DNA from: Xanthomonas arboricola
GTDB taxonomy: Bacteria > Pseudomonadota > Gammaproteobacteria > Xanthomonadales > Xanthomonadaceae
DNA: 64,000 nt
Direction: 5' to 3'
Assembly: GCF_002940665.1 (NCBI RefSeq)
Contig: NZ_MIGY01000004.1
Location: 62,001-126,000 of the forward strand
In this document: piece after piece, positions 1-64,000 of the stretch
How the letters are laid out: each line of letters opens with the position of its first letter
How positions within the stretch are numbered: position 1 is the stretch's first letter
Made by a program: the position numbers and the translations under genes
Notes under the pieces: generated by a model
What the model saw: the letters and a program-made list of their open reading frames with translations, nothing else
What the model was told of the DNA's origin: nothing
Databases searched by the model: none

Positions 1-793
1 CCAGCTGGATCTCTTCGGCATCCGGGCGGGCCATGTACGCGATGTCCAGGGTGTAGCCATCGGGCGACAGCCTGCTCGGGTCGGCACCGGTAGCGTACTG
101 CCAGTCGCGAATGGTCTGCGGCGACAGCGAGTCACGGCAGGTGTCGCGGTTGGCTGCAGTTGGCTCACGCCAGTACGCCTGCCACGGACCCCACTGGTCG
201 CTGAAACCCTCCAGATAGGCGTTGCCGTTCTGGCTGATGATGGCGCTCACCTTGTGCGGGTTTGCCGCAGCCAGGCGAAAGCCCACCGGCGCGCCGTAAT
301 CGAACACGTACACGCTGTAGCTGGCCAGTCCCAGTGCCTCGGTGAAGCCTTCGATGACTTTGTAAAGATTGTCGAACGTGTAGTAGAACTGCCCGCGCTT
401 CGGCGCCTTGGTGTTGCCGAAGCCGGGCAGATCAGGCGCGATCAGGTGGTACTGGCTTGCCAGCAGCGGCATCAGATCGCGGAACATATGGCTGGCACTG
501 GGGAAGCCGTGCAGCAGCAACAGCACCGGCGCATCTTTGCGCCCGGCCTGGCGATAGAACACCTCGATATCGCCGACCTGTTGCGTGTGGAAGCTGACGC
601 GGAATGCGTCATCGTTCGGCATGGTGTCCTCTTTGAGTGCAATCGTGGTGCTGGAAAGGTCGGCAGCGTCGAGCGCACCGGCGCCCAGTGCGAATGCGGT
701 GCCTATACACGATGCCCGCAGCAGGTTGCGGCGGCTGATATCTGTGCTGGCGTGAGCGATGTTGTCCGCGATGGGCACATCGGAATGCTCCAT
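1..793 (-). CDS. Tat-exported alpha/beta hydrolase (epoxide hydrolase/dehalogenase-like), 3' end missing
   Basis: The reading frame starts at 793 and is still open at base 1, giving 264 codons. The N-terminus carries a twin-arginine signal (SRRNLLRA near residues 20-27, followed by a hydrophobic stretch), so the product is probably exported folded. A second in-frame ATG at 622 would remove the signal, but the Tat motif lies in frame upstream, which supports the longer start. The mature part begins like epoxide hydrolases and haloalkane dehalogenases: HGFPSASHMF supplies the oxyanion region and VFDYGAPVG the nucleophile elbow, with Asp rather than Ser as nucleophile. The acid and histidine lie beyond the window. 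It is divergent from the LysR gene at 997, the usual arrangement of a regulator and its target. Substrate unknown. Confidence 0.8.
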   Translation of the reverse strand, partial: MEHSDVPIADNIAHASTDISRRNLLRASCIGTAFALGAGALDAADLSSTTIALKEDTMPNDDAFRVSFHTQQVGDIEVFYRQAGRKDAPVLLLLHGFPSASHMFRDLMPLLASQYHLIAPDLPGFGNTKAPKRGQFYYTFDNLYKVIEGFTEALGLASYSVYVFDYGAPVGFRLAAANPHKVSAIISQNGNAYLEGFSDQWGPWQAYWREPTAANRDTCRDSLSPQTIRDWQYATGADPSRLSPDGYTLDIAYMARPDAEEIQL

Positions 794-996
794 GGAAATC
801 CCGGATCGACGAAGTGGCGGCCATGCTAGGTGCGCAGGCAGATGCCGGGAACCACCAGGGAGATCAATTCACCATTGCCGTTGCTGCAATGCTGCGCGCA
901 GGTGCGCAACCGCATGCGATTGCCAGGCCGTGGTGTGTCGCGCAAGGTGCATCGGGAGGCTGTTACGCTGCTGCCACATCCATCTCTGAGACGCGC

Positions 997-1914
997 GTGG
1001 ACCGCATTCAGGAAATGACGCTGTTTGCCGCATTGGCAGGGCAGGCAAACTTTGCCGGCGTTGCGCGGCGTCTTGGCATTTCCACCGCAACGGTCACCCG
1101 CACCGTCGCGCAGCTGGAAAGCCGCCTGGGCGTGCTGCTGGTCATGCGCAGCACGCGCAAGATGCGGCTTACCGTGGCCGGGCAGCAGTACGCCATCGAC
1201 TGCCGGCGCCTGCTTGCCGATTTGGAGGATGTCGAAAACAGGGCGGCCGGCTTGCACGCACTTCCCAGCGGCTTGCTGACGGTGACGGCGCCGCAGATGT
1301 TCGGCGCACTGCATGTCACCCCGGTGGTGACGCGCTTTCTCAGCGAATATCCGTCGATGACCGCGCGCGCCATCCTGGTCGACCGCGTGCTGCCGCTACT
1401 GGACGAGGGCATCGATGTCGCCGTGCGCATTGGCGCGCTGCCGGACTCATCGCTGACCGCGATCCCGGTCGGCAGCGTGCGTCGCATGGTCTGCGCCTCG
1501 CCCGGCTACCTGGCAGCACACGGCACTCCGCAGCATCCGGACGATCTGCCGCAGCACGCCACCATCTCCACCGCACCGTCCGAGCGCCCACCCAAGTGGC
1601 CGTTCCGCATCGATGGGCGCGAGCATCTGGTCGATGTCGCCTCGCGGCTGAGCGTGACCTTGTTCAATGCCGCCATCATCGCCGCAGTACAGGGTTGGGG
1701 ACTGACGCAGGTACCGGCTTACCAGATCCGCGAACACCTTCAGAGCGGCAAGCTCACCTGCATCCTCGACACGTTCGAAATTGCACCGGAGCCGGTGCAC
1801 GTGGTCTACGTGGAAGGCCGTCGCAGCTCATCCAAGGTACGCACGTTTGTCGACTACTGCGTGGATGCCCTGCGCCAGGATCTGGATTTTCATCACCATC
1901 CCTCGCGGCTGTAA
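997..1914 (+). CDS. LysR-family transcriptional regulator
   Basis: A 305-residue LysR-type regulator. The start is taken as GTG at 997, which gives the family-typical opening (V/M)DRIQEMTLFAAL; the open frame runs further upstream but without family similarity. The winged helix-turn-helix occupies about residues 1-60 (GVARRLGISTATVTRTVAQLE is the recognition region), and a periplasmic-binding-protein-like effector domain fills about 90-300. It faces away from the Tat-exported hydrolase across a 203-bp region that should hold both promoters, so it is likely to control that gene; this is inferred from position only. Its 3' end overlaps the convergent MFS pseudogene by 87 bp. Confidence 0.85.
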   Translation: MDRIQEMTLFAALAGQANFAGVARRLGISTATVTRTVAQLESRLGVLLVMRSTRKMRLTVAGQQYAIDCRRLLADLEDVENRAAGLHALPSGLLTVTAPQMFGALHVTPVVTRFLSEYPSMTARAILVDRVLPLLDEGIDVAVRIGALPDSSLTAIPVGSVRRMVCASPGYLAAHGTPQHPDDLPQHATISTAPSERPPKWPFRIDGREHLVDVASRLSVTLFNAAIIAAVQGWGLTQVPAYQIREHLQSGKLTCILDTFEIAPEPVHVVYVEGRRSSSKVRTFVDYCVDALRQDLDFHHHPSRL

Positions 1915-2865
1915 ACGATCGCCCCGCCCTGCAACCAGTGACGAGGCCAGCAGCAACACGCTGGCACCGACAAAGGTGGCACCGATCGACACATGATCCA
2001 GCAGCACGCCGCCTGCGGCACCGCCCAGCATGATGGAAAGCTGGATTGCGGCAACCATCAGGCCGCCACCGCTTTCCGGTGCGTCCTTGACGCAACGGCT
2101 CAACCAGGTGGACCAGGCTACCGGCATCGCCGAGTTGAGCGTGCCCCAGGCAATCATCGCCACGGCCACGGCCCACACCAGGTGACCAGCCAGCAGCATG
2201 CTGATGGTCGCCACACCCAGCGCGACCGGCAGCACGCTGAGCAGGGTGAACAAGCGCTTCGGCACCAACGCGGTGGCGGCATAGGTACCGACGAATCCGG
2301 CCAGGCCCAGGCCGAGCAGCAGCAACGACAGTTGCGACACATCCACCTGCGCAACGGTTTCCAGAAACGGGCGAAAGTAGGTGAACGCAGAAAACGCACC
2401 GGCAAATCCGAGCATCACCGCCAGCATGGCGCGCGCCACATAGCGACGCTTCAACAAGGTGACGATGCCGCTCAGCGAAGTTGTGCCTTGCGCAGGCATC
2501 GATGGCAGGCTGCGCCATTGCCAGGCGATGGTCAGCGCAACCAACGGCAACATGCCCCAGAACACCCCGCGCCAGCCGACAACACATGGCGCCGGTTGAA
2601 GCGCGACGACAGCGGTGCGATCAGCAGGCTGGCGACCACCGCGAACAGGCCGGAGATCGAGATCGCCTGGCCGGCCATGCCGGCACTGGCGTGCAGATCG
2701 GCGGCGATCGGCGGCGATCGGCGTGAGCAGGCTGACCGGCATGAATTCGGAGGCGATCAGCAGCGCAACGCAGAGCGACATCGAGCCGACCGCGCTCCAG
2801 GTCTGGCGGGTTGCGACGGCTGCGGCGCGCGAGGATGGATCGGTAGCGAGCGAACTGGCTTGCAT
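1828..2865 (-). pseudogene. MFS transporter, disrupted by a 10-bp duplication and an internal deletion
   Basis: The start (2865) and both ends read as a major facilitator superfamily transporter of the sugar/arabinose efflux type: MSLCVALLIASEFMPVSLLTPIAAD at the N-terminus (TM1) and a C-terminal half with several membrane helices. After LTPIAAD the frame turns into Arg-rich nonsense. A 10-bp unit (gatcggcggc, 2697-2706 and 2707-2716) is present once too often; removing one copy restores LHASAGMAGQAISISGLFAVVASLL. About 40 codons later, at FNRRHVL, the sequence jumps to GWRGVFWGMLPLV, which in the family lies roughly 75 residues further on. The duplication and the deletion compensate, so one long frame of 345 codons remains, but helices 2-5 are scrambled or missing. 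Function is very unlikely. Confidence 0.75.
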
Positions 2866-3180
2866 GTGGGGTCCTTGTGCGAAGTGGAATGCGAGACGAA
2901 CGCCACGCCGCAAGCGCGCTGACGCCGCGCTCGATCGCGAACCTGGTGTTCGGAAGGGATGCGCTGCAGGCAGCGACGCACTGCATCGACCTGCCAGCGC
3001 AGCGACGCACGACGGGCGCAATGCAGCAACGGATGCTGCGGCTCGGGCGTGCGCGTGTCTGGATGTGCTGCAGCTTACGCAGGCCGTGAACAGCGATAAA
3101 GATGGCGGATGCGCACGGGCTTATGAAGCCCTCTCATCAACCACTTGCCTGCGTCGAGCGCCTCTGCCTGGCGCGGATCC
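2866..3180. other. Intergenic region between the MFS pseudogene and a LysR gene
   Basis: This 315-bp stretch lies upstream of the broken MFS transporter and downstream of the LysR gene, both on the minus strand. I see no credible coding frame, RNA gene or clear terminator. It probably holds the old MFS promoter. Confidence 0.5.
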
Positions 3181-4074
3181 TCAACCCTTGTAGCGCAACG
3201 CATCCACGACGAGGTTGAAGGCGGACGAGGAATGGCGGCGGCTGGGATAGAACGCGTGCAAGCCCGGCCAGGTCGGCGACCAGTCCTTCATCACCCAGCG
3301 CAGCCGTCCGGCCTTGATATGCGGGCGCGCCAGATCCTCCTGCACGAACGCAATACCGAAGCCGTCCACCGCCGCATCCAACGCTTCATAGGTGCCGTTG
3401 AAGGTCAGCTGGCCATCCACGCGCACGATGACTTCGCGGCCATCCTTTTCCAGCTCCCAGGCGTAGATGCCGCCGGCGGTTTTCATGCGCAGGTTGATGC
3501 AGCTGTGCGCGGTGAGATCCTGCGGCGTCTTGGGGATGGGCCGACCCGCGAAATAGGACGGCGCGGCGACGATGGCCATGCGCATGTCCGGTGCGATGCG
3601 CGCGGCGATCATGTCCTTTTCCACCTGGTCGCCCAGCCGCACACCCAGGTCGTAACGGTCGGCAACGATGTCGGTCAGGCCGTTGTCGACCACGATCTCG
3701 ACCTTGATCTCCGGGTAGTCGCGCAGCAGCCTGGACAGCTTGGGCCACAGGATCGCGCGCGCAGCGTAGTCGGTGGCGGTGATGCGCACGGTGCCTGCGG
3801 GCGTGTCGCGCATTTCGCCAAGCGCAGACAGCGCCTCCTCGATTTCGGCAAAGCGCGGTGCCACCGTCTGGATCAGCCGCTCGCCGGCTTCGGTGGGGGC
3901 CACGCTGCGCGTGGTGCGGGTCAGCAGGCGCAGACCCAGCGTCGCTTCCAGCCCGCGAATGGTATGACTCAGCGCCGACTGCGAAACGCCCAGCTTGGCG
4001 GCAGCGCGGGTAAAGCTGCCCTCGCGAACGATGGCGATCAGCGCCAGCAGGTCCTTGAAGTTGTCGCGCGCCAT
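3181..4074 (-). CDS. LysR-family transcriptional regulator
   Basis: A 297-residue regulator starting at MARDNFKDLLALIAIVREG (ATG at 4074); the frame extends 20 codons upstream but those residues do not fit the family. The helix-turn-helix (FTRAAAKLGVSQSALSHTIRGLE) lies near residues 20-42 and the effector-binding domain follows from about residue 90. Its sequence resembles the group of LysR proteins that control dehydrogenases or transporters in proteobacteria. It is followed 315 bp downstream by the MFS pseudogene on the same strand. Target and effector are unknown. Confidence 0.85.
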   Translation of the reverse strand: MARDNFKDLLALIAIVREGSFTRAAAKLGVSQSALSHTIRGLEATLGLRLLTRTTRSVAPTEAGERLIQTVAPRFAEIEEALSALGEMRDTPAGTVRITATDYAARAILWPKLSRLLRDYPEIKVEIVVDNGLTDIVADRYDLGVRLGDQVEKDMIAARIAPDMRMAIVAAPSYFAGRPIPKTPQDLTAHSCINLRMKTAGGIYAWELEKDGREVIVRVDGQLTFNGTYEALDAAVDGFGIAFVQEDLARPHIKAGRLRWVMKDWSPTWPGLHAFYPSRRHSSSAFNLVVDALRYKG

Positions 4075-4504
4075 TGGTGAATCTCTTTCATGGAATCCAC
4101 ATGACTGTAGCAGCCGGTGAAAAAGGAATCCCAAAGCCCCGCTCCTGCGGGAGAGGGGTTGGGTGAGGGTACGGCTGCTCAGCTATCTCGACGCTGCCGC
4201 ACCCGCATCCGCCCTTCGGGCACCTTCTCCCGGAAGGAGAAGGAACGCCGGCCACAAGCTGCCCGTCGCATTTTTTGCAACGCTCGACCCTAAAAAAACC
4301 GCTTTGGGGTGACGGGACCGGTTCGTATAGTCGATTCGACGGCCGCCGCCTGCCGCGCAAGCACCTGATGCCATTGCTGCGGGGCGACCAACGTTGGCGA
4401 TACCCGCCCCCTTTCCACACCGCCTGCGGAGGCTCCATGCATCAGTCCCTGTCGCATCGCGGTCCTGGCAGCTGCATTAAAACAACACCCCCGCACGGCA
4501 CCCC
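4075..4504. other. Intergenic region upstream of the urate operon
   Basis: This 430-bp region separates the LysR gene from the divergently oriented purine-degradation operon. It contains one copy of a dispersed GC-rich repeat (4137-4243). The part after about 4260 should carry the operon promoter; I could not single out -35/-10 boxes or an operator with confidence. Confidence 0.5.
4137..4243. repeat. Dispersed intergenic repeat, copy 1
   Basis: The sequence has the form gggagaggggttgggtgagg, then gtacgg, a variable centre, and a right arm containing cacccgcatccgccc and accttctcccgg. The arms are partly inverted copies of each other, so the transcript could fold. A second copy with the same arms but a different centre lies at 16554-16684. 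Both are outside genes. This is the pattern of a REP-like dispersed repeat common in Xanthomonas genomes; that identification is from memory. Confidence 0.65.
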
Positions 4505-5776
4505 ATGCTGAGCGCGCAACCCAGCTCACCCGTCCACAGCTCGGGCGCACGCGCGGTCGCCCGCTGCGACGCATTGGGCCTGCCGCCCTACAGCGACACA
4601 CCCGGCGGGCTGTTCCGCGCCTGGCTCAGCCCGGCGCATCGCGCCGCCGTCGCACAGGTGGGCGAATGGATGCGCCAGGCCGGCATGCAGGTGCGTCTGG
4701 ACGCCGCGGCCAACCTGATCGGGCGCTACGAAGGCGCGCGTGCCGACGCACCGGCGCTGCTGATCGGCAGCCATCTGGACAGCGTGCGCGATGCCGGGCG
4801 CTATGACGGCCCGCTCGGCATCCTGCTCGGCATCGAATGCGTCGCCACGCTGCATGCCCAGGGCCGGCGCCTGCCGTTCGCGATCGAGGTGATCGCCTTC
4901 GGCGACGAGGAAGGGTCGCGCTTTCCTGCCTCGATGTTCTGCAGCCGCGCAGTCGCCGGCACGCTCGACCCCGCCACGCTGGCGGTCACCGACGCGGCCG
5001 GCACCGACGTGGCAAGCGCGCTGGCCGACTGGGATCTGGACATCGCGCACCTACAGCAAGCCGCACGCGCGCCCGGCAGCGTGCTGGCCTATCTGGAAAC
5101 GCATATCGAACAAGGCCCGGTGCTGGAAGCCGAAGGCCTGCCGGTCGGCATCGTCACCGCGATCGCCGCGCAGCGGCGCTTTGCCCTGCGCTTCGACGGC
5201 CGCGCCGGCCACGCCGGCACCACCACCATGGCCTTGCGTCGCGATGCATTGAGCGCCGCTGCCGAGGCCTTGCTGGCCATCGAAGGGATTGCACGCGCCG
5301 GCAGCGACGACCTGGTCGCCACGGTCGGCAAGCTGCAGGTCGCACCCGGTGCCACCAACGTGGTGCCCGGCCGGGTGGACTGCACGCTGGACGTGCGCGC
5401 CGGCGACGATGCAACGCGCGATGCGGCAGTGCTGGAGATCGAACGCGCTCTGGCCTGTATCGGCAAAACCCGCAACATCGCCATCGCCATCGACCCGTTG
5501 CAGACGCTGGCCGCCAGCCCCTGCGCACCGGCACTGATGACCCGTCTGCAACACGCAGTCACCGCACAAGGCATCGTGCCGCGCCAGTTGGTGTCCGGCG
5601 CCGGCCACGATGCGATGGTGATGGCCGCGCTCTGCCCCACCGCGATGCTGTTCGTGCGTTGCGCCGGCGGCATCAGCCATCATCCGGACGAACACGTGGC
5701 CTCGGCCGATGCCGAGCTCGCACTGGCGGTCATGCGCCACTTCATCGAACACCTGGGAGATCCCCTTGTCACCTGA
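4505..5776 (+). CDS. allC: Allantoate amidohydrolase (M20 metal-dependent hydrolase)
   Basis: A 423-residue enzyme of the M20 amidohydrolase family (allantoate amidohydrolase / N-carbamoyl-amino-acid hydrolase group). Binuclear metal ligands are visible: His90 in GSHLDSV, Asp101 in GRYDGPLG, the Glu pair at 135-136 in GDEEGSRF, His200 in LETHIEQGP and His392/393 in ISHHPDE. Sequence alone does not separate allantoate from other carbamoyl substrates, but its place as first gene of the urate operon makes allantoate to ureidoglycine (with release of ammonia and CO2) the natural role. The stop codon lies inside the start region of pucG (11-bp overlap), so the two are translationally coupled. Cytoplasmic. 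Confidence 0.85.
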   Translation: MLSAQPSSPVHSSGARAVARCDALGLPPYSDTPGGLFRAWLSPAHRAAVAQVGEWMRQAGMQVRLDAAANLIGRYEGARADAPALLIGSHLDSVRDAGRYDGPLGILLGIECVATLHAQGRRLPFAIEVIAFGDEEGSRFPASMFCSRAVAGTLDPATLAVTDAAGTDVASALADWDLDIAHLQQAARAPGSVLAYLETHIEQGPVLEAEGLPVGIVTAIAAQRRFALRFDGRAGHAGTTTMALRRDALSAAAEALLAIEGIARAGSDDLVATVGKLQVAPGATNVVPGRVDCTLDVRAGDDATRDAAVLEIERALACIGKTRNIAIAIDPLQTLAASPCAPALMTRLQHAVTAQGIVPRQLVSGAGHDAMVMAALCPTAMLFVRCAGGISHHPDEHVASADAELALAVMRHFIEHLGDPLVT

Positions 5777-7022
5777 TCTGCGTCACCTGCACACCTTCGG
5801 CGAGCTCGATCCCCCGCAACGGCTGTTGATGGGCCCGGGTCCGGTCAATGCGCATCCGCGCGTGCTGCGTGCGATGGCCGCCGATCTGCTCGGCCAGTTC
5901 GATCCGGAAATGACCACCTACATGAACGAGGTGATGGCGCTGTACCGGCCGCTGTTCGGCACCGAGAATCGCTGGACGTTTCTGGTCGACGGCACCGCAC
6001 GCGCCGGCATCGAGGCGGCGCTGGTGTCGCTGGTCAGCCCGGGCGACCGCGTGCTGGTGATCAACTTCGGCCGCTTCGGCCTGCTGCTCACCGAGATCCT
6101 GGGCCGGCTCGGTGCCGACGTGCACACCGTGGATGCGCCCTGGGGCGAGGTGGTGCCGCTTGCTGCAATCGCCGAGGCGATCGAACGCGTGGCACCCAAA
6201 TTGGTCGCTACCGTGCACGGCGACACCTCCACCACCATGGCCCAGCCGCTGGATGGCCTCGGCGCGCTGTGCCGCGCGGCCGGCGCGCTGAGTTACGTGG
6301 ATGCCACCGCCACCATCGGCGGCATGCCCATCGCCAGCGATCGCTGGGACGTGGACGTGGTCACCGGCGGCCTGCAGAAATGCCTGGGCGGGCCGTCCGG
6401 CTCGGCGCCGATCACCGTCTCCGACGCGGCGGCCGAGGCGATCTTCGCGCGTCGCCATGTCGAGCGCGGCATCGTGCGCGAGGACATCGTCAACGGCAGC
6501 GGGCCGCGTATCGCTTCGAATTATTTCGATCTGGCGATGATCATGGATTACTGGTCGGACAAGCGCCTCAATCACCACACCGAAGCCACCACCATGTTGT
6601 ACGGCGCCCGCGAATGCGCACGCGTGGCGCTGCAGGAAGGCCTGGACGCCCGCTTCGCCCGCCACGCCGCCGCAGGGCGTGCGGTCAGCGCCGGCATCCG
6701 CGCCTTGGGGCTGGAGGTGTTCGGCGACGATGCGCACCGCATGACCAATGTCACCGGCGTGGTGATTCCGCACGGCATCGACAGCGATGCGGTGCGCCGG
6801 CGCATGCGCGAGGATTTCGAGATCGAGATCGGCACCGCGTTCGGGCCGCTGCAGTGCAGGATCTGGCGCATCGGCGCGATGGGCTACAACGCGATGAAGC
6901 ACAAGGTGCTGATCACCCTGGCCGCGCTGGAAGCGGTGCTGCGCGCCGAAGGCTACGCCTGCACACCAGGGCTGGCGGTGGAAGCCGCACTGGCGGCCTG
7001 GCACGCGGAGCCGCATGCATGA
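5766..7022 (+). CDS. pucG: (S)-ureidoglycine--glyoxylate aminotransferase
   Basis: A class V, PLP-dependent aminotransferase of 418 residues. The start is taken as TTG at 5766 because a good Shine-Dalgarno (GGGAG, about 5755) precedes it and the protein then opens LSPDLRHLHTFGELDPPQRLLMGPGPVNAHP, as the family does; the ATG at 5709 is buried in allC. The PLP lysine is Lys205 in GGLQKCLGGPSGSAP, and MGPGPVN is the usual N-terminal substrate loop. It moves the amino group of ureidoglycine to glyoxylate, giving oxalurate and glycine. It sits between allC and puuE in the urate operon, with an ATGA overlap to the next gene. Confidence 0.85.
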   Translation: MSPDLRHLHTFGELDPPQRLLMGPGPVNAHPRVLRAMAADLLGQFDPEMTTYMNEVMALYRPLFGTENRWTFLVDGTARAGIEAALVSLVSPGDRVLVINFGRFGLLLTEILGRLGADVHTVDAPWGEVVPLAAIAEAIERVAPKLVATVHGDTSTTMAQPLDGLGALCRAAGALSYVDATATIGGMPIASDRWDVDVVTGGLQKCLGGPSGSAPITVSDAAAEAIFARRHVERGIVREDIVNGSGPRIASNYFDLAMIMDYWSDKRLNHHTEATTMLYGARECARVALQEGLDARFARHAAAGRAVSAGIRALGLEVFGDDAHRMTNVTGVVIPHGIDSDAVRRRMREDFEIEIGTAFGPLQCRIWRIGAMGYNAMKHKVLITLAALEAVLRAEGYACTPGLAVEAALAAWHAEPHA

Positions 7023-7909
7023 GCACAGCGCGCGACCTGGTCGGCTATGGCGCCACCCCGCCTGCGGCGCAGTGGCCCGGTGGCGCGCGCATCGCGGTGC
7101 AGTTCGTCATCAATTACGAAGAGGGCGCGGAAAACTGCGTGCTCAACGGCGATGCCGGCTCGGAGGCCTTCCTGTCGGAGATGGTCGGCACGCAAGCGCA
7201 GCCCGGCGCGCGCGCCATGGCGATGGAAAGCCTGTACGAATACGGCAGCCGTGCCGGCTTCTGGCGGCTGCATCGGTTGTTCACTGCGCGCAATGTGCCG
7301 GTGACCGTATTCGGCGTGGCGCAGGCACTGGCCTCCAATCCCGAAGCGGTCGCCGCGATGCAGGCCGCCGACTGGGAGATCGCCAGCCACGGCCTGCGCT
7401 GGATCGATTACCAGCATGTGGATGAAGCCACCGAGCGTGCGCATATCGCCGAAGCCATCGCCGTGCACACCCGCGCCACCGGCAGCCGCCCGCTGGGCTG
7501 GTACCAGGGCCGCACCAGCCCCAACACCGCGCGGCTGGTCGCCGAGGAAGGCGGCTTTGTCTACGACGCCGACAGCTACGCCGACGATGTGCCGTACTAC
7601 GACCACCGGCACGGCCGTGCGCAGTTGATCGTGCCGTACACGCTGGACGCCAACGACATGAAATTCGTCGCCTACAACGGCTTTGCCGACGGCGAGCCGT
7701 TCTTCCGCTATCTGCGTGATGGCTTCGAGCAACTGCGCAGCGAAGGCGGGCGCATGCTGTCGGTCGGCCTGCACGGGCGCATCGTCGGCAAGCCGGCGCG
7801 CGCGGCGGCCCTGGCACGTTTCGTCGATCACGTGCTGGCCAGCGGCGATGCCTGGATTGCGCGCCGCATCGATATTGCGCGGCATTGGCTGCAGGTCCAT
7901 CCGGCATGA
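7019..7909 (+). CDS. puuE: Allantoinase PuuE (polysaccharide-deacetylase fold)
   Basis: A 296-residue NodB/polysaccharide-deacetylase-like protein. It is the metal-independent type of allantoinase (PuuE), unrelated to the classical amidohydrolase-family enzyme. The opening DLVGYGATPPAAQWPGGARIAVQFVINYEEGAENCVLNGD and the SYADDVPYYD and LHGRIVGKPAR segments are typical of PuuE. It hydrolyses allantoin to allantoate. The ATG at 7019 overlaps the pucG stop by 4 bp and its own stop overlaps hpxZ by 4 bp. Longer in-frame starts further upstream lie wholly inside pucG and are not credible. Confidence 0.85.
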   Translation: MSTARDLVGYGATPPAAQWPGGARIAVQFVINYEEGAENCVLNGDAGSEAFLSEMVGTQAQPGARAMAMESLYEYGSRAGFWRLHRLFTARNVPVTVFGVAQALASNPEAVAAMQAADWEIASHGLRWIDYQHVDEATERAHIAEAIAVHTRATGSRPLGWYQGRTSPNTARLVAEEGGFVYDADSYADDVPYYDHRHGRAQLIVPYTLDANDMKFVAYNGFADGEPFFRYLRDGFEQLRSEGGRMLSVGLHGRIVGKPARAAALARFVDHVLASGDAWIARRIDIARHWLQVHPA

Positions 7910-8301
7910 GCATCGACACCGCCGACATCGACCTACCCGAGGTGATCACGCAAGTGACCGCCGCCTTCCATGCCTACGAACAGGCCCTGATGGACGACGA
8001 CATCGCCGCAATGGATGCGTTGTTCCACCCCGCACCCAGCACGGTGCGCTACGGCGTGGGCGAGGTGCTGTACGGCATCGAGGCGATCCGCGCCTTCCGC
8101 ATCGGCCGCGGCGGCTCGCCGCAACGCCAGCTTGTGCAGGTGCAGGTGCATGGCTTCGGCCACGACTTCGCCACCACACATGCGGAATTCGTTCGCGCCG
8201 GCAGCAGCGCGCGCGGCCGCCAGAGCCAGAGCTGGGTACGCTTTGCCGACGGCTGGAAAGTGGTGGCCGCGCATGTCTCGCTGCAGGGGACCCATGCATG
8301 A
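7906..8301 (+). CDS. hpxZ: HpxZ-like oxalurate catabolism protein (SnoaL-like fold)
   Basis: A 131-residue protein of the HpxZ (DUF3225, NTF2/SnoaL-like) family, recognisable from LPEVITQVTAAFHAYEQALMDDD, HPAPSTVRYGVGEVLYG and the C-terminal RQSQSWVRFADGWKVVAAHVS. HpxZ proteins are found with oxalurate-degrading genes; the exact activity is not settled. Here it directly follows puuE with pucG, whose product is oxalurate, two genes upstream, and it overlaps both neighbours by 4 bp, so it belongs to the pathway. No oxalurate amidase (hpxWXY) is present in the window. Confidence 0.8.
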   Translation: MSIDTADIDLPEVITQVTAAFHAYEQALMDDDIAAMDALFHPAPSTVRYGVGEVLYGIEAIRAFRIGRGGSPQRQLVQVQVHGFGHDFATTHAEFVRAGSSARGRQSQSWVRFADGWKVVAAHVSLQGTHA

Positions 8302-8789
8302 GCGTGATCGACGACGGCGTGCTGGACGATGCCGCCTTCGTGGCGCGCTATCGCGAGCTGTTCGAGCATTCGCCGTGGGTGGTGGAACGCGCTGCACGGC
8401 GGCGCCCGCTCGCCGATGTGTATCGCGGACTGATGCAGGTGGTGTTCGACGCGGCGCAGGAGGACCAGATTGCGTTGATCCGCGCCCATCCGGAGCTGGC
8501 CGGCAAGGCGGCGATCGACCGCACGCTCACCGCCGCGTCGGCGGCCGAGCAGGCCGCGGCCGGATTGGACAGGCTCAGCGAAGCCGAGTTCAAGCGTTTC
8601 CACGCGCTCAATCAGGCCTATCGCCACCGGTTCGGATTTCCGTTCGTGATCTGCGTGCGGCTGCACGACAAGGCCGGCATCCTGGCCGCACTGGAACGCC
8701 GGCTGGATGCATCGCGCAGCGAAGAACTGTCCACCGCCCTCGCCGAGATCGGCAAGATCGTTCACCTGCGCCTGGAGGCACTGCCATGA
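8298..8789 (+). CDS. uraD: 2-oxo-4-hydroxy-4-carboxy-5-ureidoimidazoline (OHCU) decarboxylase
   Basis: A 163-residue all-helical OHCU decarboxylase. The catalytic histidine sits in AHPELAGK (His64), and FGFPFVICVR is the usual C-terminal signature. The enzyme makes the stereospecific final step to (S)-allantoin after UraH. It is coupled by ATGA overlaps to hpxZ before and hpyO after. Confidence 0.9.
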   Translation: MSVIDDGVLDDAAFVARYRELFEHSPWVVERAARRRPLADVYRGLMQVVFDAAQEDQIALIRAHPELAGKAAIDRTLTAASAAEQAAAGLDRLSEAEFKRFHALNQAYRHRFGFPFVICVRLHDKAGILAALERRLDASRSEELSTALAEIGKIVHLRLEALP

Positions 8790-10207
8790 GCCTGGCCCAA
8801 CTCGAACGCGAGCTCCACCACGACCTGCAACGCCTGGCCCACGGCGGCGATGCATGGACGCAGCCGCACGTGCATCCGGCCGGGCACGTGTATGACGTGG
8901 TGATCGTCGGCGCCGGCCAGAGCGGCCTGGGCGCGGCGTTCGCACTGCAACGCGAGCGCGTGCACAACGTGCTGGTCATCGATGAAAACGCCGCGGGGCA
9001 GGAAGGTCCGTGGGTGACCTATGCGCGCATGCAGACCCTGCGCACGCCCAAGCAGATCACCTCGATCGACCTGGGCGTGCCCTCGTTGACCTTCCGCGCC
9101 TGGTGGGAAGCCCAGCACGGCAGCGCCGGCTGGGACGCGCTGGACAAGATTCCACGCGGCGGCTGGATGGACTATCTGCGCTGGTACCGCGCGGTGCTGC
9201 GCCTGCCGGTGCGCAACGCCACCCAGCTGGCGCGCGTGGAGCCGGACGTGGCGCCGGGCATCCACCGCCTGCATCTGGCCATGGGCGCGCCGCTGCTCAC
9301 GCGCAAGCTGATCCTGGCCACCGGCATCCAGGGCGGCGGCCAATGGATGGTGCCGGACTGGATCAGCCGCGCCCTGCCCGCAGAGCGCTACGCGCACACC
9401 TCCGGCCACATCGACTTCGCCGCGCTGGCCGGCAAGCGCGTGGGCATCCTGGGCGGCGGCGCCTCGGCATTCGACAATGCCTGTTTCGCGCTGGAGCAAG
9501 GCGTCGCCAGTGCGGAGGTGTTCGTGCGCCGCAGCGCATTGCCGCGCATCAATCCGTTCCGCCACATGGAACAGGCCGGCATCATTCCGCGCTTTCTCAC
9601 GCTGCCGGATGCGGACAAATACCGGATGATGGCCAGCTTCTTCGCACACAACCAGCCGCCGACCAACGACACCTTCCAACGCGCCTGCGCGCATGCCGGC
9701 TTTGCGCTGCACCTGGGCGCGCCGTGGCTGGAGGTGGCCGAGCGCGATGGCCAAGTAGTGGTCCGTACGCCGCAGGGCGAGCATCGCTTCGACTTCCTCG
9801 CCGTTGCCACCGGCCTGGTCACCGACCCGCAGCTGCGCCCGGAACTGGCCGCGCTGTCCGGGCGCATCGCCTGCTGGGCCGACCGCTACCAGCCGCCGCC
9901 GGGCCAGGCCAATCCGGTATTGGATGCACATCCCTACCTGGGGCCGGGCTTCGAACTGCTGCCGCGCACGCCCGAGGATGCCGCGCTGCTGCATGGGGTG
10001 TTCGCCTTCAACTATTCGGCGCTGATCAACCACGGCCCGTCGGCGGCAGCGCTGTCCGGGCTCAAGGTCGCGCTGCCGCGGCTGGCCCGCGCGGTGGCCG
10101 ATCAGCTGTTCCTGGACGACCGCCAGGCCATCGTCGACAGCTACCTGGCCTACGACCAGCCCGAATTCGTCGGCCAATGGCCGCAACCGACCCAGGCGGT
10201 GGCATGA
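8786..10207 (+). CDS. hpyO: FAD-dependent urate hydroxylase, HpyO type
   Basis: A 473-residue flavoprotein with two Rossmann-type dinucleotide-binding motifs: VVIVGAGQSGLGAA (about residues 38-51, FAD) and VGILGGGASAFDNA (about 219-232, NAD(P)H). It belongs to the flavin-containing-monooxygenase-like group, not to the HpxO (salicylate hydroxylase-like) group. A urate hydroxylase of this kind, HpyO, was described from Xanthomonas campestris as a non-homologous replacement for HpxO. Its neighbours uraD and uraH act directly on its product 5-hydroxyisourate, so urate to 5-hydroxyisourate is the expected reaction. No cofactor-free uricase or HpxO is present in the operon, which agrees with this role. 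Confidence 0.85.
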   Translation: MSLAQLERELHHDLQRLAHGGDAWTQPHVHPAGHVYDVVIVGAGQSGLGAAFALQRERVHNVLVIDENAAGQEGPWVTYARMQTLRTPKQITSIDLGVPSLTFRAWWEAQHGSAGWDALDKIPRGGWMDYLRWYRAVLRLPVRNATQLARVEPDVAPGIHRLHLAMGAPLLTRKLILATGIQGGGQWMVPDWISRALPAERYAHTSGHIDFAALAGKRVGILGGGASAFDNACFALEQGVASAEVFVRRSALPRINPFRHMEQAGIIPRFLTLPDADKYRMMASFFAHNQPPTNDTFQRACAHAGFALHLGAPWLEVAERDGQVVVRTPQGEHRFDFLAVATGLVTDPQLRPELAALSGRIACWADRYQPPPGQANPVLDAHPYLGPGFELLPRTPEDAALLHGVFAFNYSALINHGPSAAALSGLKVALPRLARAVADQLFLDDRQAIVDSYLAYDQPEFVGQWPQPTQAVA

Positions 10208-10536
10208 GCACGCTGTCCACCCATGTGCTGGATACCGCCACCGGCCGCCCCGCCGCCGGCATCGCCTTGCGTCTGTTCGCCGACGCCGGCCTGCACTTTG
10301 CCGGGGTCACCAACCAGGACGGGCGTTGCCCCGAACTGGCCGCGCTCACGCTGCAACCCGGCCGCTACCGGCTGGAGTTCGAGGTGGCCGGCTATTGGCG
10401 TGCCACCGGCACCGCACTGCCGGACCCGCCATTCCTGGAGCAGATCCCGATCGCGTTCGGCATCGCCGACGACGGCCATTACCACGTGCCGCTGCTGCTC
10501 TCGCCGTACGGGTATTCCACCTACCGCGGCAGCTGA
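10204..10536 (+). CDS. uraH: 5-hydroxyisourate hydrolase (transthyretin-like)
   Basis: A 110-residue transthyretin-like protein ending in the diagnostic YSTYRGS tetrapeptide region. STHVLDTATGRPA at the N-terminus supplies a catalytic histidine, and GHYHVPLLLSPYGYS the C-terminal one. There is no signal peptide, so it is cytoplasmic. It hydrolyses 5-hydroxyisourate to OHCU, the substrate of UraD. It is the last gene of the urate operon and overlaps hpyO by 4 bp. Confidence 0.92.
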   Translation: MSTLSTHVLDTATGRPAAGIALRLFADAGLHFAGVTNQDGRCPELAALTLQPGRYRLEFEVAGYWRATGTALPDPPFLEQIPIAFGIADDGHYHVPLLLSPYGYSTYRGS

Positions 10537-10640
10537 GCGGCAGCCGCTTCGGCAACGGACCGGCGGGGCATACGCCGCGTTGCGCATCGGCCCCGTAGAA
10601 TGGCGCCTTTCCGGCGACAGGCCGGGGCCCCGGAATTGTC

Positions 10641-11114
10641 ATGATCCACAACGATGTACTGCGCAGCATCCGCTACATGCTCGACCTCAGCGACGACAAG
10701 GTAGTGGAGATCACCCACCTGGCCGACCCGGAGTTCGCGCTCGACAAGCCGCAGGTACAGGCCTGGCTGAAGAAGGAGGACGAGCCCGGCTTCGAGCCCT
10801 GCACCGACGCGATGCTGGCGCGCTTCCTCGACGGCCTGGTGCTGCGTTTTCGCGGCCGTGACGAAAGCCAGCCGGTACGTCCGCTGGAAACCCGCGTCGG
10901 CAACAACCTGGTGCTGAAGAAACTGCGCGTGGCCTTCGAGCTGAAAGACGTGGACATGCACGCCATCTTCGCCAGCGCCGGCTTCCCGCTGTCCAAACCG
11001 GAACTGTCTGCGCTATTCCGCCAGCCCGGCCACAAGAATTTCCGCCCCTGCGGCGACCAGCTGCTGCGCGCTTTCCTCAAGGGCCTGACCGCCCGGATGC
11101 GCGAAGCGGGGTGA
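10641..11114 (+). CDS. DUF1456 family protein (YehS-like)
   Basis: A 157-residue protein of the DUF1456/YehS family. It is built of two similar halves of about 70 residues: IHNDVLRSIRYMLDLSDDKVVEI with a matching NNLVLKKLRVAFELKDVDMHAIF, and FEPCTDAMLARFLDGLVLRFRG with a matching FRPCGDQLLRAFLKGLTARMRE. Function unknown. It starts 104 bp after uraH and is probably a separate unit. Confidence 0.8.
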   Translation: MIHNDVLRSIRYMLDLSDDKVVEITHLADPEFALDKPQVQAWLKKEDEPGFEPCTDAMLARFLDGLVLRFRGRDESQPVRPLETRVGNNLVLKKLRVAFELKDVDMHAIFASAGFPLSKPELSALFRQPGHKNFRPCGDQLLRAFLKGLTARMREAG

Positions 11115-11273
11115 CGACCTGATACCGAGGTCGGCCTGGTTTGGCCTGATCGTGCGACGACGCCGCGACTTGAATTCGCAGGTTTTTAGCGCAGTTTTCG
11201 TGTATCTCGAAGTGGCTGGATGGTGTCGATGGATCGATCGTGGAGCGGTCGATCTGTTGCTTGGCTGCAGGGC

Positions 11274-11375
11274 CCTTGCCCGCCCACCATCGCAGGACAC
11301 GCCGTGAATCCGTCCATGGAGGCTCTTACGCGGCATCCATGCCGCGTAAGGTCCCGCGACGGTAGGCGGGCAAGG
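11274..11375. repeat. MITE-like element, copy 1
   Basis: A 102-bp unit bounded by 25-bp inverted repeats (11274-11298 and 11351-11375) that match at 22 of 25 positions and begin ccttgcccgcc. Inside, next to the right arm, is a perfect 26-bp hairpin (11325-11350, ttacgcggcat with its complement around a CC centre). No coding capacity. It resembles a miniature inverted-repeat element or a structured intergenic repeat. Confidence 0.65.
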
Positions 11376-11562
11376 ACCAAGCGCGATGGTCGGTGTGCTT
11401 GGTGCAAGCAATGCACGACGTGCGTTGTTCGGATTGTGGGAGCCCAGTGAGCCCCTCAATCGAAGCCGAGCAACAGGCAAGCGTTGAACAAGGCGATCTC
11501 AAACTCCTCGGCGTTCCAAAGCAAAAACGGGTTTTGACCCGGCCACCGACCAACGCTCTGGT

Positions 11563-11665
11563 GCGGTGTCCTCGTCGATTGCGGGACCGTGTGGCGGCAT
11601 GGATGCCGCCACCAAGCCTCCACGGATGAATTCACGGCGTGTCCCGCGAGCGGTGAGGGCACCGC
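11563..11665. repeat. MITE-like element, copy 2 (inverted relative to copy 1)
   Basis: A 103-bp unit with 25-bp inverted arms (11563-11587 and 11641-11665, 20 of 25 matching) and an inner 18-bp hairpin (ggcggcat/atgccgcc, 11593-11610). The segment agcctccacggatgaattca and the following cggcgt match the reverse complement of copy 1. Arms end in gcgggac/gtcccgc in both copies, so the two are diverged members of one family placed head to head about 190 bp apart. Confidence 0.6.
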
Positions 11666-11745
11666 ATGCTCGACCGACCAGGCGTTTGACCTAGCTGTTG
11701 ACTGCAGCTAGGCGTGTGCCTGGCATCTTTGCTCGTGGTCTTGTA

Positions 11746-13863
11746 TCACGCCGCAGCCGCCAGGCGCGGCCGGCGTGCATCCAGACGGAACACCGCTACC
11801 GCTTCGCTCAGTTCCACCGCCTGCTCTTCCATCGCTCGTGCTGCGGCGGAGGCCTCTTCCACCAGTGCGGCATTGCGCTGGGTGGTTTCGTCCATGTCGT
11901 TGACCGTGCGGGCGACCTGCTCGATGCCGGACGACTGCTCGCGCGATGCCGCGGAAATTTCCGCGATCAAGGTGGTGACCTGCTGCACCGACTGCACGAT
12001 CTGCTGCATCGTCTGCCCGGCCTGATCCACGCGCGCGCTGCCACGCTCCACGCTGTCCACCGAGGCATCGATCAGGTGCTTGATCTCCTTGGCCGCGCCG
12101 GCCGAACGCTGCGCCAGCGCGCGCACTTCCGAGGCGACCACGGCGAAACCACGGCCCTGTTCGCCCGCCCGTGCGGCTTCCACCGCCGCGTTCAAGGCCA
12201 GGATGTTGGTCTGGAACGCGATGCCGTCGATGACGCTGATGATCTCGGCGATCTTCTTCGACGAGACCTCGATCTCGCCCATGGTGTCGACCACGCTGGC
12301 CACCATCTCGCCGCCGCGGCCGGCGATCTCCGCGGCCGCCTGCGCGCCGCGGCTGGCCTGCTGCGCGGTGTCGGCGTTCTGGCGCACGGTGGAGGTGAGT
12401 TCTTCCATCGAGGCGGCGGTTTCTTCCAGGTTGGCGGCCTGCTGTTCGGTGCGCTGCGCCAGGTCGTTGTTGCCGGCGGCAATCTCCGCCGAGGCGGTGC
12501 GGATGGTCTGCGCGGCCAGGGTGATGTCGCCGACGATATCGGTCAGGCGCTGCACGGTGGCGTTGGCATCGTCGCGCATGCGCGCGAACACGCCTTGCTG
12601 GTTGCCGTGCATGCGCGCGGTCAGGTCGCCATCGGCAATCGCCTTGAGCAGTTGCGACAGCTCGGCCAGGTTCTGGTCCACGTTCTGCATCAGGCCGTTG
12701 ACGCCGCTGACCATGGCGCGGAATTCGAACTGGTAGGCCTCTGCATTTCCGCGCGTGGCGAAGTCGCCGGCCGCAGCTGCGTCGACCAGGCCACGGATTT
12801 CGCCGTTGATCGCCGCCAGGTTGCGCTTGGTGGTGTCCATCGCCTCGGTGATCTGCGCCTTCTCGCCCGGCAGGCGCGGCATGTCCACCGACATGTCGCC
12901 CACCGCGTAATGCTGCATCACCTGCAGCATGTTGCCGATCAGACCGACCTGTGCGCCGATCAGGCCATTGGTGTCGTCGACCATGCGGCCGTACGCGCCC
13001 GGGAAGGCCTGCGCATCCATGCGGTAACTCATCTGCCCGGCTTCGTGGCGCTGCGCCATGTCGGCCTGCGCGGTAGAGACATCGCTGAGCGTGTTGACCA
13101 CCTGGCCCATGGCCTGGCCGAGCAGACCGATTTCATCGCGATTGCTGACCGCCGCACGCGCCGACAGATCGCCGGCTGCCACCTGGCGCGCCGCGCGTGC
13201 GACGTGTTCGATCGGGCGCACGATCGAGCGACGGATCCACCAGCCCAGCACCGCCACCAGGCACAACGCCGCCACGATGGTGGCCACCGCCGACAGCACC
13301 AGCTTGTGCTGCGCCGATTGCGAGCCTGCCAGCACCGCCGCATCGACCAGGGTCTTGCTGCGCGTCACCAGCGCTTCCAGCGTCTGGCTGGGCGCGCGGT
13401 CCTGGCCCTTGACCAGCTGATCGCCCACCTGGGTGTCGTAGCCGGCCTCGGCAAACTTGTCCAGCGCCGCTTCGTAATTGCTCTGCAAGATCAGATGCGC
13501 CTTGGCAAAGTCCTGCGCCAGGGTGCGCGCCTGCGGGTCCTGGGTTGCCGTGGCCAGCGCCTCGGTGCTGGCCTGCACCTTCTTGCCCTGCTCGCGGAAG
13601 GCAGTCAGATGCATGTCCAACTGCGCCGGATCGCGCCCGCGGATCAGCACGTTCTTCCATTCCTGCACCTGCAAGCGGAAATCGCGGGTGATCTCTTCGC
13701 TGCTGGAGGCCTGCGCCACCTCCGGCGGCACCTTGCCCGACAGACTCAGCCACGCCGTGCCCAGACCGCCGAGGGCGCACAGCAGGATGACCGACAGACC
13801 CAGCGCGAGCGCGCCGAGCAGCTTGCTTTGCAGGCTGACGAATTTCGGGGTGACAGCAGACAT
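11746..13863 (-). CDS. Methyl-accepting chemotaxis protein
   Basis: A 705-residue receptor. TM1 spans about residues 15-38, a periplasmic four-helix-like sensing domain about 40-187, and TM2 about 188-210. A HAMP domain follows ([24 protein letters not shown]), with a second HAMP-like segment near 440. The C-terminal coiled-coil signalling domain has its hairpin tip at about 548-577 ([20 protein letters not shown]). There is no C-terminal NWETF-type tether for CheR/CheB. Ligand unknown. It is convergent with the DUF1456 gene and divergent from hrpB. Confidence 0.92.
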
Positions 13864-14045
13864 GGTGCATCCAGATCGTGGATTACATCGGTTGTCGACA
13901 TGTGTCTTACCGATCTGAAGCAGCGCCGGCCGCCGGAATCATCGCTTGAATGCCCGAAGAGGTGAGCACTTCCGGATTCCCTGACAGGCTTCACCCGACG
14001 GCCAACCATCGCGCCATCTGTGGCGGCCCCGTATCCTTCCCGCGC

Positions 14046-16547
14046 ATGACCGAGCCTGCTTTTCCGATCGCCCCACTGCTGCCGCAGCTCCGCGACAGCC
14101 TGGCCGCCCATCCGCGGCTGGTGCTGGAAGCCCCGCCCGGGGCCGGCAAGACCACCCAGGTACCGCTGGCCTTGCTGGACGCATCCTGGCTGGCCGGTCG
14201 CAAGATCGTGATGCTCGAGCCGCGTCGCGTCGCCGCCCGCAGCGCCGCGGTGTTCATGGCGCGCCAGCTGGGCGAGCCGGTCGGCGAGACCGTGGGCTAC
14301 CGCATCCGCTTCGAGAACAGGACCTCCGCACGTACCCGCATCGAGGTCGTCACCGAGGGCATCCTGACCCGGCTGATCCAGGACGACCCGATGCTGGAGC
14401 ACGTCGGCGCGCTGCTGTTCGACGAATTCCACGAGCGCCATCTGGCCGGCGACCTCGGCCTGGCGCTGGCGCTGGACGTGCAGGCGCAGGTGCGCGAGGA
14501 CCTGCGCATCGTGGCGATGTCGGCCACGCTGGATGGCGAGCGCCTGGCCGGCTTTCTCGACGCACCGCGCCTGAGCAGCGCCGGGCGCAGTTTCCCGGTG
14601 GAGATCGCGCATTTTCCCGCGCGCCGCGACGAAGCGCTGGAGCCGCAGACCCGGCGCGCGGTGGAACACGCCTTGGCCACACATCCGGGCGATGTGCTGG
14701 TGTTCCTGCCCGGCCAACGCGAGATCGCACGCGTGCACGGCGCGCTGCAGGACGTGCTGGACCCGGCCGTGCAGGTGCTGCCGCTGCATGGCGAGCTGTC
14801 GGTGGAAGCGCAAAGCCGGGTGCTGCAGCCCGACCCGTCAGGGCACCGCCGCGTGGTGCTGGCGACCAACGTCGCCGAGTCTTCGGTGACCCTGCCCGGC
14901 GTGCGCGTGGTCATCGACAGCGGGCTGGCGCGCGAGCCGCATTACGATCCCAACAGCGGTTTCTCGCGGCTGGACATCGCCACCATTGCGCAGGCCTCGG
15001 CCGACCAGCGTGCCGGCCGCGCCGGGCGTGTGGCCAGTGGCTGGGCATACCGGCTATGGCCGCAATCGCAACGGCTGGAACCCCAGCGGCGCGCCGAGAT
15101 CACCCACGTGGAGCTGGCCGGTCTGGCGCTGGAACTGGCGGCCTGGGGCAGCGCCGCACTGCGTTTCGTCGATGCCCCGCCGGCCGGCGCGCTGGCTGCC
15201 GCGCACGAGTTGCTGCAGCGACTGGGCGCGCTCACCGACGGCGGCGGCATCACCGCGCTGGGTCGGCGCATGCTCGCGCTGGGTACGCATCCGCGCCTGG
15301 CCGCGATGCTGGCGCAGGCCGGCGATGCGGCCCGCGTGGCGCTGGCCTGCGACCTGGCCGCCTTGCTGGAAGCGCGCGACCCGCTGCGTCAGGGCGGCGA
15401 TGGACTGGCCGCGCGCTGGCGCGCACTGGCCGCCTTCCGGCAAGGCCGCAGCGCGCACGATGCCAACCGCGGCGGCCTGGCCGCGATCGACAGCGCCGCC
15501 AAGCAATGGCGACGCCGGCTGCGCTGCGACAGCGCCCCGCCCGCCAGCGTGGAAGCGCATGCACTCGGCGACCTGCTCTCGCACGCCTTCCCCGACCGCA
15601 TTGCCGCGCGCCATACCAACGACCCGCTGCGCTACCTGCTTGCCAACGGCCGCAGCGCGCGCCTGTTCGACCACAGCGACCTGCGCGGCGAACCCTGGCT
15701 GGTCGCCAGCGAACTGCGTTACGAAGCCAAGGACGCGTTATTGCTACGCGCCGCGCCGGTGGACGAAGGCTATCTGCGCCACAGCGTGCCGGAGCGCTTC
15801 GTGCAGCAGGATCTGGTGCAGTGGGATGCGGACAAGCGCGCCCTGGTGGCGCGCCGGCAATCCAGCTTCGACCGCATCGTGCTCGACAGCCGCCCGGCCG
15901 GCCGCGTCGATCCGGCGCAGGCCGCCGACGCATTGACCGAGGCAGTGCGTCAATTGGGCCTGGATGCCTTGCCCTGGACCGACGGCCTGCGCCAATGGCG
16001 CGCACGCCTGCAGTCGTTACGCGCCTGGATGCCCGAGCTTGCGCTGCCCGACCTGTCAGACACCGCGTTGCTGGAGACACTGGACACTTGGCTGCGCCCG
16101 GCCTTCGCCGGCAAGACCCGCCTGGATGCGCTGGACGAGGCCACACTGGGCGAAGCGCTCAAGGCCGCCCTGCCGTGGGACCGCCGCCAGCTGATCGATC
16201 GCCACGCGCCCACCCGCATCGGCGTGCCCTCGGGCATGGAACGGCAGATCGTCTACGCCCTCGACCACGCCGAGCAGCCGTTGCCGCCGGTGCTGGCGGT
16301 CAAGTTGCAGGAACTGTTCGGCCTGGCCGACACCCCGCGCGTCGCCGACGGTCGCATCCCGCTGACCCTGCATCTGCTCTCGCCAGGTGGGCGCCCGTTG
16401 CAGGTCACGCAGGATTTGAAAAGCTTCTGGGTCACCACATACCCGGATGTCAGGAAGGAGATGAAGGGACGGTATCCCAGACATCCGTGGCCGGAAGATC
16501 CATGGTCCGCAACTGCAACCCATCGGGCAAAACCGCGCGGCACCTGA
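14046..16547 (+). CDS. hrpB: ATP-dependent helicase HrpB (DExH-box)
   Basis: An 833-residue DExH helicase. Walker A is PPGAGKTTQVP (about 30-40), Walker B/box II is DEFH (126-129), motif III SAT follows near 160, and motif VI is seen in SADQRAGRAGRVASG. The C-terminal HrpB-specific region ends in PLTLHLLSPGGRPLQVTQDLKSFW..YPDVRKEMKGRYPRHPWPEDP, the family signature. The start MTEPAFPIAPLLPQLRDSL at 14046 matches the family; 32 upstream codons do not. This is the RNA-helicase-like HrpB of enterobacteria and must not be confused with the type III secretion hrpB operon. Confidence 0.92.
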   Translation: MTEPAFPIAPLLPQLRDSLAAHPRLVLEAPPGAGKTTQVPLALLDASWLAGRKIVMLEPRRVAARSAAVFMARQLGEPVGETVGYRIRFENRTSARTRIEVVTEGILTRLIQDDPMLEHVGALLFDEFHERHLAGDLGLALALDVQAQVREDLRIVAMSATLDGERLAGFLDAPRLSSAGRSFPVEIAHFPARRDEALEPQTRRAVEHALATHPGDVLVFLPGQREIARVHGALQDVLDPAVQVLPLHGELSVEAQSRVLQPDPSGHRRVVLATNVAESSVTLPGVRVVIDSGLAREPHYDPNSGFSRLDIATIAQASADQRAGRAGRVASGWAYRLWPQSQRLEPQRRAEITHVELAGLALELAAWGSAALRFVDAPPAGALAAAHELLQRLGALTDGGGITALGRRMLALGTHPRLAAMLAQAGDAARVALACDLAALLEARDPLRQGGDGLAARWRALAAFRQGRSAHDANRGGLAAIDSAAKQWRRRLRCDSAPPASVEAHALGDLLSHAFPDRIAARHTNDPLRYLLANGRSARLFDHSDLRGEPWLVASELRYEAKDALLLRAAPVDEGYLRHSVPERFVQQDLVQWDADKRALVARRQSSFDRIVLDSRPAGRVDPAQAADALTEAVRQLGLDALPWTDGLRQWRARLQSLRAWMPELALPDLSDTALLETLDTWLRPAFAGKTRLDALDEATLGEALKAALPWDRRQLIDRHAPTRIGVPSGMERQIVYALDHAEQPLPPVLAVKLQELFGLADTPRVADGRIPLTLHLLSPGGRPLQVTQDLKSFWVTTYPDVRKEMKGRYPRHPWPEDPWSATATHRAKPRGT

Positions 16548-16876
16548 TATGAGCCCCTCTCCCCTCGGGAGAGGGGTTGGGGTTAGGGTACGGGGAGAAG
16601 CCCATGCGCTGCTCAAGCGCACGTGGCTTCGGCCGTACCCTCATCCGCCCCTGTGGGGTACCTTCTCCCGGCCTGAGAAGGGAGTCGACGTCGACACCGG
16701 CCAGGTCGGGCTTCTGCCGCATCCAGTTAACTACCGAATCCAGGTAAGCACCGATCACAGCATCGCCCCGCATCGTTACTTAACCGCAACCCAAACAAGC
16801 CCTAGCACCGCTAACACCGTCTATACGCAGCAGCCCACACACTGCGGCCCACGTACTCAGAAAGGAAACGCCTCCA
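16548..16876. other. Intergenic region after hrpB
   Basis: A 329-bp region. Its first half is a copy of the dispersed repeat (16554-16684); the second half should hold the promoter of the small membrane protein at 16877, whose ribosome-binding site is AGAAAGGA just upstream. Confidence 0.5.
16554..16684. repeat. Dispersed intergenic repeat, copy 2
   Basis: The left arm reads gggagaggggttggggttag followed by ggtacgg, the right arm ccgtaccctcatccgcccc then taccttctcccgg. GGGTACGG and CCGTACCC are exact inverted partners. It matches the copy at 4137-4243 in both arms, with a different centre. It starts 6 bp after the hrpB stop and may act as its 3' structure. Confidence 0.65.
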
Positions 16877-17308
16877 ATGAGCAAGCTGACTGTGATCACC
16901 GAACGCGCCCTGGAGCGTGCCCTGGAACTGGCTGGCAATGCTGGCGACCACCTGCGTCATGCCGCGTCCAACGCTGGTGACCAGGCCCGTAATGCAGGCA
17001 GCAGCCTGCGTCATTTCGGCCCCGGCGCCAGCGAGTGGCTGAAGACCGGCGCTGCATTGGGTGCCGTGCGCACCGGCGGCAAGGTCGTCGGCAAAGTGGT
17101 CAAGCGCAATCCGGCCGTCACCGTGGCTGCTGCCGTCGCCGGCCTGGGCCTGATCGGCTATGCCGTCTATCGCAAGCGCCAGCGTGACCAGCAGGTCCTC
17201 GGCGGTAACGTGCACCGCCTGGATCGCGAAAACGCCAGCAATGCCAGCGCACGTCGCGCGGCCTACCAGCGCCGCGGTGCAGTGACGCCGAGCGACGGCA
17301 TCGAATAA
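16877..17308 (+). CDS. Hypothetical single-pass membrane protein
   Basis: A 143-residue protein with no family I can name. The N-terminal third is Ala/Gly/Asn rich with repeated AGNAGDHLRHAASNAGDQARNAGSSLRHFG, suggesting an amphipathic helix. One membrane segment lies at about residues 74-96 (PAVTVAAAVAGLGLIGYAVYRKR), followed by a basic, polar tail. An AGGA-type ribosome-binding site precedes the ATG, and a strong terminator follows, so this is a well-defined monocistronic gene. Confidence 0.75.
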   Translation: MSKLTVITERALERALELAGNAGDHLRHAASNAGDQARNAGSSLRHFGPGASEWLKTGAALGAVRTGGKVVGKVVKRNPAVTVAAAVAGLGLIGYAVYRKRQRDQQVLGGNVHRLDRENASNASARRAAYQRRGAVTPSDGIE

Positions 17309-17706
17309 GCCGCCCTTCCAGGCACGAACAAAAACGCCACGGCCCTGCGCCGTGGCGTTTTTGTTTGTGGATGACATCGGCGTGACCATCACATCGCTAA
17401 GTCATCGACACTCACGTGGTCGAAGAATGCGACACACCATGTGCGGGTCAGGACCATCACCGACCACGTGAATCGCGTTGCCTGTCCGCACTCGCGCCCC
17501 TCTCATCACGCATGTCCTGAAGCATCGCGGGTCGACCCATCGTTGAAGTGGATCGGCCATCCAGACACGCAACCGTTGCATCCTTCCTGCGTTACCAATC
17601 CAGTGGGTAATGCTGCATGGGCGGTGCAGTAAAGCGACCGGTATACCGAATGCGTCAACTCAGCGTCGCGTACGGTGAAGCGACCGTCGTACCGGATGCA
17701 TCACGC
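17309..17706. other. Intergenic region between convergent genes
   Basis: A 398-bp region between the small membrane protein and rluE, which converge. It contains the terminator at 17330-17362 and, at its right end, a diverged tandem repeat that runs into the rluE stop. No other gene is apparent. Confidence 0.5.
17330..17362 (+). terminator. Rho-independent terminator
   Basis: A perfect 14-bp stem (aaaacgccacggc with its complement gccgtggcgtttt) around a cctgc loop, followed by a T-rich run. It lies 21 bp after the hypothetical membrane protein gene. Confidence 0.9.
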
Positions 17707-17718
17707 TCAGCGTCGCGT
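17632..17718. repeat. Diverged tandem duplication at the 3' end of rluE
   Basis: Two units of about 40 bp, period 46-47 (17632-17671 and 17678-17718), share aagcgaccg, taccg, atgc and tcagcgtcgcgt. The second unit covers the last codons and stop of rluE; the first lies just beyond the stop. Confidence 0.6.
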
Positions 17719-18279
17719 CCTGCTCGGACGCGCGGCCTGCGTCTGTTCGAGGCGCCACTGGCCGGGCGCAAGCGCATCCAATGTCCAGTCGCCGATTGCC
17801 ACGCGGATCAGACGCAAGGTCGGCAGACCCACCGCGGCGGTCATGCGCCGCACCTGCCGATTGCGGCCTTCGGTGATCTGCAGTTCCAGCCAGGCATCGG
17901 GCACGGTCTTGCGCACGCGCACCGGCGGATCGCGCGGCCACAGTGCCGGTACGGGATCGAGCCTGCGCAGCTTGGCCGGACGGGTCGGACCGTCGTTGAG
18001 CAGCACGCCATCGCGCAAGGCCTGCAGCTGCGCAGGTGCAGGCTCGCCTTCCACCTGCACCCAGTAGGTCTTGGGTTGCTTGTGGCGCGGGTCGGTCAAA
18101 CGATGCGCCAATGCGCCATCGTCGGTCAGCAGCAACAGACCTTCGCTGTCGTGATCCAGACGGCCGGCTGCGTAGACGTCGGCCGGCAGGCCGAATTCGG
18201 CCAGCGTGCGTTTGGGCGGCTGCGAGCGGTCGCTGAATTGCGACAGCACGCCATAGGGTTTGTTCAACAACACCAACAT
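17707..18279 (-). CDS. rluE: 23S rRNA pseudouridine synthase, RluE-like
   Basis: A 190-residue RsuA/RluB-E-family pseudouridine synthase without an S4 domain. The start MLVLLNKPYGVLSQF at 18279 is favoured over the ATG 18 bp upstream because it has an AGGA at good spacing and matches the family start. Catalytic Asp42 is in GRLDHDSEGLLLLT. The C-terminal LQITEGRNRQVRRMTAAVGLPTLRLIRVAIG is the standard substrate-loop region. RluE modifies U2457 (E. coli numbering) of 23S rRNA. Confidence 0.85.
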   Translation of the reverse strand: MLVLLNKPYGVLSQFSDRSQPPKRTLAEFGLPADVYAAGRLDHDSEGLLLLTDDGALAHRLTDPRHKQPKTYWVQVEGEPAPAQLQALRDGVLLNDGPTRPAKLRRLDPVPALWPRDPPVRVRKTVPDAWLELQITEGRNRQVRRMTAAVGLPTLRLIRVAIGDWTLDALAPGQWRLEQTQAARPSRTRR

Positions 18280-18638
18280 GCCAGTCCTGTTGCGCAAGAT
18301 CGTTGCAGGACACGCAGGTGGCGCGCGGTGTCATGCAGTGAATTGAAGAGGTCGCGCCACGAGCGACGGGGGATGCGCTGCATCTGCCTTTGACGGCGTC
18401 GAACGTCAGTGCCGCGAGCATCGCTTCACCCGCGGTCCTGCATCGCTGGCGTGTTTGGGGCAAATATCCCGGCGCCGGTGTGGCCGGCCGTCATGGCATT
18501 GCCCGCCCCTGTCCGTGCGGCCACGCGCCCGGTCGCGTCGTCATTGCACGCCGCGCGTCATCCCGGCAGCGACGCGATGCGGCCAGCTGCCAACGACCCG
18601 CATGCCGCCGCCCGATGCGTCGGCATGCAGGCGACGCC
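18280..18638. other. Intergenic region
   Basis: A 359-bp region between rluE and the methyltransferase-like gene, both on the minus strand. I see no coding frame, repeat or clear terminator. Confidence 0.4.
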
Positions 18639-19493
18639 TCACTGCTTGACGAACTTCAAGGTCATGCGGTCGCTCTCGCCGATCGCCTTGTACTTGGCAT
18701 CGTCGGCCTTGTCGTGGCTGTTGCTCGGCGGCAAGGTCCACACGCCACCGGGATAGTCCTTGGTGTCGCGCGGATTGGCGTTGACCTCGCTCTTGCCGGC
18801 CAGCTTGAACCCGGCCGCTTCGGCCATGGCAATCAACTGCGCCTGGCCGACATAGCCGCTCTTGTCGTCGGCCGGCACGTCGGCCTTGGCACGGTGCTCG
18901 ACCACGCCAAGCACACCGCCGGGCTTGAGCACCTTGTAGAAGCCGGCAAACATCGCCTCGGCATTGCCGGCCATGCGCCAGTTGTGCACGTTGCGGAAGG
19001 TCAGCACCAGATCGGCCGAATTGTCCACGCCGAACGAGGGCGTCTTGGGCACATAGGAGACGAACGACGGCTTGCCGTACACCTGCGGCTTGGCGGCAAA
19101 CTTCTTCTCCAGCTCGTCGCGCCCGCGCTGCGCCGAATCGCGGCCACGGCCTTCCGGCACCGCCGCCGGGTCGACCACTGCCGCCACGTACTTGCCCTTG
19201 TCGCGCAGGTAGGGCGCCAGGATCTCCGAGTACCAGCCGCCGCCCGGCGTGATTTCGATGACGGTCTGGGTCGGCTTGATGCCGAAGAACGCCAGCGTCT
19301 GGCCCGGATGACGGTAGACATCGCGCTGCACGTAGACACGATCGCGCCAGTTGCCGTCGATGGCTTTCTGCAGCGCCGCGTCGGGCGCCGGCAGGCTGGC
19401 GCTATCGGCCGGTTTCATTGCCATTGCCAGTGGCGCGCTCATCGCCACTGCCATCCCCACCACACATGCACACACCAGCTTGTTGCGGATCAT
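18639..19493 (-). CDS. Exported SAM-dependent methyltransferase-like protein
   Basis: A 284-residue protein. The start MIRNKLVCACVVGMAVAMSAPLAMAM (19493) is a Sec signal peptide, cleaved after about residue 25. The mature part is class I methyltransferase-like: motif I is VIEITPGGGWYSEILAPYL, followed by LTFRNVHNWRMAG and FYKVLKPGGVLGVVEHR. It has the glycine-rich SAM-binding loop, yet a signal peptide would send it to a compartment without known SAM. Homologues with this arrangement are common in Xanthomonadaceae and annotated only as methyltransferases. Role unknown. Confidence 0.75.
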   Translation of the reverse strand: MIRNKLVCACVVGMAVAMSAPLAMAMKPADSASLPAPDAALQKAIDGNWRDRVYVQRDVYRHPGQTLAFFGIKPTQTVIEITPGGGWYSEILAPYLRDKGKYVAAVVDPAAVPEGRGRDSAQRGRDELEKKFAAKPQVYGKPSFVSYVPKTPSFGVDNSADLVLTFRNVHNWRMAGNAEAMFAGFYKVLKPGGVLGVVEHRAKADVPADDKSGYVGQAQLIAMAEAAGFKLAGKSEVNANPRDTKDYPGGVWTLPPSNSHDKADDAKYKAIGESDRMTLKFVKQ

Positions 19494-19723
19494 CGCAGCG
19501 CCCTTTGCGGGAAAAAGTAGCGCGAGCCTAGCATGCGGCCGGAAGCCTGCCATGTGCATGGATCCAGGCGCCGCATGACGCGCCGCACCAGGCTGGAAGC
19601 GACATGTTCAAATGATGTGAGTCGATGAGGGCGATCGGCGGAACGCAGAATCCACGCAGGTGTCACACGCAACATCGACACGCATGACTATGCTGTCGGC
19701 AGTTCGAATCAGGAGCATCCGTG

Positions 19724-20695
19724 ATGACCCATTCCCGCGCGTTAGGCCGCTCCGGCCTGCAGGTTCAACCGATCGTGTTCGGTGGCAATGTGTTTGGCTG
19801 GAGCGCCGACGAGGCGACCTCGTTTGCGTTGCTCGATGCCTTCGTCGATGCCGGTTTCAATCTGGTCGACACCGCCGATGCGTACTCCGGCTGGGTGCCG
19901 GGCAACCGCGGTGGCGAGTCGGAAACCATCATCGGGCGCTGGCTCGCACGCAGCGGCAAACGCGACAAGGTGTTGATCGCCACCAAGGTGGCCAAATGGA
20001 GCGAGCATCCGGGCCTGTCGCCGGAGAATATCGCCGCTGCCGTGGACGATTCGCTGCGCCGTCTGCAGACTGATGTGATCGATCTGTACCAGGCGCACGA
20101 AGACGACGCATCGATTCCGCTGGAAGCCACGCTGGCCGCGTTCGGCCGCTTGATCGAACAGGGCAAGGTGCGCGCGATCGGCGCGTCCAACTACAGCGCC
20201 GCACGCCTGCGCGATGCCCTGGATGTTTCCGAGCAGTACAAGCTGCCACGTTACGAAAGCCTGCAACCGGAATACAACCTCTACGATCGCGCCGGCTACG
20301 AAGCCGAGCTGGAGCCGCTGGTACGCGAACGCGAGCTCGGTGTGATCAGCTATTACTCGCTGGCCAGCGGCTTTCTGACCGGCAAATACCGCAGCAGCGA
20401 CGACGCCGGCAAGAGCAGCGCACGCGGCGCCTCGGTGGTCAAGCAATACGTCAATCCGCGCGGTCTGCGCATCCTGCAGGCACTGGACGATCTGGCGGTC
20501 ACCCACAGCGCGACGCCGGCCCAGATCGCATTGGCCTGGTTGATCGCACGCCCGGGCCTGACTGCACCGATCGTCAGTGCCACCAGCGTGGCCCAGTTGC
20601 ACGATGTGCTGGCCGCCGCGCAGCTGTCGCTGAGCGCCGATCAGATTGCACAGCTCGATGCCGCAAGCGCCCCCGAGCCGGCCGACGCAGCCTGA
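19724..20695 (+). CDS. Aldo/keto reductase
   Basis: A 323-residue AKR of the general-stress-protein-69/YajO-like type. The start ATG at 19724 has AGGAG at 19711-19715; a GTG directly before it (19721) is less likely. The (beta/alpha)8 fold catalytic set is visible: Asp in NLVDTADAYSGW with its Tyr, Lys in LIATKVAKW and His in LYQAHEDD. The NADP-binding end includes SATSVAQLHDVLAAAQ. It is the first of three oxidoreductases in a row on this strand. Substrate unknown. Confidence 0.85.
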   Translation: MTHSRALGRSGLQVQPIVFGGNVFGWSADEATSFALLDAFVDAGFNLVDTADAYSGWVPGNRGGESETIIGRWLARSGKRDKVLIATKVAKWSEHPGLSPENIAAAVDDSLRRLQTDVIDLYQAHEDDASIPLEATLAAFGRLIEQGKVRAIGASNYSAARLRDALDVSEQYKLPRYESLQPEYNLYDRAGYEAELEPLVRERELGVISYYSLASGFLTGKYRSSDDAGKSSARGASVVKQYVNPRGLRILQALDDLAVTHSATPAQIALAWLIARPGLTAPIVSATSVAQLHDVLAAAQLSLSADQIAQLDAASAPEPADAA

Positions 20696-20811
20696 CGCAT
20701 CGGCTTGCAGCACGCACGCAGTCAACCACGCGCGTCTTTCCGCGCGCAGCCGCCATCGCGGCTGCGCTCCCCCGGTCGCGTACGCGCGGCCCTTTCCGCA
20801 AGGAATCCCCC

Positions 20812-21840
20812 ATGACATCGATCACCAATCGCCGCATCGTGCTGGCCTCGCGCCCGCACGGAGAGCCGAGCGCCGACAATTTCCGTATTGAAGAAGTCGC
20901 CTTGCCGCCCACCGGGCACGAGCAGATCCTGGTGCGCAACCGCTTCCTGTCGCTGGACCCGTACATGCGCGGGCGCATGGACGAAGGCCCGTCCTATGCC
21001 GCACCGGTGGAGATCGACGCGGTGATGGAAGGCGGCACCGTCGGCGAAGTGCTCGAATCGCACCATACCGGCTATCAGCCTGGCGACCTGCTGGTGCTGC
21101 CCGGCGGCTGGCAGAGCCATAGCCTGCTCACGCCCACCACGCCGCTGCGCAAGCTGCCCAAGGACGATGCCCTGCCGCTCAGCACCGCGCTCGGCGTGTA
21201 CGGCATGCCCGGCTTCACCGCCTATGCCGGCCTGCACGAAATCGGCAAGCCGCAGGCCGGCGAGACCCTGGTCGTGGCGGCAGCCAGCGGGCCGGTCGGC
21301 GCCACCGTGGCCCAGCTGGCGCGTCTGCAGGGCTTGCGCGTGGTGGCCATCGCCGGTGGCGAGGAAAAGGTGCGGTACCTGCGCGAGGTATTGCGCGTTG
21401 ATGTGGCACTGGACCACCGCGCCGACGACTTTGCCGAGCAACTGCGCGCTGCCACGCCGGACGGGATCGACATCTATTTCGAGAACGTCGGCGGCAAGGT
21501 CTTCGACGCGGTACTGCCGCAATTGAACGACTTCGCGCGCATCCCGGTATGTGGCGTGATCGCCACCTACAACAGTCGCGGCCAGGCCTCGCCGGGGCCG
21601 GATCGGCTGCCGGAGTTCATGGGCCAGGTGCTGCGCAAGCGGCTGACCGTGCGCGGTTTCATCCAGCACGACTTCATCCGCCTGATGCCCGCCTTCCTGC
21701 GTGAGATGGGCCAGTGGCTGCGCGAGGGCCAGATCCAGTACCGCGAGCACGTCCTGCACGGCCTGGACAGCGCCCCACAGGGCCTGATCAGCCTGCTGCG
21801 CGGCGAAAACTTCGGCAAGGCGGTCGTCGCCCTCGACTAG
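20812..21840 (+). CDS. NADPH-dependent medium-chain oxidoreductase (CurA/YncB-like)
   Basis: A 342-residue zinc-independent medium-chain dehydrogenase/reductase of the leukotriene B4 dehydrogenase/curcumin reductase type. Visible marks are [15 protein letters not shown] near residue 43, the Rossmann motif [19 protein letters not shown] near 158 and [15 protein letters not shown] near 222. It most likely reduces alpha,beta-unsaturated ketones with NADPH. It lies 116 bp after the aldo/keto reductase with an AAGGAA ribosome-binding site. Confidence 0.85.
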
Positions 21841-21878
21841 CTCGACTCGCAGCGCCGAATACGCTCCCCGCTTTTACG

Positions 21879-21906
21879 ATTCCCCATTCCCCATTCCCAA
21901 TTACCA
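21879..21906. repeat. Four tandem heptamers (ATTCCCC-like)
   Basis: attcccc, attcccc, attccca, attacca follow one another directly upstream of the dkgB ribosome-binding site. Runs of this heptamer are familiar between Xanthomonas genes; the function is unknown. Confidence 0.6.
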
Positions 21907-21916
21907 AAGGAACACA

Positions 21917-22720
21917 ATGACAGTCCCCGCATTCGGCCTCGGTACCTTCCGTCTCAAGGACCAGGTCGTCATCGACTCGGTGCGCAACGCGCTGGAGTTG
22001 GGTTACCGCGCCATCGATACCGCACAGATCTACGACAACGAACAGCAGGTCGGCCAGGCCATTGCCGCATCCGGGCTGCCGCGCGACCAGCTGTATCTGA
22101 CCACCAAGATCTGGGTCGACAAGTTCGAGCGCAGCGCCTTGCTGCCCAGCCTGCAGGAAAGCCTGCGCAAACTGGGCACCGACGATGTCGATCTGACCCT
22201 GATCCACTGGCCCTCGCCAAAGGATCAGGTGCCGATGCGCGAGTATCTGGAAGCCTTGAACGAGGCCCGTCAGCAGGGCCTGACGCGTGCGATCGGTGTA
22301 TCCAACTTCACCATCGCGCTGACCAGGCAGGCCATCGAGATCCTGGGCGCCGATGCCATCGCCACCAATCAGATCGAGGTGCATCCGTACCTGCAGAACC
22401 GCAGCCTGATCGCGTTCCTGCGTGAGCAAGGCATCCATGTCACCTCGTACATGACGCTGGCGGTGGGCGAGGTGCTGAAGGACCCGGTGATCCAGGCGAT
22501 CGCCGCACGCCACGACGCCACCCCGGCGCAGGTCACCCTGGCCTGGGCACTGCAGCAGGGGTATTCGGTGATTCCGTCCTCGACCAAGCGGGACAATCTG
22601 GAGAGCAATCTCAAGGCGCAGACGCTGCGGCTGAGCGAGCAGGACATGGCCGAAATCGCCGCACTGGACCGCGGGCAGCGGCTGGCCAACCCGAAGGCCA
22701 TCGCACCCGACTGGGATTGA
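21917..22720 (+). CDS. dkgB: 2,5-diketo-D-gluconate reductase B-like aldo/keto reductase
   Basis: A 267-residue AKR with high similarity to DkgB. Catalytic residues are in [15 protein letters not shown] (Asp, Tyr), [10 protein letters not shown] (Lys) and LTLIHWPSP (His); the NADP site includes [15 protein letters not shown]. DkgB reduces 2,5-diketogluconate and small dicarbonyls such as methylglyoxal. It is preceded by AAAGGA at good spacing. With the two upstream oxidoreductases it may form a carbonyl-detoxification set, which is inference from position. Confidence 0.85.
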
Positions 22721-22863
22721 GGTCCCGGCTGCCACGGGTCGGCACTGTCCGGCCCGTGGCGCAATCACCGCGACGACCGCTCGTCGTCGCGTGCTGGTTG
22801 CACGCGGCAGGCGCTGCTACGGTGCCGGACACAGGGGGTAGTCTCGGCAACGGAGTCCTACCC

Positions 22864-23166
22864 ATGCACAGCGCATCCGTCTTGACCCGCCGCAGCGTCG
22901 ATCTCGACACGGAGATCGCCTACTGGCGCGATGTCCACGCCGAAGGCCATCTGGGTGGTTACGCCTTCGCCGATTACGCCCGGCTACTCACGCTTGGCTA
23001 CGACATCTATCTGTCCTATCCGCGCGCGACCGAGGCGCAGCTGTATCGCGTGCTGCAGGACGGCTATTACCACTATCAACCGCTGCTGTCGGTGCCCTGG
23101 GACCAGGCGCGCTGGATCGTGCGGCATGCGTGGCGGCATTTGGAAGAGGCCGCCGTTCGGCATTGA
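22864..23166 (+). CDS. Hypothetical protein
   Basis: A 100-residue protein starting MHSASVLTRRSVDLDTEIAYW at 22864; the frame is open further upstream, but GGAG lies a fitting distance before this ATG. It is rich in Tyr, Trp and His (YDIYLSYPRA, DGYYHYQPLLSVPW) and has no membrane segment or known motif. Codon use looks like its neighbours, so I consider it real. Function unknown. Confidence 0.6.
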   Translation: MHSASVLTRRSVDLDTEIAYWRDVHAEGHLGGYAFADYARLLTLGYDIYLSYPRATEAQLYRVLQDGYYHYQPLLSVPWDQARWIVRHAWRHLEEAAVRH

Positions 23167-23238
23167 AACAAGCATTCTGAAAAAGAATTGGCCACTCGGA
23201 CGACCGCGCAGCCCTTGCGGCTGCCCGGTACTGTCAGC

Positions 23239-23649
23239 TCACTGTCCCAGCGCCATCGCCTGGCGGTCGATGCGGTGCTTGTCGGCCAGTGCCTGCATGC
23301 CCTGCAGGGTGGCGGCGATCAGGCTGGCATAGCGCAGCCGCCACAGCGTGGCGCGGTCGTTGTCGTCGTGCGCATTGCCCAGGCCATCGAGCACCTGCGG
23401 CAGGCGGCGGTCGGCCAGCGCGGAGGCGGCCAGATAGGGCTTCTCGGGTGCGATCACATCCACCGGCGCGCGCCAGTCGTTGGCGACCTGCTGGGAAATA
23501 CCCGCCAGGTGCGAGAGCTGGTGCATGCCGATCAGCGTCTCGTGCAGCATCTCGCGGCACGCCCACTGCCACAGGGCCACCTTCTCCGATGGGTCCTTGG
23601 CAATCTCGGTGAGTGCCAGATCAACCTTTTCGATGCGTGAGTCGAGCAT
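23239..23649 (-). CDS. Hypothetical helical protein
   Basis: A 136-residue protein starting MLDSRIEKVDLALTEIAKDPSEK at 23649, with CGGAGC as ribosome-binding site. It is mostly helical, with HETLIGMHQLSHLAG and a Trp-containing N-terminal helix (KVALWQWACREML). No signal peptide or membrane segment. I do not recognise the family. It converges with the 100-residue protein gene and is divergent from the DUF2884 gene. Confidence 0.6.
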   Translation of the reverse strand: MLDSRIEKVDLALTEIAKDPSEKVALWQWACREMLHETLIGMHQLSHLAGISQQVANDWRAPVDVIAPEKPYLAASALADRRLPQVLDGLGNAHDDNDRATLWRLRYASLIAATLQGMQALADKHRIDRQAMALGQ

Positions 23650-23868
23650 TGCTGAGCTCCGATGCTGCTGCGCAACATAATTCACACCATACACCGTGAG
23701 AATCAAGTGAGCCAAACGTTTGCAGGATGTCGGCGCGCCGATGCTCGACCCGGTTCACGCTTTGCACCGTCGAGGCCAGGACGCCGCTACGGCACCCTGA
23801 CTTCCTGCCCATGGCCAGGCGTGCAGCCGCGCGCCATGCTGCCGCATCACCACTCCCGAGCATCCGCC

Positions 23869-24678
23869 ATGCGCGTCCGCACCTTCCTGGCCCCGCTCCT
23901 GCTGCTGGCGGCCTGTAGCGCACAGGCCGCGACCGCCAGGCCGCAGGTGTCCGCACAGCAATGCGACGTCAGCACCTCCTACGATGTGCTGGCCGACAGC
24001 GGCGGCATCTGGCTGCGTCGCAAGCAAGGCGTGCCGCGCGAGATTTTCTTCCACGGTGGCGAACTCAACATCGATCGCCAACCGCAAGCGGTCAGCGCTG
24101 CCGACGCGCAACGCCTGCGCGAACTCGAGCAGGGCGCCCGCGCACTGATGCCGGCCGTGACCGCCATTGCCCGCTCGGTGGTCGACATCAGCTTCGACGC
24201 ACTGGCCGGCGTGGTGCAGATGCTGACCGACAGCACGCGCCAGGAGCGCAAGGTGGAGCGACTGCGCGGCACCGCACTCGCGCAGGTCGATGCCACGCTG
24301 GGGCGCGGGCGCTGGGAACAGGCGCTGTTCGACGAACGTTTCGAAGCCAGTGTCGAACGCGCTGCCGACGACCTGGCCGGCAGCCTGACCCGCAGCGTGA
24401 TGTGGACGGTGATGACCGGACGCGCTGCGCAGCTGGAGCGACGCGGCGAGCAACTGGATGCGCGCATGGAGGAGCAGATGCAGGCACGCAGCCAGGCGCT
24501 GGAAGCACAGGCACAGACGCTGTGCACGCAGGCGCAGGCGCTGTATGGGGTGCAGCAGGCGCTGGAATATCGCTTCCAGGGCCAGCCGCTGCAGATGCTG
24601 GAACTCCACACGCATCAGCAGAAAGACGACGCCGATGCGCCGGTATCCAACAGCGTTGTGGCGACGGCCACGCGGTGA
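23869..24678 (+). CDS. DUF2884 family exported protein (YggN-like)
   Basis: A 269-residue protein whose start MRVRTFLAPLLLLAACSAQAA (23869) is a signal peptide; the LAAC segment could also serve as a lipobox. The rest fits the DUF2884/YggN family: CDVSTSYDVLADSGGIWLRR, the ELNIDRQPQAVS segment, and a long helical second half (about 155-235) rich in Glu, Arg and Gln. Function unknown; probably periplasmic. Confidence 0.75.
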   Translation: MRVRTFLAPLLLLAACSAQAATARPQVSAQQCDVSTSYDVLADSGGIWLRRKQGVPREIFFHGGELNIDRQPQAVSAADAQRLRELEQGARALMPAVTAIARSVVDISFDALAGVVQMLTDSTRQERKVERLRGTALAQVDATLGRGRWEQALFDERFEASVERAADDLAGSLTRSVMWTVMTGRAAQLERRGEQLDARMEEQMQARSQALEAQAQTLCTQAQALYGVQQALEYRFQGQPLQMLELHTHQQKDDADAPVSNSVVATATR

Positions 24679-24933
24679 CGGCGCCGATGCAGCGCAGGCG
24701 AACTTGCACGCTTTACGGCAGTCCAACGAGTCGCTTCGGCCGGATGGCTGCCGCGACTGCGTACGACACCCATGCATGCATGAATGCAGGCATTGCGTAG
24801 CAGCCGATGGCGCACTGATCACCTTTCCAAGACCGCTGGTTCAGAGCCCCTCATCGCGCACTGGTTGATGCCATCTCGCCGCATGGGATCGCACGGCGGC
24901 AGGCCTGGCTGTGTCGGCTCGGTCGTCGCCGTA

Positions 24934-25635
24934 TCAGGCGAGCAGCCATTGCCGCAGTGCATCCGACACCGCCTGCGGCTGTTCCAGCGGCGACAGATGG
25001 CCACACGCAGGCACTTGCACCAAGCGCGCCTGCACTGCGAGTGCGGCCATTTCCTCGTGCAATGCCGGCGGGGTGATCGCATCGTCCTTGCCGCACAGCA
25101 CCAGCAGCGGGCCGGCATAGGCGCGCAGCAGCGCGCGGCCGTCTTCCCGCTCCAGCCGGTTCTGCCGCAGGAACACCTCCACGCCCAGGCGCTGGGTCAT
25201 GCCACGTACCCGCTCCAGCAAGGCCTCGTCCTGCCAGCGCGAGGGATGCACGTAGTGCCGCAGCAGCCGTTCGCCGAATCCGTGGAAGGCACTGGCGCCA
25301 CGCACGCTCGCTTCCTGCGCGCGCCGTTGCGCCGCACGCTCGGGCGAATCGGCACGTGCGGAGGTATCCAGCAAGGCCAGCCGCGCCACGCGCTCCGGCG
25401 CGATACGCAGGATTTCCTGCGCGACATAGCCACCCAAGGAAAACCCTGCCAGTGCAAACCGCGGCGGCATCTGCGCCAGCAGCTGTGTCGCCAGCGCGCG
25501 CATGCTCTCGCCCTGGGTGATGTCGCCGACCACGCAGTCGGCAAGCTCGGCCAGGGCCACGCGCTGCGCCTGCCACAACTGCGCATCGTTGAGCAGACCG
25601 GGGAGCAGCAACAAGGTGGGACGCGTTGCGCTCAT
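24934..25635 (-). CDS. Alpha/beta hydrolase
   Basis: A 233-residue serine hydrolase starting MSATRPTLLLLPGLLNDAQLW (25635). The nucleophile elbow is AGFSLGGY (Ser66), the acid is in VLCGKDDAITP and the base in ACGHLSPLEQP, so the triad is complete. It resembles 3-oxoadipate enol-lactonase and pimeloyl-carrier esterase relatives. The region upstream to the ohr terminator contains no second gene. Substrate unknown. Confidence 0.8.
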   Translation of the reverse strand: MSATRPTLLLLPGLLNDAQLWQAQRVALAELADCVVGDITQGESMRALATQLLAQMPPRFALAGFSLGGYVAQEILRIAPERVARLALLDTSARADSPERAAQRRAQEASVRGASAFHGFGERLLRHYVHPSRWQDEALLERVRGMTQRLGVEVFLRQNRLEREDGRALLRAYAGPLLVLCGKDDAITPPALHEEMAALAVQARLVQVPACGHLSPLEQPQAVSDALRQWLLA

Positions 25636-25837
25636 GCGCAGCAAAGTCCGATCGGGATCGCAGAAGCAGGCACTGTCATCGCAACAGTGTGCCGCGCGGT
25701 GACGCGCATCGCCAGCGCGTGCATGTGCGCCTGGACGCGGGTGCATCGACTCGTTGGCGTGTCTTGCGTCCATGCCAGGTCGCGCTGGCACCGCGACGCC
25801 GGCTGCCTGTGTTCTTCAGGGCAGCGCTGCTGCAACA

Positions 25838-25870
25838 AGAAACGGCCCGACGCAGGCGCCGGGCCGTTCC
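25838..25870 (-). terminator. Rho-independent terminator of ohr
   Basis: A perfect 9-bp stem (aacggcccg / cgggccgtt) around a 10-base loop. On the minus strand it is followed by TTCTTG, and it lies about 40 bp after the ohr stop. Confidence 0.8.
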
Positions 25871-25910
25871 TGACTCCACCACGTGTGACGCATGGTGGTG
25901 CTGGCGTGGA

Positions 25911-26339
25911 TCAGGCCAGGGTCAGGGTGACATCGATGTTGCCGCGGGTCGCGTTGGAGTACGGGCAGACCTGGTGGGCCTTGTCGACCAACGTCTGCAG
26001 TTCGGCCTGGTCCATGCCCGGCACTGCGATGCGCAGCTCCACGGCAATGCCGAAGCCGCCCGGAATCTGGCCGATGCCGACGCTGCTGTCGATGCTCACT
26101 TCGCCCGGCAGCTTCAGCTTGTCCTGCGCCGCGACAGCCTTCATCGCGCCGATGAAGCAGGCTGCGTAGCCGGCAGCGAACAGCTGCTCCGGGTTGGTAC
26201 CGTCGCCGCCGGCGCCGCCCAGCTCGCGCGGGGTGGACAGCTTGGCGTCCAGCGCCTTGTCGGAAGACACGGCGCGGCCTTCGCGGCCACCGGTGGCAGT
26301 GGCGTGGGCGGTGTAGAGGACTTTTTCAGGTGAGGCCAT
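25911..26339 (-). CDS. ohr: Organic hydroperoxide resistance protein Ohr
   Basis: A 142-residue OsmC/Ohr-family peroxidase. The two redox cysteines are Cys61 (YAACFIGA) and Cys125 ([13 protein letters not shown]), the same numbering as in characterised Xylella/Xanthomonas Ohr. It reduces organic and fatty-acid hydroperoxides using lipoyl-dependent recycling, in the cytoplasm. It lies downstream of ohrR on the same strand and has its own promoter region with a candidate OhrR site at 26391-26403. Confidence 0.95.
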
Positions 26340-26390
26340 TGTGGTTCTCCAGAATGAGCGCTGTCAGCGCGTGATGTAGCTGAGTAGTTG

Positions 26391-26403
26391 ACGATTAAAT
26401 CGT
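26391..26403 (-). promoter_or_regulatory. Candidate OhrR operator upstream of ohr
   Basis: acgatt-a-aatcgt is a perfect inverted repeat with 6-bp arms and one central base, about 50 bp before the ohr start. A close variant precedes ohrR (26925-26937). The shared core and the presence of an OhrR gene support the call; no binding data are visible here. Confidence 0.6.
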
Positions 26404-26442
26404 GTACGACATGTTAGAAAGTGTGGGTGATGCAAAACCCGC

Positions 26443-26904
26443 TCACCCCGTGCCGAGGTTTGAGCGCAGCGTTTCAAGCTGCTGCTTGAATCGACGCAAT
26501 TCGTCCAACGAACACGCCGAGGCGCACAACACCTGCTCCGGCACCGCCCCGGCCTTGGCGCGCAGTGCGCGGCCGGTATCGGTCAGCGCAATGATCACCT
26601 GACGCTCGTCGCTGGCGGCGCGCGTGCGGGTGACCAGCCTGGCAGCCTGCAGCCGCTTGAGCAGCGGGGTCAGCGTGGCCGAGTCCAGGTACAGGCGCTC
26701 GCCGATTTCCGACACGCTGCGGCCATCGGTTTCCCACAGCACCAGCAGCACCAGATATTGCGGATAGGTCAGGTCCAGCGTCTTCAGCAGCCCGCGGTAG
26801 AGCTTGTGCATCGCCAGGTTGGCCGAATACAGCGCAAAGCACAGCTGGTTGTCGAGCTGCAGCAGCGCGTTGGTCCGGGCGTCAGTGGCTGTGGCGGTGT
26901 CCAT
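26443..26904 (-). CDS. ohrR: OhrR, MarR-family organic-peroxide sensor
   Basis: A 153-residue MarR regulator. The sensing cysteine is Cys22 ([13 protein letters not shown]), and Cys127 and Cys131 lie in EQVLCASAC; Cys22 with Cys127 is the disulfide pair known for Xanthomonas OhrR (2-Cys type). The winged helix is [23 protein letters not shown] with the wing [12 protein letters not shown]. It represses ohrR and ohr until oxidised. The gene is immediately upstream of ohr. Confidence 0.93.
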
Positions 26905-26924
26905 GGCCGCAAATTACATAGCGC

Positions 26925-26937
26925 ACGATTTAATTGC
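26925..26937 (-). promoter_or_regulatory. Candidate OhrR operator upstream of ohrR
   Basis: acgatt-t-aattgc is a near-palindrome 21 bp before the ohrR start and shares ACGATTTAAT with the site ahead of ohr. An AT-rich tract follows (cgatttattgat). This fits autoregulation by OhrR. Confidence 0.55.
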
Positions 26938-27052
26938 AAGCGATTTATTGATCTGTTGTGCAACCAGGCACCACCGCCAAACTGGCCCAGGCCGCCGTCC
27001 TGATCGGTCACAACGATCTTGTGCAATCCGGGGCCGGGCCGCGTCTGCATGT

Positions 27053-28147
27053 CTAGGCCCGATGTGCGGTCGCCAGATACTCGGCGCTCTGCATCTCGAT
27101 CAGGCGCGAGGCGGTGCGCTCGAAGGCGCCGGCCAGGCGCTGGCCGCTATACAACGCGGGCGGGGCGTCCTGTGCGGTGCAGACCAGGTTGACGTGGCGG
27201 TCGTACAGCTCGTCGATCAGATTGACGAAGCGACGTGCGGCGTCCTCGTTCATGCGATCGAAGTGCGGGATGCCGCCCAGCAACACGGTGGTGAATTCGC
27301 GCGCGATCTCGATGTAATCGCCCGGGCCACGCGGGCCCTCGCACAGCGCGGCGAAATCGAACCAGGCGATGCTCTTGCCGCGCGCGCGCACGGCAATCTT
27401 GCGCGCCTCGATTTCGATGTTGCCACTGCGCGGCTCGGAATTTCCGCTCAGCTCGCCCCAGCGCTGCGTCAGCCACGCATCGGCCTGCGCATCCAGGGGC
27501 GCGCGATACACCGGTGAGCGCGTCAGCGCGCGCATGCGGTAATCCTCGGTGCCTTCGGCATAGAGTTCCACGCAGAATTTCTGCAGCAGACCGATCGCCG
27601 GCATGAAGCTGTCGCGCTGCAGGCCATTGGCGTAGAGGTTTTCCGGTGCGGTGTTGGAGGTGGTCACCAGGGTCACGCCTTCGGCGAACAGGCGTTCCAG
27701 CAGACGCGCCAGCAACATCGCATCGCCGATGTCGGTGACGAAGAATTCGTCCAGCACCAGCACGCGCAAATTTTCGCGCCACTGCTGCGCGATCTTGGCC
27801 AACGGATCGCTTTGCCCGGCATGCTCGCGCAGTTGCTCGTGCACCCCGCGCATGAAGCGATGGAAGTGCGTGCGGTACTTCTGCTTGATCGGCAACCCGT
27901 CGTAGAACAGGTCGACCAGGAAGGTCTTGCCGCGCCCCACTCCACCCCAGAAATACAGGCCGCGCACCGGCTCGGGCTTTTTCCAGAACGCCGACAGCCG
28001 GTCCAGCCAGCCGTCCTGCGCGCTGTCCACCAATGCCTCGTGGATACGATCCAGCTCGGCCAGGGCCGCTTGCTGCGCGGGGTCGGCGCGCCAGTCGCCG
28101 CGTTGTACGCCGGCGGCGTAGCGCTGCGACGGGGTCATCTCACTCAT
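27053..28147 (-). CDS. zapE: Cell division ATPase ZapE (AFG1-like)
   Basis: A 364-residue AFG1/ZapE-family P-loop ATPase. The start MSEMTPSQRYAAGVQRGDW at 28147 has GGAGAA five bases upstream; an ATG 39 bp earlier lacks one. Walker A is GGVGRGKT (68-75), Walker B RVLVLDEFFV, and the C-terminal LLGGIPHFDRMNEDAARRFVNLIDELYDRHVNLV is the family signature. ZapE associates with the FtsZ ring under stress in E. coli. It lies 78 bp downstream of a hydrolase gene on the same strand. Confidence 0.9.
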   Translation of the reverse strand: MSEMTPSQRYAAGVQRGDWRADPAQQAALAELDRIHEALVDSAQDGWLDRLSAFWKKPEPVRGLYFWGGVGRGKTFLVDLFYDGLPIKQKYRTHFHRFMRGVHEQLREHAGQSDPLAKIAQQWRENLRVLVLDEFFVTDIGDAMLLARLLERLFAEGVTLVTTSNTAPENLYANGLQRDSFMPAIGLLQKFCVELYAEGTEDYRMRALTRSPVYRAPLDAQADAWLTQRWGELSGNSEPRSGNIEIEARKIAVRARGKSIAWFDFAALCEGPRGPGDYIEIAREFTTVLLGGIPHFDRMNEDAARRFVNLIDELYDRHVNLVCTAQDAPPALYSGQRLAGAFERTASRLIEMQSAEYLATAHRA

Positions 28148-28225
28148 CGTGTTCTCCGCGGGCCGGCTGCTGCCTTGCCCGCTCAACGGCGCATCGCCGG
28201 CCGATACGCATGGGCCCTGCCGCGG

Positions 28226-28888
28226 TCAGACGGCCGCCGGCAACCAGCGCCGGACACCATGCTGGATCGCACCGCGCAGGTCGATCAATTTGCGGTGGAA
28301 GAAGTGGCTGGTGTCGGGCATGCGTACCAGCTCGGGCTGCTGCTCCAGGGTCTCCAGCCAGTCATACACCGCCTGCGGGTCGACGATTTCGTCGGCATCG
28401 CCCTGCACCACCAGCCACTGTGCCGGCGGCTGCACATCGCTGAAATCCCAGCGCCCGGCCGGCGGCGCGATCGAGATCAGCACCTGCGGTTCGAGCGAGC
28501 CGGCGGCGCGCAGCGATACATACGCCCCGAAGCTGAAACCGGCCAGCCACAGCGTGTCGCCCGGGCGCTGGCTGCGCACCCATGCGGCGACCGCACGCAG
28601 ATCGTCCTGCTCGCCTTCGCCATGATCGAACGCACCGGCCGAGTTGCCGACACTGCGGAAATTGAAGCGCACCACGGTGATCCCCAACTCGCGCAGCGCG
28701 CGCGCAGCCATGGTGACGACCTTGTTGTGCATGCTGCCGCCCTCGGTGGAGAGCGGGTGGCAGACGATGGCGGTGACCGGTTGCACGGCAACGTCCGGCT
28801 CGGGAAGATCGACCGCGACATCGAGCGGGCCGACCCGCCCATCCAACGTCAGTGCAGCCGATTCGGTGGGGAATAAGGGATTGGACAT
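28226..28888 (-). CDS. Alpha/beta hydrolase (YfhR/small dienelactone-hydrolase-like)
   Basis: A 220-residue hydrolase starting MSNPLFPTESAALTLDGRVG at 28888. It has CHPLSTEGGSMHNKVV near the N-terminus, the nucleophile elbow WLAGFSFGAYVS, an acid in VVQGDADEIVDPQ and the base in DTSHFFHRKL. This pattern belongs to a widespread bacterial group often annotated as alpha/beta hydrolases of unknown substrate. It probably shares a transcript with zapE. Confidence 0.8.
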   Translation of the reverse strand: MSNPLFPTESAALTLDGRVGPLDVAVDLPEPDVAVQPVTAIVCHPLSTEGGSMHNKVVTMAARALRELGITVVRFNFRSVGNSAGAFDHGEGEQDDLRAVAAWVRSQRPGDTLWLAGFSFGAYVSLRAAGSLEPQVLISIAPPAGRWDFSDVQPPAQWLVVQGDADEIVDPQAVYDWLETLEQQPELVRMPDTSHFFHRKLIDLRGAIQHGVRRWLPAAV

Positions 28889-28954
28889 ACCGTCATAATA
28901 GCCGCCCCGCCGGCCGCGTTCATCGCCCTGCCTGCACACTTCGTTGCGTTGCCC

Positions 28955-29830
28955 ATGCATTTTCTGCTGTTTGCCGTCGTTTGCAGTGTCCTGGTGTCGG
29001 TGGTTCTCAAGTTGCTGCCGCGCTATCGCCTGGACGCTGCGCAGGCGATCACCTGGAACTACGCCACCGCCGCGCTGCTGGCGTGGCTGACCCTGCATCC
29101 GTCACTGGACACGCTGCGCGCGCCGACCACGCCCTGGCTGGCACTGTTTGCATTGGCGGTGGCGCTGCCGTCGATCTTCATGCTGCTGGCACGCGCGGTC
29201 GCCACCGCAGGCATCGTCCGTACCGATATTGCCCAACGCCTGTCGCTCCTGCTCTCGCTGGCGGCGGCGTTCACGCTCTTTGGTGAACCGGTCAATGGCT
29301 GGAAGCTGGCGGGACTGGGTCTGGGTCTGCTGGCCATCGTCTGCATCCTGCAACGGCCACGTCAGGCCGCCGGTGCGGATTCAGCGCCGGCCTCGATCGG
29401 CTGGCCATGGCTGGCAGGCGTGTGGCTGGGCTTTGCCCTGATCGATCTGTTGCTCAAGCACATCGCACAGGCCGGTACGCCGTCGCTGACGTCGTTGACG
29501 CTGTGCTTTGCGCTGGCAGGTGTGCTGATGCTTGGCCTGCAAGTCGTTCGCCGGGGCGGTGTCGCGCGCCTGAGCTTTCGCAACCTGCTCGCCGGCGTGC
29601 TCCTGGGCGCGCTCAATTTCGGCAACATCCTGTGTTACGTGCGCGCCCATCAGCTGCTGCCGCATAGCCCGGCCACCGTCTTTGCCAGCATGAACCTGGG
29701 CGTGGTCATCCTGGGAGCACTCGTCGGCAAGCTGGCATTTGGCGAGCGCATCGGCCGACGCGGCTGGGTGGGGCTGTTGCTGGCGGCGCCGGCAATCGCA
29801 GCGATCGCCTGGGGCATGCGCTCGGGCTGA
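28955..29830 (+). CDS. EamA/DMT-family transporter
   Basis: A 291-residue inner-membrane protein with about ten hydrophobic helices in two repeats, as in EamA drug/metabolite exporters (LSLLLSLAAAFTLFGEPVNGWKLAGLGLGLLAIV and VFASMNLGVVILGALVGKLAFGERIGRRGWVGLLLA are the two conserved blocks). The start is taken as ATG 28955; a TTG six bases earlier is possible. It is divergent from the hydrolase gene, and its stop lies 8 bp before the PIP box of the effector gene. Substrate unknown. Confidence 0.8.
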   Translation: MHFLLFAVVCSVLVSVVLKLLPRYRLDAAQAITWNYATAALLAWLTLHPSLDTLRAPTTPWLALFALAVALPSIFMLLARAVATAGIVRTDIAQRLSLLLSLAAAFTLFGEPVNGWKLAGLGLGLLAIVCILQRPRQAAGADSAPASIGWPWLAGVWLGFALIDLLLKHIAQAGTPSLTSLTLCFALAGVLMLGLQVVRRGGVARLSFRNLLAGVLLGALNFGNILCYVRAHQLLPHSPATVFASMNLGVVILGALVGKLAFGERIGRRGWVGLLLAAPAIAAIAWGMRSG

Positions 29831-29838
29831 TGGAGGCA

Positions 29839-29899
29839 TTCGGCCGGCGCGACGCCGGTTCGCAACTCGCCTTGAGGGGGATGCAGCGCTGGCTATCAT
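29839..29899 (+). promoter_or_regulatory. Perfect PIP box and -10 element (HrpX-type promoter)
   Basis: ttcgg (29839-29843), exactly 15 bases, then ttcgc (29859-29863). Exactly 30 bases later comes tatcat (29894-29899), which fits the YANNNT -10 element. This agrees in every position with the published layout TTCGB-N15-TTCGB-N30-32-YANNNT for HrpX-controlled genes. The gene that follows starts at 29928. Confidence 0.9.
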
Positions 29900-29927
29900 G
29901 CGTGCAGACGACCCACGGGAGTGTGTG

Positions 29928-31157
29928 ATGCGCCTGAGTCAGTTGTTTAACAGCCGTCATCGCGTCGCCCCGGAACCGCACGGCGCCAATCCGACCAAGA
30001 CGACGCCGTTGATTCCAGGCGCATCGTCGCAGCACCCGCTCTCTCAGGCTCCAAAGTCAACAACAGCACAGGGCGCGTCGAAATCCCATCGCGGCATGCT
30101 CGCCTCGGCGCGTAAATCGCTGGCATCGTTACGCAAGCAGTTGCCGTTGACGTGCATGGGCTCTTCTCCAACGCTTGAAACAGTGGAAAGCCCACCGCCG
30201 GCAGCCGTGACGCCCGATCGCACGCAGCCACTGCACGGAACGCAGGCCCGCGTCGATCAGCGTCGGCAGCCACCGGTGCCCAATGCAACGGATCATGAGC
30301 GGGCGCAGCGACCGCAACCGCAACCGCAACAGACCCCGCCCACAAGACAGTCGATGTCGGTTCCGCCCAAGCCAGCGCGTGCGCAGCAACTGCACGGCCC
30401 GCAACGCCCCGTCGATCGGAGAATGCAACCGCCCGTTCCCGAAAGAATGCGCCGTGACGAGGGCCAGCCGCCGCAGCACGGCAAGCCGGCATCGCCCTCG
30501 GCGCCGATCACGCCCGCGCAATCGTCGCTGCCCTTCCCACGTCCCCAGCCCGGACGGCAGCCCTCGTTGCGCCGCCTGGATCTGCAACTGGAAGAGATCA
30601 CCAGGCAGTGCAGCGATATTCAAAAGCAGCTGTTCATGGAGGACCGCGAGGCAACTCCGCAGGAGCAACACCTGCTCAAGACACGTGCAGCCCTGATCGC
30701 ATGGCGCAAAGAGGTCCGCGATAGTCAGCTCGAGGCACTGCTGGTCGCACTGGCACCGATGGAAGACATCTGCGCACCGCGCACCACGAGCAGCGGCCTG
30801 GCCATGGTGCAGATGGACGCCATGCAGCACAACCGGCGCGAAGTGCTCAAGGCACGGCGTAAATCCGTCGACAGAGCCGCCCTGGCCAGAAACTACGCAC
30901 GCGCGCAGCGGCGCCTGGAGTCATTGAAGCAAGGCGACGCACCCAAGGACCAGATACGGCGCCTGCAACGCATGATGCAGGGCTACCAGAACATGCTTGC
31001 GTTGGAACAGATCGTCAGAAGCACCGACGACCAGCTGGAAAGGTTGGGAGCGCCGCGCCTGATGTCCGGCATCCCCACCACCGCCGAACAGCGTCGACAG
31101 TCTTTCGAAAAAGAAAGGGATGCCCATCAAGAGGCAATCGACAACGGCTACTATTGA
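29928..31157 (+). CDS. xopR: Type III effector, XopR-like
   Basis: A 409-residue protein starting MRLSQLFNSRHRVAPEPHG at 29928, with GGGAG before the ATG. Residues 1-215 are low in hydrophobics and very rich in Pro, Gln, Arg and Ser, so intrinsically disordered; residues 216-409 are charged and helical (RRLDLQLEEITRQCSDIQKQL, RAALARNYARAQRRLESL). A proline-rich segment is duplicated (about 100-126 and 154-180, both with LHG.Q..VD.R.QPPVP). There is no signal peptide or membrane segment. The perfect PIP promoter and the Ser/Arg-rich N-terminus point to a type III secreted effector; size, disorder and my memory of the family suggest XopR, which suppresses plant immunity and acts on the host actin cortex. 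Name moderately sure, effector status surer. Confidence 0.75.
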   Translation: MRLSQLFNSRHRVAPEPHGANPTKTTPLIPGASSQHPLSQAPKSTTAQGASKSHRGMLASARKSLASLRKQLPLTCMGSSPTLETVESPPPAAVTPDRTQPLHGTQARVDQRRQPPVPNATDHERAQRPQPQPQQTPPTRQSMSVPPKPARAQQLHGPQRPVDRRMQPPVPERMRRDEGQPPQHGKPASPSAPITPAQSSLPFPRPQPGRQPSLRRLDLQLEEITRQCSDIQKQLFMEDREATPQEQHLLKTRAALIAWRKEVRDSQLEALLVALAPMEDICAPRTTSSGLAMVQMDAMQHNRREVLKARRKSVDRAALARNYARAQRRLESLKQGDAPKDQIRRLQRMMQGYQNMLALEQIVRSTDDQLERLGAPRLMSGIPTTAEQRRQSFEKERDAHQEAIDNGYY

Positions 31158-31327
31158 AGATCCTGGCCGCGCAGCTTGCAGGTGCACGCCGCGCGGCAGC
31201 CACTGGGAAGCATGCGACGCCGCCCAGTGCGGCGCATCCGCACGCCGCACTGAAGGATACAAGCCTGCTTCCGATTGCATCCGGAACCAAGGGCGAACGG
31301 ATGTCGACAGCGTGATGCAGTCCGCGA

Positions 31328-32653
31328 TCAACGCTGCCAGTGCGGAAACGGATCGTCCAGCAGTTGCCATTGCGCCGGGCCCTGGCGCAGTTCGTGATCG
31401 CTGAGCAGGCAGGCATCCAGCGCAGCGCGCGTGCGCGGCGCATCCATGTCCACGCCGATCACCGCCAGCTCCTGGCGACGGTCGCCCCACAGTGGGTGCC
31501 ACAGCCGCTGCATCGCGGCGTATTCGCTGGCATCGCCAACCTCGTGCAGTTGCGGCAGCGGCGCGGTCCAGCATTGCGTCTGCTGACGCTGCCAGCCGAT
31601 ATCGGTATACGGCAATGGCGTGATGCTGGTCTGCAGCGGCTCGCCGATGGCATGCGCATCCACGCGGTGGCGTGCGGCAAACCAGAAGCCCGCTGCGTTT
31701 GTCTGGGTCGCGCCACCCACGCTGGACAATTCGCCGACCCAATCCATGCGGCTGGCCAACCAGAAAAATCCCTTGCTGCGAATCACCTGCGGCAGCCCGC
31801 CTTGCACCATCCGCGCAAAACGCTGCGGATGAAACGGCCGGCGTGCACGATAGACGAAGCTGCTGATGCCGTATTCCTCGGTTTCCGGCGTGTGCTGGCC
31901 GCGCAGTTCCTGCATCCAGCCCGGCGCCAGCTGCGCACGGGTGAAGTCGAAGCGGCCGGTGTCGAGCACCTGGCGCAGCGGCACCTCGCCATGCACCGCG
32001 TCCACGATCGCCGCCTCGCGGTTGAGCGCACGCAGCACCGCGCGCAGGCGTTGCAGCTGCTGTGCATCGATCTGATCGCACTTGCTGATCACCAGCACGT
32101 CGGCGAATTCCACCTGTTCGCCCAGCAACTGCACCAGCCCGCGGCTATCGTCCGGGCCGGCCTGCTGGCCGAGTTCGGCCAGCGTGGCGGCCGAGCCGAA
32201 GTCCTGCAGGAAGCGGCTGCCGTCCACCACCGTCACCATGGTGTCGAGACGGGCGATATCGGCCAGGCTGAAGCCGTCGGTATCGCGCACCGCGAAGGTG
32301 GCCGCCACCGGCATCGGCTCGGCGATGCCGGTCGATTCGATCAGCAAATAGTCGTAGCGCTTCTGTTCGGCCAGCTTGCGTACCTCCTGCAGCAGATCGT
32401 CGCGCAGCGTGCAGCAGATGCAGCCGTTGCTGAATTCCACCAGCGTCTCTTCGGTGCGCCGCAAAGCCGCGCCGCCCTCGCGCAGCAGCTGCGCGTCGAT
32501 GTTGACCTCGCTCATGTCGTTGACGATCACCGCCACGCGCAGGCCATCGCGGTTATGCAGGATGCGGTTGAGCAGGGTGGTCTTGCCGGCGCCGAGAAAG
32601 CCGGACAACACGGTGACGGGCAGGCGTGAATCGCGCTTGGGGGACAGGGACAT
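31328..32653 (-). CDS. CobW/COG0523 GTPase, zinc metallochaperone type (ZigA-like)
   Basis: A 441-residue G3E GTPase. Walker A is GFLGAGKTT (18-26), the metal-binding CXCC motif is GCICC (77-81), the Mg/switch region is [10 protein letters not shown] (about 104-113), and SKCD (190-193) replaces NKxD. The C-terminal CobW domain runs from about 270. A Zur-like palindrome lies 25 bp upstream of the start, so expression under zinc limitation and a role in supplying zinc to client proteins are expected. It diverges from a MerC-like gene. Confidence 0.85.
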
Positions 32654-32677
32654 CCTGAGGGCCTGGCTGGAATGGAA

Positions 32678-32694
32678 GTGTTACTATATAACAC
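32678..32694. promoter_or_regulatory. Zur-like operator between cobW-type and merC-type genes
   Basis: gtgtta-ctata-taacac is a perfect inverted repeat with 6-bp arms. It resembles Zur boxes ahead of zinc-uptake and COG0523 genes in other proteobacteria. It is placed 25 bp from the GTPase start and 22 bp from the MerC-like start, so one site could control both. Confidence 0.7.
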
Positions 32695-32715
32695 CAGCTC
32701 GACAGAACACCCCCG

Positions 32716-33102
32716 ATGCGCGTTACCGCTTCCGTGCTGGACAACTCGGCCATCGCCTTATCCAGCCTGTGCCTGCTGCACTGTCTGGCGCTGCCATTGC
32801 TGGCCGCTGCACTGCCGCTGCTGGGTGCCTGGAGCCGGGCCGAATGGGTGCATGTGGTGTTCGCCACGGCTGCCGTGCCGCTGAGCGGCTACGCGCTGTG
32901 GAGCAGCCATCGCCGGCATGCGCTGCCCGCGCCGGTGTGGGGGCTGGCGGTCTTCGGCCTGGCCGGCCTGGTGCTGGGCGCCAGCGGGGTTGCCGGCGGC
33001 AGTTGGGAAACCCCGATCACGGTGACCGGCAGCCTGCTGCTGGCCAGCACGCACCTGCTCAACCTGCGGCTGCGCCGCCGTGGCGGGACGTGCGCCAGCT
33101 AG
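32716..33102 (+). CDS. MerC-domain membrane protein
   Basis: A 128-residue inner-membrane protein with four hydrophobic helices, resembling MerC. Residues 14-30 (IALSSLCLLHCLALPLL) carry the Cys..His-Cys arrangement of the metal-binding first helix. Chromosomal MerC-like proteins without a mer operon occur in many gammaproteobacteria; the shared Zur-like operator suggests zinc rather than mercury. It converges with the nuclease gene, with 4 bp between stops. Confidence 0.75.
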   Translation: MRVTASVLDNSAIALSSLCLLHCLALPLLAAALPLLGAWSRAEWVHVVFATAAVPLSGYALWSSHRRHALPAPVWGLAVFGLAGLVLGASGVAGGSWETPITVTGSLLLASTHLLNLRLRRRGGTCAS

Positions 33103-33106
33103 CGCG

Positions 33107-34825
33107 CTATAGCGAAAAGCCCAGCAGCACCGGGTCGTGGTCGGAACTGCGCCACGGGCCGGGCAGGTTGCGCTTGGCATAGCCGGCATCGTCCATGACA
33201 TCGGCGTTGATATGCCATTCCACCGCGCCGCGCAGTTGCTTGGCCATCGCCGGGCTGAGCAGGGCGTGGTCCAGCCGCCCGCTCATGCCATCGTAGACGT
33301 AGCTGTAGGGCTGCTTCACGCCGGCCACCGCAAAGGCGTCCTGCCAGCCGCTGGCGCGCAGGCTGCGCATCGGCGTTTCCATCGCGTAGGCGTTGAAATC
33401 GCCCAGCAATACGGCCAGCTTGGTCTGCGCGCCGGTGGGGTCGGTCTGCAGCCACTGGTGCAGGCGCTTGGCCGATTCGGTGCGGGTGGCGTTCCAGCAG
33501 GCCTGGCCGTCGCGCTGGTCGGCATCGGCGCCGCTGGCGCTGCCGCAACCCTTGGACTTGAAGTGATTGGCGACCACCACGAAGGTTGCCCCGCGGGTGC
33601 TGCGAAACGCCTGCGCCAGCGGCACCCGGCTGTGGCTGTCGAACGGCCCGCCGGTCAGCGTGGCCGGCTTGCCGACCGGCGTGACCTGCGAACTGCGGTA
33701 CACGATGCCGACCCGGATCGCGTCATCGCCCGGGCCGCTGCCGGTGTCGATGAACTGCCAGTCCTTGTCCTTGTCGGCCGCGTTGAGCGCGGCGACCAGT
33801 TGCGCCACCGCCGCATCGGCGCCATTGCCGTCGTTTTCCAGCTCCATCAACGCGGCCACATCGGCGCGCAACGGCACGATGGTGGACACCAGCTTGGTCA
33901 GCTGCGCCTGGAACTGCTCCTGCGTGCGCGCACCGCGCTTGGTCGGAAAGCCACCGCCGCGGCCATTGCCGTTGAAGAAGTTCTCCAGATTGAACGAGGC
34001 GATACGCAGATCGCCGCCCACCTGCGGCGCCACCGCGGTCGGCATGGCCGGCAGCGTCAACGGACTCAGCACCTGGATGCGGTAGTTGCCGTCGTAGCGC
34101 TGGTCGACGATGCCGTCGACCGACTTGAGCAGGCTGCCACTGCGCAGTACCGGATCGGCTGGCAGATAGGCCACCGTCTTGGGGCTGCGGCCGTTGCGCG
34201 CGTCGTCCAGCAACACCTGACGACGGGCATTGTCGGCCTGCACCTGCGCGAAGGCCGGGGTGCCGGCGGCGGCCACTTCGCTGGGCTGCCACAAGCGCCC
34301 GCCGAACGCGGCGATCAACTCGCCATAGGTGTCCAGACGATCGCTGCCGTTGAGCGTCAGCGCAGCGATGCGCACGTGCTCGCCCTCCAGCGCTTCCCAG
34401 TTGGCCGGCGGCCCGCTGAGCATGCGCACCGGCACCGGCTGGCCGCTGGCCAGTCGCTCGGTGCTGCTGGCATCCACCGTGGTCAGGCTCGCCTCGCCGC
34501 CTGCCGACACCTCGCGCACGGTGCCGACGATGCGCACGCGGTCGCCCACCGCCACCTCGGCATTGCCGGCACCGGTGACGAACAGACCATGCGAGCGCCG
34601 CGGCTCGAAGCCGGGTTGCTGCACGAACAGCCCGGCCAGACCGGCACGCGTATCGGCGGTGACGATGCCCTCCACGTCGACCACACGGCCGTCGTAGGGG
34701 CTACGGGTGTCTTCGCCCTGCACGTCGGCGATCGACAGACGTTGCGGCGCGCCCTCGGCGGCACTGCCCAGCAGTGGCGCCAACAGACCGATCACACCGA
34801 GCACAACCAGCGAGCAACGCGACAT
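33107..34825 (-). CDS. ExeM/NucH-family extracellular endonuclease
   Basis: A 572-residue exported nuclease. The start MSRCSLVVLGVIGLLAPLLGSAAEG (34825) is a signal peptide; a start 30 bp upstream is also open. The first part (about 30-130) is an OB-fold-like lamin-tail-associated region (GRVVDVEGIVTADTRAGLAGLFVQ). The C-terminal endonuclease/exonuclease/phosphatase domain begins at LRIASFNLENFFNGNGRGG, with catalytic blocks VAALMELENDG, LLGDFNAYAMETP and SSDHDPVLLGF. ExeM-type nucleases degrade extracellular DNA and affect biofilms. Confidence 0.88.
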   Translation of the reverse strand: MSRCSLVVLGVIGLLAPLLGSAAEGAPQRLSIADVQGEDTRSPYDGRVVDVEGIVTADTRAGLAGLFVQQPGFEPRRSHGLFVTGAGNAEVAVGDRVRIVGTVREVSAGGEASLTTVDASSTERLASGQPVPVRMLSGPPANWEALEGEHVRIAALTLNGSDRLDTYGELIAAFGGRLWQPSEVAAAGTPAFAQVQADNARRQVLLDDARNGRSPKTVAYLPADPVLRSGSLLKSVDGIVDQRYDGNYRIQVLSPLTLPAMPTAVAPQVGGDLRIASFNLENFFNGNGRGGGFPTKRGARTQEQFQAQLTKLVSTIVPLRADVAALMELENDGNGADAAVAQLVAALNAADKDKDWQFIDTGSGPGDDAIRVGIVYRSSQVTPVGKPATLTGGPFDSHSRVPLAQAFRSTRGATFVVVANHFKSKGCGSASGADADQRDGQACWNATRTESAKRLHQWLQTDPTGAQTKLAVLLGDFNAYAMETPMRSLRASGWQDAFAVAGVKQPYSYVYDGMSGRLDHALLSPAMAKQLRGAVEWHINADVMDDAGYAKRNLPGPWRSSDHDPVLLGFSL

Positions 34826-35219
34826 CGACGCACTCCAGACAGACGTAGACCACATGCAAGCGCCGCTCCGAAGGCGGCGCGTGAGAACCGCGACAGGCTA
34901 GCAAAACGTTGCGAGTGGCGACCAGCTGCTGCGTGGGTTGAGTGGTCGATCTACAGGTGCCGGCAGTTGCGGGCATCCCCAAAACAATTGCGCTGGCGTG
35001 GGTGACCAAGGCTGACGTTGTCGTGCAAGCACGTCGTGCAGCGAGTGCAAATGCTCGCGCAATGGCTGCCGCCCTACAAAAGCAAAGCGTGCTCCAGCGC
35101 GCGCAAGCCTCGCGATTGACCAGTCGACGCACCCGCGCACGGCAGGCGCTGCAACTTGGCCGCACCACGACCGCTTGTGTCAGTCGCTTGTTGCGAACGC
35201 TTGCTGCTGCTTCAGGCGC
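34826..35219. other. Intergenic region between exeM-like and cytochrome c5 genes
   Basis: A 394-bp region between two minus-strand genes. An open frame on the plus strand (34942 on) runs into the cytochrome gene in antisense and has no protein-like pattern. I see no repeat or RNA gene. Confidence 0.4.
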
Positions 35220-35738
35220 TTACTTCAGATTGCTCAGCATCCAGTCGACCGTGGCCCGCACCTGCTCTTCGGTCAACGCCGGGTTGCCGCCCTTGGGCGG
35301 CATGATGCCGCCATCCGGGCCGGTGTAGCCCTCGATCGCGTGCTTGTACAAGGTGTCCTTGCCCTGGGCGATGCGCGCGTCCCAATGCGCATGGTCCAGC
35401 GTCGGCGCCTTGCCGACGCCGGTGGTGTGGCAGGCGGTGCACAGGTTGTCGAAGATGGTCTTGCCATCGGTGCTGCCGCCGTAGGCAGACTGCGAGGCGG
35501 CCTTGGCCAGCGCAGCCGCCTGGGCTGCGGCCTGTGCGGACGCGCCGGTGGTGCCGGCATAGACCGCACCGGCCGGGGCAATGCGTTGCTGCACGCGTTT
35601 GGCCGCGGTAGGCGAGACTTCGTCGGGAATGGCGCGTTGCAAATAGGCTGCCAGGGCAATCAGGCCCAGGGTGATCACCACCAGTAGTCCGATCACCATC
35701 GAGAATTTCTTCAGGAACTCGAGGTCGTAATTCCGCAC
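35220..35738 (-). CDS. Membrane-anchored cytochrome c5
   Basis: A 172-residue c-type cytochrome. The start is taken as GTG at 35738 (VRNYDLEFLKKFSMVIG) because AGGGGTGAG precedes it. One membrane helix (about 12-33) anchors the N-terminus, then an Ala-rich linker (about 55-85), then the haem domain with CTACH (haem c attachment) and the axial Met in GGIMPPKGGNPALTEEQV. This is the c5 layout found in beta- and gammaproteobacteria as an electron carrier to terminal oxidases. Confidence 0.85.
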   Translation of the reverse strand: MRNYDLEFLKKFSMVIGLLVVITLGLIALAAYLQRAIPDEVSPTAAKRVQQRIAPAGAVYAGTTGASAQAAAQAAALAKAASQSAYGGSTDGKTIFDNLCTACHTTGVGKAPTLDHAHWDARIAQGKDTLYKHAIEGYTGPDGGIMPPKGGNPALTEEQVRATVDWMLSNLK

Positions 35739-35939
35739 GCGCTCACCCCTGGCTGTTGGTCGAAGACCTCTGCTAGCGCCGGAGTATAGAGCACAGTTCG
35801 CGCCCGTCTGGCCACTGTGCATGACAGTGATTGCAGCGGTGTGCGCTGCGCCCTGGCGCGCTATGGGTCTTGCAGGCACGCCGGTCTGCACAGCCCGATG
35901 AATTGCCGCAATGCCGCATGAGACGTTGGTCTCGCTTGA

Positions 35940-35959
35940 GGGAATTGCGTATCATTCCC
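35940..35959 (+). promoter_or_regulatory. Candidate Fur box
   Basis: gggaattgcgtatcattccc has 6-bp outer inverted arms (gggaat/attccc) and contains tatcatt. Aligned on ATCATT it matches 11 of 19 positions of the classical Fur consensus. It lies 60 bp ahead of the iron-uptake accessory operon that starts at 36020, which supports the call. Confidence 0.55.
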
Positions 35960-36019
35960 ATCAATCCACGGTGACGCGGTTCTCGCCTCGCCCGGTCCCG
36001 CTTACGAGGAGTCGCCGCG

Positions 36020-36664
36020 ATGAAGTCCTTCCTGCTGTCCTGCCTGGCCTTGGCCAGCATCAGTCTGTCTGCCCAGGCCCACGAGATCTGGATCGAACGC
36101 GACGGCAGCGGCCCGGTGCGCATCTACTTCGGCGAGCCGGCGCAGGAGGCCCTGGATCACGGCGAGGACGAGATCAAGCGTGTGGTCAAGCCGACCGTGT
36201 TCGGCAATGCCGGCAAGGCCGGCGCCCTGCAGCGCGGCAGCGAATTCCTCACCGCGCCGTTGTCCGGCACCGGCGATGCCTGGCTGAGCGACGACAGCGT
36301 GTTCGAGCCGTGGAAGGGCGAGGCCGGCGGCTTCGAGACCGTGAGCTACTACGCACGTGCCGGGCGCGCCACGCCCTCGGCCAAGCTCTATTTCGAACTG
36401 GTGCCCACCGCCGCCGACAGCAGCACGCTGACCGTGCTCTATCGCAACAAGCCGCTGCCCAAGGTCGAGGTGACGGTGATCGACCCGCAGAAGTGGCAGA
36501 AGACGCTGACCTCCGACGCCAAGGGCCAGGTGACCCTGCCCAAGCTGCGCGCCGGCCGGCACATCCTGGTCGCCACCAACAAGGAGCCGGTGCAGCGTGA
36601 GATCGCCGGCAAGCAGGTGTCGATGATCCATCACATCAGCACGTTGACCTTCCTGGCCGAGTAA
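36020..36664 (+). CDS. DUF4198 family periplasmic protein
   Basis: A 214-residue exported protein; MKSFLLSCLALASISLSAQAHE is a signal peptide with His directly at the mature N-terminus. The family (DUF4198) is annotated as related to the periplasmic component of nickel/cobalt transport and contains a carboxypeptidase-regulatory-like beta domain near the C-terminus (LPKVEVTVIDPQKWQKTLTSDAKGQVTLPKLRAG). It is the first gene of a four-gene unit with DUF3649, PepSY and DUF3325 proteins, typical companions of siderophore receptors. Confidence 0.8.
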   Translation: MKSFLLSCLALASISLSAQAHEIWIERDGSGPVRIYFGEPAQEALDHGEDEIKRVVKPTVFGNAGKAGALQRGSEFLTAPLSGTGDAWLSDDSVFEPWKGEAGGFETVSYYARAGRATPSAKLYFELVPTAADSSTLTVLYRNKPLPKVEVTVIDPQKWQKTLTSDAKGQVTLPKLRAGRHILVATNKEPVQREIAGKQVSMIHHISTLTFLAE

Positions 36665-36689
36665 GTCGGCCGCACGCCTGGCCGATCCG

Positions 36690-37001
36690 ATGTCTACAGT
36701 ACCGTCCCTGCCGCTTCCCTGGTTCAGGCGTCCCTGGCTGGGCGTGCTTGGGCGCACGCTGGCGGCGATGTTTGGCGGCTATGCGCTCGCCAGCGCCACC
36801 AATCTGTTGCTGGCGCTGGTCCTGCCGATGCCACGCAGCGAGGCGGTGTTGACCAGCATGCTGGTCGGCATCGTGGTGTGCGCATGCGCGCCGCTATGGG
36901 CTTTCGCCACCGCCAGCGTGTGGCGCGCCTGGGCCGGCATCGCGGTGCCGGCGGCGCTGATGTTCGCACTGGCCGCATGGCTGCAACGGGGCGTGGCATG
37001 A
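36690..37001 (+). CDS. DUF3649 membrane protein
   Basis: A 103-residue inner-membrane protein with three hydrophobic helices (LGRTLAAMFGGYALASATNLLLALVLPMPR opens the family pattern). DUF3649 proteins accompany PepSY and DUF3325 proteins in iron-uptake loci. Its stop overlaps the PepSY gene start by 4 bp. Confidence 0.8.
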   Translation: MSTVPSLPLPWFRRPWLGVLGRTLAAMFGGYALASATNLLLALVLPMPRSEAVLTSMLVGIVVCACAPLWAFATASVWRAWAGIAVPAALMFALAAWLQRGVA

Positions 37002-38614
37002 AGCAGGGATTCCGCCAGTCGATGGCGTGGCTGCACACCTGGACCGGGCTGCTGGTCGGCTGGGTGCTGCTGTTGATCTTCATGGGCGGCACGGCGAGTT
37101 ATTACCGCGACGAAATCAGCCGCTGGATGCGCCCGGAATTGCCTACCACCACGGTGAGCAACGCAACCGCGCTGCGTAGTGCCGAGCAGTATCTGCAGAC
37201 GCATGCAGCCGATGCGCAGAGCTGGAACATCACCTTGCCGGACACGCGCAATCCGGTAGTCAGCATGTACTGGCAAAACCCTGCGCCAGCCGATGGTAAA
37301 CCGGCCAGCCGCCGGCAGATGTACGGCAACGCCATCATCGACCCGGCCACCGGCAAGGAGATCGCCGCACGCGACACCCTGGGCGGCGAATTCTTCTACC
37401 GGCTGCATTTCGATCTGCATTATCTGCCGGTGATGTGGTCGCGCTATATCGTCGGTTTCTGCGCGATGTTCATGCTGGTGGCGATCATCAGCGGCGTGAT
37501 CACCCACAAGAAGATCTTCAAGGATTTCTTCACCTTTCGCCCGGGCAAGGGCCTGCGCTCGTGGCTGGATTTCCACAATGTCAGCGCGGTGACCGCGTTG
37601 CCGTACCACGCGATGATCACCTACACCGGCATCGTGACCTTGATGTTCATGTACCTGCCGTGGGGCATCAAGGCGCAGTACTCCGACAACGAAATGCGTT
37701 TCTACGAAGAATCCGCCAACCGGGTCGCCGATACGCGAAGCGCCTCCGGCACGCCGGCGCGCATGCTGCCGCTGGAACAATTCGTGGCGCGTGCGCGCAG
37801 CGACTGGCGCGGCGGTGAGGTGGGCAATGTGGCGGTGTCGCTTCCCAACGACGCGCATGCGGCGGTCGGCGTCACCCAGCGCGCTGGCAATCTCTCCACC
37901 GATGCGCCATCCATCCTGTTCGATGCAATCAATGGGCAGCGCCTGCAGCGCAGCGGGCCGCCGGGCGGTGCCAGCCAGACGCGTGGGGTGATGGTGGGCC
38001 TGCATATCGCCCACTTCGCCGGGCCGTGGATGCGCGCGCTGTTCTTCGGCTCCGGCTTGCTCGGTTGCCTGATGGTGGCCAGCGGCGTGGTGATGTGGGC
38101 AGTGAAGGAACGCCCCAAACACCTGAAGGCCGGGCGCATCGGCTTTGGGCTGCGGTTGGTGGATGCGCTCAACATCGGCACGGTCGCCGGCCTGCCGATC
38201 GCCTTTGCCAGTTTCTTCTGGGCCAACCGCTTGTTGCCGGTGAGCCTGGAGGGGCGCGCGGCGATGGAGGCCAATCTGTTCTTCGTCGCATGGGCCACTG
38301 CATTGCTGGCCGCATTCGTGTGGCCTCGGCGCGCGATGTGGAGCTGGCAGCTGTATCTGGGTGCGGCCTTGTTCGCGTTGGTGCCGGTGGTCAATGCAAT
38401 CACCACCGATGTGCATCTGGGCGTGACGTTGCCGGCCGGGCAATGGACGCTGGCCGGGGTCGATCTGGTCTGCCTGTTCCTTGGCGTATCCCTCGGGATC
38501 GCGGGATGGCGCCTGCAACACTGGAAGGCGCCGCAACCGGCATCGGCACGACGCGCGCGCGCCACTGCCGCCGCGCCTGCGCAAGGTAGTGTGCCAATGC
38601 AGGAGAGCGCATGA
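36998..38614 (+). CDS. PepSY-domain membrane protein (PiuB-like)
   Basis: A 538-residue PepSY-TM protein. TM1 is at about 10-36 (WLHTWTGLLVGWVLLLIFMGGTASYYRDEI, with the family His). A periplasmic PepSY region follows, then further helices near 149-173, 200-225 and several from 340 to the end. Conserved histidines (LHFDLHYLP, LHIAHFAG) fit the family. PiuB-type proteins are iron-repressed and may reduce or release ferric siderophore iron at the inner membrane. The ATG at 36998 overlaps the DUF3649 stop. Confidence 0.85.
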   Translation: MKQGFRQSMAWLHTWTGLLVGWVLLLIFMGGTASYYRDEISRWMRPELPTTTVSNATALRSAEQYLQTHAADAQSWNITLPDTRNPVVSMYWQNPAPADGKPASRRQMYGNAIIDPATGKEIAARDTLGGEFFYRLHFDLHYLPVMWSRYIVGFCAMFMLVAIISGVITHKKIFKDFFTFRPGKGLRSWLDFHNVSAVTALPYHAMITYTGIVTLMFMYLPWGIKAQYSDNEMRFYEESANRVADTRSASGTPARMLPLEQFVARARSDWRGGEVGNVAVSLPNDAHAAVGVTQRAGNLSTDAPSILFDAINGQRLQRSGPPGGASQTRGVMVGLHIAHFAGPWMRALFFGSGLLGCLMVASGVVMWAVKERPKHLKAGRIGFGLRLVDALNIGTVAGLPIAFASFFWANRLLPVSLEGRAAMEANLFFVAWATALLAAFVWPRRAMWSWQLYLGAALFALVPVVNAITTDVHLGVTLPAGQWTLAGVDLVCLFLGVSLGIAGWRLQHWKAPQPASARRARATAAAPAQGSVPMQESA

Positions 38615-38946
38615 GCGTGTGGCTGTTGCTGGCGCTGAATTTTTCCGGATTCGCCGCGCTGTGCCTGGCGATGGACAAGCATCAGCAGGAAGTGCGTGGC
38701 CGCACGCTGGGCGCCGCACGTTCGCGGCAACTGCGCGTGCTGGGTTGGCTGCTGTTGCTGCTCACCTTCGGCCTGGCGGTACACGCGCAAGGCTGGGGCA
38801 TCGGCCCGGTGTTGTGGCTGGGCACATTGACCGGCGCTGCCGCGCTGCTGTCGCTGTGGCTGCTGCCGTATCGGCGTGGGTTGATTCTGCCCACGGCCGT
38901 GGCCGCGCCGGTGCTGGCAGGTGCGCTGCAGCTGTTGCTGGGTTGA
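38611..38946 (+). CDS. DUF3325 membrane protein
   Basis: A 111-residue protein with three membrane helices and the family opening LLLALNFSGFAALCLAMDKHQQEV. It is the last gene of the Fur-like-controlled unit and overlaps the PepSY gene by 4 bp. Exact role unknown. Confidence 0.8.
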   Translation: MSVWLLLALNFSGFAALCLAMDKHQQEVRGRTLGAARSRQLRVLGWLLLLLTFGLAVHAQGWGIGPVLWLGTLTGAAALLSLWLLPYRRGLILPTAVAAPVLAGALQLLLG

Positions 38947-38955
38947 AGGGCCTCG

Positions 38956-39483
38956 CTACGCCTCGATCGGCGGATCGCCCCAGCTACGCCCGTCGCGCGG
39001 CAGGCGGCCATCGTCGAGCACGTGCAGCACGTGTTCGGGCTGCAGCATGTCCACAAACAGCACCACGTTGATGCCCTCCGGCAACGCCATGCTGGGAAAG
39101 ATTACGCCCGGTATCTCCGCCTCGCGCAGCATGTCGCCGAGCACCCAGCTCACCGGTTCGATCTTGTTGACCAGGGCCTTGCGCCAATCCTCGGTCCAAT
39201 CGGCCCAGAGCGGATCCGAGCTTGCATCGAGCAGGCGCAGATCGGCCAACGCCGGCAGCTCGGCGGCGTAACTGACCAGGGTCAATGGCGGCAGGAACAG
39301 CGCGGCCTGCGCGTATTCGGCGGCAGCGGTTTCCAGCTGCAGCGATAGATACAGCGCCGGCTGCCCGAAACGATTGAAACGCCCGCCCGAGCGTGCCGCA
39401 CCGGCGCCGCTCAGCGGTTCGGCGGCCCAGCGCGGGGTGAAGGCGCGATACAGCGTGCAGTGCGCCGGGGCGCTCAGCTTCAA
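38956..39483 (-). CDS. RES-domain toxin
   Basis: A 175-residue RES-family protein. The start is TTG at 39483, placed so that TTGA overlaps the antitoxin stop; a small upstream Shine-Dalgarno is inside that gene. The fold-defining Arg (GGRFNRFG, Arg35), Glu (TAAAEYAQA, Glu56) and a downstream Ser form the RES triad. RES toxins are NAD-degrading enzymes, neutralised by Xre/DUF2384 antitoxins. It converges with the DUF3325 gene. Confidence 0.82.
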   Translation of the reverse strand: MKLSAPAHCTLYRAFTPRWAAEPLSGAGAARSGGRFNRFGQPALYLSLQLETAAAEYAQAALFLPPLTLVSYAAELPALADLRLLDASSDPLWADWTEDWRKALVNKIEPVSWVLGDMLREAEIPGVIFPSMALPEGINVVLFVDMLQPEHVLHVLDDGRLPRDGRSWGDPPIEA

Positions 39484-39854
39484 CCGGCGGCCCCCGAGGC
39501 CACGGTGCGCAGATAGGTCAGCGCATCGTCGGTACGGCCCTGTTTGACCACTTCCAGCAAGGTGGCGAATTCGAACGCGGGGATCGGGGTGTTCTTGAGG
39601 TGAAACACCACCTGGCGTTCGTCCGGCTGGACCTGCGTCATCGCCACCAGCAGGCGCGACAGGTTGCGTAGCAAGTCCTGCACGCGCGGGCTTTCCGGAT
39701 GCACGCGCAGGCTGTTGCGATGCACGCCGGCCAGCTCGGCCAGCTCCTGCTGCGACAGATCCAGCAGGCCGGCCATGGCCGTGGGCGACAGGATGGTGCG
39801 ATCGGGCACGCGCAGGCGTTCGGTCAGGGCCAGGGGATTGAGAACGGCGACCAT
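39480..39854 (-). CDS. Xre/MbcA/ParS-type antitoxin
   Basis: A 124-residue antitoxin starting MVAVLNPLALTERLRVPDR at 39854. The N-terminal helix-turn-helix is LLDLSQQELAELAGVHRNSLRV, and the C-terminal toxin-binding domain ends in FEFATLLEVVKQGRTDDALTYLRTV, the DUF2384 pattern. It is upstream of and coupled to the RES toxin. A direct repeat just upstream is a likely autoregulatory site. Confidence 0.8.
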   Translation of the reverse strand: MVAVLNPLALTERLRVPDRTILSPTAMAGLLDLSQQELAELAGVHRNSLRVHPESPRVQDLLRNLSRLLVAMTQVQPDERQVVFHLKNTPIPAFEFATLLEVVKQGRTDDALTYLRTVASGAAG

Positions 39855-39876
39855 CGCACGACTCCAGCAGGACGAG

Positions 39877-39895
39877 TGCACAGTATATGCACAGT
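39877..39895 (-). promoter_or_regulatory. Candidate operator of the RES/Xre pair
   Basis: tgcacagt-ata-tgcacagt, two identical 8-bp direct repeats with 3 bp between them, 23 bp before the antitoxin start. The spacing of 11 bp puts both on one DNA face, as expected for cooperative binding. Confidence 0.5.
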
Positions 39896-39940
39896 CATGA
39901 CCAATCATACAGCCCAGTTAGACGCTCAGTCAGTGCACTG

Positions 39941-40561
39941 TCAGCCGGTCGGCTGGTGCGCTCCCACCGCGCGCAGGCAGAACCCGCAGATCGCCTCGAC
40001 CAGTTGCTCGCCCTGCTGCGGGTCGCCACGACTGGGGGCGATCGGCCCCACCAGCGCCTCGGTGAAGGCGCCGACGATGCAGGCCGCCGCCGCGTCCAGC
40101 GACTGCTGCGGGAACTCGCCGGCCGCCACGCCTTCGGCAAGCAGCTGGCGGAACACTTCGCCGAACAAGCGTCGGCCACGGATGCGCTCGGCATCCACTT
40201 CGCTTTCCACCGGCTCGGCGATGAAGGCATATGCCAACGCCGGGCCGGCCAACGCGCGCCGCACAAAGGTGGCGATCGCATTGCGCAGGCGCTCGGCAGC
40301 GCTGGCCTGGGTGGTGGTGATGGCGCGCAGGATGGTCATCTCGCGCTGCACTGCCGCGTTGAGAACTTCCACGAAAAGCTCGGCCTTGGACGGGAAGTGG
40401 CGGTAAATCTGCCCGGTGGACACGCCGGCGGCAGCGGCGACGGCGGTCACCGGCGCATTGCGGTAGCCGCCTTCGGCGATCAGGGCGCGGGCCGCGTGCA
40501 GGATGCGTTCGCGATTGCCGGCCAGGCGTTCTTCCATCAGGGCGGAGCGTCGATAAGCCAT
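39941..40561 (-). CDS. TetR-family regulator of the leucine-degradation genes
   Basis: A 206-residue TetR repressor. The helix-turn-helix is VTAVAAAAGVSTGQIYRHFPSKAELF (about 38-63), with a helical ligand domain behind it. It diverges from liuA, with palindromic sites between them. In other proteobacteria liu genes are under LiuR (MerR) or LiuQ (TetR); by position this protein fills the LiuQ-like role, probably sensing an acyl-CoA. That function is inferred. Confidence 0.8.
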   Translation of the reverse strand: MAYRRSALMEERLAGNRERILHAARALIAEGGYRNAPVTAVAAAAGVSTGQIYRHFPSKAELFVEVLNAAVQREMTILRAITTTQASAAERLRNAIATFVRRALAGPALAYAFIAEPVESEVDAERIRGRRLFGEVFRQLLAEGVAAGEFPQQSLDAAAACIVGAFTEALVGPIAPSRGDPQQGEQLVEAICGFCLRAVGAHQPTG

Positions 40562-40575
40562 GGTGTGATTCTGGG

Positions 40576-40598
40576 TTCAATAGTTGAATTTTAGTTCA
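40576..40598. promoter_or_regulatory. Candidate TetR operator between regulator and liuA
   Basis: ttcaa-tag-ttgaa is a perfect inverted repeat, and the second half continues into tgaa-ttttag-ttca, a further inverted pair. These sites lie 15-37 bp from the TetR start and about 90 bp from liuA. Confidence 0.55.
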
Positions 40599-40689
40599 CT
40601 TTTTCACTGCGGACCGCTAGGCTGCGTACAAACGCCGTGCGGCCTGCCCGCTCCCACCCGGCACATCCCGATCCCTGCGGAGTCGCTCC

Positions 40690-41853
40690 ATGCACGTGCC
40701 GTCCCTGAATTTTGCGCTTGGCGAAGACATCGATCTGCTGCGCGAAAGCGTGGCGGCCTTCGCCAGCCACCATATTGCCCCGCTCGCCGCTACGGCCGAC
40801 CAGGACAATGTCTTCCCTGCCCAGCTGTGGCGCCTGTTCGGTGAGCAAGGCCTGCTCGGGCTGACCGTGGAAGAAGAGTACGGCGGCAGCGGCATGGGCT
40901 ACCTGGCGCATGTGGTGGCGATGGAAGAGATCTCGCGGGCCGGCGGGGCCATCGGCCTGTCGTACGGCGCGCATTCCAACCTGTGCCTCAACCAGCTGCG
41001 CAAGAACGCAACACCGGAACAGAAGCAGCGTTACCTGCCCAGACTGTGCACCGGCGAGCATGTCGGCGCGCTGGCGATGAGCGAGGCCGGCTCCGGCTCG
41101 GATGTGGTGTCGATGAAGCTGCGTGCCGATGCGCGCGGCGATCGCTATGTGCTCAACGGCAGCAAGATGTGGATCACCAACGGCCCGGACGCCGATGTGC
41201 TGGTGGTGTACGCCAAGACCGACCCGGATGCCGGCGCACGCGGCATCACCGCCTTCATCGTCGAGAAGGGCATGCCGGGATTCTCCACTGCGCAGAAACT
41301 CGACAAGCTGGGCATGCGCGGCTCCAACACCTGCGAGCTGGTGTTCACCGATTGCGAAGTGCCGGCCGAGAACGTGCTGGGCACGCTCAACGGCGGCGTG
41401 CGCGTGCTGATGTCCGGGCTGGATTTCGAACGTGTGGTGCTGGCCGGCGGCCCGTTGGGCTTGATGGCCGCGGCGATGGACGTGGTGCTGCCGTACGTGC
41501 ACGAGCGCAAGCAGTTCGGCGCGCCGATCGGCACCTTCCAGTTGATGCAGGCCAAGCTGGCCGACATGTACGTGGGGCTCAACGCCTGCCGCGCGTACGT
41601 CTATGCGGTGGCGCGCGCCTGCGATGCCGGGCTGACCACGCGCCAGGATGCGGCCGGCGCGATTCTCTACGCGGCCGAAAAAGCCACCTGGCTCACCGGC
41701 CAGGCGATCCAGGTGCTGGGCGGCAACGGCTACATCAACGACTACCCCACCGGGCGCCTGTGGCGCGATGCCAAGCTGTACGAAATCGGCGCGGGTACCT
41801 CGGAGATCCGACGCATGTTGATCGGCCGCGAGCTGTTCGAACGCACCGCCTGA
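40690..41853 (+). CDS. liuA: Isovaleryl-CoA dehydrogenase
   Basis: A 387-residue acyl-CoA dehydrogenase. The active-site base is Glu247 in [15 protein letters not shown], the position used by isovaleryl-CoA dehydrogenases rather than the C-terminal Glu of straight-chain enzymes. FAD and substrate motifs are [15 protein letters not shown] and [17 protein letters not shown]; the C-terminus [42 protein letters not shown] is typical. It oxidises isovaleryl-CoA to 3-methylcrotonyl-CoA in leucine breakdown. liuB follows after 10 bp. Confidence 0.9.
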
Positions 41854-41863
41854 CGGAGCCACC

Positions 41864-43474
41864 ATGAGCGCGATCACCAGCCAGCTGCAGGTCAGCGGCG
41901 AGAGCTTCCAACAAAACGCTGCAGCGATGCGCACCGTGGTCGAGGATCTGCGCCGCACGCTGGCGCAGACCGCGCTGGGCGGCAGTGAGGCTGCGCGTGC
42001 CAAGCACAGCGCACGCGGCAAGCTGCTGGTACGCGAGCGCATCGATGCCTTGCTGGATCCGGGCAGCGCCTTGCTGGAAATCGCGCCGTTGGCCGCGCAC
42101 GGCATGTACGACAATCAGGTGCCATGCGCCGGTGTGGTGGCCGGCATCGGACGCGTGTCCGGGGTGGAATGCGTGATCGTGGCCAACGATGCCACCGTCA
42201 AGGGCGGCACCTATTACCCGATGACGGTGAAGAAGCATCTGCGCGCGCAGGAAATCGCGCAGCAGAACCGCTTGCCGTGCATCTACCTGGTCGATTCCGG
42301 CGGCGCGTTCCTGCCGCTGCAGGATGAAGTGTTTCCCGACCGCGATCACTTCGGGCGCATCTTCTACAACCAGGCCAACCTCTCGGCCAACGGCATCCCG
42401 CAGATCGCCTGCGTCATGGGCTCGTGCACCGCCGGCGGTGCCTACGTGCCGGCGATGAGCGATGAAACGGTGATCGTGCGCGAGCAGGGCACGATCTTTC
42501 TCGGTGGCCCACCCCTGGTCAAGGCGGCCACCGGCGAAGAGGTCAGTGCCGAAGAACTCGGCGGTGCGGATGTGCATACGCGCATCTCCGGCGTGGCCGA
42601 CCACTTTGCCGACAACGACCTGCAGGCCCTGGCACGCGTGCGCGCCATCATCGCGCAGCTCAACTGGCGCAAGCCGGCTGCATCGCTGGCGCTGCAGGCA
42701 CCGCTGCCGCCGCGTTACGCCGCCGACGAACTATATGGCGTGATTCCCGCCGATACGCGCAAGCCCTTCGATGTGCGCGAGGTGATCGCCCGCATCGTCG
42801 ACGACTCGCAGCTGGACGAATTCAAGCCGCGCTACGGCAGCACCCTGGTCACCGGCTTTGCGCATGTGCATGGCTATCCGGTGGGCATCATCGCCAACAA
42901 CGGCATCCTGTTTTCCGAGTCCGCGCTCAAGGGCGCGCACTTCATCGAGCTGTGCACGCAACGTGGCATTCCGCTGGTGTTCCTGCAGAACATCACCGGC
43001 TTCATGGTCGGGCGCAAGTACGAACATGGCGGCATCGCCAAGGACGGTGCCAAGCTGGTGATGGCGGTGGCCTGCGCCAAGGTGCCCAAGTTCACCGTGG
43101 TGGTCGGCGGCTCGTTCGGTGCCGGTAACTACGGCATGTGCGGCCGCGCCTACTCGCCGAACTTCCTGTGGATGTGGCCGAATGCGCGCATCGGCGTGAT
43201 GGGCGGCGAGCAGGCTGCCAGCGTCTTGGCCACGGTGCGCCGCGACGGTATCGAAGCCAAGGGTGGCGCCTGGTCGGACGAAGAGGAAGCTGCGTTCAAG
43301 GCGCCGATCCGTGCGCAGTTCGAGCAGCAGGGGCATCCGTATTACGCCAGCGCACGCCTGTGGGACGACGGCATCATCGACCCGGCCGATACCCGTCGCG
43401 TGCTGGGGCTGGGACTGTCGGCCGCATTGAATGCACCAATCGAGACGACACGCTTTGGCGTGTTCCGGATGTGA
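41864..43474 (+). CDS. liuB: 3-Methylcrotonyl-CoA carboxylase, carboxyltransferase (beta) subunit
   Basis: A 536-residue carboxyltransferase of the propionyl/methylcrotonyl-CoA type. Visible blocks are [65 protein letters not shown] (oxyanion hole), and [31 protein letters not shown], the second Gly-rich site. The pattern [10 protein letters not shown] separates methylcrotonyl from propionyl enzymes. It carboxylates 3-methylcrotonyl-CoA using biotin on LiuD. It is tightly linked to liuA. Confidence 0.9.
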
Positions 43475-43716
43475 GGTGGTGATGCCCGTTTGCACGTGCT
43501 GCGCTTCACTGTCTTGCAGTGCACACGCACCTGCAAGCAGGCTGTTGCGTGTTGTCTGGAGCATTGCATGAGGACGCTCGCGTTGCCTGCTTCGAGCAGC
43601 GAATCGCATCGGGGCACAGTGGTGTCAGCTGCCATCGCACCGTGTACCGCGCAATCCATGCATCCGTATCTTCATCGCAGTGCCCGCCACCATGGCGGCA
43701 TGCAGAGAACTTCGTC

Positions 43717-45744
<2,028 letters not shown>

Positions 45745-45845
45745 CGGCGCCTGGCCGCTGACCAACGGCACGTCCGCAGCGGCCGGCCTTGGCCCTAGCG
45801 TGGGGAAAGCGGCTGGAGTGGCCGCACCCCAGACCGGAGACGTCC

Positions 45846-46241
45846 ATGCAACGCCTGCTTCTTGTTTCGAGCATGCTGCTCGCGCTGTCCGCCTGCAGCG
45901 ACAACGCCGCGCCCACCACCGACAAGGCCGACAAGCCGGTGCCGCTGCCGCTGTTTGTACATGGTGGCCCGTGGGCGCGCGGCAGCTACGGCGGCTAAGG
46001 CCAAGAACATTCCGGTCACCTACCTGCTGTTCCCGGACGAAGGCCACGGCTTCCGCCGCCCGGAAAACAGCACGGCCTTCAACGCGGTGACCGAGGGTTT
46101 CCTGGACCAATGCCTGGGCGGCCGCGTGCAACCGATCGGCAACGACCTGACCGGCTCCAGCATCACGTGCCGGAAGGCGCCGACAAGGTGAACGGTCTAC
46201 GCGATGCGTTGAAGACCCATGCGCAGGCGATTCGGCGGTAA
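45846..46241 (+). pseudogene. Remnant of an S9 (prolyl oligopeptidase/DAP) peptidase
   Basis: The first 150 bp encode a lipoprotein-like signal (MQRLLLVSSMLLALSACSDN) that passes within 15 residues into PLPLFVHGGPWARGSYGG, a block that belongs deep in the catalytic domain of S9 peptidases, and then stops. Immediately after, another frame reads KAKNIPVTYLLFPDEGHGFRRPENSTAFNAVTEGFLDQCLGG, the region around the catalytic His. One base is missing near 46167 (itgtgccgg-like position), after which PEGADKVNGLRDALKTHAQAIRR and a stop follow. At least two large deletions and a frameshift are needed to explain this, so the gene is dead. Confidence 0.8.
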
Positions 46242-46391
46242 CGCTATTTGCGAAGTGCTTGCTTTGGATCTACGTCAGCGCTCGCCTACAACGAAGAGCG
46301 CTGACGGTTGGACCGAGGTGCTTTAACGAACCGGTACGCTTGATTCCCCTCGCCAAGCGGTCCAGATCGAGAGATGTGTGATGGTCTCTCG

Positions 46392-47609
46392 CTAATGGGG
46401 TCCGATGTCCTTGCCCGCCGCTGGGTCACGACCAGACGACCACACTGCGCCACCGGGATCCAGCTCGGTATTGTTCATCTCCTCGCCACGCCAACCGAAT
46501 CCGCAGATGGCCAGTGGTCCGTCCTGGAGGCCGTCCAGGCCAAGCGCCTGTTCGATATCCACCTCGTTGATTGCCGAGGTGACAAACGCTCCCAGCCCCA
46601 GATCGGTTGCGCTCAGATAAAGCGTCTGCGCGATATGGCCGACATCCAGAATCATCGCGCGGTAGGCCTTGGCATGGTTCCGATACTTCCAGAAACTGCG
46701 TAGAAACCGCGGTACCAGGATCACCAGCACCGGCGCATCGGCAAACCAGTACTGCCCGGACACAGCACGACGCGCAAAGTCCACCAGCGGCTGCGGTGGC
46801 GACTGCAATGGCTGCAATGGCTGCAATGCATGATCGACAGGGCGATAGTGATAGAGACCGCTCGTCATCCCCTCGACACGCTGGACCAGCAGATAGGTTT
46901 CGGTGGGATGGAGACTGCCCCCCGACGGTACCGGCTTCTTCAAGAATGCGGTGTCGTGCCCCACTTCGATGCGCGCGCTTGCCATGACGCTGCGCTCAAG
47001 CATCTGGCCGAGCAAGATGGGTGACAGCAGACGCTGCGTATCGAAATTGCGACAGGTGACGCGACGCGACAGCAGCTCATCGAATGTGCCCGGGGTTGAT
47101 CGCGGCAAGGCAATGCGCGCCTCCACGCCGCCCTTGCCTCGGTCTACGATCTCTGCCGGGGGTGCGCCCAGCCGGCCTACCATGCCTTCTGCAGTTGTCA
47201 GGCCATGCGCTTCCATGGTGGCCACGCTGTCTTCGCCGCTCCAGCGCGCCGATCGGTGCCATAACGCGGCCAATGGCCACCAGCGCTGCTGCTGCACGCA
47301 CTCGTCGTTGCGGCGGTGCTGAACATGTTGTGGTTGATCGCTGATCACAAGACCTTGCTCGATTAGACGCTCCGCCCAGATTGGCAACGGATGCACCTGA
47401 TCGATGGAATGCCAGCGCGAGGAACTCAACTCGCCCAGCCATTCGCGCTCGTCCTTTGAAACCTCCACGTCTGCATCAAGATGAGGCGCGAGCGCCAGCC
47501 AGCGTGTGCGGCGACGCAGGCCATCGCCACCGGCAAGCAATCGTGCAAGATCAAATACCGAATCGTCGCGCAGTTCAAAAAATAGCGTGGTACAGCGACG
47601 AATTTGCAT
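46392..47609 (-). CDS. SagB-like putative peptide maturation dehydrogenase
   Basis: A 405-residue protein. Residues 1-170 are unlike known enzymes and may bind the peptide. From about 180 a nitroreductase/SagB-type FMN oxidoreductase fold follows: SRRVTCRNFDTQRLLSP, then VPSGGSLHPTETYLLVQ (the PSxGGxxHPxE signature of SagB/ThcOx dehydrogenases), GLYHYRP, and LYLSATDLGLGAFVTSAINE. This corresponds to the family described as putative peptide maturation dehydrogenase, found beside a modified-peptide precursor. SagB enzymes oxidise azolines to azoles, but no YcaO cyclodehydratase is present here. It is divergent from the precursor gene across 95 bp. Confidence 0.8.
   Translation of the reverse strand: MQIRRCTTLFFELRDDSVFDLARLLAGGDGLRRRTRWLALAPHLDADVEVSKDEREWLGELSSSRWHSIDQVHPLPIWAERLIEQGLVISDQPQHVQHRRNDECVQQQRWWPLAALWHRSARWSGEDSVATMEAHGLTTAEGMVGRLGAPPAEIVDRGKGGVEARIALPRSTPGTFDELLSRRVTCRNFDTQRLLSPILLGQMLERSVMASARIEVGHDTAFLKKPVPSGGSLHPTETYLLVQRVEGMTSGLYHYRPVDHALQPLQPLQSPPQPLVDFARRAVSGQYWFADAPVLVILVPRFLRSFWKYRNHAKAYRAMILDVGHIAQTLYLSATDLGLGAFVTSAINEVDIEQALGLDGLQDGPLAICGFGWRGEEMNNTELDPGGAVWSSGRDPAAGKDIGPH
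46803..46827. repeat. Nearly three copies of a 9-bp repeat inside the dehydrogenase gene
   Basis: ctgcaatgg occurs at 46803, 46812 and (partly) 46821. On the coding strand it encodes LQP LQP LQ. Copy-number change would add or remove three residues without a frameshift. Confidence 0.55.
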
Positions 47610-47704
47610 AGGAACATCTCAAGGACGCATGAATACGGTCGATATTGTGTCAGGTCCCACGTCATACGACAGCACATTCCCTCACTCTCCAGGCAAGCCA
47701 CACC

Positions 47705-48043
47705 ATGACAGACGCAGCCAATAACACCCATCTTCCGTTTGATGCATCCACAGCAGACAAGCTGCTGGAGCTACTGGCAACCGACGACGATTTCCGCGAC
47801 TGCTTTCAATGCAATCCGGCGCAGGCGCTTGCCCAGATCGGTGCACCTGGCGTGAGTGCGGACAACGCCGTCCCCAGCGCAGGAGAGGCTTATTACTGCA
47901 TGAACACCAATCAGCTCGCATCCAAGCAGGACATTGCAGCGGCTCGCGCCGAGCTGCGGATCTACCTGACCGAAAAGGCCAATCACACCGTGATCTTCGC
48001 CTTCGAGTCGGACAGCATGCGCTCCACCCTGCTGCGTAAATAA
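47705..48043 (+). CDS. Putative RiPP precursor (NHLP-like leader, modified-peptide family)
   Basis: A 112-residue peptide starting MTDAANNTHLPFDASTADK at 47705. Residues 15-48 (DKLLELLATDDDFRDCFQCNPAQALAQIGAP) resemble the nitrile-hydratase/Nif11-like leader found on several RiPP precursors. Cysteines are at 33 and 36 (CFQC) and 65 (YYCMNTN); the tail (about 85-112) is IYLTEKANHTVIFAFESDSMRSTLLRK. There is no Gly-Gly cleavage site. It lies between a SagB-like dehydrogenase and a nucleotide cyclase, the three-part arrangement known in databases as putative modified peptide, peptide maturation dehydrogenase and peptide modification system cyclase. Core and product unknown. Its last 61 bp overlap the 3' end of the cyclase gene. 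Confidence 0.7.
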   Translation: MTDAANNTHLPFDASTADKLLELLATDDDFRDCFQCNPAQALAQIGAPGVSADNAVPSAGEAYYCMNTNQLASKQDIAAARAELRIYLTEKANHTVIFAFESDSMRSTLLRK

Positions 48044-50643
48044 GCAGGCAGTCTCGGTAGAGGCCAGGCGCGCGCAAACGCCTGCGCCTGTTCGCGCGCC
48101 TCCTGGGTACGGCCGAGTGCGTGCAGCGATTCGGCCATCCAGAGCTGGGCCAGACGCGCATCGGCAACATTGAGCGGCTGCAGCGTTTGCGACGCATTTG
48201 CTTCGATGTAAGCACGCCCGCGATGGAGAAGCAGCCAACGTGCCTGTTGCAACGCCTCAGCGTGCCGACCGCTCTCGTGCAGTAGCGTGTAGAGCGTCAC
48301 GCGTGCCAGAAAAAGATCGCCGTCGCTGACCGGCAGGCGTGCGATGGCTGCCTCACGGTCGCCCGACAGCGCCAGCTGCTGGGCTTCGACAATGGCGCGC
48401 AGGTCGGCAAGCACCGGCGTTTCATGCACAAGCGCCGGCTTGATCGCCGCAAGTGCGCGGGCGGTGAGGCTGTCATCGCCGCTCCGCTGCGCCTGGCTTG
48501 CGAGGATCAGCACCATCGCGGCATTGTCCTGCAGGTTTACCGTTGCCGATCCATCGTCAATGACCGCAGACACCAGCCGATCGAACGTTGGCTTGAGCGC
48601 TGCCGCCGTCGCCATGGATGGATCGACCAACGCATCGGTCGTCACCGCAATGACCGAGAATTGCCGATGGTTGAAATCGTCGCCTTGCTTGCTGCGCGCC
48701 AAACCTTGGGCGATCGCTGCGCGCGCAGCGGTCCAGTCGGCCTGATCAATTGCGATGCTGGTGCGATCGATCAATGGCACCACATCGTCGTTGGCGTAGC
48801 CTTGCTCGACGATCCTGTCGAGCGTTTGCTTCGCTTCGACATGGCGATTCAACACCGCCAGCGCGTTCGCCTGGCGCCGCAGCGGGCCGGCGCGATCGGC
48901 ATCACCGGGAATGGAAAAGCGCTGCAGCGCCGCTTCGGCCTTTCCCTGAGCCAGCAGAATGCGTCCAACCCGATCGGTCGCGATCGCGCGCAGCGGGTCT
49001 TGCGGGACATCGGCCGCCTGCGCGTATGGCAACGCGTCGGCAAAACGATTGGCAACGAACAGGTGCCACGATGCGTTCGCGGTGCCGGCAAAATTGTCCG
49101 GGTAGAGCGAGGCCAGCGTTCTCCACAACGTCAATGCCTTGTCGGGTGCTAGCAGCTCCGCTGCCCATGCATCCATATACAACTGATCACGCTCAGGCAG
49201 ACGCTGACGGAAACGAATTGCCTTCTCCAGGTACGGAAGTGCACCACGGCGATCAGAGACCGCCACCTTGATGCGTGCCGCCCCCAGATACGCGAGCGCA
49301 AATTCCGGATCGATGGCCACCGCGCGCTCGAATAGTTCCAGCCCTTCTTTCCATTGGCCTTTCGCCGTTGCGTCGACCCCCAGGGCATAAGCCCGCAGCG
49401 CATCCAGGCTGGACGTGGTCACGGCGGGTAACGGCACAGAATTCTTGTCGATCGAGGCCACCACCTCACCCAGGCCCTTCCTGAGCTTGCGGGCAACCTG
49501 ATCCACCGAGGACAGTGCCGATGGCAAGCCATCGCCTTGCACAAACTCCGAGTAGACAGTGGTCTGGGTCCGCGGATCCACCAATTCAACGCCGAACCGG
49601 AGCTTGCCGCCAATCTCCGCGACGGTCGGCAGCAGCACAGCGCTTGCACCATCGCGCAGCGCCACCTCCGAGGCGATGGCGCGATCGACGATCACGCGAT
49701 CCGGATCGCGCTTCATCCGGGCCATGGTTTCGCGCACTTTCATATCACTCAGGACATTGACGTAGCGCGACTGCTCCAGACTGATGCGCAGCGCCTGGTC
49801 GAGCGAACTGTCGAGCAATGTATTGCCGGTGAGATTACGTAGATCCCCGACCACCACCCACCCACGTTCGGAGAACGCAATGGCTGGCTCGGAACGGGTG
49901 AAAAACCACACCGACACGCACACCGCGACGACCAAGGCGGTTTCCGCCAACAGTGCCGCAGGCCGTCGCCACAGCGGAACATCGCGCCAGGCCTTTGCCG
50001 AATTCTTCGGCGTGCGCAACGGCGTCAGGCCGACTTCGCCAACCTCATAGATCTCCATCGGCGTGGGCACGCCCTTGAAGCGCCAGCGGCCGTGGGATTT
50101 CCACAGGATGCGATCGCCGCGGTCGCCCAGTTCGCGTGCGGCGCGGTGGGTCAACGACTCGGCCACTGCCGACAACAGGATCTGCCCGGGCCGTGCCATC
50201 GACATCAGGCGTGCGGCGGTGGGCTTGGCCAAGCCTTCGACTTCCAGCGGTTTGGCGCCGATGCTGACCGCTTCGTCGCTGTTGCGCCAGGTCAGCACTT
50301 CGCCGACGTGCAGCCCCTGGCGCGCGCACAGCGTCAGCGCGCGGGCATCGCCCATCGCCTTGAGGCCGCGGGCGTAATCCAGTGCAAAGCCCAGACCGTC
50401 GATGGGGCGATCGAACAGCAACAGCAATCCATCCGAGCGGTCGATCAGGCGGCCACGCCACTGCTGCTGCAGTTTGACGACCAGCCGATCGTGCTCGCGA
50501 AACAGCGCGGCGGCGGCGTTGTCACCAATGCGTTCGACCAGCGCGGTCGAATCGCACAGGTCGGTCAGCAGCAAGGTACGCAAGCGCGGCGCCTGGATCG
50601 CTTCCAACGACGCATCCTTGCGTGCGTGGGCGCGAGCGCTCAT
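47983..50643 (-). CDS. Membrane class III nucleotide (guanylate) cyclase with TPR-like region
   Basis: An 886-residue protein. Residues 20-200 form a class III cyclase domain: metal ligand Asp28 in LLLTDLCDSTALVERIG, second Asp71 in DRSDGLLLLF, and Arg145 in AKPTAARLMSMARPGQILLS. The Asn usually four residues before that Arg is Pro141. One membrane helix lies at about 229-249, then a TolB/FlgO-like domain (about 262-375, VVVGDLRNLTGN...), then TPR-like helices to the end. In X. campestris an orthologous-looking protein (XC_0250, from memory) makes cGMP and works with its neighbour XC_0249. Databases also call this family putative peptide modification system cyclase. The GGDEF gene is 3 bp upstream. 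Confidence 0.8.
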   Translation of the reverse strand: MSARAHARKDASLEAIQAPRLRTLLLTDLCDSTALVERIGDNAAAALFREHDRLVVKLQQQWRGRLIDRSDGLLLLFDRPIDGLGFALDYARGLKAMGDARALTLCARQGLHVGEVLTWRNSDEAVSIGAKPLEVEGLAKPTAARLMSMARPGQILLSAVAESLTHRAARELGDRGDRILWKSHGRWRFKGVPTPMEIYEVGEVGLTPLRTPKNSAKAWRDVPLWRRPAALLAETALVVAVCVSVWFFTRSEPAIAFSERGWVVVGDLRNLTGNTLLDSSLDQALRISLEQSRYVNVLSDMKVRETMARMKRDPDRVIVDRAIASEVALRDGASAVLLPTVAEIGGKLRFGVELVDPRTQTTVYSEFVQGDGLPSALSSVDQVARKLRKGLGEVVASIDKNSVPLPAVTTSSLDALRAYALGVDATAKGQWKEGLELFERAVAIDPEFALAYLGAARIKVAVSDRRGALPYLEKAIRFRQRLPERDQLYMDAWAAELLAPDKALTLWRTLASLYPDNFAGTANASWHLFVANRFADALPYAQAADVPQDPLRAIATDRVGRILLAQGKAEAALQRFSIPGDADRAGPLRRQANALAVLNRHVEAKQTLDRIVEQGYANDDVVPLIDRTSIAIDQADWTAARAAIAQGLARSKQGDDFNHRQFSVIAVTTDALVDPSMATAAALKPTFDRLVSAVIDDGSATVNLQDNAAMVLILASQAQRSGDDSLTARALAAIKPALVHETPVLADLRAIVEAQQLALSGDREAAIARLPVSDGDLFLARVTLYTLLHESGRHAEALQQARWLLLHRGRAYIEANASQTLQPLNVADARLAQLWMAESLHALGRTQEAREQAQAFARAWPLPRLPAYLRSRVERMLSDSKAKITV

Positions 50644-50646
50644 TGC

Positions 50647-51723
50647 TCAGCGATTGTCCGACGTGGTTGGGTTGCCGGATGGCTGTGTGATGCCCGACAC
50701 CAGCGTTTCATGCATGCACAGCACGTTGCCGCCCTGTCGCTTTGCCTCGTACAGTGCGCTGTCGGCCAGCGTGTACCAATCGTTCCATGCCGCGTCGGCG
50801 TCGATCATGCACAGACCCACGCTGACCGAGCAGCCCTGCTCGCCCTGGCCATTGCCCAGGCGCGCCTCCACCGCGCGTACGATGCATTCGCCGATGTGAT
50901 GCAGCAGCTCCTGGGTGCCCAGTGCGACCAGCACGCAGAATTCGTCGCCGCCGAGCCGGCAGGCGAGGTCGCCGTCGGCTATGACCGAACGCAGTGCATG
51001 GGCGACGTTCTGCAACACGCGGTCGCCAGCCAGATGACCGAATTCGTCGTTGATGCGCTTGAAGCGGTCGCAGTCGATCAGGATCAGGCCCACCCCGGGC
51101 ACGCGGCCGGCGCGTCGGCATTCCTGCAGATGCAGGGCGAGGCCGCGACGGTTGTGCAGGCCGGTGAGCTCGTCGGTGCGGCTGAGTTCTTCGGTGTGGT
51201 TGAGCTGGTGCGAGGTGACGTAGAGGTTGTCCAGCGCCGCTTCCAGGTCGTGATTGCGCCGGCGCAACTGGCGGATCAGCAACTGCTCGTTGTTGACCAC
51301 GCGCACGATGGAGCGGCGCAGAAAATGCGCCACCATCGACGGATTGTGGTCGACCAGGCGCTGGAAGTCTTCATGCGCCAGTTCGATCAGACGGGTGTCG
51401 GCGGATGCGCTGGCGCCGGCACTGCGCGCATGGTCGCCGATCAGCAGGCCAAGTTCGCCGAAGAATTCGCCCGGGCCCAGGTGCTTGAGCATCAGGTCTT
51501 CGCCGAAATCCAGATCGACCTGGCCACTGACCACGATGAACATCTGCGTGCCCACCGCCCCGCGCTCGAACAGCGCCTGGCCGGCAGCCAATTCGCGAGC
51601 ACGGCCAAAGCGGGCGAAAAACGCCAGCTCTTCGGCAGTCATCAGCGCATGCAGCCCGTCCGACAGCGTCTTTGCAACGCTCCCCGTCGGCTCCACTGCG
51701 CCGGCAGTGTTATGGCACGTCAT
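50647..51723 (-). CDS. cNMP-binding diguanylate cyclase
   Basis: A 358-residue protein. The start MTCHNTAGAVEPTGS (51723) has AAGGGA upstream; a start 45 bp earlier is open. Residues about 25-140 form a cyclic-nucleotide-binding domain with the phosphate cassette PGEFFGELGLLIGDHARSA (Glu90, Arg100). A helical linker (about 140-180) leads to a GGDEF domain (SRTDELTGLHNRRG...CRLGGDEF, 258-262); the motif is intact, but there is no RxxD inhibitory site before it. In X. campestris the matching protein (XC_0249) binds cGMP and then makes c-di-GMP, affecting biofilm and virulence. It forms an operon with the cyclase. Confidence 0.88.
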   Translation of the reverse strand: MTCHNTAGAVEPTGSVAKTLSDGLHALMTAEELAFFARFGRARELAAGQALFERGAVGTQMFIVVSGQVDLDFGEDLMLKHLGPGEFFGELGLLIGDHARSAGASASADTRLIELAHEDFQRLVDHNPSMVAHFLRRSIVRVVNNEQLLIRQLRRRNHDLEAALDNLYVTSHQLNHTEELSRTDELTGLHNRRGLALHLQECRRAGRVPGVGLILIDCDRFKRINDEFGHLAGDRVLQNVAHALRSVIADGDLACRLGGDEFCVLVALGTQELLHHIGECIVRAVEARLGNGQGEQGCSVSVGLCMIDADAAWNDWYTLADSALYEAKRQGGNVLCMHETLVSGITQPSGNPTTSDNR

Positions 51724-52014
51724 CCAAATTCCCTTAGACCGACCTGCAGCGCCGGCCTGCCCTAGCATCGTACAGGAGCGTTTTGTTCAGCACCAGGTCA
51801 CACTCTATCTCATTTAACTTGAGACGAAATGACGGGTATTTGCAAAAAAGTGAGGGCTCGGTTGCCCAAGCCCTTCGCTCCCTTCCTGCAGTAGCGCATA
51901 GCGCCGCGCGCGAGGCCGGCGCTGTTCTACGGTGCTGGCGCAGACTTGCCGGCGGGCAAAACCACATGCTCCGATCCATCCCGCAGCCAGCTGGCGAGCG
52001 TTCGCGACGCAGCG

Positions 52015-53310
52015 TTACGCCGCCTTTTCGCCGTGAAACTGCTCTTCCTCGGTCGAGCCACGCAGCGCGGTGGTGGATGACTGGCCCTGCTGGATGGCCT
52101 GCGTCACCGCGTCGAAATAGCCGGTGCCCACCTCGCGTTGATGCTTGACCGCGGTAAAGCCCATCTCGGCCGCCGCGAACTCGGCCTGCTGCAACTCGAC
52201 GAAGGCACTCATCTGGCGGCGTGCGTAGCCATGCGCCAGGTTGAACATGCCGTAGTTCAGAGCATGGAAGCCGGCCAGGGTGATGAACTGGAATTTATAG
52301 CCATAGCTCGCCAACTCGGTCTGGAATCTGGCGATGGTGGCGTCGTCCAGGTTCTTCTTCCAGTTGAAGCTCGGCGAGCAGTTGTAGGCCAGCAATTTGC
52401 CCGGGAGTTTCGCATGCATGGCTTGCGCGAAGGCACGCGCAAATTCCAGATCCGGCTTGCCGGTCTCGCACCAGATCAGATCCGCATATGGGGCGTAGGC
52501 CAGCCCGCGGCTGATCGCCTGATCCAGCCCGTTGCGGGTCTTGAAGAAGCCTTCGACGGTACGCTGCCCGGTGGTGAACGGCTGGTCGTTGGCATCCACA
52601 TCGCTGGTGATCAGATCGGCCGCCTCGGCGTCGGTGCGTGCGATCAGCAGCGTGGGCACGCCCAGCACATCGGCAGCCAGACGCGCGGCATTCAACTTTT
52701 CGATCGCCTCGCGGGTGGGCACCAGCACCTTGCCGCCCATGTGTCCGCACTTTTTCACCGATGCCAGCTGATCTTCGAAGTGCACGCCGGCGGCGCCGGC
52801 TTCGATCATCGCCTTCATCAACTCGAAGGCGTTGAGCACGCCGCCGAACCCGGCCTCGGCATCGGCCACGATCGGCTGCAGGAAGTCGATGTCGTCGTTG
52901 CCTTCGGCGTGATGCAGTTGATCAGCGCGCAACAAGGTGTTGTTGATGCGCTTGACCACCGCCGGCACCGAGTCGGCCGGATACAGCGATTGGTCCGGAT
53001 ACATCTGCCCGGCCAGGTTCGCATCGGCGGCGACCTGCCAGCCGGACAAGTAGATCGCCTTCAAACCAGCCTTGACCTGCTGCATCGCCTGGTTGCCGGT
53101 CAACGCGCCCAGCGCATTGACGAACGGCGTGGCGTGCAACGCGTTCCACAACTTGTCCGCGCCCAGCCGCGCCAGCGAATGCTCGACATGCACGGTGCCG
53201 CGCAAGCGCACCACCTCGGCGGCGGTGTAGTTGCGGGTGATGCCGGCCCAGCGCGGATTGCTGGCCCAGTCTTGCTGGATCTGTTCGGCGGTCTGCAGTG
53301 TGCTGCTCAT
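52015..53310 (-). CDS. aceA: Isocitrate lyase
   Basis: A 431-residue isocitrate lyase starting [15 protein letters not shown] at 53310, with AGGAGAA upstream. The catalytic loop [10 protein letters not shown] (186-195) carries the active-site cysteine; Mg ligands are in [10 protein letters not shown]. The C-terminal part has [11 protein letters not shown]. It splits isocitrate to glyoxylate and succinate. It lies 178 bp after aceB on the same strand. Glyoxylate also serves the PucG reaction elsewhere in the window. Confidence 0.95.
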
Positions 53311-53488
53311 GGTGCGTTCTCCTGGCAGGGATACGACGGATGCAACGAGGAAGGAATGGCGCATCAGAGGCGCGCCGGGCATGGCAAGGCCGTCGTTGCG
53401 CGCGTGGGCGCAACGGGCGGTGTGGTGCATGACGTTGATGGATTGCAGCGGCAGCGGGCATGCGCTGGCGTGTCGCTGCAGCGTTGGC

Positions 53489-55105
53489 TCAATCGATCAG
53501 GCGATACGCCGGCACGGTGAGGAAGTCGGCCAGCACATCGGCACGGCTGAGTGTGTCCAGCAGTGCAATGGCGTCGTCGATGCGCGCGGCGCCCGGCAGT
53601 GCATCGGTCGCGCCCAGGCGTGCCGGCAGCGCACGCAACGTGGCCTGCAACAGGGGCTGATCGATCGCAGTGCCGTCGTCCAGGTGCTGGCCGTGATGCA
53701 ACCACTGCCACAGCTGCGCGCGGCTGATCTCGGCAGTGGCGGCGTCTTCCATCAGGTTGTGGATGGGCACGCATCCATTGCCGTCCAGCCAGGCGGCCAG
53801 ATAACGCACGCAGACTTCGACATTGCCCTCGAACCCGGCGCGGGTGACGGTGCCCGGCGAAGGCGCGATCAGCATGTCGCGCGTCACCTGCACGTCGTTG
53901 CGCAAGACATGCTGCTGATGCGCGGTGGGCATGTGTTCGTCGAAAATCTTCATCGCCACCGGGATCAGGGCCGGATGCGCCACCCAGGTGCCATCGTGCC
54001 CGGCGCTGACTTCGCGCAGCTTGTCGGCACGCACGCGCGCCATCGCCTGCTCGTTGGCGGCCTCGTCGTGATTGATCGGAATCTGCGCGGCCATGCCGCC
54101 CATCGCATGCGCGCCGCGGCGATGGCAGGTCTTGATCAACAGTTCCGAATACGCCTTGAGGAAGGGCTGGCTCATGGTGACCTGGCCACGTTCGGGCAAC
54201 ACGCGGTCGCGATGCGCGCGGAAGGTTTTCAGATACGAAAAGATGTAGTCCCAACGCCCGCAATTGAGCCCAACGATGCGCTCGCGCAGCGCATGCAGGA
54301 TCTCGTCCATCTCGAACACCGCCGGCAGCGTTTCGATCAGCACGGTCACCTTGATCTGCCCATGCGGCAGGCCGAGCATCGCTTCGATATGCGCCAGCGC
54401 GGTTTCCCACAGCGCGGCTTCTTCCATGCTCTGCAACTTGGGCAGATACAGATACGGGCCACGGTCCTTGGCCAGCAGGGCGCGGCCGTTATGGAAGGCG
54501 AACACCGCCGCGTCGAACAGTCCGCCGGCCAGCGGCTGGCCATCGATGAGCACGTGCTTCTCATCCAGATGCCAGCCGCGCGGGCGCACGATCAACACCG
54601 CCCGTTCGGCCTCTGGGCGCAACGCGTAATGCTTGCCGTTGGGCGCATCGAAGCTGAGGTCGCCGCGCACCGCAGCGGCCAACGTGCGCTGCCCGGCCAG
54701 CAGATTGCGCCAGGTCGGCGCGGTGGAATCCTCGAAGTCGGCCATGAACACCTTGGCGCCGGAGTTCAGCGCGTTGATGACCATCTTCGGATCGGTGGGG
54801 CCGGTGATCTCCACCCGGCGGTCCTGCAGCGCCGACGGCAGCGCGGCGACGCGCCACTCGCCATCGCGGATGGCGCGGGTGTCTGGGCGGAAGTCCGGCA
54901 ACTGACCGGCATCGTAGTCGGCCTGGCGCGTGCGCCGCTGTGCCAGACGCTGCTGGCGACCGGGCTCGATCGCGCGATGCAGCGACACCAGCAAGGCCAG
55001 CGCGGCGGCAGGAAGGAGTTCCACCTGACCTGCGACCTGCGTGGTCAGCGACAGACCGGGAGTGGCGCGTTCGGTAGGACGTGGGGCAAAAGCGGTAGAA
55101 GACAT
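53489..55105 (-). CDS. aceB: Malate synthase A
   Basis: A 538-residue malate synthase. The TIM-barrel active site is visible in [53 protein letters not shown] and [10 protein letters not shown]; the C-terminal domain has [24 protein letters not shown] with the catalytic Asp. Length and domain layout are those of the A (AceB) type. It condenses glyoxylate with acetyl-CoA. It is first in the aceBA unit and divergent from a LysR gene. Confidence 0.95.
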
Positions 55106-55157
55106 GTCGGGGAGTCCTTCTGCATCCGGACTTGCACCGTGCGCCGAACGCGAATAT

Positions 55158-55201
55158 TTGACAAAGCAGTTTTATCAATGCTGTAAATAAGCCAGGCTTA
55201 T
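55158..55201. promoter_or_regulatory. Promoter/operator region between aceB and its LysR regulator
   Basis: ttgaca (55158-55163) followed after about 18 bp by tgtaaa is a fair sigma-70 promoter for the LysR gene. Over its downstream edge lies ataagcc-a-ggcttat (55187-55201), a perfect palindrome with 7-bp arms, placed for autorepression and for control of divergent aceB. Confidence 0.6.
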
Positions 55202-55206
55202 ATTGC

Positions 55207-56181
55207 ATGCCGGAACGCACTGAGATGGCGCCAACCCCTCGATTTTCCTACAAATCCGATCGACTCAAACCGCTGCGCGCGTTCTGTCAGACGGTGCGTT
55301 TGGGTTCTGTCTCACGGGCGGCTGAGGCGCTGTATGTGAGCCAGCCGGCAGTGACCCTGCAGCTGCAGGCGCTGGAACGCGACCTGGGCGTGGTCCTGTT
55401 CGAGCGGTCGGGGCGACGCATGGCGCCCAGCCGCGAGGGCCAGCTGCTCTACGACATGGCGCTGCCGCTGGTGGAGAGCCTGGACGGGTTGGAGACGAGC
55501 TTCCGCGAGAAGGTGCACGGGCTGGATGCGGGCGAGCTCAATATCGCCGCCAACAGCTCCACCATCCTGTACCTGCTGCCGCGCATCGTGGCGAACTTCC
55601 GCGCGCGTCACCCGGACGTGCGCCTGACCCTGCACAACGCCATCAGCGCCGACGGCACCGACCTGCTGCGCGAAGACGCAGTGGACCTGGCGATCGGCTC
55701 GATGCTGGACGTGCCGGCCGACCTCAACTACGCGCCGGTGTATCGCTTCGAACAGCTGCTGATCACCCCGCCCGATCATCCGTTGGCCAGCAAGTCCACC
55801 GTCACGTTGCAGGATCTGTCGCCGTATCCGCTGATCCTGCCGCCGCGCCGGCAGGTCACCTATCGGCTGGTCGATCTGATCTTCCAGCAGGCACGCGTGC
55901 CCTACACCGTGGCGTTGGAAGTGGGCGGCTGGGAAGTGATCAAGCAATACGTGGCGATGGACATGGGCATCTCCATCGTCACCGCGATCTGCGTTACCGA
56001 GGCCGATCGCGACAAACTTGCCACCCGCTCGCTGAAGGATTACTTCCCCACCCGCAGTTATGGCGTGGTGGTGCGCAAGGGCAAATATCTCTCGCCGCAG
56101 GCACGCGCATTTATCGAGCTGATCCAGCCGGATCTGTTTACCCCGCGCGGGTATGACGAAAGTGGCGATTCGGAGCGGTGA
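55207..56181 (+). CDS. LysR-family regulator next to the glyoxylate shunt
   Basis: A 324-residue LysR protein of the CysB/Cbl-like branch. The ATG at 55207 lies very close to the palindrome; an ATG at 55225 (MAPTPRFSYKSDRLKPLRAF) is an equally good start. The helix-turn-helix is VSRAAEALYVSQPAVTLQLQALERDLG. The effector domain has NIAANSSTILYLLPRIVANFRARHPDV and GWEVIKQYVAMDMGISIVTA. Divergence from aceB and the shared palindrome make it the likely regulator of aceBA; the inducer is unknown. Confidence 0.85.
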   Translation: MPERTEMAPTPRFSYKSDRLKPLRAFCQTVRLGSVSRAAEALYVSQPAVTLQLQALERDLGVVLFERSGRRMAPSREGQLLYDMALPLVESLDGLETSFREKVHGLDAGELNIAANSSTILYLLPRIVANFRARHPDVRLTLHNAISADGTDLLREDAVDLAIGSMLDVPADLNYAPVYRFEQLLITPPDHPLASKSTVTLQDLSPYPLILPPRRQVTYRLVDLIFQQARVPYTVALEVGGWEVIKQYVAMDMGISIVTAICVTEADRDKLATRSLKDYFPTRSYGVVVRKGKYLSPQARAFIELIQPDLFTPRGYDESGDSER

Positions 56182-56678
56182 GCCTCCTGCCTGCTTGTGC
56201 GCGTGAGTCCCAGTAGCCCCCGAGCGTGCTCGCCGGGCACTGCGCATGAGATCGCCATGCGTTCTCCATCGGCGATGCCGTGCGCGGCGTGCGGGTCGCC
56301 ATCCGAAGGCGTCGCTCGATCAAGCCGTGCAAGCGACACGGGGTCGCCCCGACGATCGACGCCGCATCATCTCGGCTCGATGCGACTGCACGGCGGTTGG
56401 TGTCATAGACTAATAACGGGCAACAAAACGCGGCGAGCGGTCGTCAGGTGGGGGCGGACGGCGCGCTCAGAGCCGGAGTGTACGAGTGGGACATGCCGAT
56501 TCCGAACACCGGCCGCGCCCGCCTGACGGCGGCGCCGTCGTTTTGATAGCCGCTCTCGGCCGATGCTGTGGGTACTGCATGTCATCAACAGCTGGTCAGT
56601 CCTGGGACCATTGACCAGATGCGCAGCCGCCCCGTACTGCGGGGCGAGCCGACTCAACCAACGCGAAGGGCTGACGCA
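56182..56678. other. Intergenic region upstream of the antiporter gene
   Basis: A 497-bp region. The open frame at 56197-56526 is Arg/Ser/Pro rich with no recognisable pattern and I do not call it. The antiporter promoter should lie near its right end. Confidence 0.4.
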
Positions 56679-57941
56679 ATGAATCCGACAATGGTGTTGC
56701 TGGTGCAGTTGGCGGTGATCCTGGGCGCGGCGCGTGCGTGCGGCGCGCTGTTGCAACGCTTCGGGCAGCCGCCGGTGATCGGCGAGATGGCCGCCGGCCT
56801 GCTGCTGGGGCCGATCGCATTCGGCGCGTGGCTGCCGGAGTTGCATGGCGTGTTGTTCGCCTCCAGCAGCTTGCCGCCGCTGTCGGGCCTGGCCAACATC
56901 GGCGTGGTGCTTTTCATGTTCATCGTCGGCGTGGAGTTGCGCGCGCCGGAGGGCACCGCCGCGCAGGTGCGCTCGTCGGTGCTGGTGGGGCTGTCCGGTA
57001 TCGTGCTGCCGTTGCTGCTGGGGCTGGTTGCCGCGCCCTGGTTGTTTACGCGCTTTGCACCGCAGGGCATCGGCTTCTGGCCATTCGCCTTGTTCATTGC
57101 CGCGGCGATGTCGGTGACCGCGTTCCCGGTGCTGGCGCGCATCCTCAAGGACCGCAACATGACCCGCACCCCCGCCGGCCGCCTGGCCCTGGGCGCGGCG
57201 GTGATCGACGATGCCACGGTGTGGATGTTCCTGGCGATCGTGCTCACCCTGACCGGCGGCAACACCCATGGCGGTGTTGCGTTCACTGCGACCGGTGCTG
57301 TGGTGTTGATTGCGGTGGTGTTCGGCGTGTTGAAGCCGGTGTATGCGCGTGTGCTCACGCCGCGCGCAAGCGATGGAGACTATCCGTCGACTGCGCTGGT
57401 GTGGGTGCTGATCGGTGTGCTGGCCTGCGCCGCGGTGGCCGAATGGATCGGCCTGCATGCGATCTTCGGCGCATTCCTGTTCGGCATCTGCGTGCCGCGC
57501 GATGACCGCCTGCTGGTACACCTGGCCGGGCGCATCGAACCCCTGGCGATCACCTTGCTGATGCCGGTGCTGTTTGCGGTCGCCGGCCAGGCCACCAGCC
57601 CGGGCGTGTTCGTCGGTGCAGGCGCCGCCGGCTTTGCGCTGGTGGTCGGCGTGGCGGTGACCGGCAAGCTGGTCGGCTGCACCTTGGGCGCGCGCCTGAG
57701 CGGGCACGATTGGCGCGATAGCCTGAGCGTGGGTTCGCTGATGAACGCACGTGGCCTGATGGAACTGGTGGTGATCGAGATCGGCCTGGACAGCGGTGTG
57801 ATCGGGCCGGATCTGTTCACCCTGTTGTTCGGCATGACGCTGGTGACCACGGTGATGGCCTCGCCGATGGTGGCCTGGTTCCAACGCGGCCGGCCGGCCG
57901 TCACTGCCGGCGGGTTGGGTGCGGGTCGGTCGCCGCATTGA
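56679..57941 (+). CDS. Cation:proton antiporter (CPA2/Kef-type)
   Basis: A 420-residue inner-membrane protein with about 12-13 hydrophobic helices and the monovalent cation:proton antiporter-2 pattern: QPPVIGEMAAGLLLGP (helix 2), VVLFMFIVGVELR, AAMSVTAFPVLARIL, GAAVIDDATVWMFLAIV (the ion-binding region) and GSLMNARGLMELVVIEIGLDSG. It starts at MNPTMVLLVQLAVIL (56679) with GAAGGG upstream. There is no C-terminal TrkA-N domain, so regulation by NAD(H) as in KefB/C is unlikely. Substrate (Na or K) is not decided by the sequence. Confidence 0.88.
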   Translation: MNPTMVLLVQLAVILGAARACGALLQRFGQPPVIGEMAAGLLLGPIAFGAWLPELHGVLFASSSLPPLSGLANIGVVLFMFIVGVELRAPEGTAAQVRSSVLVGLSGIVLPLLLGLVAAPWLFTRFAPQGIGFWPFALFIAAAMSVTAFPVLARILKDRNMTRTPAGRLALGAAVIDDATVWMFLAIVLTLTGGNTHGGVAFTATGAVVLIAVVFGVLKPVYARVLTPRASDGDYPSTALVWVLIGVLACAAVAEWIGLHAIFGAFLFGICVPRDDRLLVHLAGRIEPLAITLLMPVLFAVAGQATSPGVFVGAGAAGFALVVGVAVTGKLVGCTLGARLSGHDWRDSLSVGSLMNARGLMELVVIEIGLDSGVIGPDLFTLLFGMTLVTTVMASPMVAWFQRGRPAVTAGGLGAGRSPH

Positions 57942-58085
57942 CGAGGCAGCACAGGTCATCTGCGTGCGGCCTCGATGGACGCGTCTGCGTCGGCCTGCGA
58001 TGTCCAAGGCATCAGTCGGCGCCACGCACCCTCACCGCTGCGGTCGCCGAGCAGCACCGCATCCACTTCTTGGCACAACGCACTG

Positions 58086-58814
58086 ATGTCCGACCTTTCC
58101 GAGTCCTGTTATGCCGAAAGCCCGGCACCGCCGGCATTACGCACGCAGCTGCAGTGCAGTTGGCGCTTTCGCCAGGGCACGGCCACGATGGACCCCGTGC
58201 TGGTATTGCCCGATGGCAGCGTGGATCTGATCTGGGATGGCACGCTGCTCCTGGTTGCCGGGCCCGATCGCACGGCCGCCATGGCAACGCTGGCACCGGG
58301 CAGCGCGCTGAGCGGGGTGCGCCTGGCGGCGGGTGCGGCGGCCGGCCTGTTGAAGCTCCCGCTGCACGCCATCGCCGGCCAACGGGTCGCACTGGAATCG
58401 CTGTGGGGCGTGCGAGGCCGCACCTGGCAACACCGCCTGGAAGACGGCGCCGACCCGCTGCACACCTTGCAGGCGCTCTGCCGACAGCACGGCACATCGC
58501 AAGACCGGCAGATGGCGTGGCTGTTCGATCGATTGACCGCCGGCAACCCTGCGCGGCTGAGCGACTTGACCCAGGTGATGGGTCTGAGCGAACGCTCGCT
58601 GCGCCGCCGCTGCCAGGATGCCTTCGGCTATGGCAGCAAGACACTGGAGCGGGTGCTGCGTCTGCAGCGCTTCTTGCGTATCGCTGGCCAGCACCGCAGC
58701 CTGACCGACGCCGCGCTGCATGCCGGTTACGGCGATGCGCCGCATCTGGTCCGCGATGCGCGCCAGCTCACCGGCCTGAGCCCGCGCGTGTTGGTACAGC
58801 GCCACGCACGCTGA
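58086..58814 (+). CDS. AraC-family transcriptional regulator
   Basis: A 242-residue regulator starting MSDLSESCYAESPAP at 58086. The N-terminal part (about 10-120, VLVLPDGSVDLIWDG) resembles the DUF6597 cupin-like domain of AraC proteins. The C-terminal HTH pair is LSDLTQVMGLSERSLRRRCQDAFGYGSKTLERVLRLQRFLR and ALHAGYGDAPHLVRDARQLTGLSP. It is followed 74 bp later by a VOC protein gene on the same strand, a frequent pairing. Confidence 0.82.
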   Translation: MSDLSESCYAESPAPPALRTQLQCSWRFRQGTATMDPVLVLPDGSVDLIWDGTLLLVAGPDRTAAMATLAPGSALSGVRLAAGAAAGLLKLPLHAIAGQRVALESLWGVRGRTWQHRLEDGADPLHTLQALCRQHGTSQDRQMAWLFDRLTAGNPARLSDLTQVMGLSERSLRRRCQDAFGYGSKTLERVLRLQRFLRIAGQHRSLTDAALHAGYGDAPHLVRDARQLTGLSPRVLVQRHAR

Positions 58815-58888
58815 GTTGGCCGTTTTCGCCAAGCCAGGCGCGCGCGCCGATTGCATGCTGTGCCTCCACTTCCGCAGGACGCCACGCC

Positions 58889-59239
58889 ATGATCGACAAC
58901 GCGCCGCAGCACCGCATCGATTACCTCGAATTCGCCGTTGACTCGATCGCCATCGCCAAGGCGTTTTACGGGCAAGCCTTCGACTGGACGTTTCAGGATT
59001 ACGGCCCGGATTACTGCGAATTCCGCGACGGCCGCCTGACCGGCGGCTTCTTCCACGGCCCCGCCCAGCCCGGTGGTGCGCTGGTGGTGCTGGCCTCCGA
59101 CGACCTCGCCCATAGCCAGGCACGCATCGAAGCGGCGGGCGGGCAGATCACGCAACCGGTCTTCGCGTTTCCCGGCGGGCGACGTTTTCATTTCACCGAT
59201 CCGCACGGCTATGCGCTGGCGGTGTGGTCGAAGGACTGA
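58889..59239 (+). CDS. VOC (glyoxalase/bleomycin resistance-like) protein
   Basis: A 116-residue vicinal-oxygen-chelate protein starting MIDNAPQHRIDYLEFAVDS (58889). It has two beta-alpha-beta units with RIDYLEFAV and ending GGRRFHFTDPHGYALAVWSKD, where Glu near the end is replaced by Ala in NxxxAVW. Substrate unknown. Pairs with the AraC gene upstream. Confidence 0.82.
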   Translation: MIDNAPQHRIDYLEFAVDSIAIAKAFYGQAFDWTFQDYGPDYCEFRDGRLTGGFFHGPAQPGGALVVLASDDLAHSQARIEAAGGQITQPVFAFPGGRRFHFTDPHGYALAVWSKD

Positions 59240-59357
59240 GCACCCAGCACGCGCAGGCTGCAACGGCATGGGTTGCGCAGGCAGCGCGACGCAGAACGTT
59301 TCGGTTGCAGCTGCAGTGCTGCGGCAGACATGCACCTGGCACGCGCATGGCGTGCCA

Positions 59358-59990
59358 TCACTCGCGCCCGTACCGACCCAGGAACATCGCCACCGCCGAT
59401 TCGGCCACCTGGGTGCGTTGCTGCGGCGACAACGGCGGCTGGCCCATGGCGATCTGCGGCCAGAACGCGAAACCCTTGATCAATGCCTGCAGTTGCTGCG
59501 CACCGACGTCCGGCTCCACGCCCGCCAGCCGACCGTCGGCCAGTGCGGCGCGCACCCAGGTAGTGGTGCCTTCTTCCTTGCTGCCCAACTGCGCGATCAG
59601 CGCGCGCGCGCGCTCGGGCGAATGGATGCCTTCGGCGATGGCGACACGCGACAGGTCGATAAATGCCGGGTCGTCGAACAGGTGCAGCTTCTGCTGCAGC
59701 AGCTGGATCAGCTGCGCGCGCAGCGGCTGGTCGGGCCGGTAGACCAGATTCACCGCATCGGCGCTGCGTTGCCACAGCCCGCGCAGGATCTCGCCGAACA
59801 GCGCGTCCTTGCTGGGGAAATGGTTGTAGACGGTGCGCTTGGACACGCCCGCGGTGGCGGCCACGCGGTCCATGCTGGTGGCCTCGAAGCCATGCTGGCG
59901 GAACTGGGCAATGGCCGCCTCGACGATGGCGTGGCGCTTGCGGTCGGTCAGCCGCAGCGGCGCAGCCAGGGGAATTGATGCAGTCGACAT
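59358..59990 (-). CDS. TetR-family transcriptional regulator
   Basis: A 210-residue regulator. The helix-turn-helix is TSMDRVAATAGVSKRTVYNHFPSKDALF (about 38-65), and a TetR_C-like domain follows. It diverges from the metallo-beta-lactamase-fold gene with palindromes between them, so it most likely controls that gene and itself. Confidence 0.85.
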   Translation of the reverse strand: MSTASIPLAAPLRLTDRKRHAIVEAAIAQFRQHGFEATSMDRVAATAGVSKRTVYNHFPSKDALFGEILRGLWQRSADAVNLVYRPDQPLRAQLIQLLQQKLHLFDDPAFIDLSRVAIAEGIHSPERARALIAQLGSKEEGTTTWVRAALADGRLAGVEPDVGAQQLQALIKGFAFWPQIAMGQPPLSPQQRTQVAESAVAMFLGRYGRE

Positions 59991-60034
59991 CGGGCCATTT
60001 TACACCGGACAGTTTACTTTTCGCGGAATAAAAC

Positions 60035-60050
60035 TACACTGCCCAGTGTA
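60035..60050. promoter_or_regulatory. Candidate TetR operator
   Basis: tacactg-cc-cagtgta is a perfect palindrome with 7-bp arms, 45 bp from the TetR start and 42 bp from the metallo-hydrolase start. A related half-site (ttacaccggacagttta) lies 35 bp to the left. Confidence 0.65.
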
Positions 60051-60091
60051 ATTTACTCCTGCTGTCATTCCCTGCCTCAGTCGGACTTTCC

Positions 60092-61147
60092 ATGGCTACC
60101 TCTCGCCCTTCCCCTTATGCCGATTCGCCGCAGTTTCGCGGTGGCCGGTTCCGCAATGCATTGCCGCTGCCGACCACCGTGCTCAGCCTGAGCAAGCAGA
60201 TCGGTCTGATGTGGACGTTCCTCTTCGACAAGCCCAGCACCACGGTGCCGTCCGCACCGCTGCCGGTCCAGCCGCTGACACGCGCGCAGCTGCTTGCCGC
60301 GCCGGATCGCAGCCTGTATCGCCTGGGCCATTCCACCGTACTGATGAAGCTGGCGGGTGGCCTGTGGCTGACCGACCCGGTGTTCTCCAGGCGCGCCTCG
60401 CCGGTGCCGTTCGCCGGGCCCAAGCGCTTTCATGCGCCGCCGATCGCGCTGGACGAGCTGCCGCCGCTGGCCGGGGTGATCCTCTCTCACAACCATTACG
60501 ACCATCTCGACCGCGCCAGCATCCGTGCCCTGGCCGACCGCGTCGGCGTGTTCGTCGCGCCCCTGGGCGTGGGCGATTTGCTGGTGCGCTGGGGCGTGGA
60601 CCCGGCCAAGGTGCGTCAGCTGGACTGGTGGGACACGATCACCGTCGATGGCCTGCGACTCACCGCCACCCCGTCGCAGCATTTTTCCGGACGCGGCTTG
60701 TTCGATAGCGGGCGGTCGCTGTGGTGTTCCTGGGCGATCCAGGACCGCGAGTTGCGCGTGTTCTTCAGCGGCGACGGCGGTTACGGCCCGCACTTCAAGA
60801 CCATCGGCCAACAGCTCGGGCCGTTCGACGTGGCGCTGATCGAAAACGGCGCCTACGACCAGCAATGGCCGCATGTGCACATGCAGCCGGAGCAGAGCCT
60901 GCAGGCCTACCTGGACATTGGCGGGCAGACCCTGCTGCCGATCCACAACGGCACCTTCGACCTGGCCATGCATGCGTGGCAGGAACCGCTGGACCGGATC
61001 GTGGCATTGGCCGACAGCGCCGGCGTTGCACTGGCGACGCCGCGCATGGGCGAGCGGGTGGATTTGAATGCGCCCGGCAATCGCCTGCGCTGGTGGCGGC
61101 AGGATGCTGCCACGCAGGCGTCCGATGGCTTGGTGGCGACGCGCTAG
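60092..61147 (+). CDS. Metallo-beta-lactamase-fold hydrolase (UlaG/NAPE-PLD-like)
   Basis: A 351-residue enzyme. Metal ligands are in SHNHYDHLD (132-140), then TPSQHFSGRG (His), FSGDGGYGPHF (Asp) and LLPIHNGTFDLAMH (His). This is the UlaG/NAPE-PLD-like group, often annotated as outer-membrane-linked MBL-fold protein. No signal peptide. Substrate unknown. Controlled, by position, by the divergent TetR. Confidence 0.85.
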   Translation: MATSRPSPYADSPQFRGGRFRNALPLPTTVLSLSKQIGLMWTFLFDKPSTTVPSAPLPVQPLTRAQLLAAPDRSLYRLGHSTVLMKLAGGLWLTDPVFSRRASPVPFAGPKRFHAPPIALDELPPLAGVILSHNHYDHLDRASIRALADRVGVFVAPLGVGDLLVRWGVDPAKVRQLDWWDTITVDGLRLTATPSQHFSGRGLFDSGRSLWCSWAIQDRELRVFFSGDGGYGPHFKTIGQQLGPFDVALIENGAYDQQWPHVHMQPEQSLQAYLDIGGQTLLPIHNGTFDLAMHAWQEPLDRIVALADSAGVALATPRMGERVDLNAPGNRLRWWRQDAATQASDGLVATR

Positions 61148-61313
61148 CCTGATACATGGCGGCGCTGGCGCATGCGCGGCGGCGTTCGCGTTGCCCTGCG
61201 TCATTGCCGTCGCAGCAAAGTGCGCGATAACCGCCGGGAAAACCCTGCTTTGCTTCGCTAGCGTAGGGCGCTAACGCCGTCGCCCCTGCTGGCGTGTAAG
61301 CGCAGACCACGCA

Positions 61314-61940
61314 TCACAGGCGTTGCCACTCCAGCCCTTGGCCGCGCCGGTAATACACCGCCACCGCCTTGCCGTAGACGGCCGGCGCATCGACCAATCC
61401 GAAGTAACGTCCATCCAGGCTGTTGCCGCGGTGATCGCCCAGCATCAGCAGCTTGCCGGGCGGCACAGTCAGCCCGACGATGTTCGGGCCGCCGCCATTG
61501 CCGAGATTCAACTGCGCCAGGTGCGCCCCAAAACGTTCGGCATCGCCGCCCTCCGCTCCCAGCGGCTTGTCGTTGATCTGCAGATGGCCGTCGATCAACC
61601 CGACCCGGTCGCCTGCCACCGCCACCACACGCTTGATCAGGCGTGTGCCATCGCGCGGCGAATCGAACACCACCACCTCGCCACGCTGCGGTCGATCGCC
61701 ATCGACGAGGATGCGGTTGCTCAACGGCAGTCGCCAGCCGTAGGCATGCATGTCCACCACCACGCGATCGCCCGGCTCCAGGGTGGGCTGCATCGAGCCG
61801 CTCGGCACCTGGTAGTGATTGGCGAACGAGGAACGCGCCGCGGTCATCAGCACCAGCAGCACCAACAACGGCAGCAGTTCCCTGCGCGACCAGTGCGCGG
61901 CGCGTTGCAGACGTGAGGCCGCCGGAGGGACTTGGCTCAT
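61314..61940 (-). CDS. lepB: Signal peptidase I
   Basis: A 208-residue S26 signal peptidase, shorter than the main proteobacterial LepB. One N-terminal membrane helix (about 22-37), then nucleophile Ser49 in VPSGSMQPTL and general base Lys103 in LIKRVVAVAGD; box D/E is MLGDHRGNSLDGRYFG. The active site faces the periplasm. Given its size this may be a second signal peptidase beside the housekeeping enzyme. Confidence 0.85.
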   Translation of the reverse strand: MSQVPPAASRLQRAAHWSRRELLPLLVLLVLMTAARSSFANHYQVPSGSMQPTLEPGDRVVVDMHAYGWRLPLSNRILVDGDRPQRGEVVVFDSPRDGTRLIKRVVAVAGDRVGLIDGHLQINDKPLGAEGGDAERFGAHLAQLNLGNGGGPNIVGLTVPPGKLLMLGDHRGNSLDGRYFGLVDAPAVYGKAVAVYYRRGQGLEWQRL

Positions 61941-62167
61941 GAGGCACCTGTTGGTTTGAAGGGTGACGGGCGATACCCGATGAAGATGCGCCTACGCGCC
62001 GGGCGGGCGGAAGTGACGAAAGGCATGGCACCAGCTGGGTCGTTACTTCGGATGCTGCCTGGGTGGCTGCCCTGCTGTCGCCAGTGCCGCTGCCGGGTGG
62101 CGGTTCAAAGGCAACAGCAAAGCACCATCGCCAAGGGCAGTCGCAACACCATCACCTGACCCGCCAT

Positions 62168-62202
62168 CAAAAAAAAACGGGATGACGCGAGGCCATCCCG
62201 TT
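62168..62202 (-). terminator. Rho-independent terminator of the dcp-like gene
   Basis: A perfect 9-bp stem (aacgggatg / catcccgtt) with a 9-base loop; on the minus strand it is followed by nine Ts. It lies about 65 bp after the peptidase stop. Confidence 0.9.
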
Positions 62203-62265
62203 CGATTGCTGAGTGCGGCGATTACACGTGCATGCGCCAACGACGCAGGCGCGTCACCCAGTCGC

Positions 62266-64000
62266 TCACTCCGTCAGGCCGCGATTTTCCAGCAGCGCCT
62301 TGACGCTGGGATCCTTGCCGCGGAAATCGCGATACAACGTGGCCAGATCGACGGTGTTGCCGCGCGACAGGATCTTGGCGCGGAAGATGTCACCGTTCTT
62401 GCGGTTCAAACCGCCGTTTTCCTTGAACCATTCGAACGCATCGTCGTCGAGCACTTCCGACCAGAAATACGCGTAATACCCGGCCGAATAACCGCCGCCC
62501 CAGATGTGGTCGAAATAGCTGCTGCGATAACGCGGCGGCACTTCGGCCAGGTCCACCTTGAAGCGCTTCAAGGCATCGGCTTCGAACTTGCTCACGTCCT
62601 GCAGCGGCGCGCTGGCCGGCTGGGTGTGCCAGGCCAGATCGAGCAGCGCGGCCGACAGGTACTCGGTGGTGGCGTAGCCGCTGTTGAAGGTCTTGGCCTT
62701 CTTGATCTTCTCCACCAGCTCGGCCGGCATCGCCGCGCCGGTCTGGTAATGCTTGGCGTAGTTGGCGAAGACCTTGGGATCGGAGGCCCAGTGCTCGTTG
62801 AACTGCGAGGGGAACTCGACGAAGTCGCGCGAGGTGCTGGTGCCGGCGATCGAGGGGTACTTCACCTTGGAGAACATGCCGTGCAGCGCGTGGCCGAATT
62901 CATGGAACAAGGTGGTGACATCGTCAAAACTCAGCAGCGCCGGCTGGCCGGCGGCCGGCTTGGTGAAGTTGCAGACGTTGTAGACCACCGGCTTGGCGCC
63001 GCTGAGGCCGTCCTGCTCGACAAACACATCCATCCAGGCGCCGCCGGACTTGCTGTCACGCTTGAAGTAGTCGGTGTAGAACAGCGCCATCGAGGTGCCG
63101 TCCGCGTCGAACACTTCATACACCTTCATGTCCGCGTGATAGGTCGGGATGTCGGTGCGCTGCTTGAAGGTGATTCCGTACAGCTGCGTGGCCGCGTAGA
63201 AAACGCCATTCTGCAGCACGTTGTCCAGTTCGAAATACGGCTTGATCTGTGCCTCGTCCAGGTCGTACTTGGCCTTGCGCACCTGCTCGGCGTAGAAGTC
63301 CCAATCGGAAGCGGCGAGCTTGAAATCGCCGGTCTTCGAATCAGCGCGCTGCGCGTCGATCACCTTCTGCATCTCGGCCACCTCGCGGCGTGCCTTGGCG
63401 GTGGCGGCCGGCACGGTGTCGGTCAGCAGCTTGAGCGCGGCGTCCGGGGTCTTGGCCATCTGGTCGCCCAGGCTGTAGGCGGCGTAGGTGTCGAAGCCGA
63501 GCAGCTTGGCCTTTTGCGCGCGCAGCTGCGCTAGGCGCTGGATGGTCTGGCGGGTGTCGTTGGCATCGCCCTTTTCCGCGCGCGTTTCCGACGCCTTGAG
63601 CACCTCGGCGCGCAGCTGGCGGTCCTTCAGCGAGGCCAGCACCGGCTGCTGCGTGGTGTTCTGCAGGGTCAGCAGATACTTGCCGTCGAGCTTGCGCGCC
63701 TTGGCCGCATCGGCGGCGGCGGCGATGTCGCCCTCGCTCAGGCCGTCGAGCCTGGCCTTGTCGTCCACCACCACCGCACCGGCAGCCGAGGCGGCAACCA
63801 GACGGGTGTGGAACTGGGTGGAGAGCGTGGTTTCTTCGATATTGAGCTTGCGCAGGCTGGCCTTGTCGGCATCGGACAGCTGCGCACCGGCGCGTACCAG
63901 CTCTTCGTAGTCGCGCTCGACCAGACGCTTCTGCTCCGGCTCCAGGTTCAGCGTGTCGCGTTGGTCGTAGATCGTCTTGACGCGTGCGAACAGCTTGGGG
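62266..64000 (-). CDS. dcp: Peptidyl-dipeptidase Dcp-type M3 peptidase, 5' end missing
   Basis: A reading frame of 578 codons ends at 62266 and is open at 64000, so the N-terminus is outside. The M3 zinc motif is TLFHEFGHALHGM, with the third ligand Glu in the helix after ISFDDVT...FVEFPSQFNEHW. The C-terminal FDHIWGGGYSAGYYAYFWSEVLDDDAFEWF and YRDFRGKDPSVKALLENRGL match the Dcp branch. The enzyme removes dipeptides from C-termini. An internal ATG at 63774 is not the start. Confidence 0.9.
   Translation of the reverse strand, partial: PKLFARVKTIYDQRDTLNLEPEQKRLVERDYEELVRAGAQLSDADKASLRKLNIEETTLSTQFHTRLVAASAAGAVVVDDKARLDGLSEGDIAAAADAAKARKLDGKYLLTLQNTTQQPVLASLKDRQLRAEVLKASETRAEKGDANDTRQTIQRLAQLRAQKAKLLGFDTYAAYSLGDQMAKTPDAALKLLTDTVPAATAKARREVAEMQKVIDAQRADSKTGDFKLAASDWDFYAEQVRKAKYDLDEAQIKPYFELDNVLQNGVFYAATQLYGITFKQRTDIPTYHADMKVYEVFDADGTSMALFYTDYFKRDSKSGGAWMDVFVEQDGLSGAKPVVYNVCNFTKPAAGQPALLSFDDVTTLFHEFGHALHGMFSKVKYPSIAGTSTSRDFVEFPSQFNEHWASDPKVFANYAKHYQTGAAMPAELVEKIKKAKTFNSGYATTEYLSAALLDLAWHTQPASAPLQDVSKFEADALKRFKVDLAEVPPRYRSSYFDHIWGGGYSAGYYAYFWSEVLDDDAFEWFKENGGLNRKNGDIFRAKILSRGNTVDLATLYRDFRGKDPSVKALLENRGLTE

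Follow-up and report, generated by a model that had tools for sequence, protein, structure and literature searches.

The DNA analysed here, a window of 64,000 nucleotides from Xanthomonas arboricola, raises the question of what a peptide modification cassette has to do with a pathway that leads from cGMP to c-di-GMP, as genes for both stand side by side in it. A sequence-only reading had listed a SagB-like dehydrogenase, a leader-bearing peptide, a membrane class III cyclase and a cNMP-binding GGDEF protein, and all four open reading frames were found in place, with family matches (Table 1). The first three had been taken for a database trio of modified peptide, cyclase and maturation dehydrogenase, and this was borne out by TIGR04509, TIGR04510 and TIGR04511: each protein scored above the curated cut-off and the genes are adjacent, as the cassette definition of these families asks. 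The expression 'physically fused' holds for the adjacency of the genes; there is no gene fusion. The peptide gene diverges from the dehydrogenase gene, as had been said, and at the same time converges on the cyclase gene, whose 3' end it overlaps by 61 bp (47983-48043). The GGDEF reading frame opens at 51768 (span 50647-51768, minus strand) and its start is likely the proposed one at 51723, because the numbering of XC_0249 fits this reading frame with an offset of 15 residues.

Table 1. Features of the locus, with positions in the window and the basis of each assignment
Feature	Positions	Strand	Basis
Polymorphic cassette: periplasmic receptor half, peptide and dehydrogenase	46240..49827	.	blastn against G057
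SagB-like dehydrogenase, predicted peptide maturase	46392..47609	-	TIGR04511, 554.9 bits (cut-off 240)
95-bp intergenic region of the divergent peptide and dehydrogenase genes	47610..47704	.	Gene coordinates
NHLP-related precursor peptide, 112 aa	47705..48043	+	TIGR04509, 111.1 bits (cut-off 34); purifying selection
Peptide leader and middle part, residues 10-86	47732..47962	+	Identity of 65% or more in each of the 93 close pairs whose dehydrogenases are at least 80% identical
Peptide C-terminal core, residues 87-112	47963..48043	+	Type-specific sequence
Transmembrane class III guanylate cyclase, predicted XC_0250-type, 886 aa	47983..50643	-	TIGR04510, 1197.6 bits (cut-off 400)
Distal TPR region, most variable part, predicted ligand-binding region (codons 536-860)	48064..49038	-	Varies with peptide core
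Membrane-proximal periplasmic segment (codons 272-415)	49399..49830	-	Left edge of swapped cassette, codon 272-300 in 9/10 pairs
Single transmembrane helix, predicted N-in/C-out (~codons 231-249)	49897..49953	-	Hydropathy scan
Cytoplasmic cyclase domain, conserved output part (codons 1-228)	49960..50643	-	Identity, 28 Xanthomonas rows
cNMP-binding and GGDEF protein, XC_0249-type, predicted cGMP-activated diguanylate cyclase	50647..51723	-	Pfam PF00027 and PF00990

The cyclase and the GGDEF protein had been matched to the XC_0250/XC_0249 pathway of Xanthomonas campestris (An et al. 2013, PMC3770947), and the likeness extends to all six cyclase residues, all seven cGMP-contact residues and the adjacency of the two genes. 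For that pair it has been reported that XC_0250 makes cGMP from GTP, and not cAMP, and the step from cGMP to c-di-GMP was shown biochemically (PMC3770947). The window cyclase carries D41, D71, L73, A150, L157 and A161 at identical XC_0250 numbering; over 99 loci, D41, D71 and A150 are invariant, and L73, L157 and A161 occur in 66, 73 and 95, respectively. It is predicted to be of the XC_0250-type, an equation that rests on residue numbering, with X. campestris itself outside the named loci that were fetched. In the GGDEF protein all seven cGMP-site residues published for XC_0249 (PMC3770947) are present at an offset of +15, and PDB entry 5h5o_A matches its residues 38-166 (254.8 bits), which makes it a predicted cGMP-activated diguanylate cyclase of the XC_0249-type. 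The GGDEF motif and F73, E90, L91, H98 and E146 are invariant in 99/99 loci, and V142 is found in 70. Position 145, one of the cGMP contacts, is N in only 68 of them, a variability that we counted against the self-signalling reading given below. A Pycsar-like anti-phage function, with a pyrimidine cyclase and an effector, was considered and rejected: in PADLOC the cyclase had no match and the GGDEF protein had weak cNMP-domain matches (25.9-38.5 bits).

A simple hydropathy scan of the cyclases of the 99 loci yielded one hydrophobic segment in 90, two in 8 and none in 1, and the N side of the segment was more positive than the C side in 99/99, suggesting that the C-terminal half lies in the periplasm. 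The parts of this half are referred to by working labels based on sequence position (TPR1, distal TPR, membrane-proximal); in Pfam, all TPR matches for the cyclase fall below the cut-offs. An et al. reported that the biofilm of the mutant was restored by the cyclase domain alone (PMC3770947), and therefore the periplasmic half is dispensable for activity as such, a point against the self-signalling reading given below. In the available text of the same paper the TPR part is termed uncharacterised and no signal is named, and a 2019 review still speaks of a 'domain of uncharacterized function' (PMC8042644).

Comparison of neighbourhoods and of co-loss had been named beforehand as the test by which the association of the trio with the pair could fail, and the association came through it. 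In a sample of 318 genomes of the order, each of the three profiles matched above cut-off in 108 genomes, and both partners did so in 106 of the 108 that have the cyclase. All four genes, cNMP-GGDEF included, were present at 99 of the 113 loci examined. The order GGDEF> CYC> PEP< DH> was exact at 73 of the 113, and chance is excluded by this recurrence together with the purifying selection that acts on the peptide inside types. When 369 genomes were sampled across the class, the dehydrogenase scored above cut-off in 5, every one of them within this order. The four genes are a conserved module, and conserved neighbourhood and co-loss strongly support that the RiPP-like trio is tied to the XC_0250/XC_0249-type pair.

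What the module does may be read from how its parts vary. Inside the genus Xanthomonas, GGDEF protein and cytoplasmic cyclase domain remain similar, and one block, made up of the periplasmic cyclase half with peptide and dehydrogenase, is replaced as a unit; its edge is found immediately past the transmembrane helix. Among 28 Xanthomonas rows we discerned eight types, the commoner of which are mixed across species. For 297 pairs of different type the median identities were 88% for the GGDEF protein and 83% for the cyclase domain, against 36% for the periplasmic half, 33% for the peptide and 47% for the dehydrogenase (X. vasicola, which has no dehydrogenase ORF, was left out of this comparison, and loci missing any of the four genes were left out of the pair counts). 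Over the 28 rows, identity in the cyclase domain was 82.9-99.6% for rows of one type and 70.6-99.1% for rows of different types. At the nucleotide level, the window and G057 are 91.3% identical up to 49827 and 93.5% identical from 46240 on; inside the cassette a 305-bp dehydrogenase stretch aligns at 65.9%, and otherwise there is no blastn alignment above 150 bp. The left edge fell at codon 272-300 of the cyclase, and the right edge 68-219 bp beyond the dehydrogenase stop, each in 9/10 pairs. As the types were defined on the periplasmic half, their monophyly in the tree of that half is by construction, and the dehydrogenase and the peptide serve as the independent tests: their trees required only 2 type changes. 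Types 1, 2 and 3 were rejected as clades by the GGDEF and cyclase-domain data; the six-row arboricola group formed no clade in the output tree, yet the data did not reject such a clade (p-AU 0.124). The tree and dN/dS analyses were run without X. phaseoli (L163) and X. maliensis (L168), and the comparison of peptide segments without the former.

A block of this kind could arise from passive linkage, if the locus had in its right half a hotspot of recombination or of mobile elements. Peptide, dehydrogenase and receptor domain would then move together simply as neighbours, and the receptor would sense something unrelated. The genes are indeed contiguous, the cassette has a lower G+C content (medians of 27 loci: periplasmic half 0.611, peptide 0.574 and dehydrogenase 0.608 vs 0.678 for the cyclase domain), and interruptions occur inside it, with a transposase and plasmid-type genes in G277. 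We nevertheless consider this explanation unlikely, given that the variable block is bounded within the cyclase gene, at the membrane, and that peptide and dehydrogenase have been retained with the cyclase across the order under purifying selection. In Stenotrophomonas maltophilia and Lysobacter, moreover, the variable block ends within the peptide gene and leaves leader and dehydrogenase untouched.

The idea that all parts of the cassette are coupled strictly one to one was rejected on the basis of discordant pairs: the dehydrogenase was at least 72% identical with a periplasmic half below 55% in 15/66 pairs, the peptide at least 65% with a periplasmic half below 55% in 7/48, and the periplasmic half at least 65% with another peptide or dehydrogenase in 5/45. 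Because of this imperfect coupling a finer test was made that isolates the distal TPR and the core. In the S. maltophilia complex and in Lysobacter, dehydrogenase and peptide leader are constant and the distal TPR and the peptide core change together. The smallest exchange was that between S. maltophilia groups A and B (15 pairs), where the median identities were 96% for the dehydrogenase, 85% for the leader and 99% for the membrane-proximal segment, and 60% for the distal TPR and 58% for the core. Distal TPR and core were concordant in 354 of 358 close pairs (23 near-identical loci left out) at thresholds of 65% that were set post hoc, after the data had been seen; when the thresholds were varied on a 5x5 grid, the count ranged from 294 to 354 of 358. 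The exceptions were 3 pairs with the TPR kept (at least 65%) and a different core, and 1 pair with the reverse. Among pairs with a dehydrogenase identity of at least 80%, the core was concordant with the distal TPR in 91/93, and the leader stayed at least 65% identical in all 25 pairs with a changed distal TPR; these cases of constant dehydrogenase stem from only 3 clusters of relatives. Core and distal TPR adjoin in the DNA, so that one recombination tract moves both, and their co-exchange is no proof of binding. By analogy with agr or ComQXP, this pattern is the mark of a ligand and a receptor that are polymorphic as a pair.

Within genera, the partial rank correlation of the core was 0.61 with the periplasmic half, a value reached by 0/500 permutations, and 0.14 with the cyclase domain; over all genera the correlation with the periplasmic half was only 0.17. 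That core variation tracks the periplasmic half and not the cytoplasmic domain, together with the predicted topology, which would put the partner outside the cytoplasm, makes it very improbable that the loop is intracellular, with cGMP controlling the peptide or the dehydrogenase reaction, or an unexported peptide regulating the cyclase from inside, even if four genes without an exporter would suit such a loop. The earlier suggestion that the cyclase gates peptide maturation found no support in this analysis. Its counterpart, that the cGMP pathway senses the peptide as a signal, is the option to which the joint exchange of core and periplasmic receptor domain points.

In the peptide itself, the core sequence NHTVIFAFES occurs in 10/11 type-1 rows, with X. 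dyei deviating, and the median dN/dS over the last 40 codons is 0.03-0.10 within types, indicative of purifying selection. By family match, a leader-bearing precursor adjoins a modifying enzyme, as in RiPP loci, the activity of this enzyme being predicted; the dehydrogenase aligns with CyaGox/SagB-type structures, including the FWKY stretch. Azole-type maturation, by SagB with YcaO, was rejected as a general rule: no YcaO partner was matched in the genome of the window, and 118 of 179 distinct peptide C-termini have no Cys among the last 20 residues. The family matches of the four proteins included no exporter or protease, and two C39-type genes elsewhere are only candidates for such a role. 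Precursors of the NHLP type also occur in arrays, with 9 peptides in G187 and 5 in tandem in G082, and in G228 the receptor is present without a peptide. Both observations would suit toxin and immunity, or eavesdropping, with the peptide as a bacteriocin-like product, the receptor domain providing immunity or sensing competitors and cGMP acting as an alarm. Such antagonism seems improbable considering the invariance of the key output residues, the lack of a transporter among the four genes that the family search covered and the fact that no PADLOC model matched beyond the weak cNMP-domain matches.

The reading that we prefer, with a probability of about two in three, is that the four genes form a system for self-signalling and that its peptide signal is polymorphic. 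In this system the matured peptide would act via the receptor guanylate cyclase on cGMP and, through it, on c-di-GMP. The SagB-like dehydrogenase would bind the precursor via its NHLP-like leader and oxidise it, after which an unlinked exporter may take the cleaved C-terminal core out of the cytoplasm. The distal TPR of the periplasmic half would then recognise the core, as co-exchange and predicted topology suggest, and binding would alter cGMP synthesis in the cytoplasmic domain, up or down. Judging by residue identity, the neighbouring cNMP-GGDEF protein would be activated by cGMP and make c-di-GMP. Recombination would swap core and receptor domain jointly with the output fixed, and relatives would differ in signal type because the two, encoded at facing 3' ends in a conserved convergent order, are exchanged together.

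The agr types of Staphylococcus likewise divide a polymorphic signal system into separate communication groups. In agr and ComQXP, signal, maturase and sensor domain co-vary and the output part of the receptor is conserved, the receptor being a histidine kinase and the enzyme AgrB or ComQ. This feature of polymorphic quorum sensing was found here as well, the maturase being constant in some lineages. In animals, the guanylate cyclases that serve as receptors for peptide hormones pass the membrane once and are gated by extracytoplasmic peptides. The present cyclase resembles them in its predicted single membrane passage and the proposed gating, and differs from them in its reversed order, with the cyclase N-terminal, and in having TPR in place of the animal ligand domain; homology is not claimed. 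The ComQXPA pherotypes of Bacillus are described as distinct communication groups of a polymorphic signal system (PMC4408185). The likeness of our locus to ComQXPA and agr lies in this polymorphism, its specificity being predicted from sequence; it differs in its guanylate-cyclase receptor, Gram-negative hosts and SagB-like enzyme, and domains of the ComQ/ComP or AgrB/AgrC type were absent from the family matches of the four proteins. We rate the kind of system as new because receptor class, messenger and maturation enzyme differ from those of known pherotype systems, whose population-genetic logic was known already.

In line with the sequence-only reading, which knew of none, we found no published work joining the RiPP-like trio with the cGMP to c-di-GMP pair. 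The main text of PMC3770947 has no mention of a peptide, RiPP, dehydrogenase or operon, and the one-line NCBIfam descriptions of the trio speak of a peptide modification system and name no cGMP or c-di-GMP output, receptor topology or polymorphism. Somewhat less firmly than the self-signalling itself, we hold it probable that this is a Gram-negative peptide-pheromone system with a one-pass guanylate cyclase as receptor, the equivalent in bacteria of the guanylate cyclases by which animals sense peptide hormones, in which exchange of the receptor-domain/core block gives many distinct signal types and self/non-self or density information is passed to cGMP and c-di-GMP. If true, the XC_0250/XC_0249 pathway, whose input the literature that we found does not name, would have a specific signal, and to our knowledge no other bacterial nucleotidyl cyclase before it would have had a gene-encoded peptide ligand of its own. 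Xanthomonads (Xanthomonas, Stenotrophomonas and Lysobacter) would then fall into different signal types, acting on a messenger that is related to biofilm, and, since close relatives differ in type, the claim is directly testable in natural strains.

All four genes that a reading of the sequence alone had placed together were recovered where it had put them, in a genome of 4.75 Mb (see the table). The nearest named relative of the window by GGDEF protein and cyclase domain is X. euroxanthea (97% identical), so the window presumably comes from a Xanthomonas. The peptide and cyclase genes lie tail-to-tail with a 61 bp overlap, and the peptide and dehydrogenase genes head-to-head with 95 bp between them.

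Coordinates of the features, in the window or in the fetched locus named
Feature	Sequence	Position	Strand	Remark
cNMP-GGDEF gene	window	50647-51723/51768	minus	
cyclase gene	window	47983-50643	minus	
peptide gene	window	47705-48043	plus	112 residues
dehydrogenase gene	window	46392-47609	minus	
length difference	window	~45930-45997		downstream of dehydrogenase; ~1.7 kb longer in X. euroxanthea, in X. arboricola NL_P126 and in most aligned relatives
cyclase-less receptor-like ORF	L078	10001-11926		641 aa; just after dehydrogenase
cyclase-less receptor-like ORF	L080	10023-11948		641 aa; just after dehydrogenase
insertion	L038 (G277)	4687-18264		~13.5 kb, within dehydrogenase gene
tandem peptide genes	L140 (G082)	1824-3895		five, near-identical, ~400 bp spacing

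The cyclase and GGDEF genes had been likened to XC_0250/XC_0249, the X. campestris pair that links cGMP to c-di-GMP, and the comparison of residues argues for this assignment. The six cyclase residues named for XC_0250 in the text of An et al. 2013 (PMC3770947) are all present in the window's cyclase with identical numbering, the seven XC_0249 cGMP-contact residues all fit the window's GGDEF protein at a single offset, and PDB 5h5o_A aligns with that protein over residues 38-166 (254.8 bits). Over 99 loci the cyclase residues D41, D71 and A150, the cNMP-domain residues F73, E90, L91, H98 and E146 and the GGDEF motif are invariant; cyclase L73, L157 and A161 and cNMP-domain V142 and N145 vary. 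Because the cyclase domain by itself rescues the biofilm of the mutant, as the text of An et al. (PMC3770947) states, the periplasmic half looks regulatory and dispensable for activity. XC_0249 is reported to interact with RpfG, and passages of PMC6637768 and PMC3749722 describe this interaction as promoted by DSF signalling; a peptide input would therefore meet DSF signalling at XC_0249. None of the words 'peptide', 'RiPP', 'dehydrogenase' or 'operon' appears in the main text of PMC3770947, and among the listed titles and abstract openings of the open-licence literature no paper was found that joins XC_0250/XC_0249 with a peptide or the names TIGR04509-04511, which is not proof of absence.

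That the peptide and dehydrogenase belong with the cyclase was borne out by both co-occurrence and gene neighbourhood. In the same set of 318 genomes of the order, each of the three families was over cut-off in 108, and 106 of the 108 cyclase genomes hold both partners. The exceptions are G228, which retains the cyclase and GGDEF genes and misses both peptide and dehydrogenase, and G227, with a peptide (21.2 bits) under cut-off. Among the 210 genomes without an over-cut-off cyclase, G211 has the dehydrogenase, the peptide and a cyclase truncated by a contig end, and G242 has, at a contig end, a peptide over cut-off and a sub-cut-off dehydrogenase fragment. No cyclase match was obtained in three of the 14 genomes of the window's genus (G173, G301 and G242), each an assembly of more than 300 contigs. 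With 112 further loci fetched, giving 113 including the window, all four genes were found in 99 and the exact arrangement GGDEF> CYC> PEP< DH> in 73. The position is mostly constant, as the ORF families to which the genes just upstream in the window belong (by eye presumably LysR-like and malate-synthase-like) recur in 87 and 84 of the 99 loci, over 27 genera. When 369 genomes were sampled across the class, the dehydrogenase was over cut-off in five, every one in this taxonomic order. Of 32 family members without the trio (G228 being without peptide and dehydrogenase), five have retained this sort of cNMP-GGDEF protein, which was not found at E <= 1e-25 in the other 27. G097, G102, G183 and G206 keep this protein, with none of the three families over cut-off.

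A simple hydropathy scan gave a single helix-length segment in 90 of 99 cyclases and two in eight, the remaining one peaking at 1.58 against a threshold of 1.6. The segment starts at residue 219-239 and its N side is more positive than its C side in all 99. With a GTP-using domain N-terminal to the segment, the long TPR part is predicted to be periplasmic.

Within Xanthomonas, the periplasmic half, peptide and dehydrogenase are exchanged as a cassette. The window's GGDEF protein and cyclase domain are 88-95% and 84-98% identical to those of all ten other locus-bearing genomes of the genus, and in five of these the TPR part (28-35%), peptide (29-42%) and dehydrogenase (34-49%) are strongly diverged. 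The DNA of the window and G057 is 91.3% identical down to position 49827 and 93.5% identical again from 46240; in between, a 305-bp stretch inside the dehydrogenase (65.9%) is the only alignment above 150 bp. The pattern recurs in named genomes (75 loci). Sorted by periplasmic half, the window and the 27 named Xanthomonas rows that hold all four genes make up eight types (X. vasicola was left out, no dehydrogenase ORF being found). Median identities in same-type (n=81) versus different-type pairs (n=297) are 92 vs 88% for GGDEF, 94 vs 83% for the cyclase domain, 82 vs 36% for the periplasmic half, 74 vs 33% for the peptide and 81 vs 47% for the dehydrogenase. Genomes labelled X. arboricola alone hold three types (pv. 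juglandis and pv. guizotiae type 1, NL_P126 type 2, pv. populi type 3). Ten pairs were chosen from the Xanthomonas pair listing to locate the edges: the left edge lies at codon 272-300 in nine and at codon 390 in one, and the right edge 68-219 bp beyond the stop codon of the dehydrogenase gene in nine and 588 bp short of it in one. Mean identities of same- and different-type pairs are at most 0.07 apart in every 20-codon bin up to codon 220 and clearly part from codon 241 onward. Median dS within types is 0.8-2.1 for the cassette versus 0.43-0.57 for GGDEF and cyclase domain, with median dN/dS at 0.03-0.31 in every segment. Among close within-genus pairs (GGDEF and cyclase domain both at least 85%, n=95), periplasmic identity is below 60% in 62 and above in 33.

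The trees agree with exchange. The eight types need 12 changes on the GGDEF plus cyclase-domain tree (minimum possible 7) and 7 on the dehydrogenase tree. For the 20 rows of types 1-3, monophyly of each type is rejected by the GGDEF and cyclase-domain data (p-AU <1e-24), and two type changes, the fewest possible, suffice on both the peptide and the dehydrogenase tree. When 99 loci were compared, the nearest neighbour came from another genus, of 83 loci, in 2 for GGDEF, 2 for the cyclase domain, 17 for the periplasmic half, 19 for the peptide and 15 for the dehydrogenase.

Given GGDEF and cyclase domain, within-genus partial rank correlations (321 pairs) were 0.61 for periplasmic half and peptide core (residues 87-112), 0.73 for periplasmic half and dehydrogenase and 0.66 for dehydrogenase and core; that of cyclase domain and core, given GGDEF alone, was 0.14. 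None of 500 within-genus permutations reached the observed values in five tests. The periplasmic-core correlation over all 4851 pairs is only 0.17, so the co-variation is a signal of recent rather than deep exchange. These correlations could come from linkage alone, and cases of finer exchange carry more weight. Between Lysobacter soli (L186) and L. arvi (L178), the DNA aligns at 88.4% up to cyclase codon 536; alignment over more than 100 bp then resumes only within the peptide gene, whose leader part matches at 89.7%, and the dehydrogenases are 90% identical. Eight named loci of the S. maltophilia complex split into groups A (3) and B (5), and over the 15 between-group pairs the medians are 95% for GGDEF, 97% for the cyclase domain, 99% for the membrane-proximal part, 85% for the leader and 96% for the dehydrogenase, versus 81% for TPR1, 60% for the distal TPR and 58% for the core (the labels of the cyclase parts denote position); within groups, distal TPR and core are 89-97% and 96-100% identical. 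Between D457 and S. pavanii, identity per 150 bp is low (59-85%) across the 3' half of the cyclase gene and the 3' end of the peptide gene, and 85-100% in the bins outside this tract. In 358 close pairs from 147 non-redundant loci, distal TPR and core agree, lying on the same side of a 65% threshold, in 354; distal TPR and leader (65%) agree in 333 and distal TPR and dehydrogenase (70%) in 315. Where the dehydrogenase is at least 80% identical (n=93), the leader is always at least 65%, and TPR and core changed jointly in 24 pairs and just one of them in two. Changes of the distal TPR are seen in 12 of 18 clusters of close relatives; the close pairs are not independent, and the dehydrogenase-constant cases come from three clusters.

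As the conserved convergent order puts distal TPR and core side by side, one short tract exchanges both, and the simplest reason for keeping this arrangement would be that the two must fit each other. On the sequence evidence we propose the core as putative ligand and the distal TPR region as its candidate receptor. The SagB-like dehydrogenase, which aligns with CyaGox and SagB-type structures, would oxidize the peptide guided by its leader; YcaO was not found in the window's genome. An unlinked transporter may export the peptide, two C39-peptidase genes elsewhere in the genome being candidates, and the peptide would gate the cyclase with either sign.

Several unusual loci are in line with this model, including G228. 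In G087 and G165 the dehydrogenase is directly followed by a second receptor that has TM and TPR, lacks the cyclase domain and shares 47-51% identity with other types of the genus; it would fit a former receptor that was displaced, or a decoy. The receptor-like ORFs of L078 and L080 have TM and TPR. Four loci of one related family (f11) have two complete cyclase-peptide-dehydrogenase sets behind a single GGDEF gene.

Other loci are interrupted or rearranged. The insertion in G277 carries a ParA/CbiA-type ATPase, a KfrA-type plasmid gene and a transposase. The cassette is also interrupted in X. phaseoli ATCC 49119 (cyclase, peptide and dehydrogenase fragmented) and X. vasicola NCPPB 2417 (no more of the dehydrogenase than its start was recovered), relatives of which hold intact copies. 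In G187 (L135), nine peptide genes and five dehydrogenase matches (four over cut-off) surround one full cyclase, with no GGDEF gene adjoining. The dehydrogenase precedes the cyclase in G082, a genome without a cNMP-GGDEF match at E <= 1e-25. Finally, a divergent class (8 of 113 loci, e.g. L107 of G153 and L097 of G161) has the dehydrogenase on the opposite strand and short peptides, that of G161 ending in WVVFCR.

What the first reader, a model, noticed from the sequence alone, without database searches (positions are those of the whole stretch)
46392..51723. A putative modified-peptide (RiPP) locus physically fused to a cGMP to c-di-GMP signalling pair
Four genes stand together: a SagB-like dehydrogenase, a divergent 112-residue leader-bearing peptide, a membrane class III cyclase and a cNMP-binding GGDEF protein. 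From established knowledge, the last two match the X. campestris pair XC_0250/XC_0249, in which cGMP drives c-di-GMP synthesis and virulence; the first three match the database trio putative modified peptide / peptide modification system cyclase / peptide maturation dehydrogenase. The two descriptions concern the same cyclase and I know of no work joining them. Inference: the peptide, or its modified form, could be a signal sensed or controlled by the cGMP pathway, or the cyclase could gate peptide maturation.
Basis: partly seen in the sequence, partly recalled or inferred. Interest (0 to 1): 0.9.

Follow-up and report, generated by a model that had tools for sequence, protein, structure and literature searches.

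The report
Swappable peptide-sensing cyclic-GMP signalling cassette
Xanthomonas and its relatives carry a four-gene unit in which a probably modified small peptide, the enzyme next to it and the outer half of a cyclic-GMP-making receptor are exchanged together as discrete types, while the inner signalling half stays constant, a pattern expected of a bacterial peptide signal and its receptor.

Summary
The link is real. In 160 genomes of the order, peptide, DH and cyclase exceed their cut-offs in the same 34; 33 of those also have the GGDEF protein. The cyclase is modelled as cyclase domain, one membrane helix, small ectodomain and TPR superhelix. New here: across 28 Xanthomonas genomes the cyclase domain, GGDEF protein and flanks are conserved, but TPR part, peptide and DH form six allele groups that change together. 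DNA similarity stops inside the cyclase gene, in the ectodomain. The groups ignore the flank tree (11 changes; the three multi-member groups rejected as clades), and two groups occur under three species names. Six actinomycete genomes hold peptide plus DH without the cyclase. Best reading: DH matures a peptide signal, the TPR domain senses it outside the membrane, and cGMP switches on c-di-GMP synthesis; it works like agr or ComQXP pherotypes but is built of other parts. Binding, modification and export are not shown; co-transfer by adjacency is not excluded.

The parts
46392..47609 (-). SagB-like flavin dehydrogenase (putative peptide maturation dehydrogenase), 405 aa
   Evidence: TIGR04511 8.9e-167, PF00881; W307-K308-Y309 invariant in 22 aligned DHs and aligned with FWKY of CyaGox 5lq4
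47610..47704 (.). 95-base divergent intergenic region between dehydrogenase and peptide; presumed promoters of both
   Evidence: gene coordinates; sequence printed; promoters not tested
47705..48043 (+). NHLP-related RiPP-type precursor peptide, 112 aa: leader helices 14-44, helix 74-89, low-confidence variable tail about 90-112
   Evidence: TIGR04509 2e-32; AlphaFold2 model, mean pLDDT 72
47983..48043 (.). 61-base tail-to-tail overlap of peptide and cyclase reading frames
   Evidence: coordinates; peptide opposite the cyclase in 72 of 72 named loci that hold both, frames overlap in 36 of 72
47983..50643 (-). membrane guanylate cyclase, XC_0250 type, 886 aa
   Evidence: TIGR04510 1197.6 bits; 886 aa as XC_0250
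50059..50586 (-). class III cyclase domain, residues 20-195, conserved side of the island boundary
49900..49974 (-). single membrane helix, residues 224-248, positively charged on the cyclase side
   Evidence: hydropathy windows 227-250; helix 224-248 in the model
49441..49869 (-). alpha/beta ectodomain, residues 259-401; DNA similarity between allele groups stops inside it
   Evidence: model; in the 8 non-group-I loci shown blastn matches end at 49547-49844 (residues about 267-366; 49745-49844 in six of the eight)
47989..49407 (-). TPR superhelix, residues 413-885, inferred periplasmic, allele-specific
46241..49826 (.). hypervariable island (TPR part, peptide, DH): no DNA match to G061 here except 46456-46757 at 66%, between flanks at 91-93%
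   Evidence: GC 61.7% (46392-49826) against 65-66% in flanks
50647..51723 (-). cNMP-binding GGDEF diguanylate cyclase, XC_0249 type, 358 aa (alternative start 51768)
   Evidence: PF00027, PF00990; 5h5o match 1.2e-74; cited cGMP-contact residues present

Best explanation
A peptide-ligand / receptor-cyclase signalling unit with swappable specificity. The peptide is a RiPP-type precursor; its folded leader presents the variable C-terminal tail to the SagB-like dehydrogenase, which oxidises it. The mature product reaches the periplasm or outside by an export route encoded elsewhere and is sensed by the periplasmic TPR superhelix of the cyclase. The cytoplasmic class III domain then makes cGMP, which binds the neighbouring cNMP-GGDEF protein and raises c-di-GMP. 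Specificity lies in an exchangeable island (TPR ectodomain + peptide + DH) while the output (cyclase domain + GGDEF) stays constant, as in agr and ComQXP pherotypes. Shown by others: cGMP synthesis by XC_0250, cGMP activation of XC_0249, biofilm and virulence phenotypes. Shown here: conservation of the unit, modelled architecture, allele groups, boundary inside the cyclase gene, co-variation. Inferred: modification, export, binding, direction of signal, cell-to-cell role.
For: Trio in the same 34 of 160 genomes; GGDEF orthologue in 33 of those 34, in three of them on another contig than the trio. Model: cyclase domain, membrane helix 224-248, ectodomain, TPR superhelix. Within Xanthomonas (28 genomes, 378 pairs; fragmented G487 left out), ECTO+TPR identity correlates with DH identity (rho 0.76, Mantel p 2e-4) but not with the cyclase domain of the same protein (0.12, p 0.15), GGDEF (0.08, p 0.21) or aceA (0.12, p 0.06). 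DNA similarity ends inside the cyclase gene, at residues about 267-366. Flank tree: 11 changes for six groups; groups I, II, III rejected as clades. Nearest relatives outside the genus: in 6 of 9 genomes looked at, the three best TPR matches and three best DH matches share a locus, and which locus depends on the allele group; the best GGDEF match is L118 in all 9. Groups I and II both appear under X. arboricola, X. campestris and X. hortorum. Partial Mantel over 71 loci: tail-TPR 0.37, tail-DH 0.39 (p 5e-4), tail-cyclase domain -0.05. In 18 Stenotrophomonas-type loci TPR-peptide middle 0.92, TPR-tail 0.76, TPR-GGDEF -0.04. G091 keeps five peptides, DH and TPR ectodomain although its cyclase domain is degenerate (G72, L73, H112, G114, R145 changed) and no GGDEF orthologue was found. 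Peptide model: folded leader, unstructured tail.
Against: No exporter was recognised beside the unit (few recurring frames could be typed), and no signal-peptide predictor was run; by eye the peptide has no hydrophobic N-terminal segment. TPR part, peptide and DH are adjacent, so one recombination event moves all three and co-variation need not mean binding; mosaics are unlikely anyway because alleles share almost no DNA. Fast-evolving parts may correlate for rate reasons. DH shows a weak link to aceA (0.14, p 0.04). For group I (G000, G490) and G061 the best TPR and DH relatives do not share a locus. In Stenotrophomonas the cyclase domain also correlates with TPR (0.41), DH (0.73) and tail (0.47), and two of nine control pairs reach p under 0.05. 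Two genomes have an intact cyclase but no GGDEF orthologue (behind L143, L161); two keep the GGDEF gene without the trio (G106, G111). Expression of the cyclase domain alone restored biofilm in the published mutant, so the ectodomain is not required for output. What DH does is unknown; 12 of 135 peptides have no Cys.
Confidence: 0.56

Rival explanations
1. Hitchhiking: a recombination hot spot replaces a block between conserved flanks, and TPR part, peptide and DH vary together only because they are adjacent. The peptide pathway and the cGMP pathway do not interact.
For: The three parts are contiguous; allele DNA is too different for internal recombination; GC differs from flanks.
Against: It does not explain why the trio occurs in the same 34 of 160 genomes across five family codes, why GGDEF is kept when it lies on another contig (G014, G024, G073), or why the boundary falls in the ectodomain just past the membrane helix.
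Confidence: 0.14
2. Kin-discrimination or bacteriocin system: the product acts on other strains, and the allele-matched TPR ectodomain is an immunity or danger sensor that raises cGMP.
For: Allele groups independent of phylogeny also fit toxin-immunity loci; tandem peptide copies in G091 and Kribbella; a cyclase-less ectodomain paralogue in G096 and L159 could be an immunity copy.
Against: No exporter recognised at the locus; the published output is biofilm and virulence regulation; no match to the defence library beyond weak cNMP similarity to Pycsar effectors.
Confidence: 0.15
3. The cyclase gates or monitors peptide production: TPR ectodomain as a platform for peptide processing or export, cGMP reporting its state.
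For: NCBI names the cyclase a 'putative peptide modification system cyclase'; TPR tracks peptide and DH.
Against: Peptide and DH occur without any such cyclase in 6 of 6 actinomycete genomes, so it is not required there.
Confidence: 0.1
4. The peptide is not a secreted product but a cytoplasmic cofactor or regulator protein of the dehydrogenase.
For: The leader is better conserved than the tail and is the confidently modelled part; no secretion route is known; several copies can coexist with one DH.
Against: The C-terminal tail is modelled without structure and is the most variable segment (20% median identity), as expected of a RiPP core.
Confidence: 0.08

Closest known systems
XC_0250 / XC_0249 cGMP to c-di-GMP pathway of X. 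campestris (An et al. 2013, PMC3770947; Results part 1 of 2, Discussion and legends read)
   Same: Cyclase and cNMP-GGDEF orthologues; same length, same tested residues, same adjacency.
   Different: The paper does not mention peptide or dehydrogenase: 'peptide' as a word start, XC_0251, XC_0252 and XC_0253 occur 0 times in its main text. It calls the TPR part uncharacterised.
NCBIfam trio TIGR04509 / TIGR04510 / TIGR04511
   Same: All three proteins score far above the curated cut-offs; the trio is known to curators under matching names.
   Different: Only names were seen, not the full model notes; the names do not cover the cNMP-GGDEF partner, cGMP synthesis or allelic variation.
agr of Staphylococcus and ComQXP of Bacillus (recalled from established knowledge)
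   Same: Works alike: signal peptide, modifying enzyme and sensor part of the receptor vary together in groups; output part is constant.
   Different: No AgrB, ComQ or histidine kinase; here a SagB-like DH, an NHLP-type precursor and a TPR receptor guanylate cyclase in Gram-negative bacteria.
SagB-type azoline dehydrogenases (McbC, CyaGox)
   Same: Same fold family by sequence; FWKY motif aligned with CyaGox.
   Different: No YcaO cyclodehydratase in 33 of 34 genomes, so the substrate is probably not an azoline.
Peptide-receptor guanylate cyclases of animals (GC-A; recalled)
   Same: Concept only: ligand ectodomain, one membrane helix, cytoplasmic guanylate cyclase domain.

Membership tests
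NCBIfam trio TIGR04509/04510/04511 | scores above curated cut-offs | tested here: met
   111.1/34, 1197.6/400, 554.9/240 bits
XC_0250/XC_0249 pathway | orthologous cyclase with the residues needed for activity | tested here: met
   886 aa; D41, D71, L73, A150, L157, A161 present
XC_0250/XC_0249 pathway | cGMP-binding residues of the GGDEF partner | tested here: met
   F73, E90, L91, H98, V142, N145, E146 present; the Glu of the diad is present in all 35 orthologues aligned, the Asn is not
XC_0250/XC_0249 pathway | cGMP synthesis and cGMP-stimulated c-di-GMP synthesis | not testable with these tools
   needs assays; shown for the X. campestris proteins
RiPP precursor (NHLP / proteusin clan) | NHLP-type leader | tested here: met
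RiPP precursor (NHLP / proteusin clan) | conserved leader, variable tail, modifying enzyme next to it | tested here: met
   median identity 37% leader, 20% tail; DH at every one of the 80 loci by construction of the search, peptide found beside it
RiPP precursor (NHLP / proteusin clan) | exporter or leader protease in the locus | tested here: inconclusive
   none recognised; 10 frames scanned, 4 with a Pfam match, one of these an S9-peptidase remnant-like frame in the window
RiPP precursor (NHLP / proteusin clan) | proven post-translational modification | not testable with these tools
   needs mass spectrometry
Azol(in)e RiPP pathway | YcaO cyclodehydratase | tested here: not met
   PF02624 in 1 of 34 genomes, not in the window's own
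agr / ComQXP type pherotype system | signal, modifier and receptor sensor vary together, output constant, groups not following phylogeny | tested here: met
agr / ComQXP type pherotype system | several groups within one species | tested here: met
   groups I and II under three species names; rests on database labels
agr / ComQXP type pherotype system | homologous parts (AgrB or ComQ, histidine kinase) | tested here: not met
   parts are DH, NHLP peptide and class III cyclase; not a member, may work like one
agr / ComQXP type pherotype system | group-specific activation by the secreted peptide | not testable with these tools
   needs purified peptide and receptor

The most novel reading that the evidence does not exclude
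Xanthomonadales use a ribosomal modified peptide as a pheromone with at least six pherotypes inside one genus, sensed by a bacterial receptor guanylate cyclase whose periplasmic TPR domain is the receptor; pherotype islands move across genera. Streptomyces and Kribbella have taken the peptide-DH half from Lysobacter without the receptor, so they may make the signal or a decoy.
Probability: 0.4. Interest if true: 0.95.

Novelty: new variant of a known kind. Interest (0 to 1): 0.87.

Why it matters
I found no statement of the input to this cGMP virulence and biofilm pathway: a 2019 review still calls the TPR part uncharacterised (PMC8042644, passages only). This locus names a candidate ligand, a candidate maturation enzyme and a candidate binding domain, all testable in vitro. 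If right, it would add a modified peptide signal to Gram-negative communication, give bacteria a peptide-receptor guanylate cyclase, and explain why closely related strains carry different islands.

Tried and rejected
Azoline chemistry with a YcaO partner: rejected, YcaO in 1 of 34 genomes. Cys as the modified residue in all peptides: rejected, 12 of 135 distinct peptides have none; at least three of the 135 were cut short by my start-picking rule (in L053, L170, L172), one of them among the Cys-less. A conserved exporter or protease beside the unit: none recognised. One search lists reading frames of 100 aa or more that recur in 4 or more of 35 loci, 10 frames were scanned and 4 had a Pfam match (Exo_endo_phos, Mg chelatase, P-II, and a below-cut-off S9 peptidase remnant in the window), so most recurring frames stay untyped. 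Gene names aceA, aceB, LysR and carboxylase are my reading of the translations, not a family search. Plasmid carriage: no match. Structured RNA: no Rfam match in 46000-52000. Defence system: only the cNMP domain shows weak similarity to Pycsar effectors. 'GGDEF is lost only where the cyclase is dead': true for G091, rejected for the genomes behind L143 and L161. 'G493 carries another DH allele': rejected, its DH is a broken frame; it was counted as it stands and the Mantel tests. G484 differs because its DH is 64-65% identical to group III, just over the 60% line. Co-loss within the genus as independent evidence: weak. Six of 35 genomes lack the cyclase and all six lack the GGDEF gene, but five of them also lack aceA (regional loss; one of these is 81% complete, one keeps peptide and DH remnants); the sixth, G471, keeps aceA at a contig end.

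Structure comparison of the whole cyclase model was filled by cyclase-domain rows, so the ectodomain fold was barely tested. No paper that joins peptide and cyclase was seen in the listings; this holds only for the CC-licensed library and those terms, most hits were seen as listings only, and lists were cut (12 of 17; 8 of 2,268; 10 of 14). A 2025 paper on TPR proteins modulating c-di-GMP in Vibrio vulnificus (PMC12282931) was seen in a listing and not read.
Full report
What is there. The window belongs to a Xanthomonas; the closest named DH relative is X. arboricola pv. juglandis, 98% identity. Four genes lie together: DH (46392-47609 -), a 112-aa peptide (47705-48043 +), an 886-aa cyclase (47983-50643 -) and a cNMP-GGDEF protein (50647-51723 or -51768 -). 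The first three score well above the NCBIfam cut-offs of TIGR04511, TIGR04509 and TIGR04510. The last two match XC_0250 and XC_0249: same cyclase length, and the residues cited in the parts of PMC3770947 that I read are present. Peptide and cyclase frames overlap by 61 bases, tail to tail.

Conservation of the unit. In 160 genomes drawn from the order, matches above cut-off for cyclase, DH and peptide number 34 each, in the same 34 genomes. The GGDEF orthologue (E <= 1e-45) is in 33 of those 34 and in 2 of 29 trio-less genomes searched; in 3 of the 33 it lies on another contig than the trio. In a sample of 299 genomes of the phylum the DH exceeds its cut-off in 5, all in the order and one of them the window's own. 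Of 35 loci fetched from the 34 genomes, 26 share flanking frames matching the aceA-aceB side of the window, so much of the co-occurrence is common descent at one site. Of 80 named loci (the best of 299 hits), 68 hold cyclase and GGDEF, 4 the cyclase without GGDEF at the locus, and 8 neither; the 8 are six actinomycetes and two Lysobacterales loci (L115, L163) whose genomes do hold the cyclase. The peptide is on the strand opposite the cyclase in 72 of 72 named loci with both.

Parts. The peptide model (mean pLDDT 72) has leader helices at 14-44, a helix at 74-89 and a tail without structure. Over 79 loci with exactly one of each gene, median pairwise identity is 37% in the leader, 35% in the middle and 20% in the tail; cyclase domain 72%, small ectodomain 57%, TPR part 28%, DH 50%, GGDEF domain 57%. 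Kribbella has five tandem peptides whose tails differ. The DH has an invariant W-K-Y in the 22 sequences aligned and no YcaO partner in 33 of 34 genomes. The cyclase model (mean pLDDT 86) shows a class III domain, a helix at 224-248, an alpha/beta domain at 259-401 and a TPR superhelix at 413-885. One membrane helix with a positively charged cyclase side, together with a GTP-using domain, puts the TPR part in the periplasm; that is inference.

The allelic island. I compared 28 Xanthomonas genomes; G487, whose genes are in pieces, was left out. Relative to the window, aceB is 88-100% identical, aceA 88-100%, GGDEF 80-100% and cyclase residues 1-195 83-100%. Beyond about residue 256, identity per segment is 11-67% in 13 genomes and 54-100% in the other 15. 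At 60% identity ECTO+TPR gives six groups: I (15 genomes, tail type HTVIFAFE), II (6, MQPIRLN), III (4, SHIVPQLDAGY) and three singles. DH gives the same groups except G493, whose DH is broken, and G484, whose DH just joins group III. Against G061 (group II), DNA matches at 91-93% end at 49827 on one side and 46240 on the other, with only a 66% stretch at 46456-46757 between. In the eight non-group-I loci shown, the cyclase-side match ends at 49547-49844, residues about 267-366, in six of them at 49745-49844. So the boundary is inside the cyclase gene, in the small ectodomain just past the membrane helix.

Allele against ancestry. On a tree of the conserved side and flanks (aceB, aceA, GGDEF, cyclase 1-195 and two carboxylase genes; 2,790 columns, 28 genomes) the six groups need 11 changes where 5 would be the least and shuffled labels give 12.1; groups I, II and III are rejected as clades (p 4e-75, 5e-6, 6e-60). 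ECTO+TPR and DH identities correlate (0.76, p 2e-4) while ECTO+TPR is near-independent of the cyclase domain in the same protein (0.12, p 0.15), GGDEF (0.08, p 0.21) and aceA (0.12, p 0.06); DH has a weak link to aceA (0.14, p 0.04). Outside the genus, nine genomes were looked at: the three best TPR and three best DH matches share a locus in six of them (L144 and L145 for group III, L145 for G484, L139 for G485, L126 for G492, L048 for G466). In G061 both lists are mainly Pseudoxanthomonas but share no locus, and in the two group I genomes TPR points to Stenotrophomonas and Lysobacter, DH to Lysobacter and actinomycetes. The best GGDEF match is L118 in all nine; the best cyclase-domain match varies (L044, L118, L103, L049) without following the groups. 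In G466 the DH has the other orientation, as in its relative L048, a different genus. Group I and group II peptides both occur under X. arboricola (L094, L095, P0005; P0144, P0145), X. campestris (P0007; P0140) and X. hortorum (L097, L098, P0010; P0138); this rests on database labels, and P0005 has the same peptide as the X. dyei locus L100. XC_0250, at 886 aa, has the length of group I (open frames 884-887 aa; group II 830-831, group III 838).

Wider co-variation. Over 71 loci (8 of 79 near-copies dropped), with cyclase domain, cNMP, GGDEF and ectodomain held constant, the peptide tail correlates with TPR (0.37) and DH (0.39), the middle with TPR (0.54) and DH (0.50), the leader with TPR (0.23) and DH (0.33), all p 5e-4; with TPR, DH and ectodomain held constant, tail-cyclase domain is -0.05, and two of the nine control pairs (middle-GGDEF 0.15, leader-GGDEF 0.16) reach p under 0.05. 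In 18 of 19 Stenotrophomonas-type loci TPR-peptide middle is 0.92, TPR-tail 0.76 and TPR-GGDEF -0.04, though TPR-cyclase domain is 0.41, DH-cyclase domain 0.73 and tail-cyclase domain 0.47.

Natural experiments. G091 has a degenerate cyclase domain (both metal-site aspartates kept, other motif residues changed) and no GGDEF orthologue but keeps DH, TPR ectodomain and five peptides. G096 and an S. maltophilia bin (L159) carry a second, cyclase-less ectodomain paralogue beside the DH. Six actinomycete genomes carry peptide and DH only; none has the cyclase at E <= 1e-20. In a quick tree of 59 DHs (54 of 80 named loci plus 5 unnamed) theirs branch inside Lysobacter: a set of 11 rows, 6 actinomycete and 5 Lysobacter, has support 96, the actinomycetes alone 88. 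So peptide and DH form a portable pair; the cyclase is what makes it a signalling unit.

Mechanism. The arrangement of a constant cytoplasmic output and a variable ectodomain-ligand-modifier block is that of agr and ComQXP (recalled). The best reading is that the matured peptide is the ligand of the TPR ectodomain and controls cGMP and, through the GGDEF partner, c-di-GMP. Not shown: that the peptide is expressed, modified, exported or bound. A main rival is co-transfer by adjacency. Published work adds one caution: the cyclase domain alone restored biofilm.

Known and new. The cGMP pathway and the NCBIfam trio are known separately. No paper in the listings appeared, by title and abstract start, to join them; PMC8939145, PMC8042644, PMC8846402 and PMC10333796 were read in passages only. 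The allelic island, its boundary inside the cyclase gene and the receptor-less actinomycete version are, as far as those searches go, new.

Noticed in passing
L105, L106, L107, L109, L112, L116: Five Streptomyces and one Kribbella carry the peptide-DH pair without cyclase or GGDEF at the locus; in two of the six (L107, L109), by eye only, an MFS-like gene stands next to the DH.
   Followed up: partly
L043:10739-12859 and L159:8888-11008: A second cyclase paralogue with ectodomain and TPR but no cyclase domain stands directly after the DH.
   Followed up: partly
L042:7222-9410: Five tandem, nearly identical peptide genes in a genome whose cyclase domain is degenerate.
   Followed up: partly
window 45862-46191: C-terminal remnant resembling a prolyl oligopeptidase (PF00326, E 3.6e-4, below cut-off) at the right edge of the island; the stretch from about 45997 to 46240 matches other Xanthomonas loci at 86-94% where blastn shows it as a separate match.
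   Followed up: no
window 50521-50562 (cyclase residues 28 to 41): The published first metal aspartate is D41, but D28 in the first strand (TDLCDS) is the usual class III position by recalled knowledge and is present in 108 of 112 sequences, D41 in 106.
   Followed up: no
cyclase residues 661-700, window 48544-48663: Within group I this TPR stretch is the most variable (48-54% mean pairwise identity, next lowest window 67%), a candidate ligand-contact region.
   Followed up: no
L137, L140, L147, L164: Stenotrophomonas loci with duplicated parts (two DHs and three peptides, or a second full cyclase).
   Followed up: no
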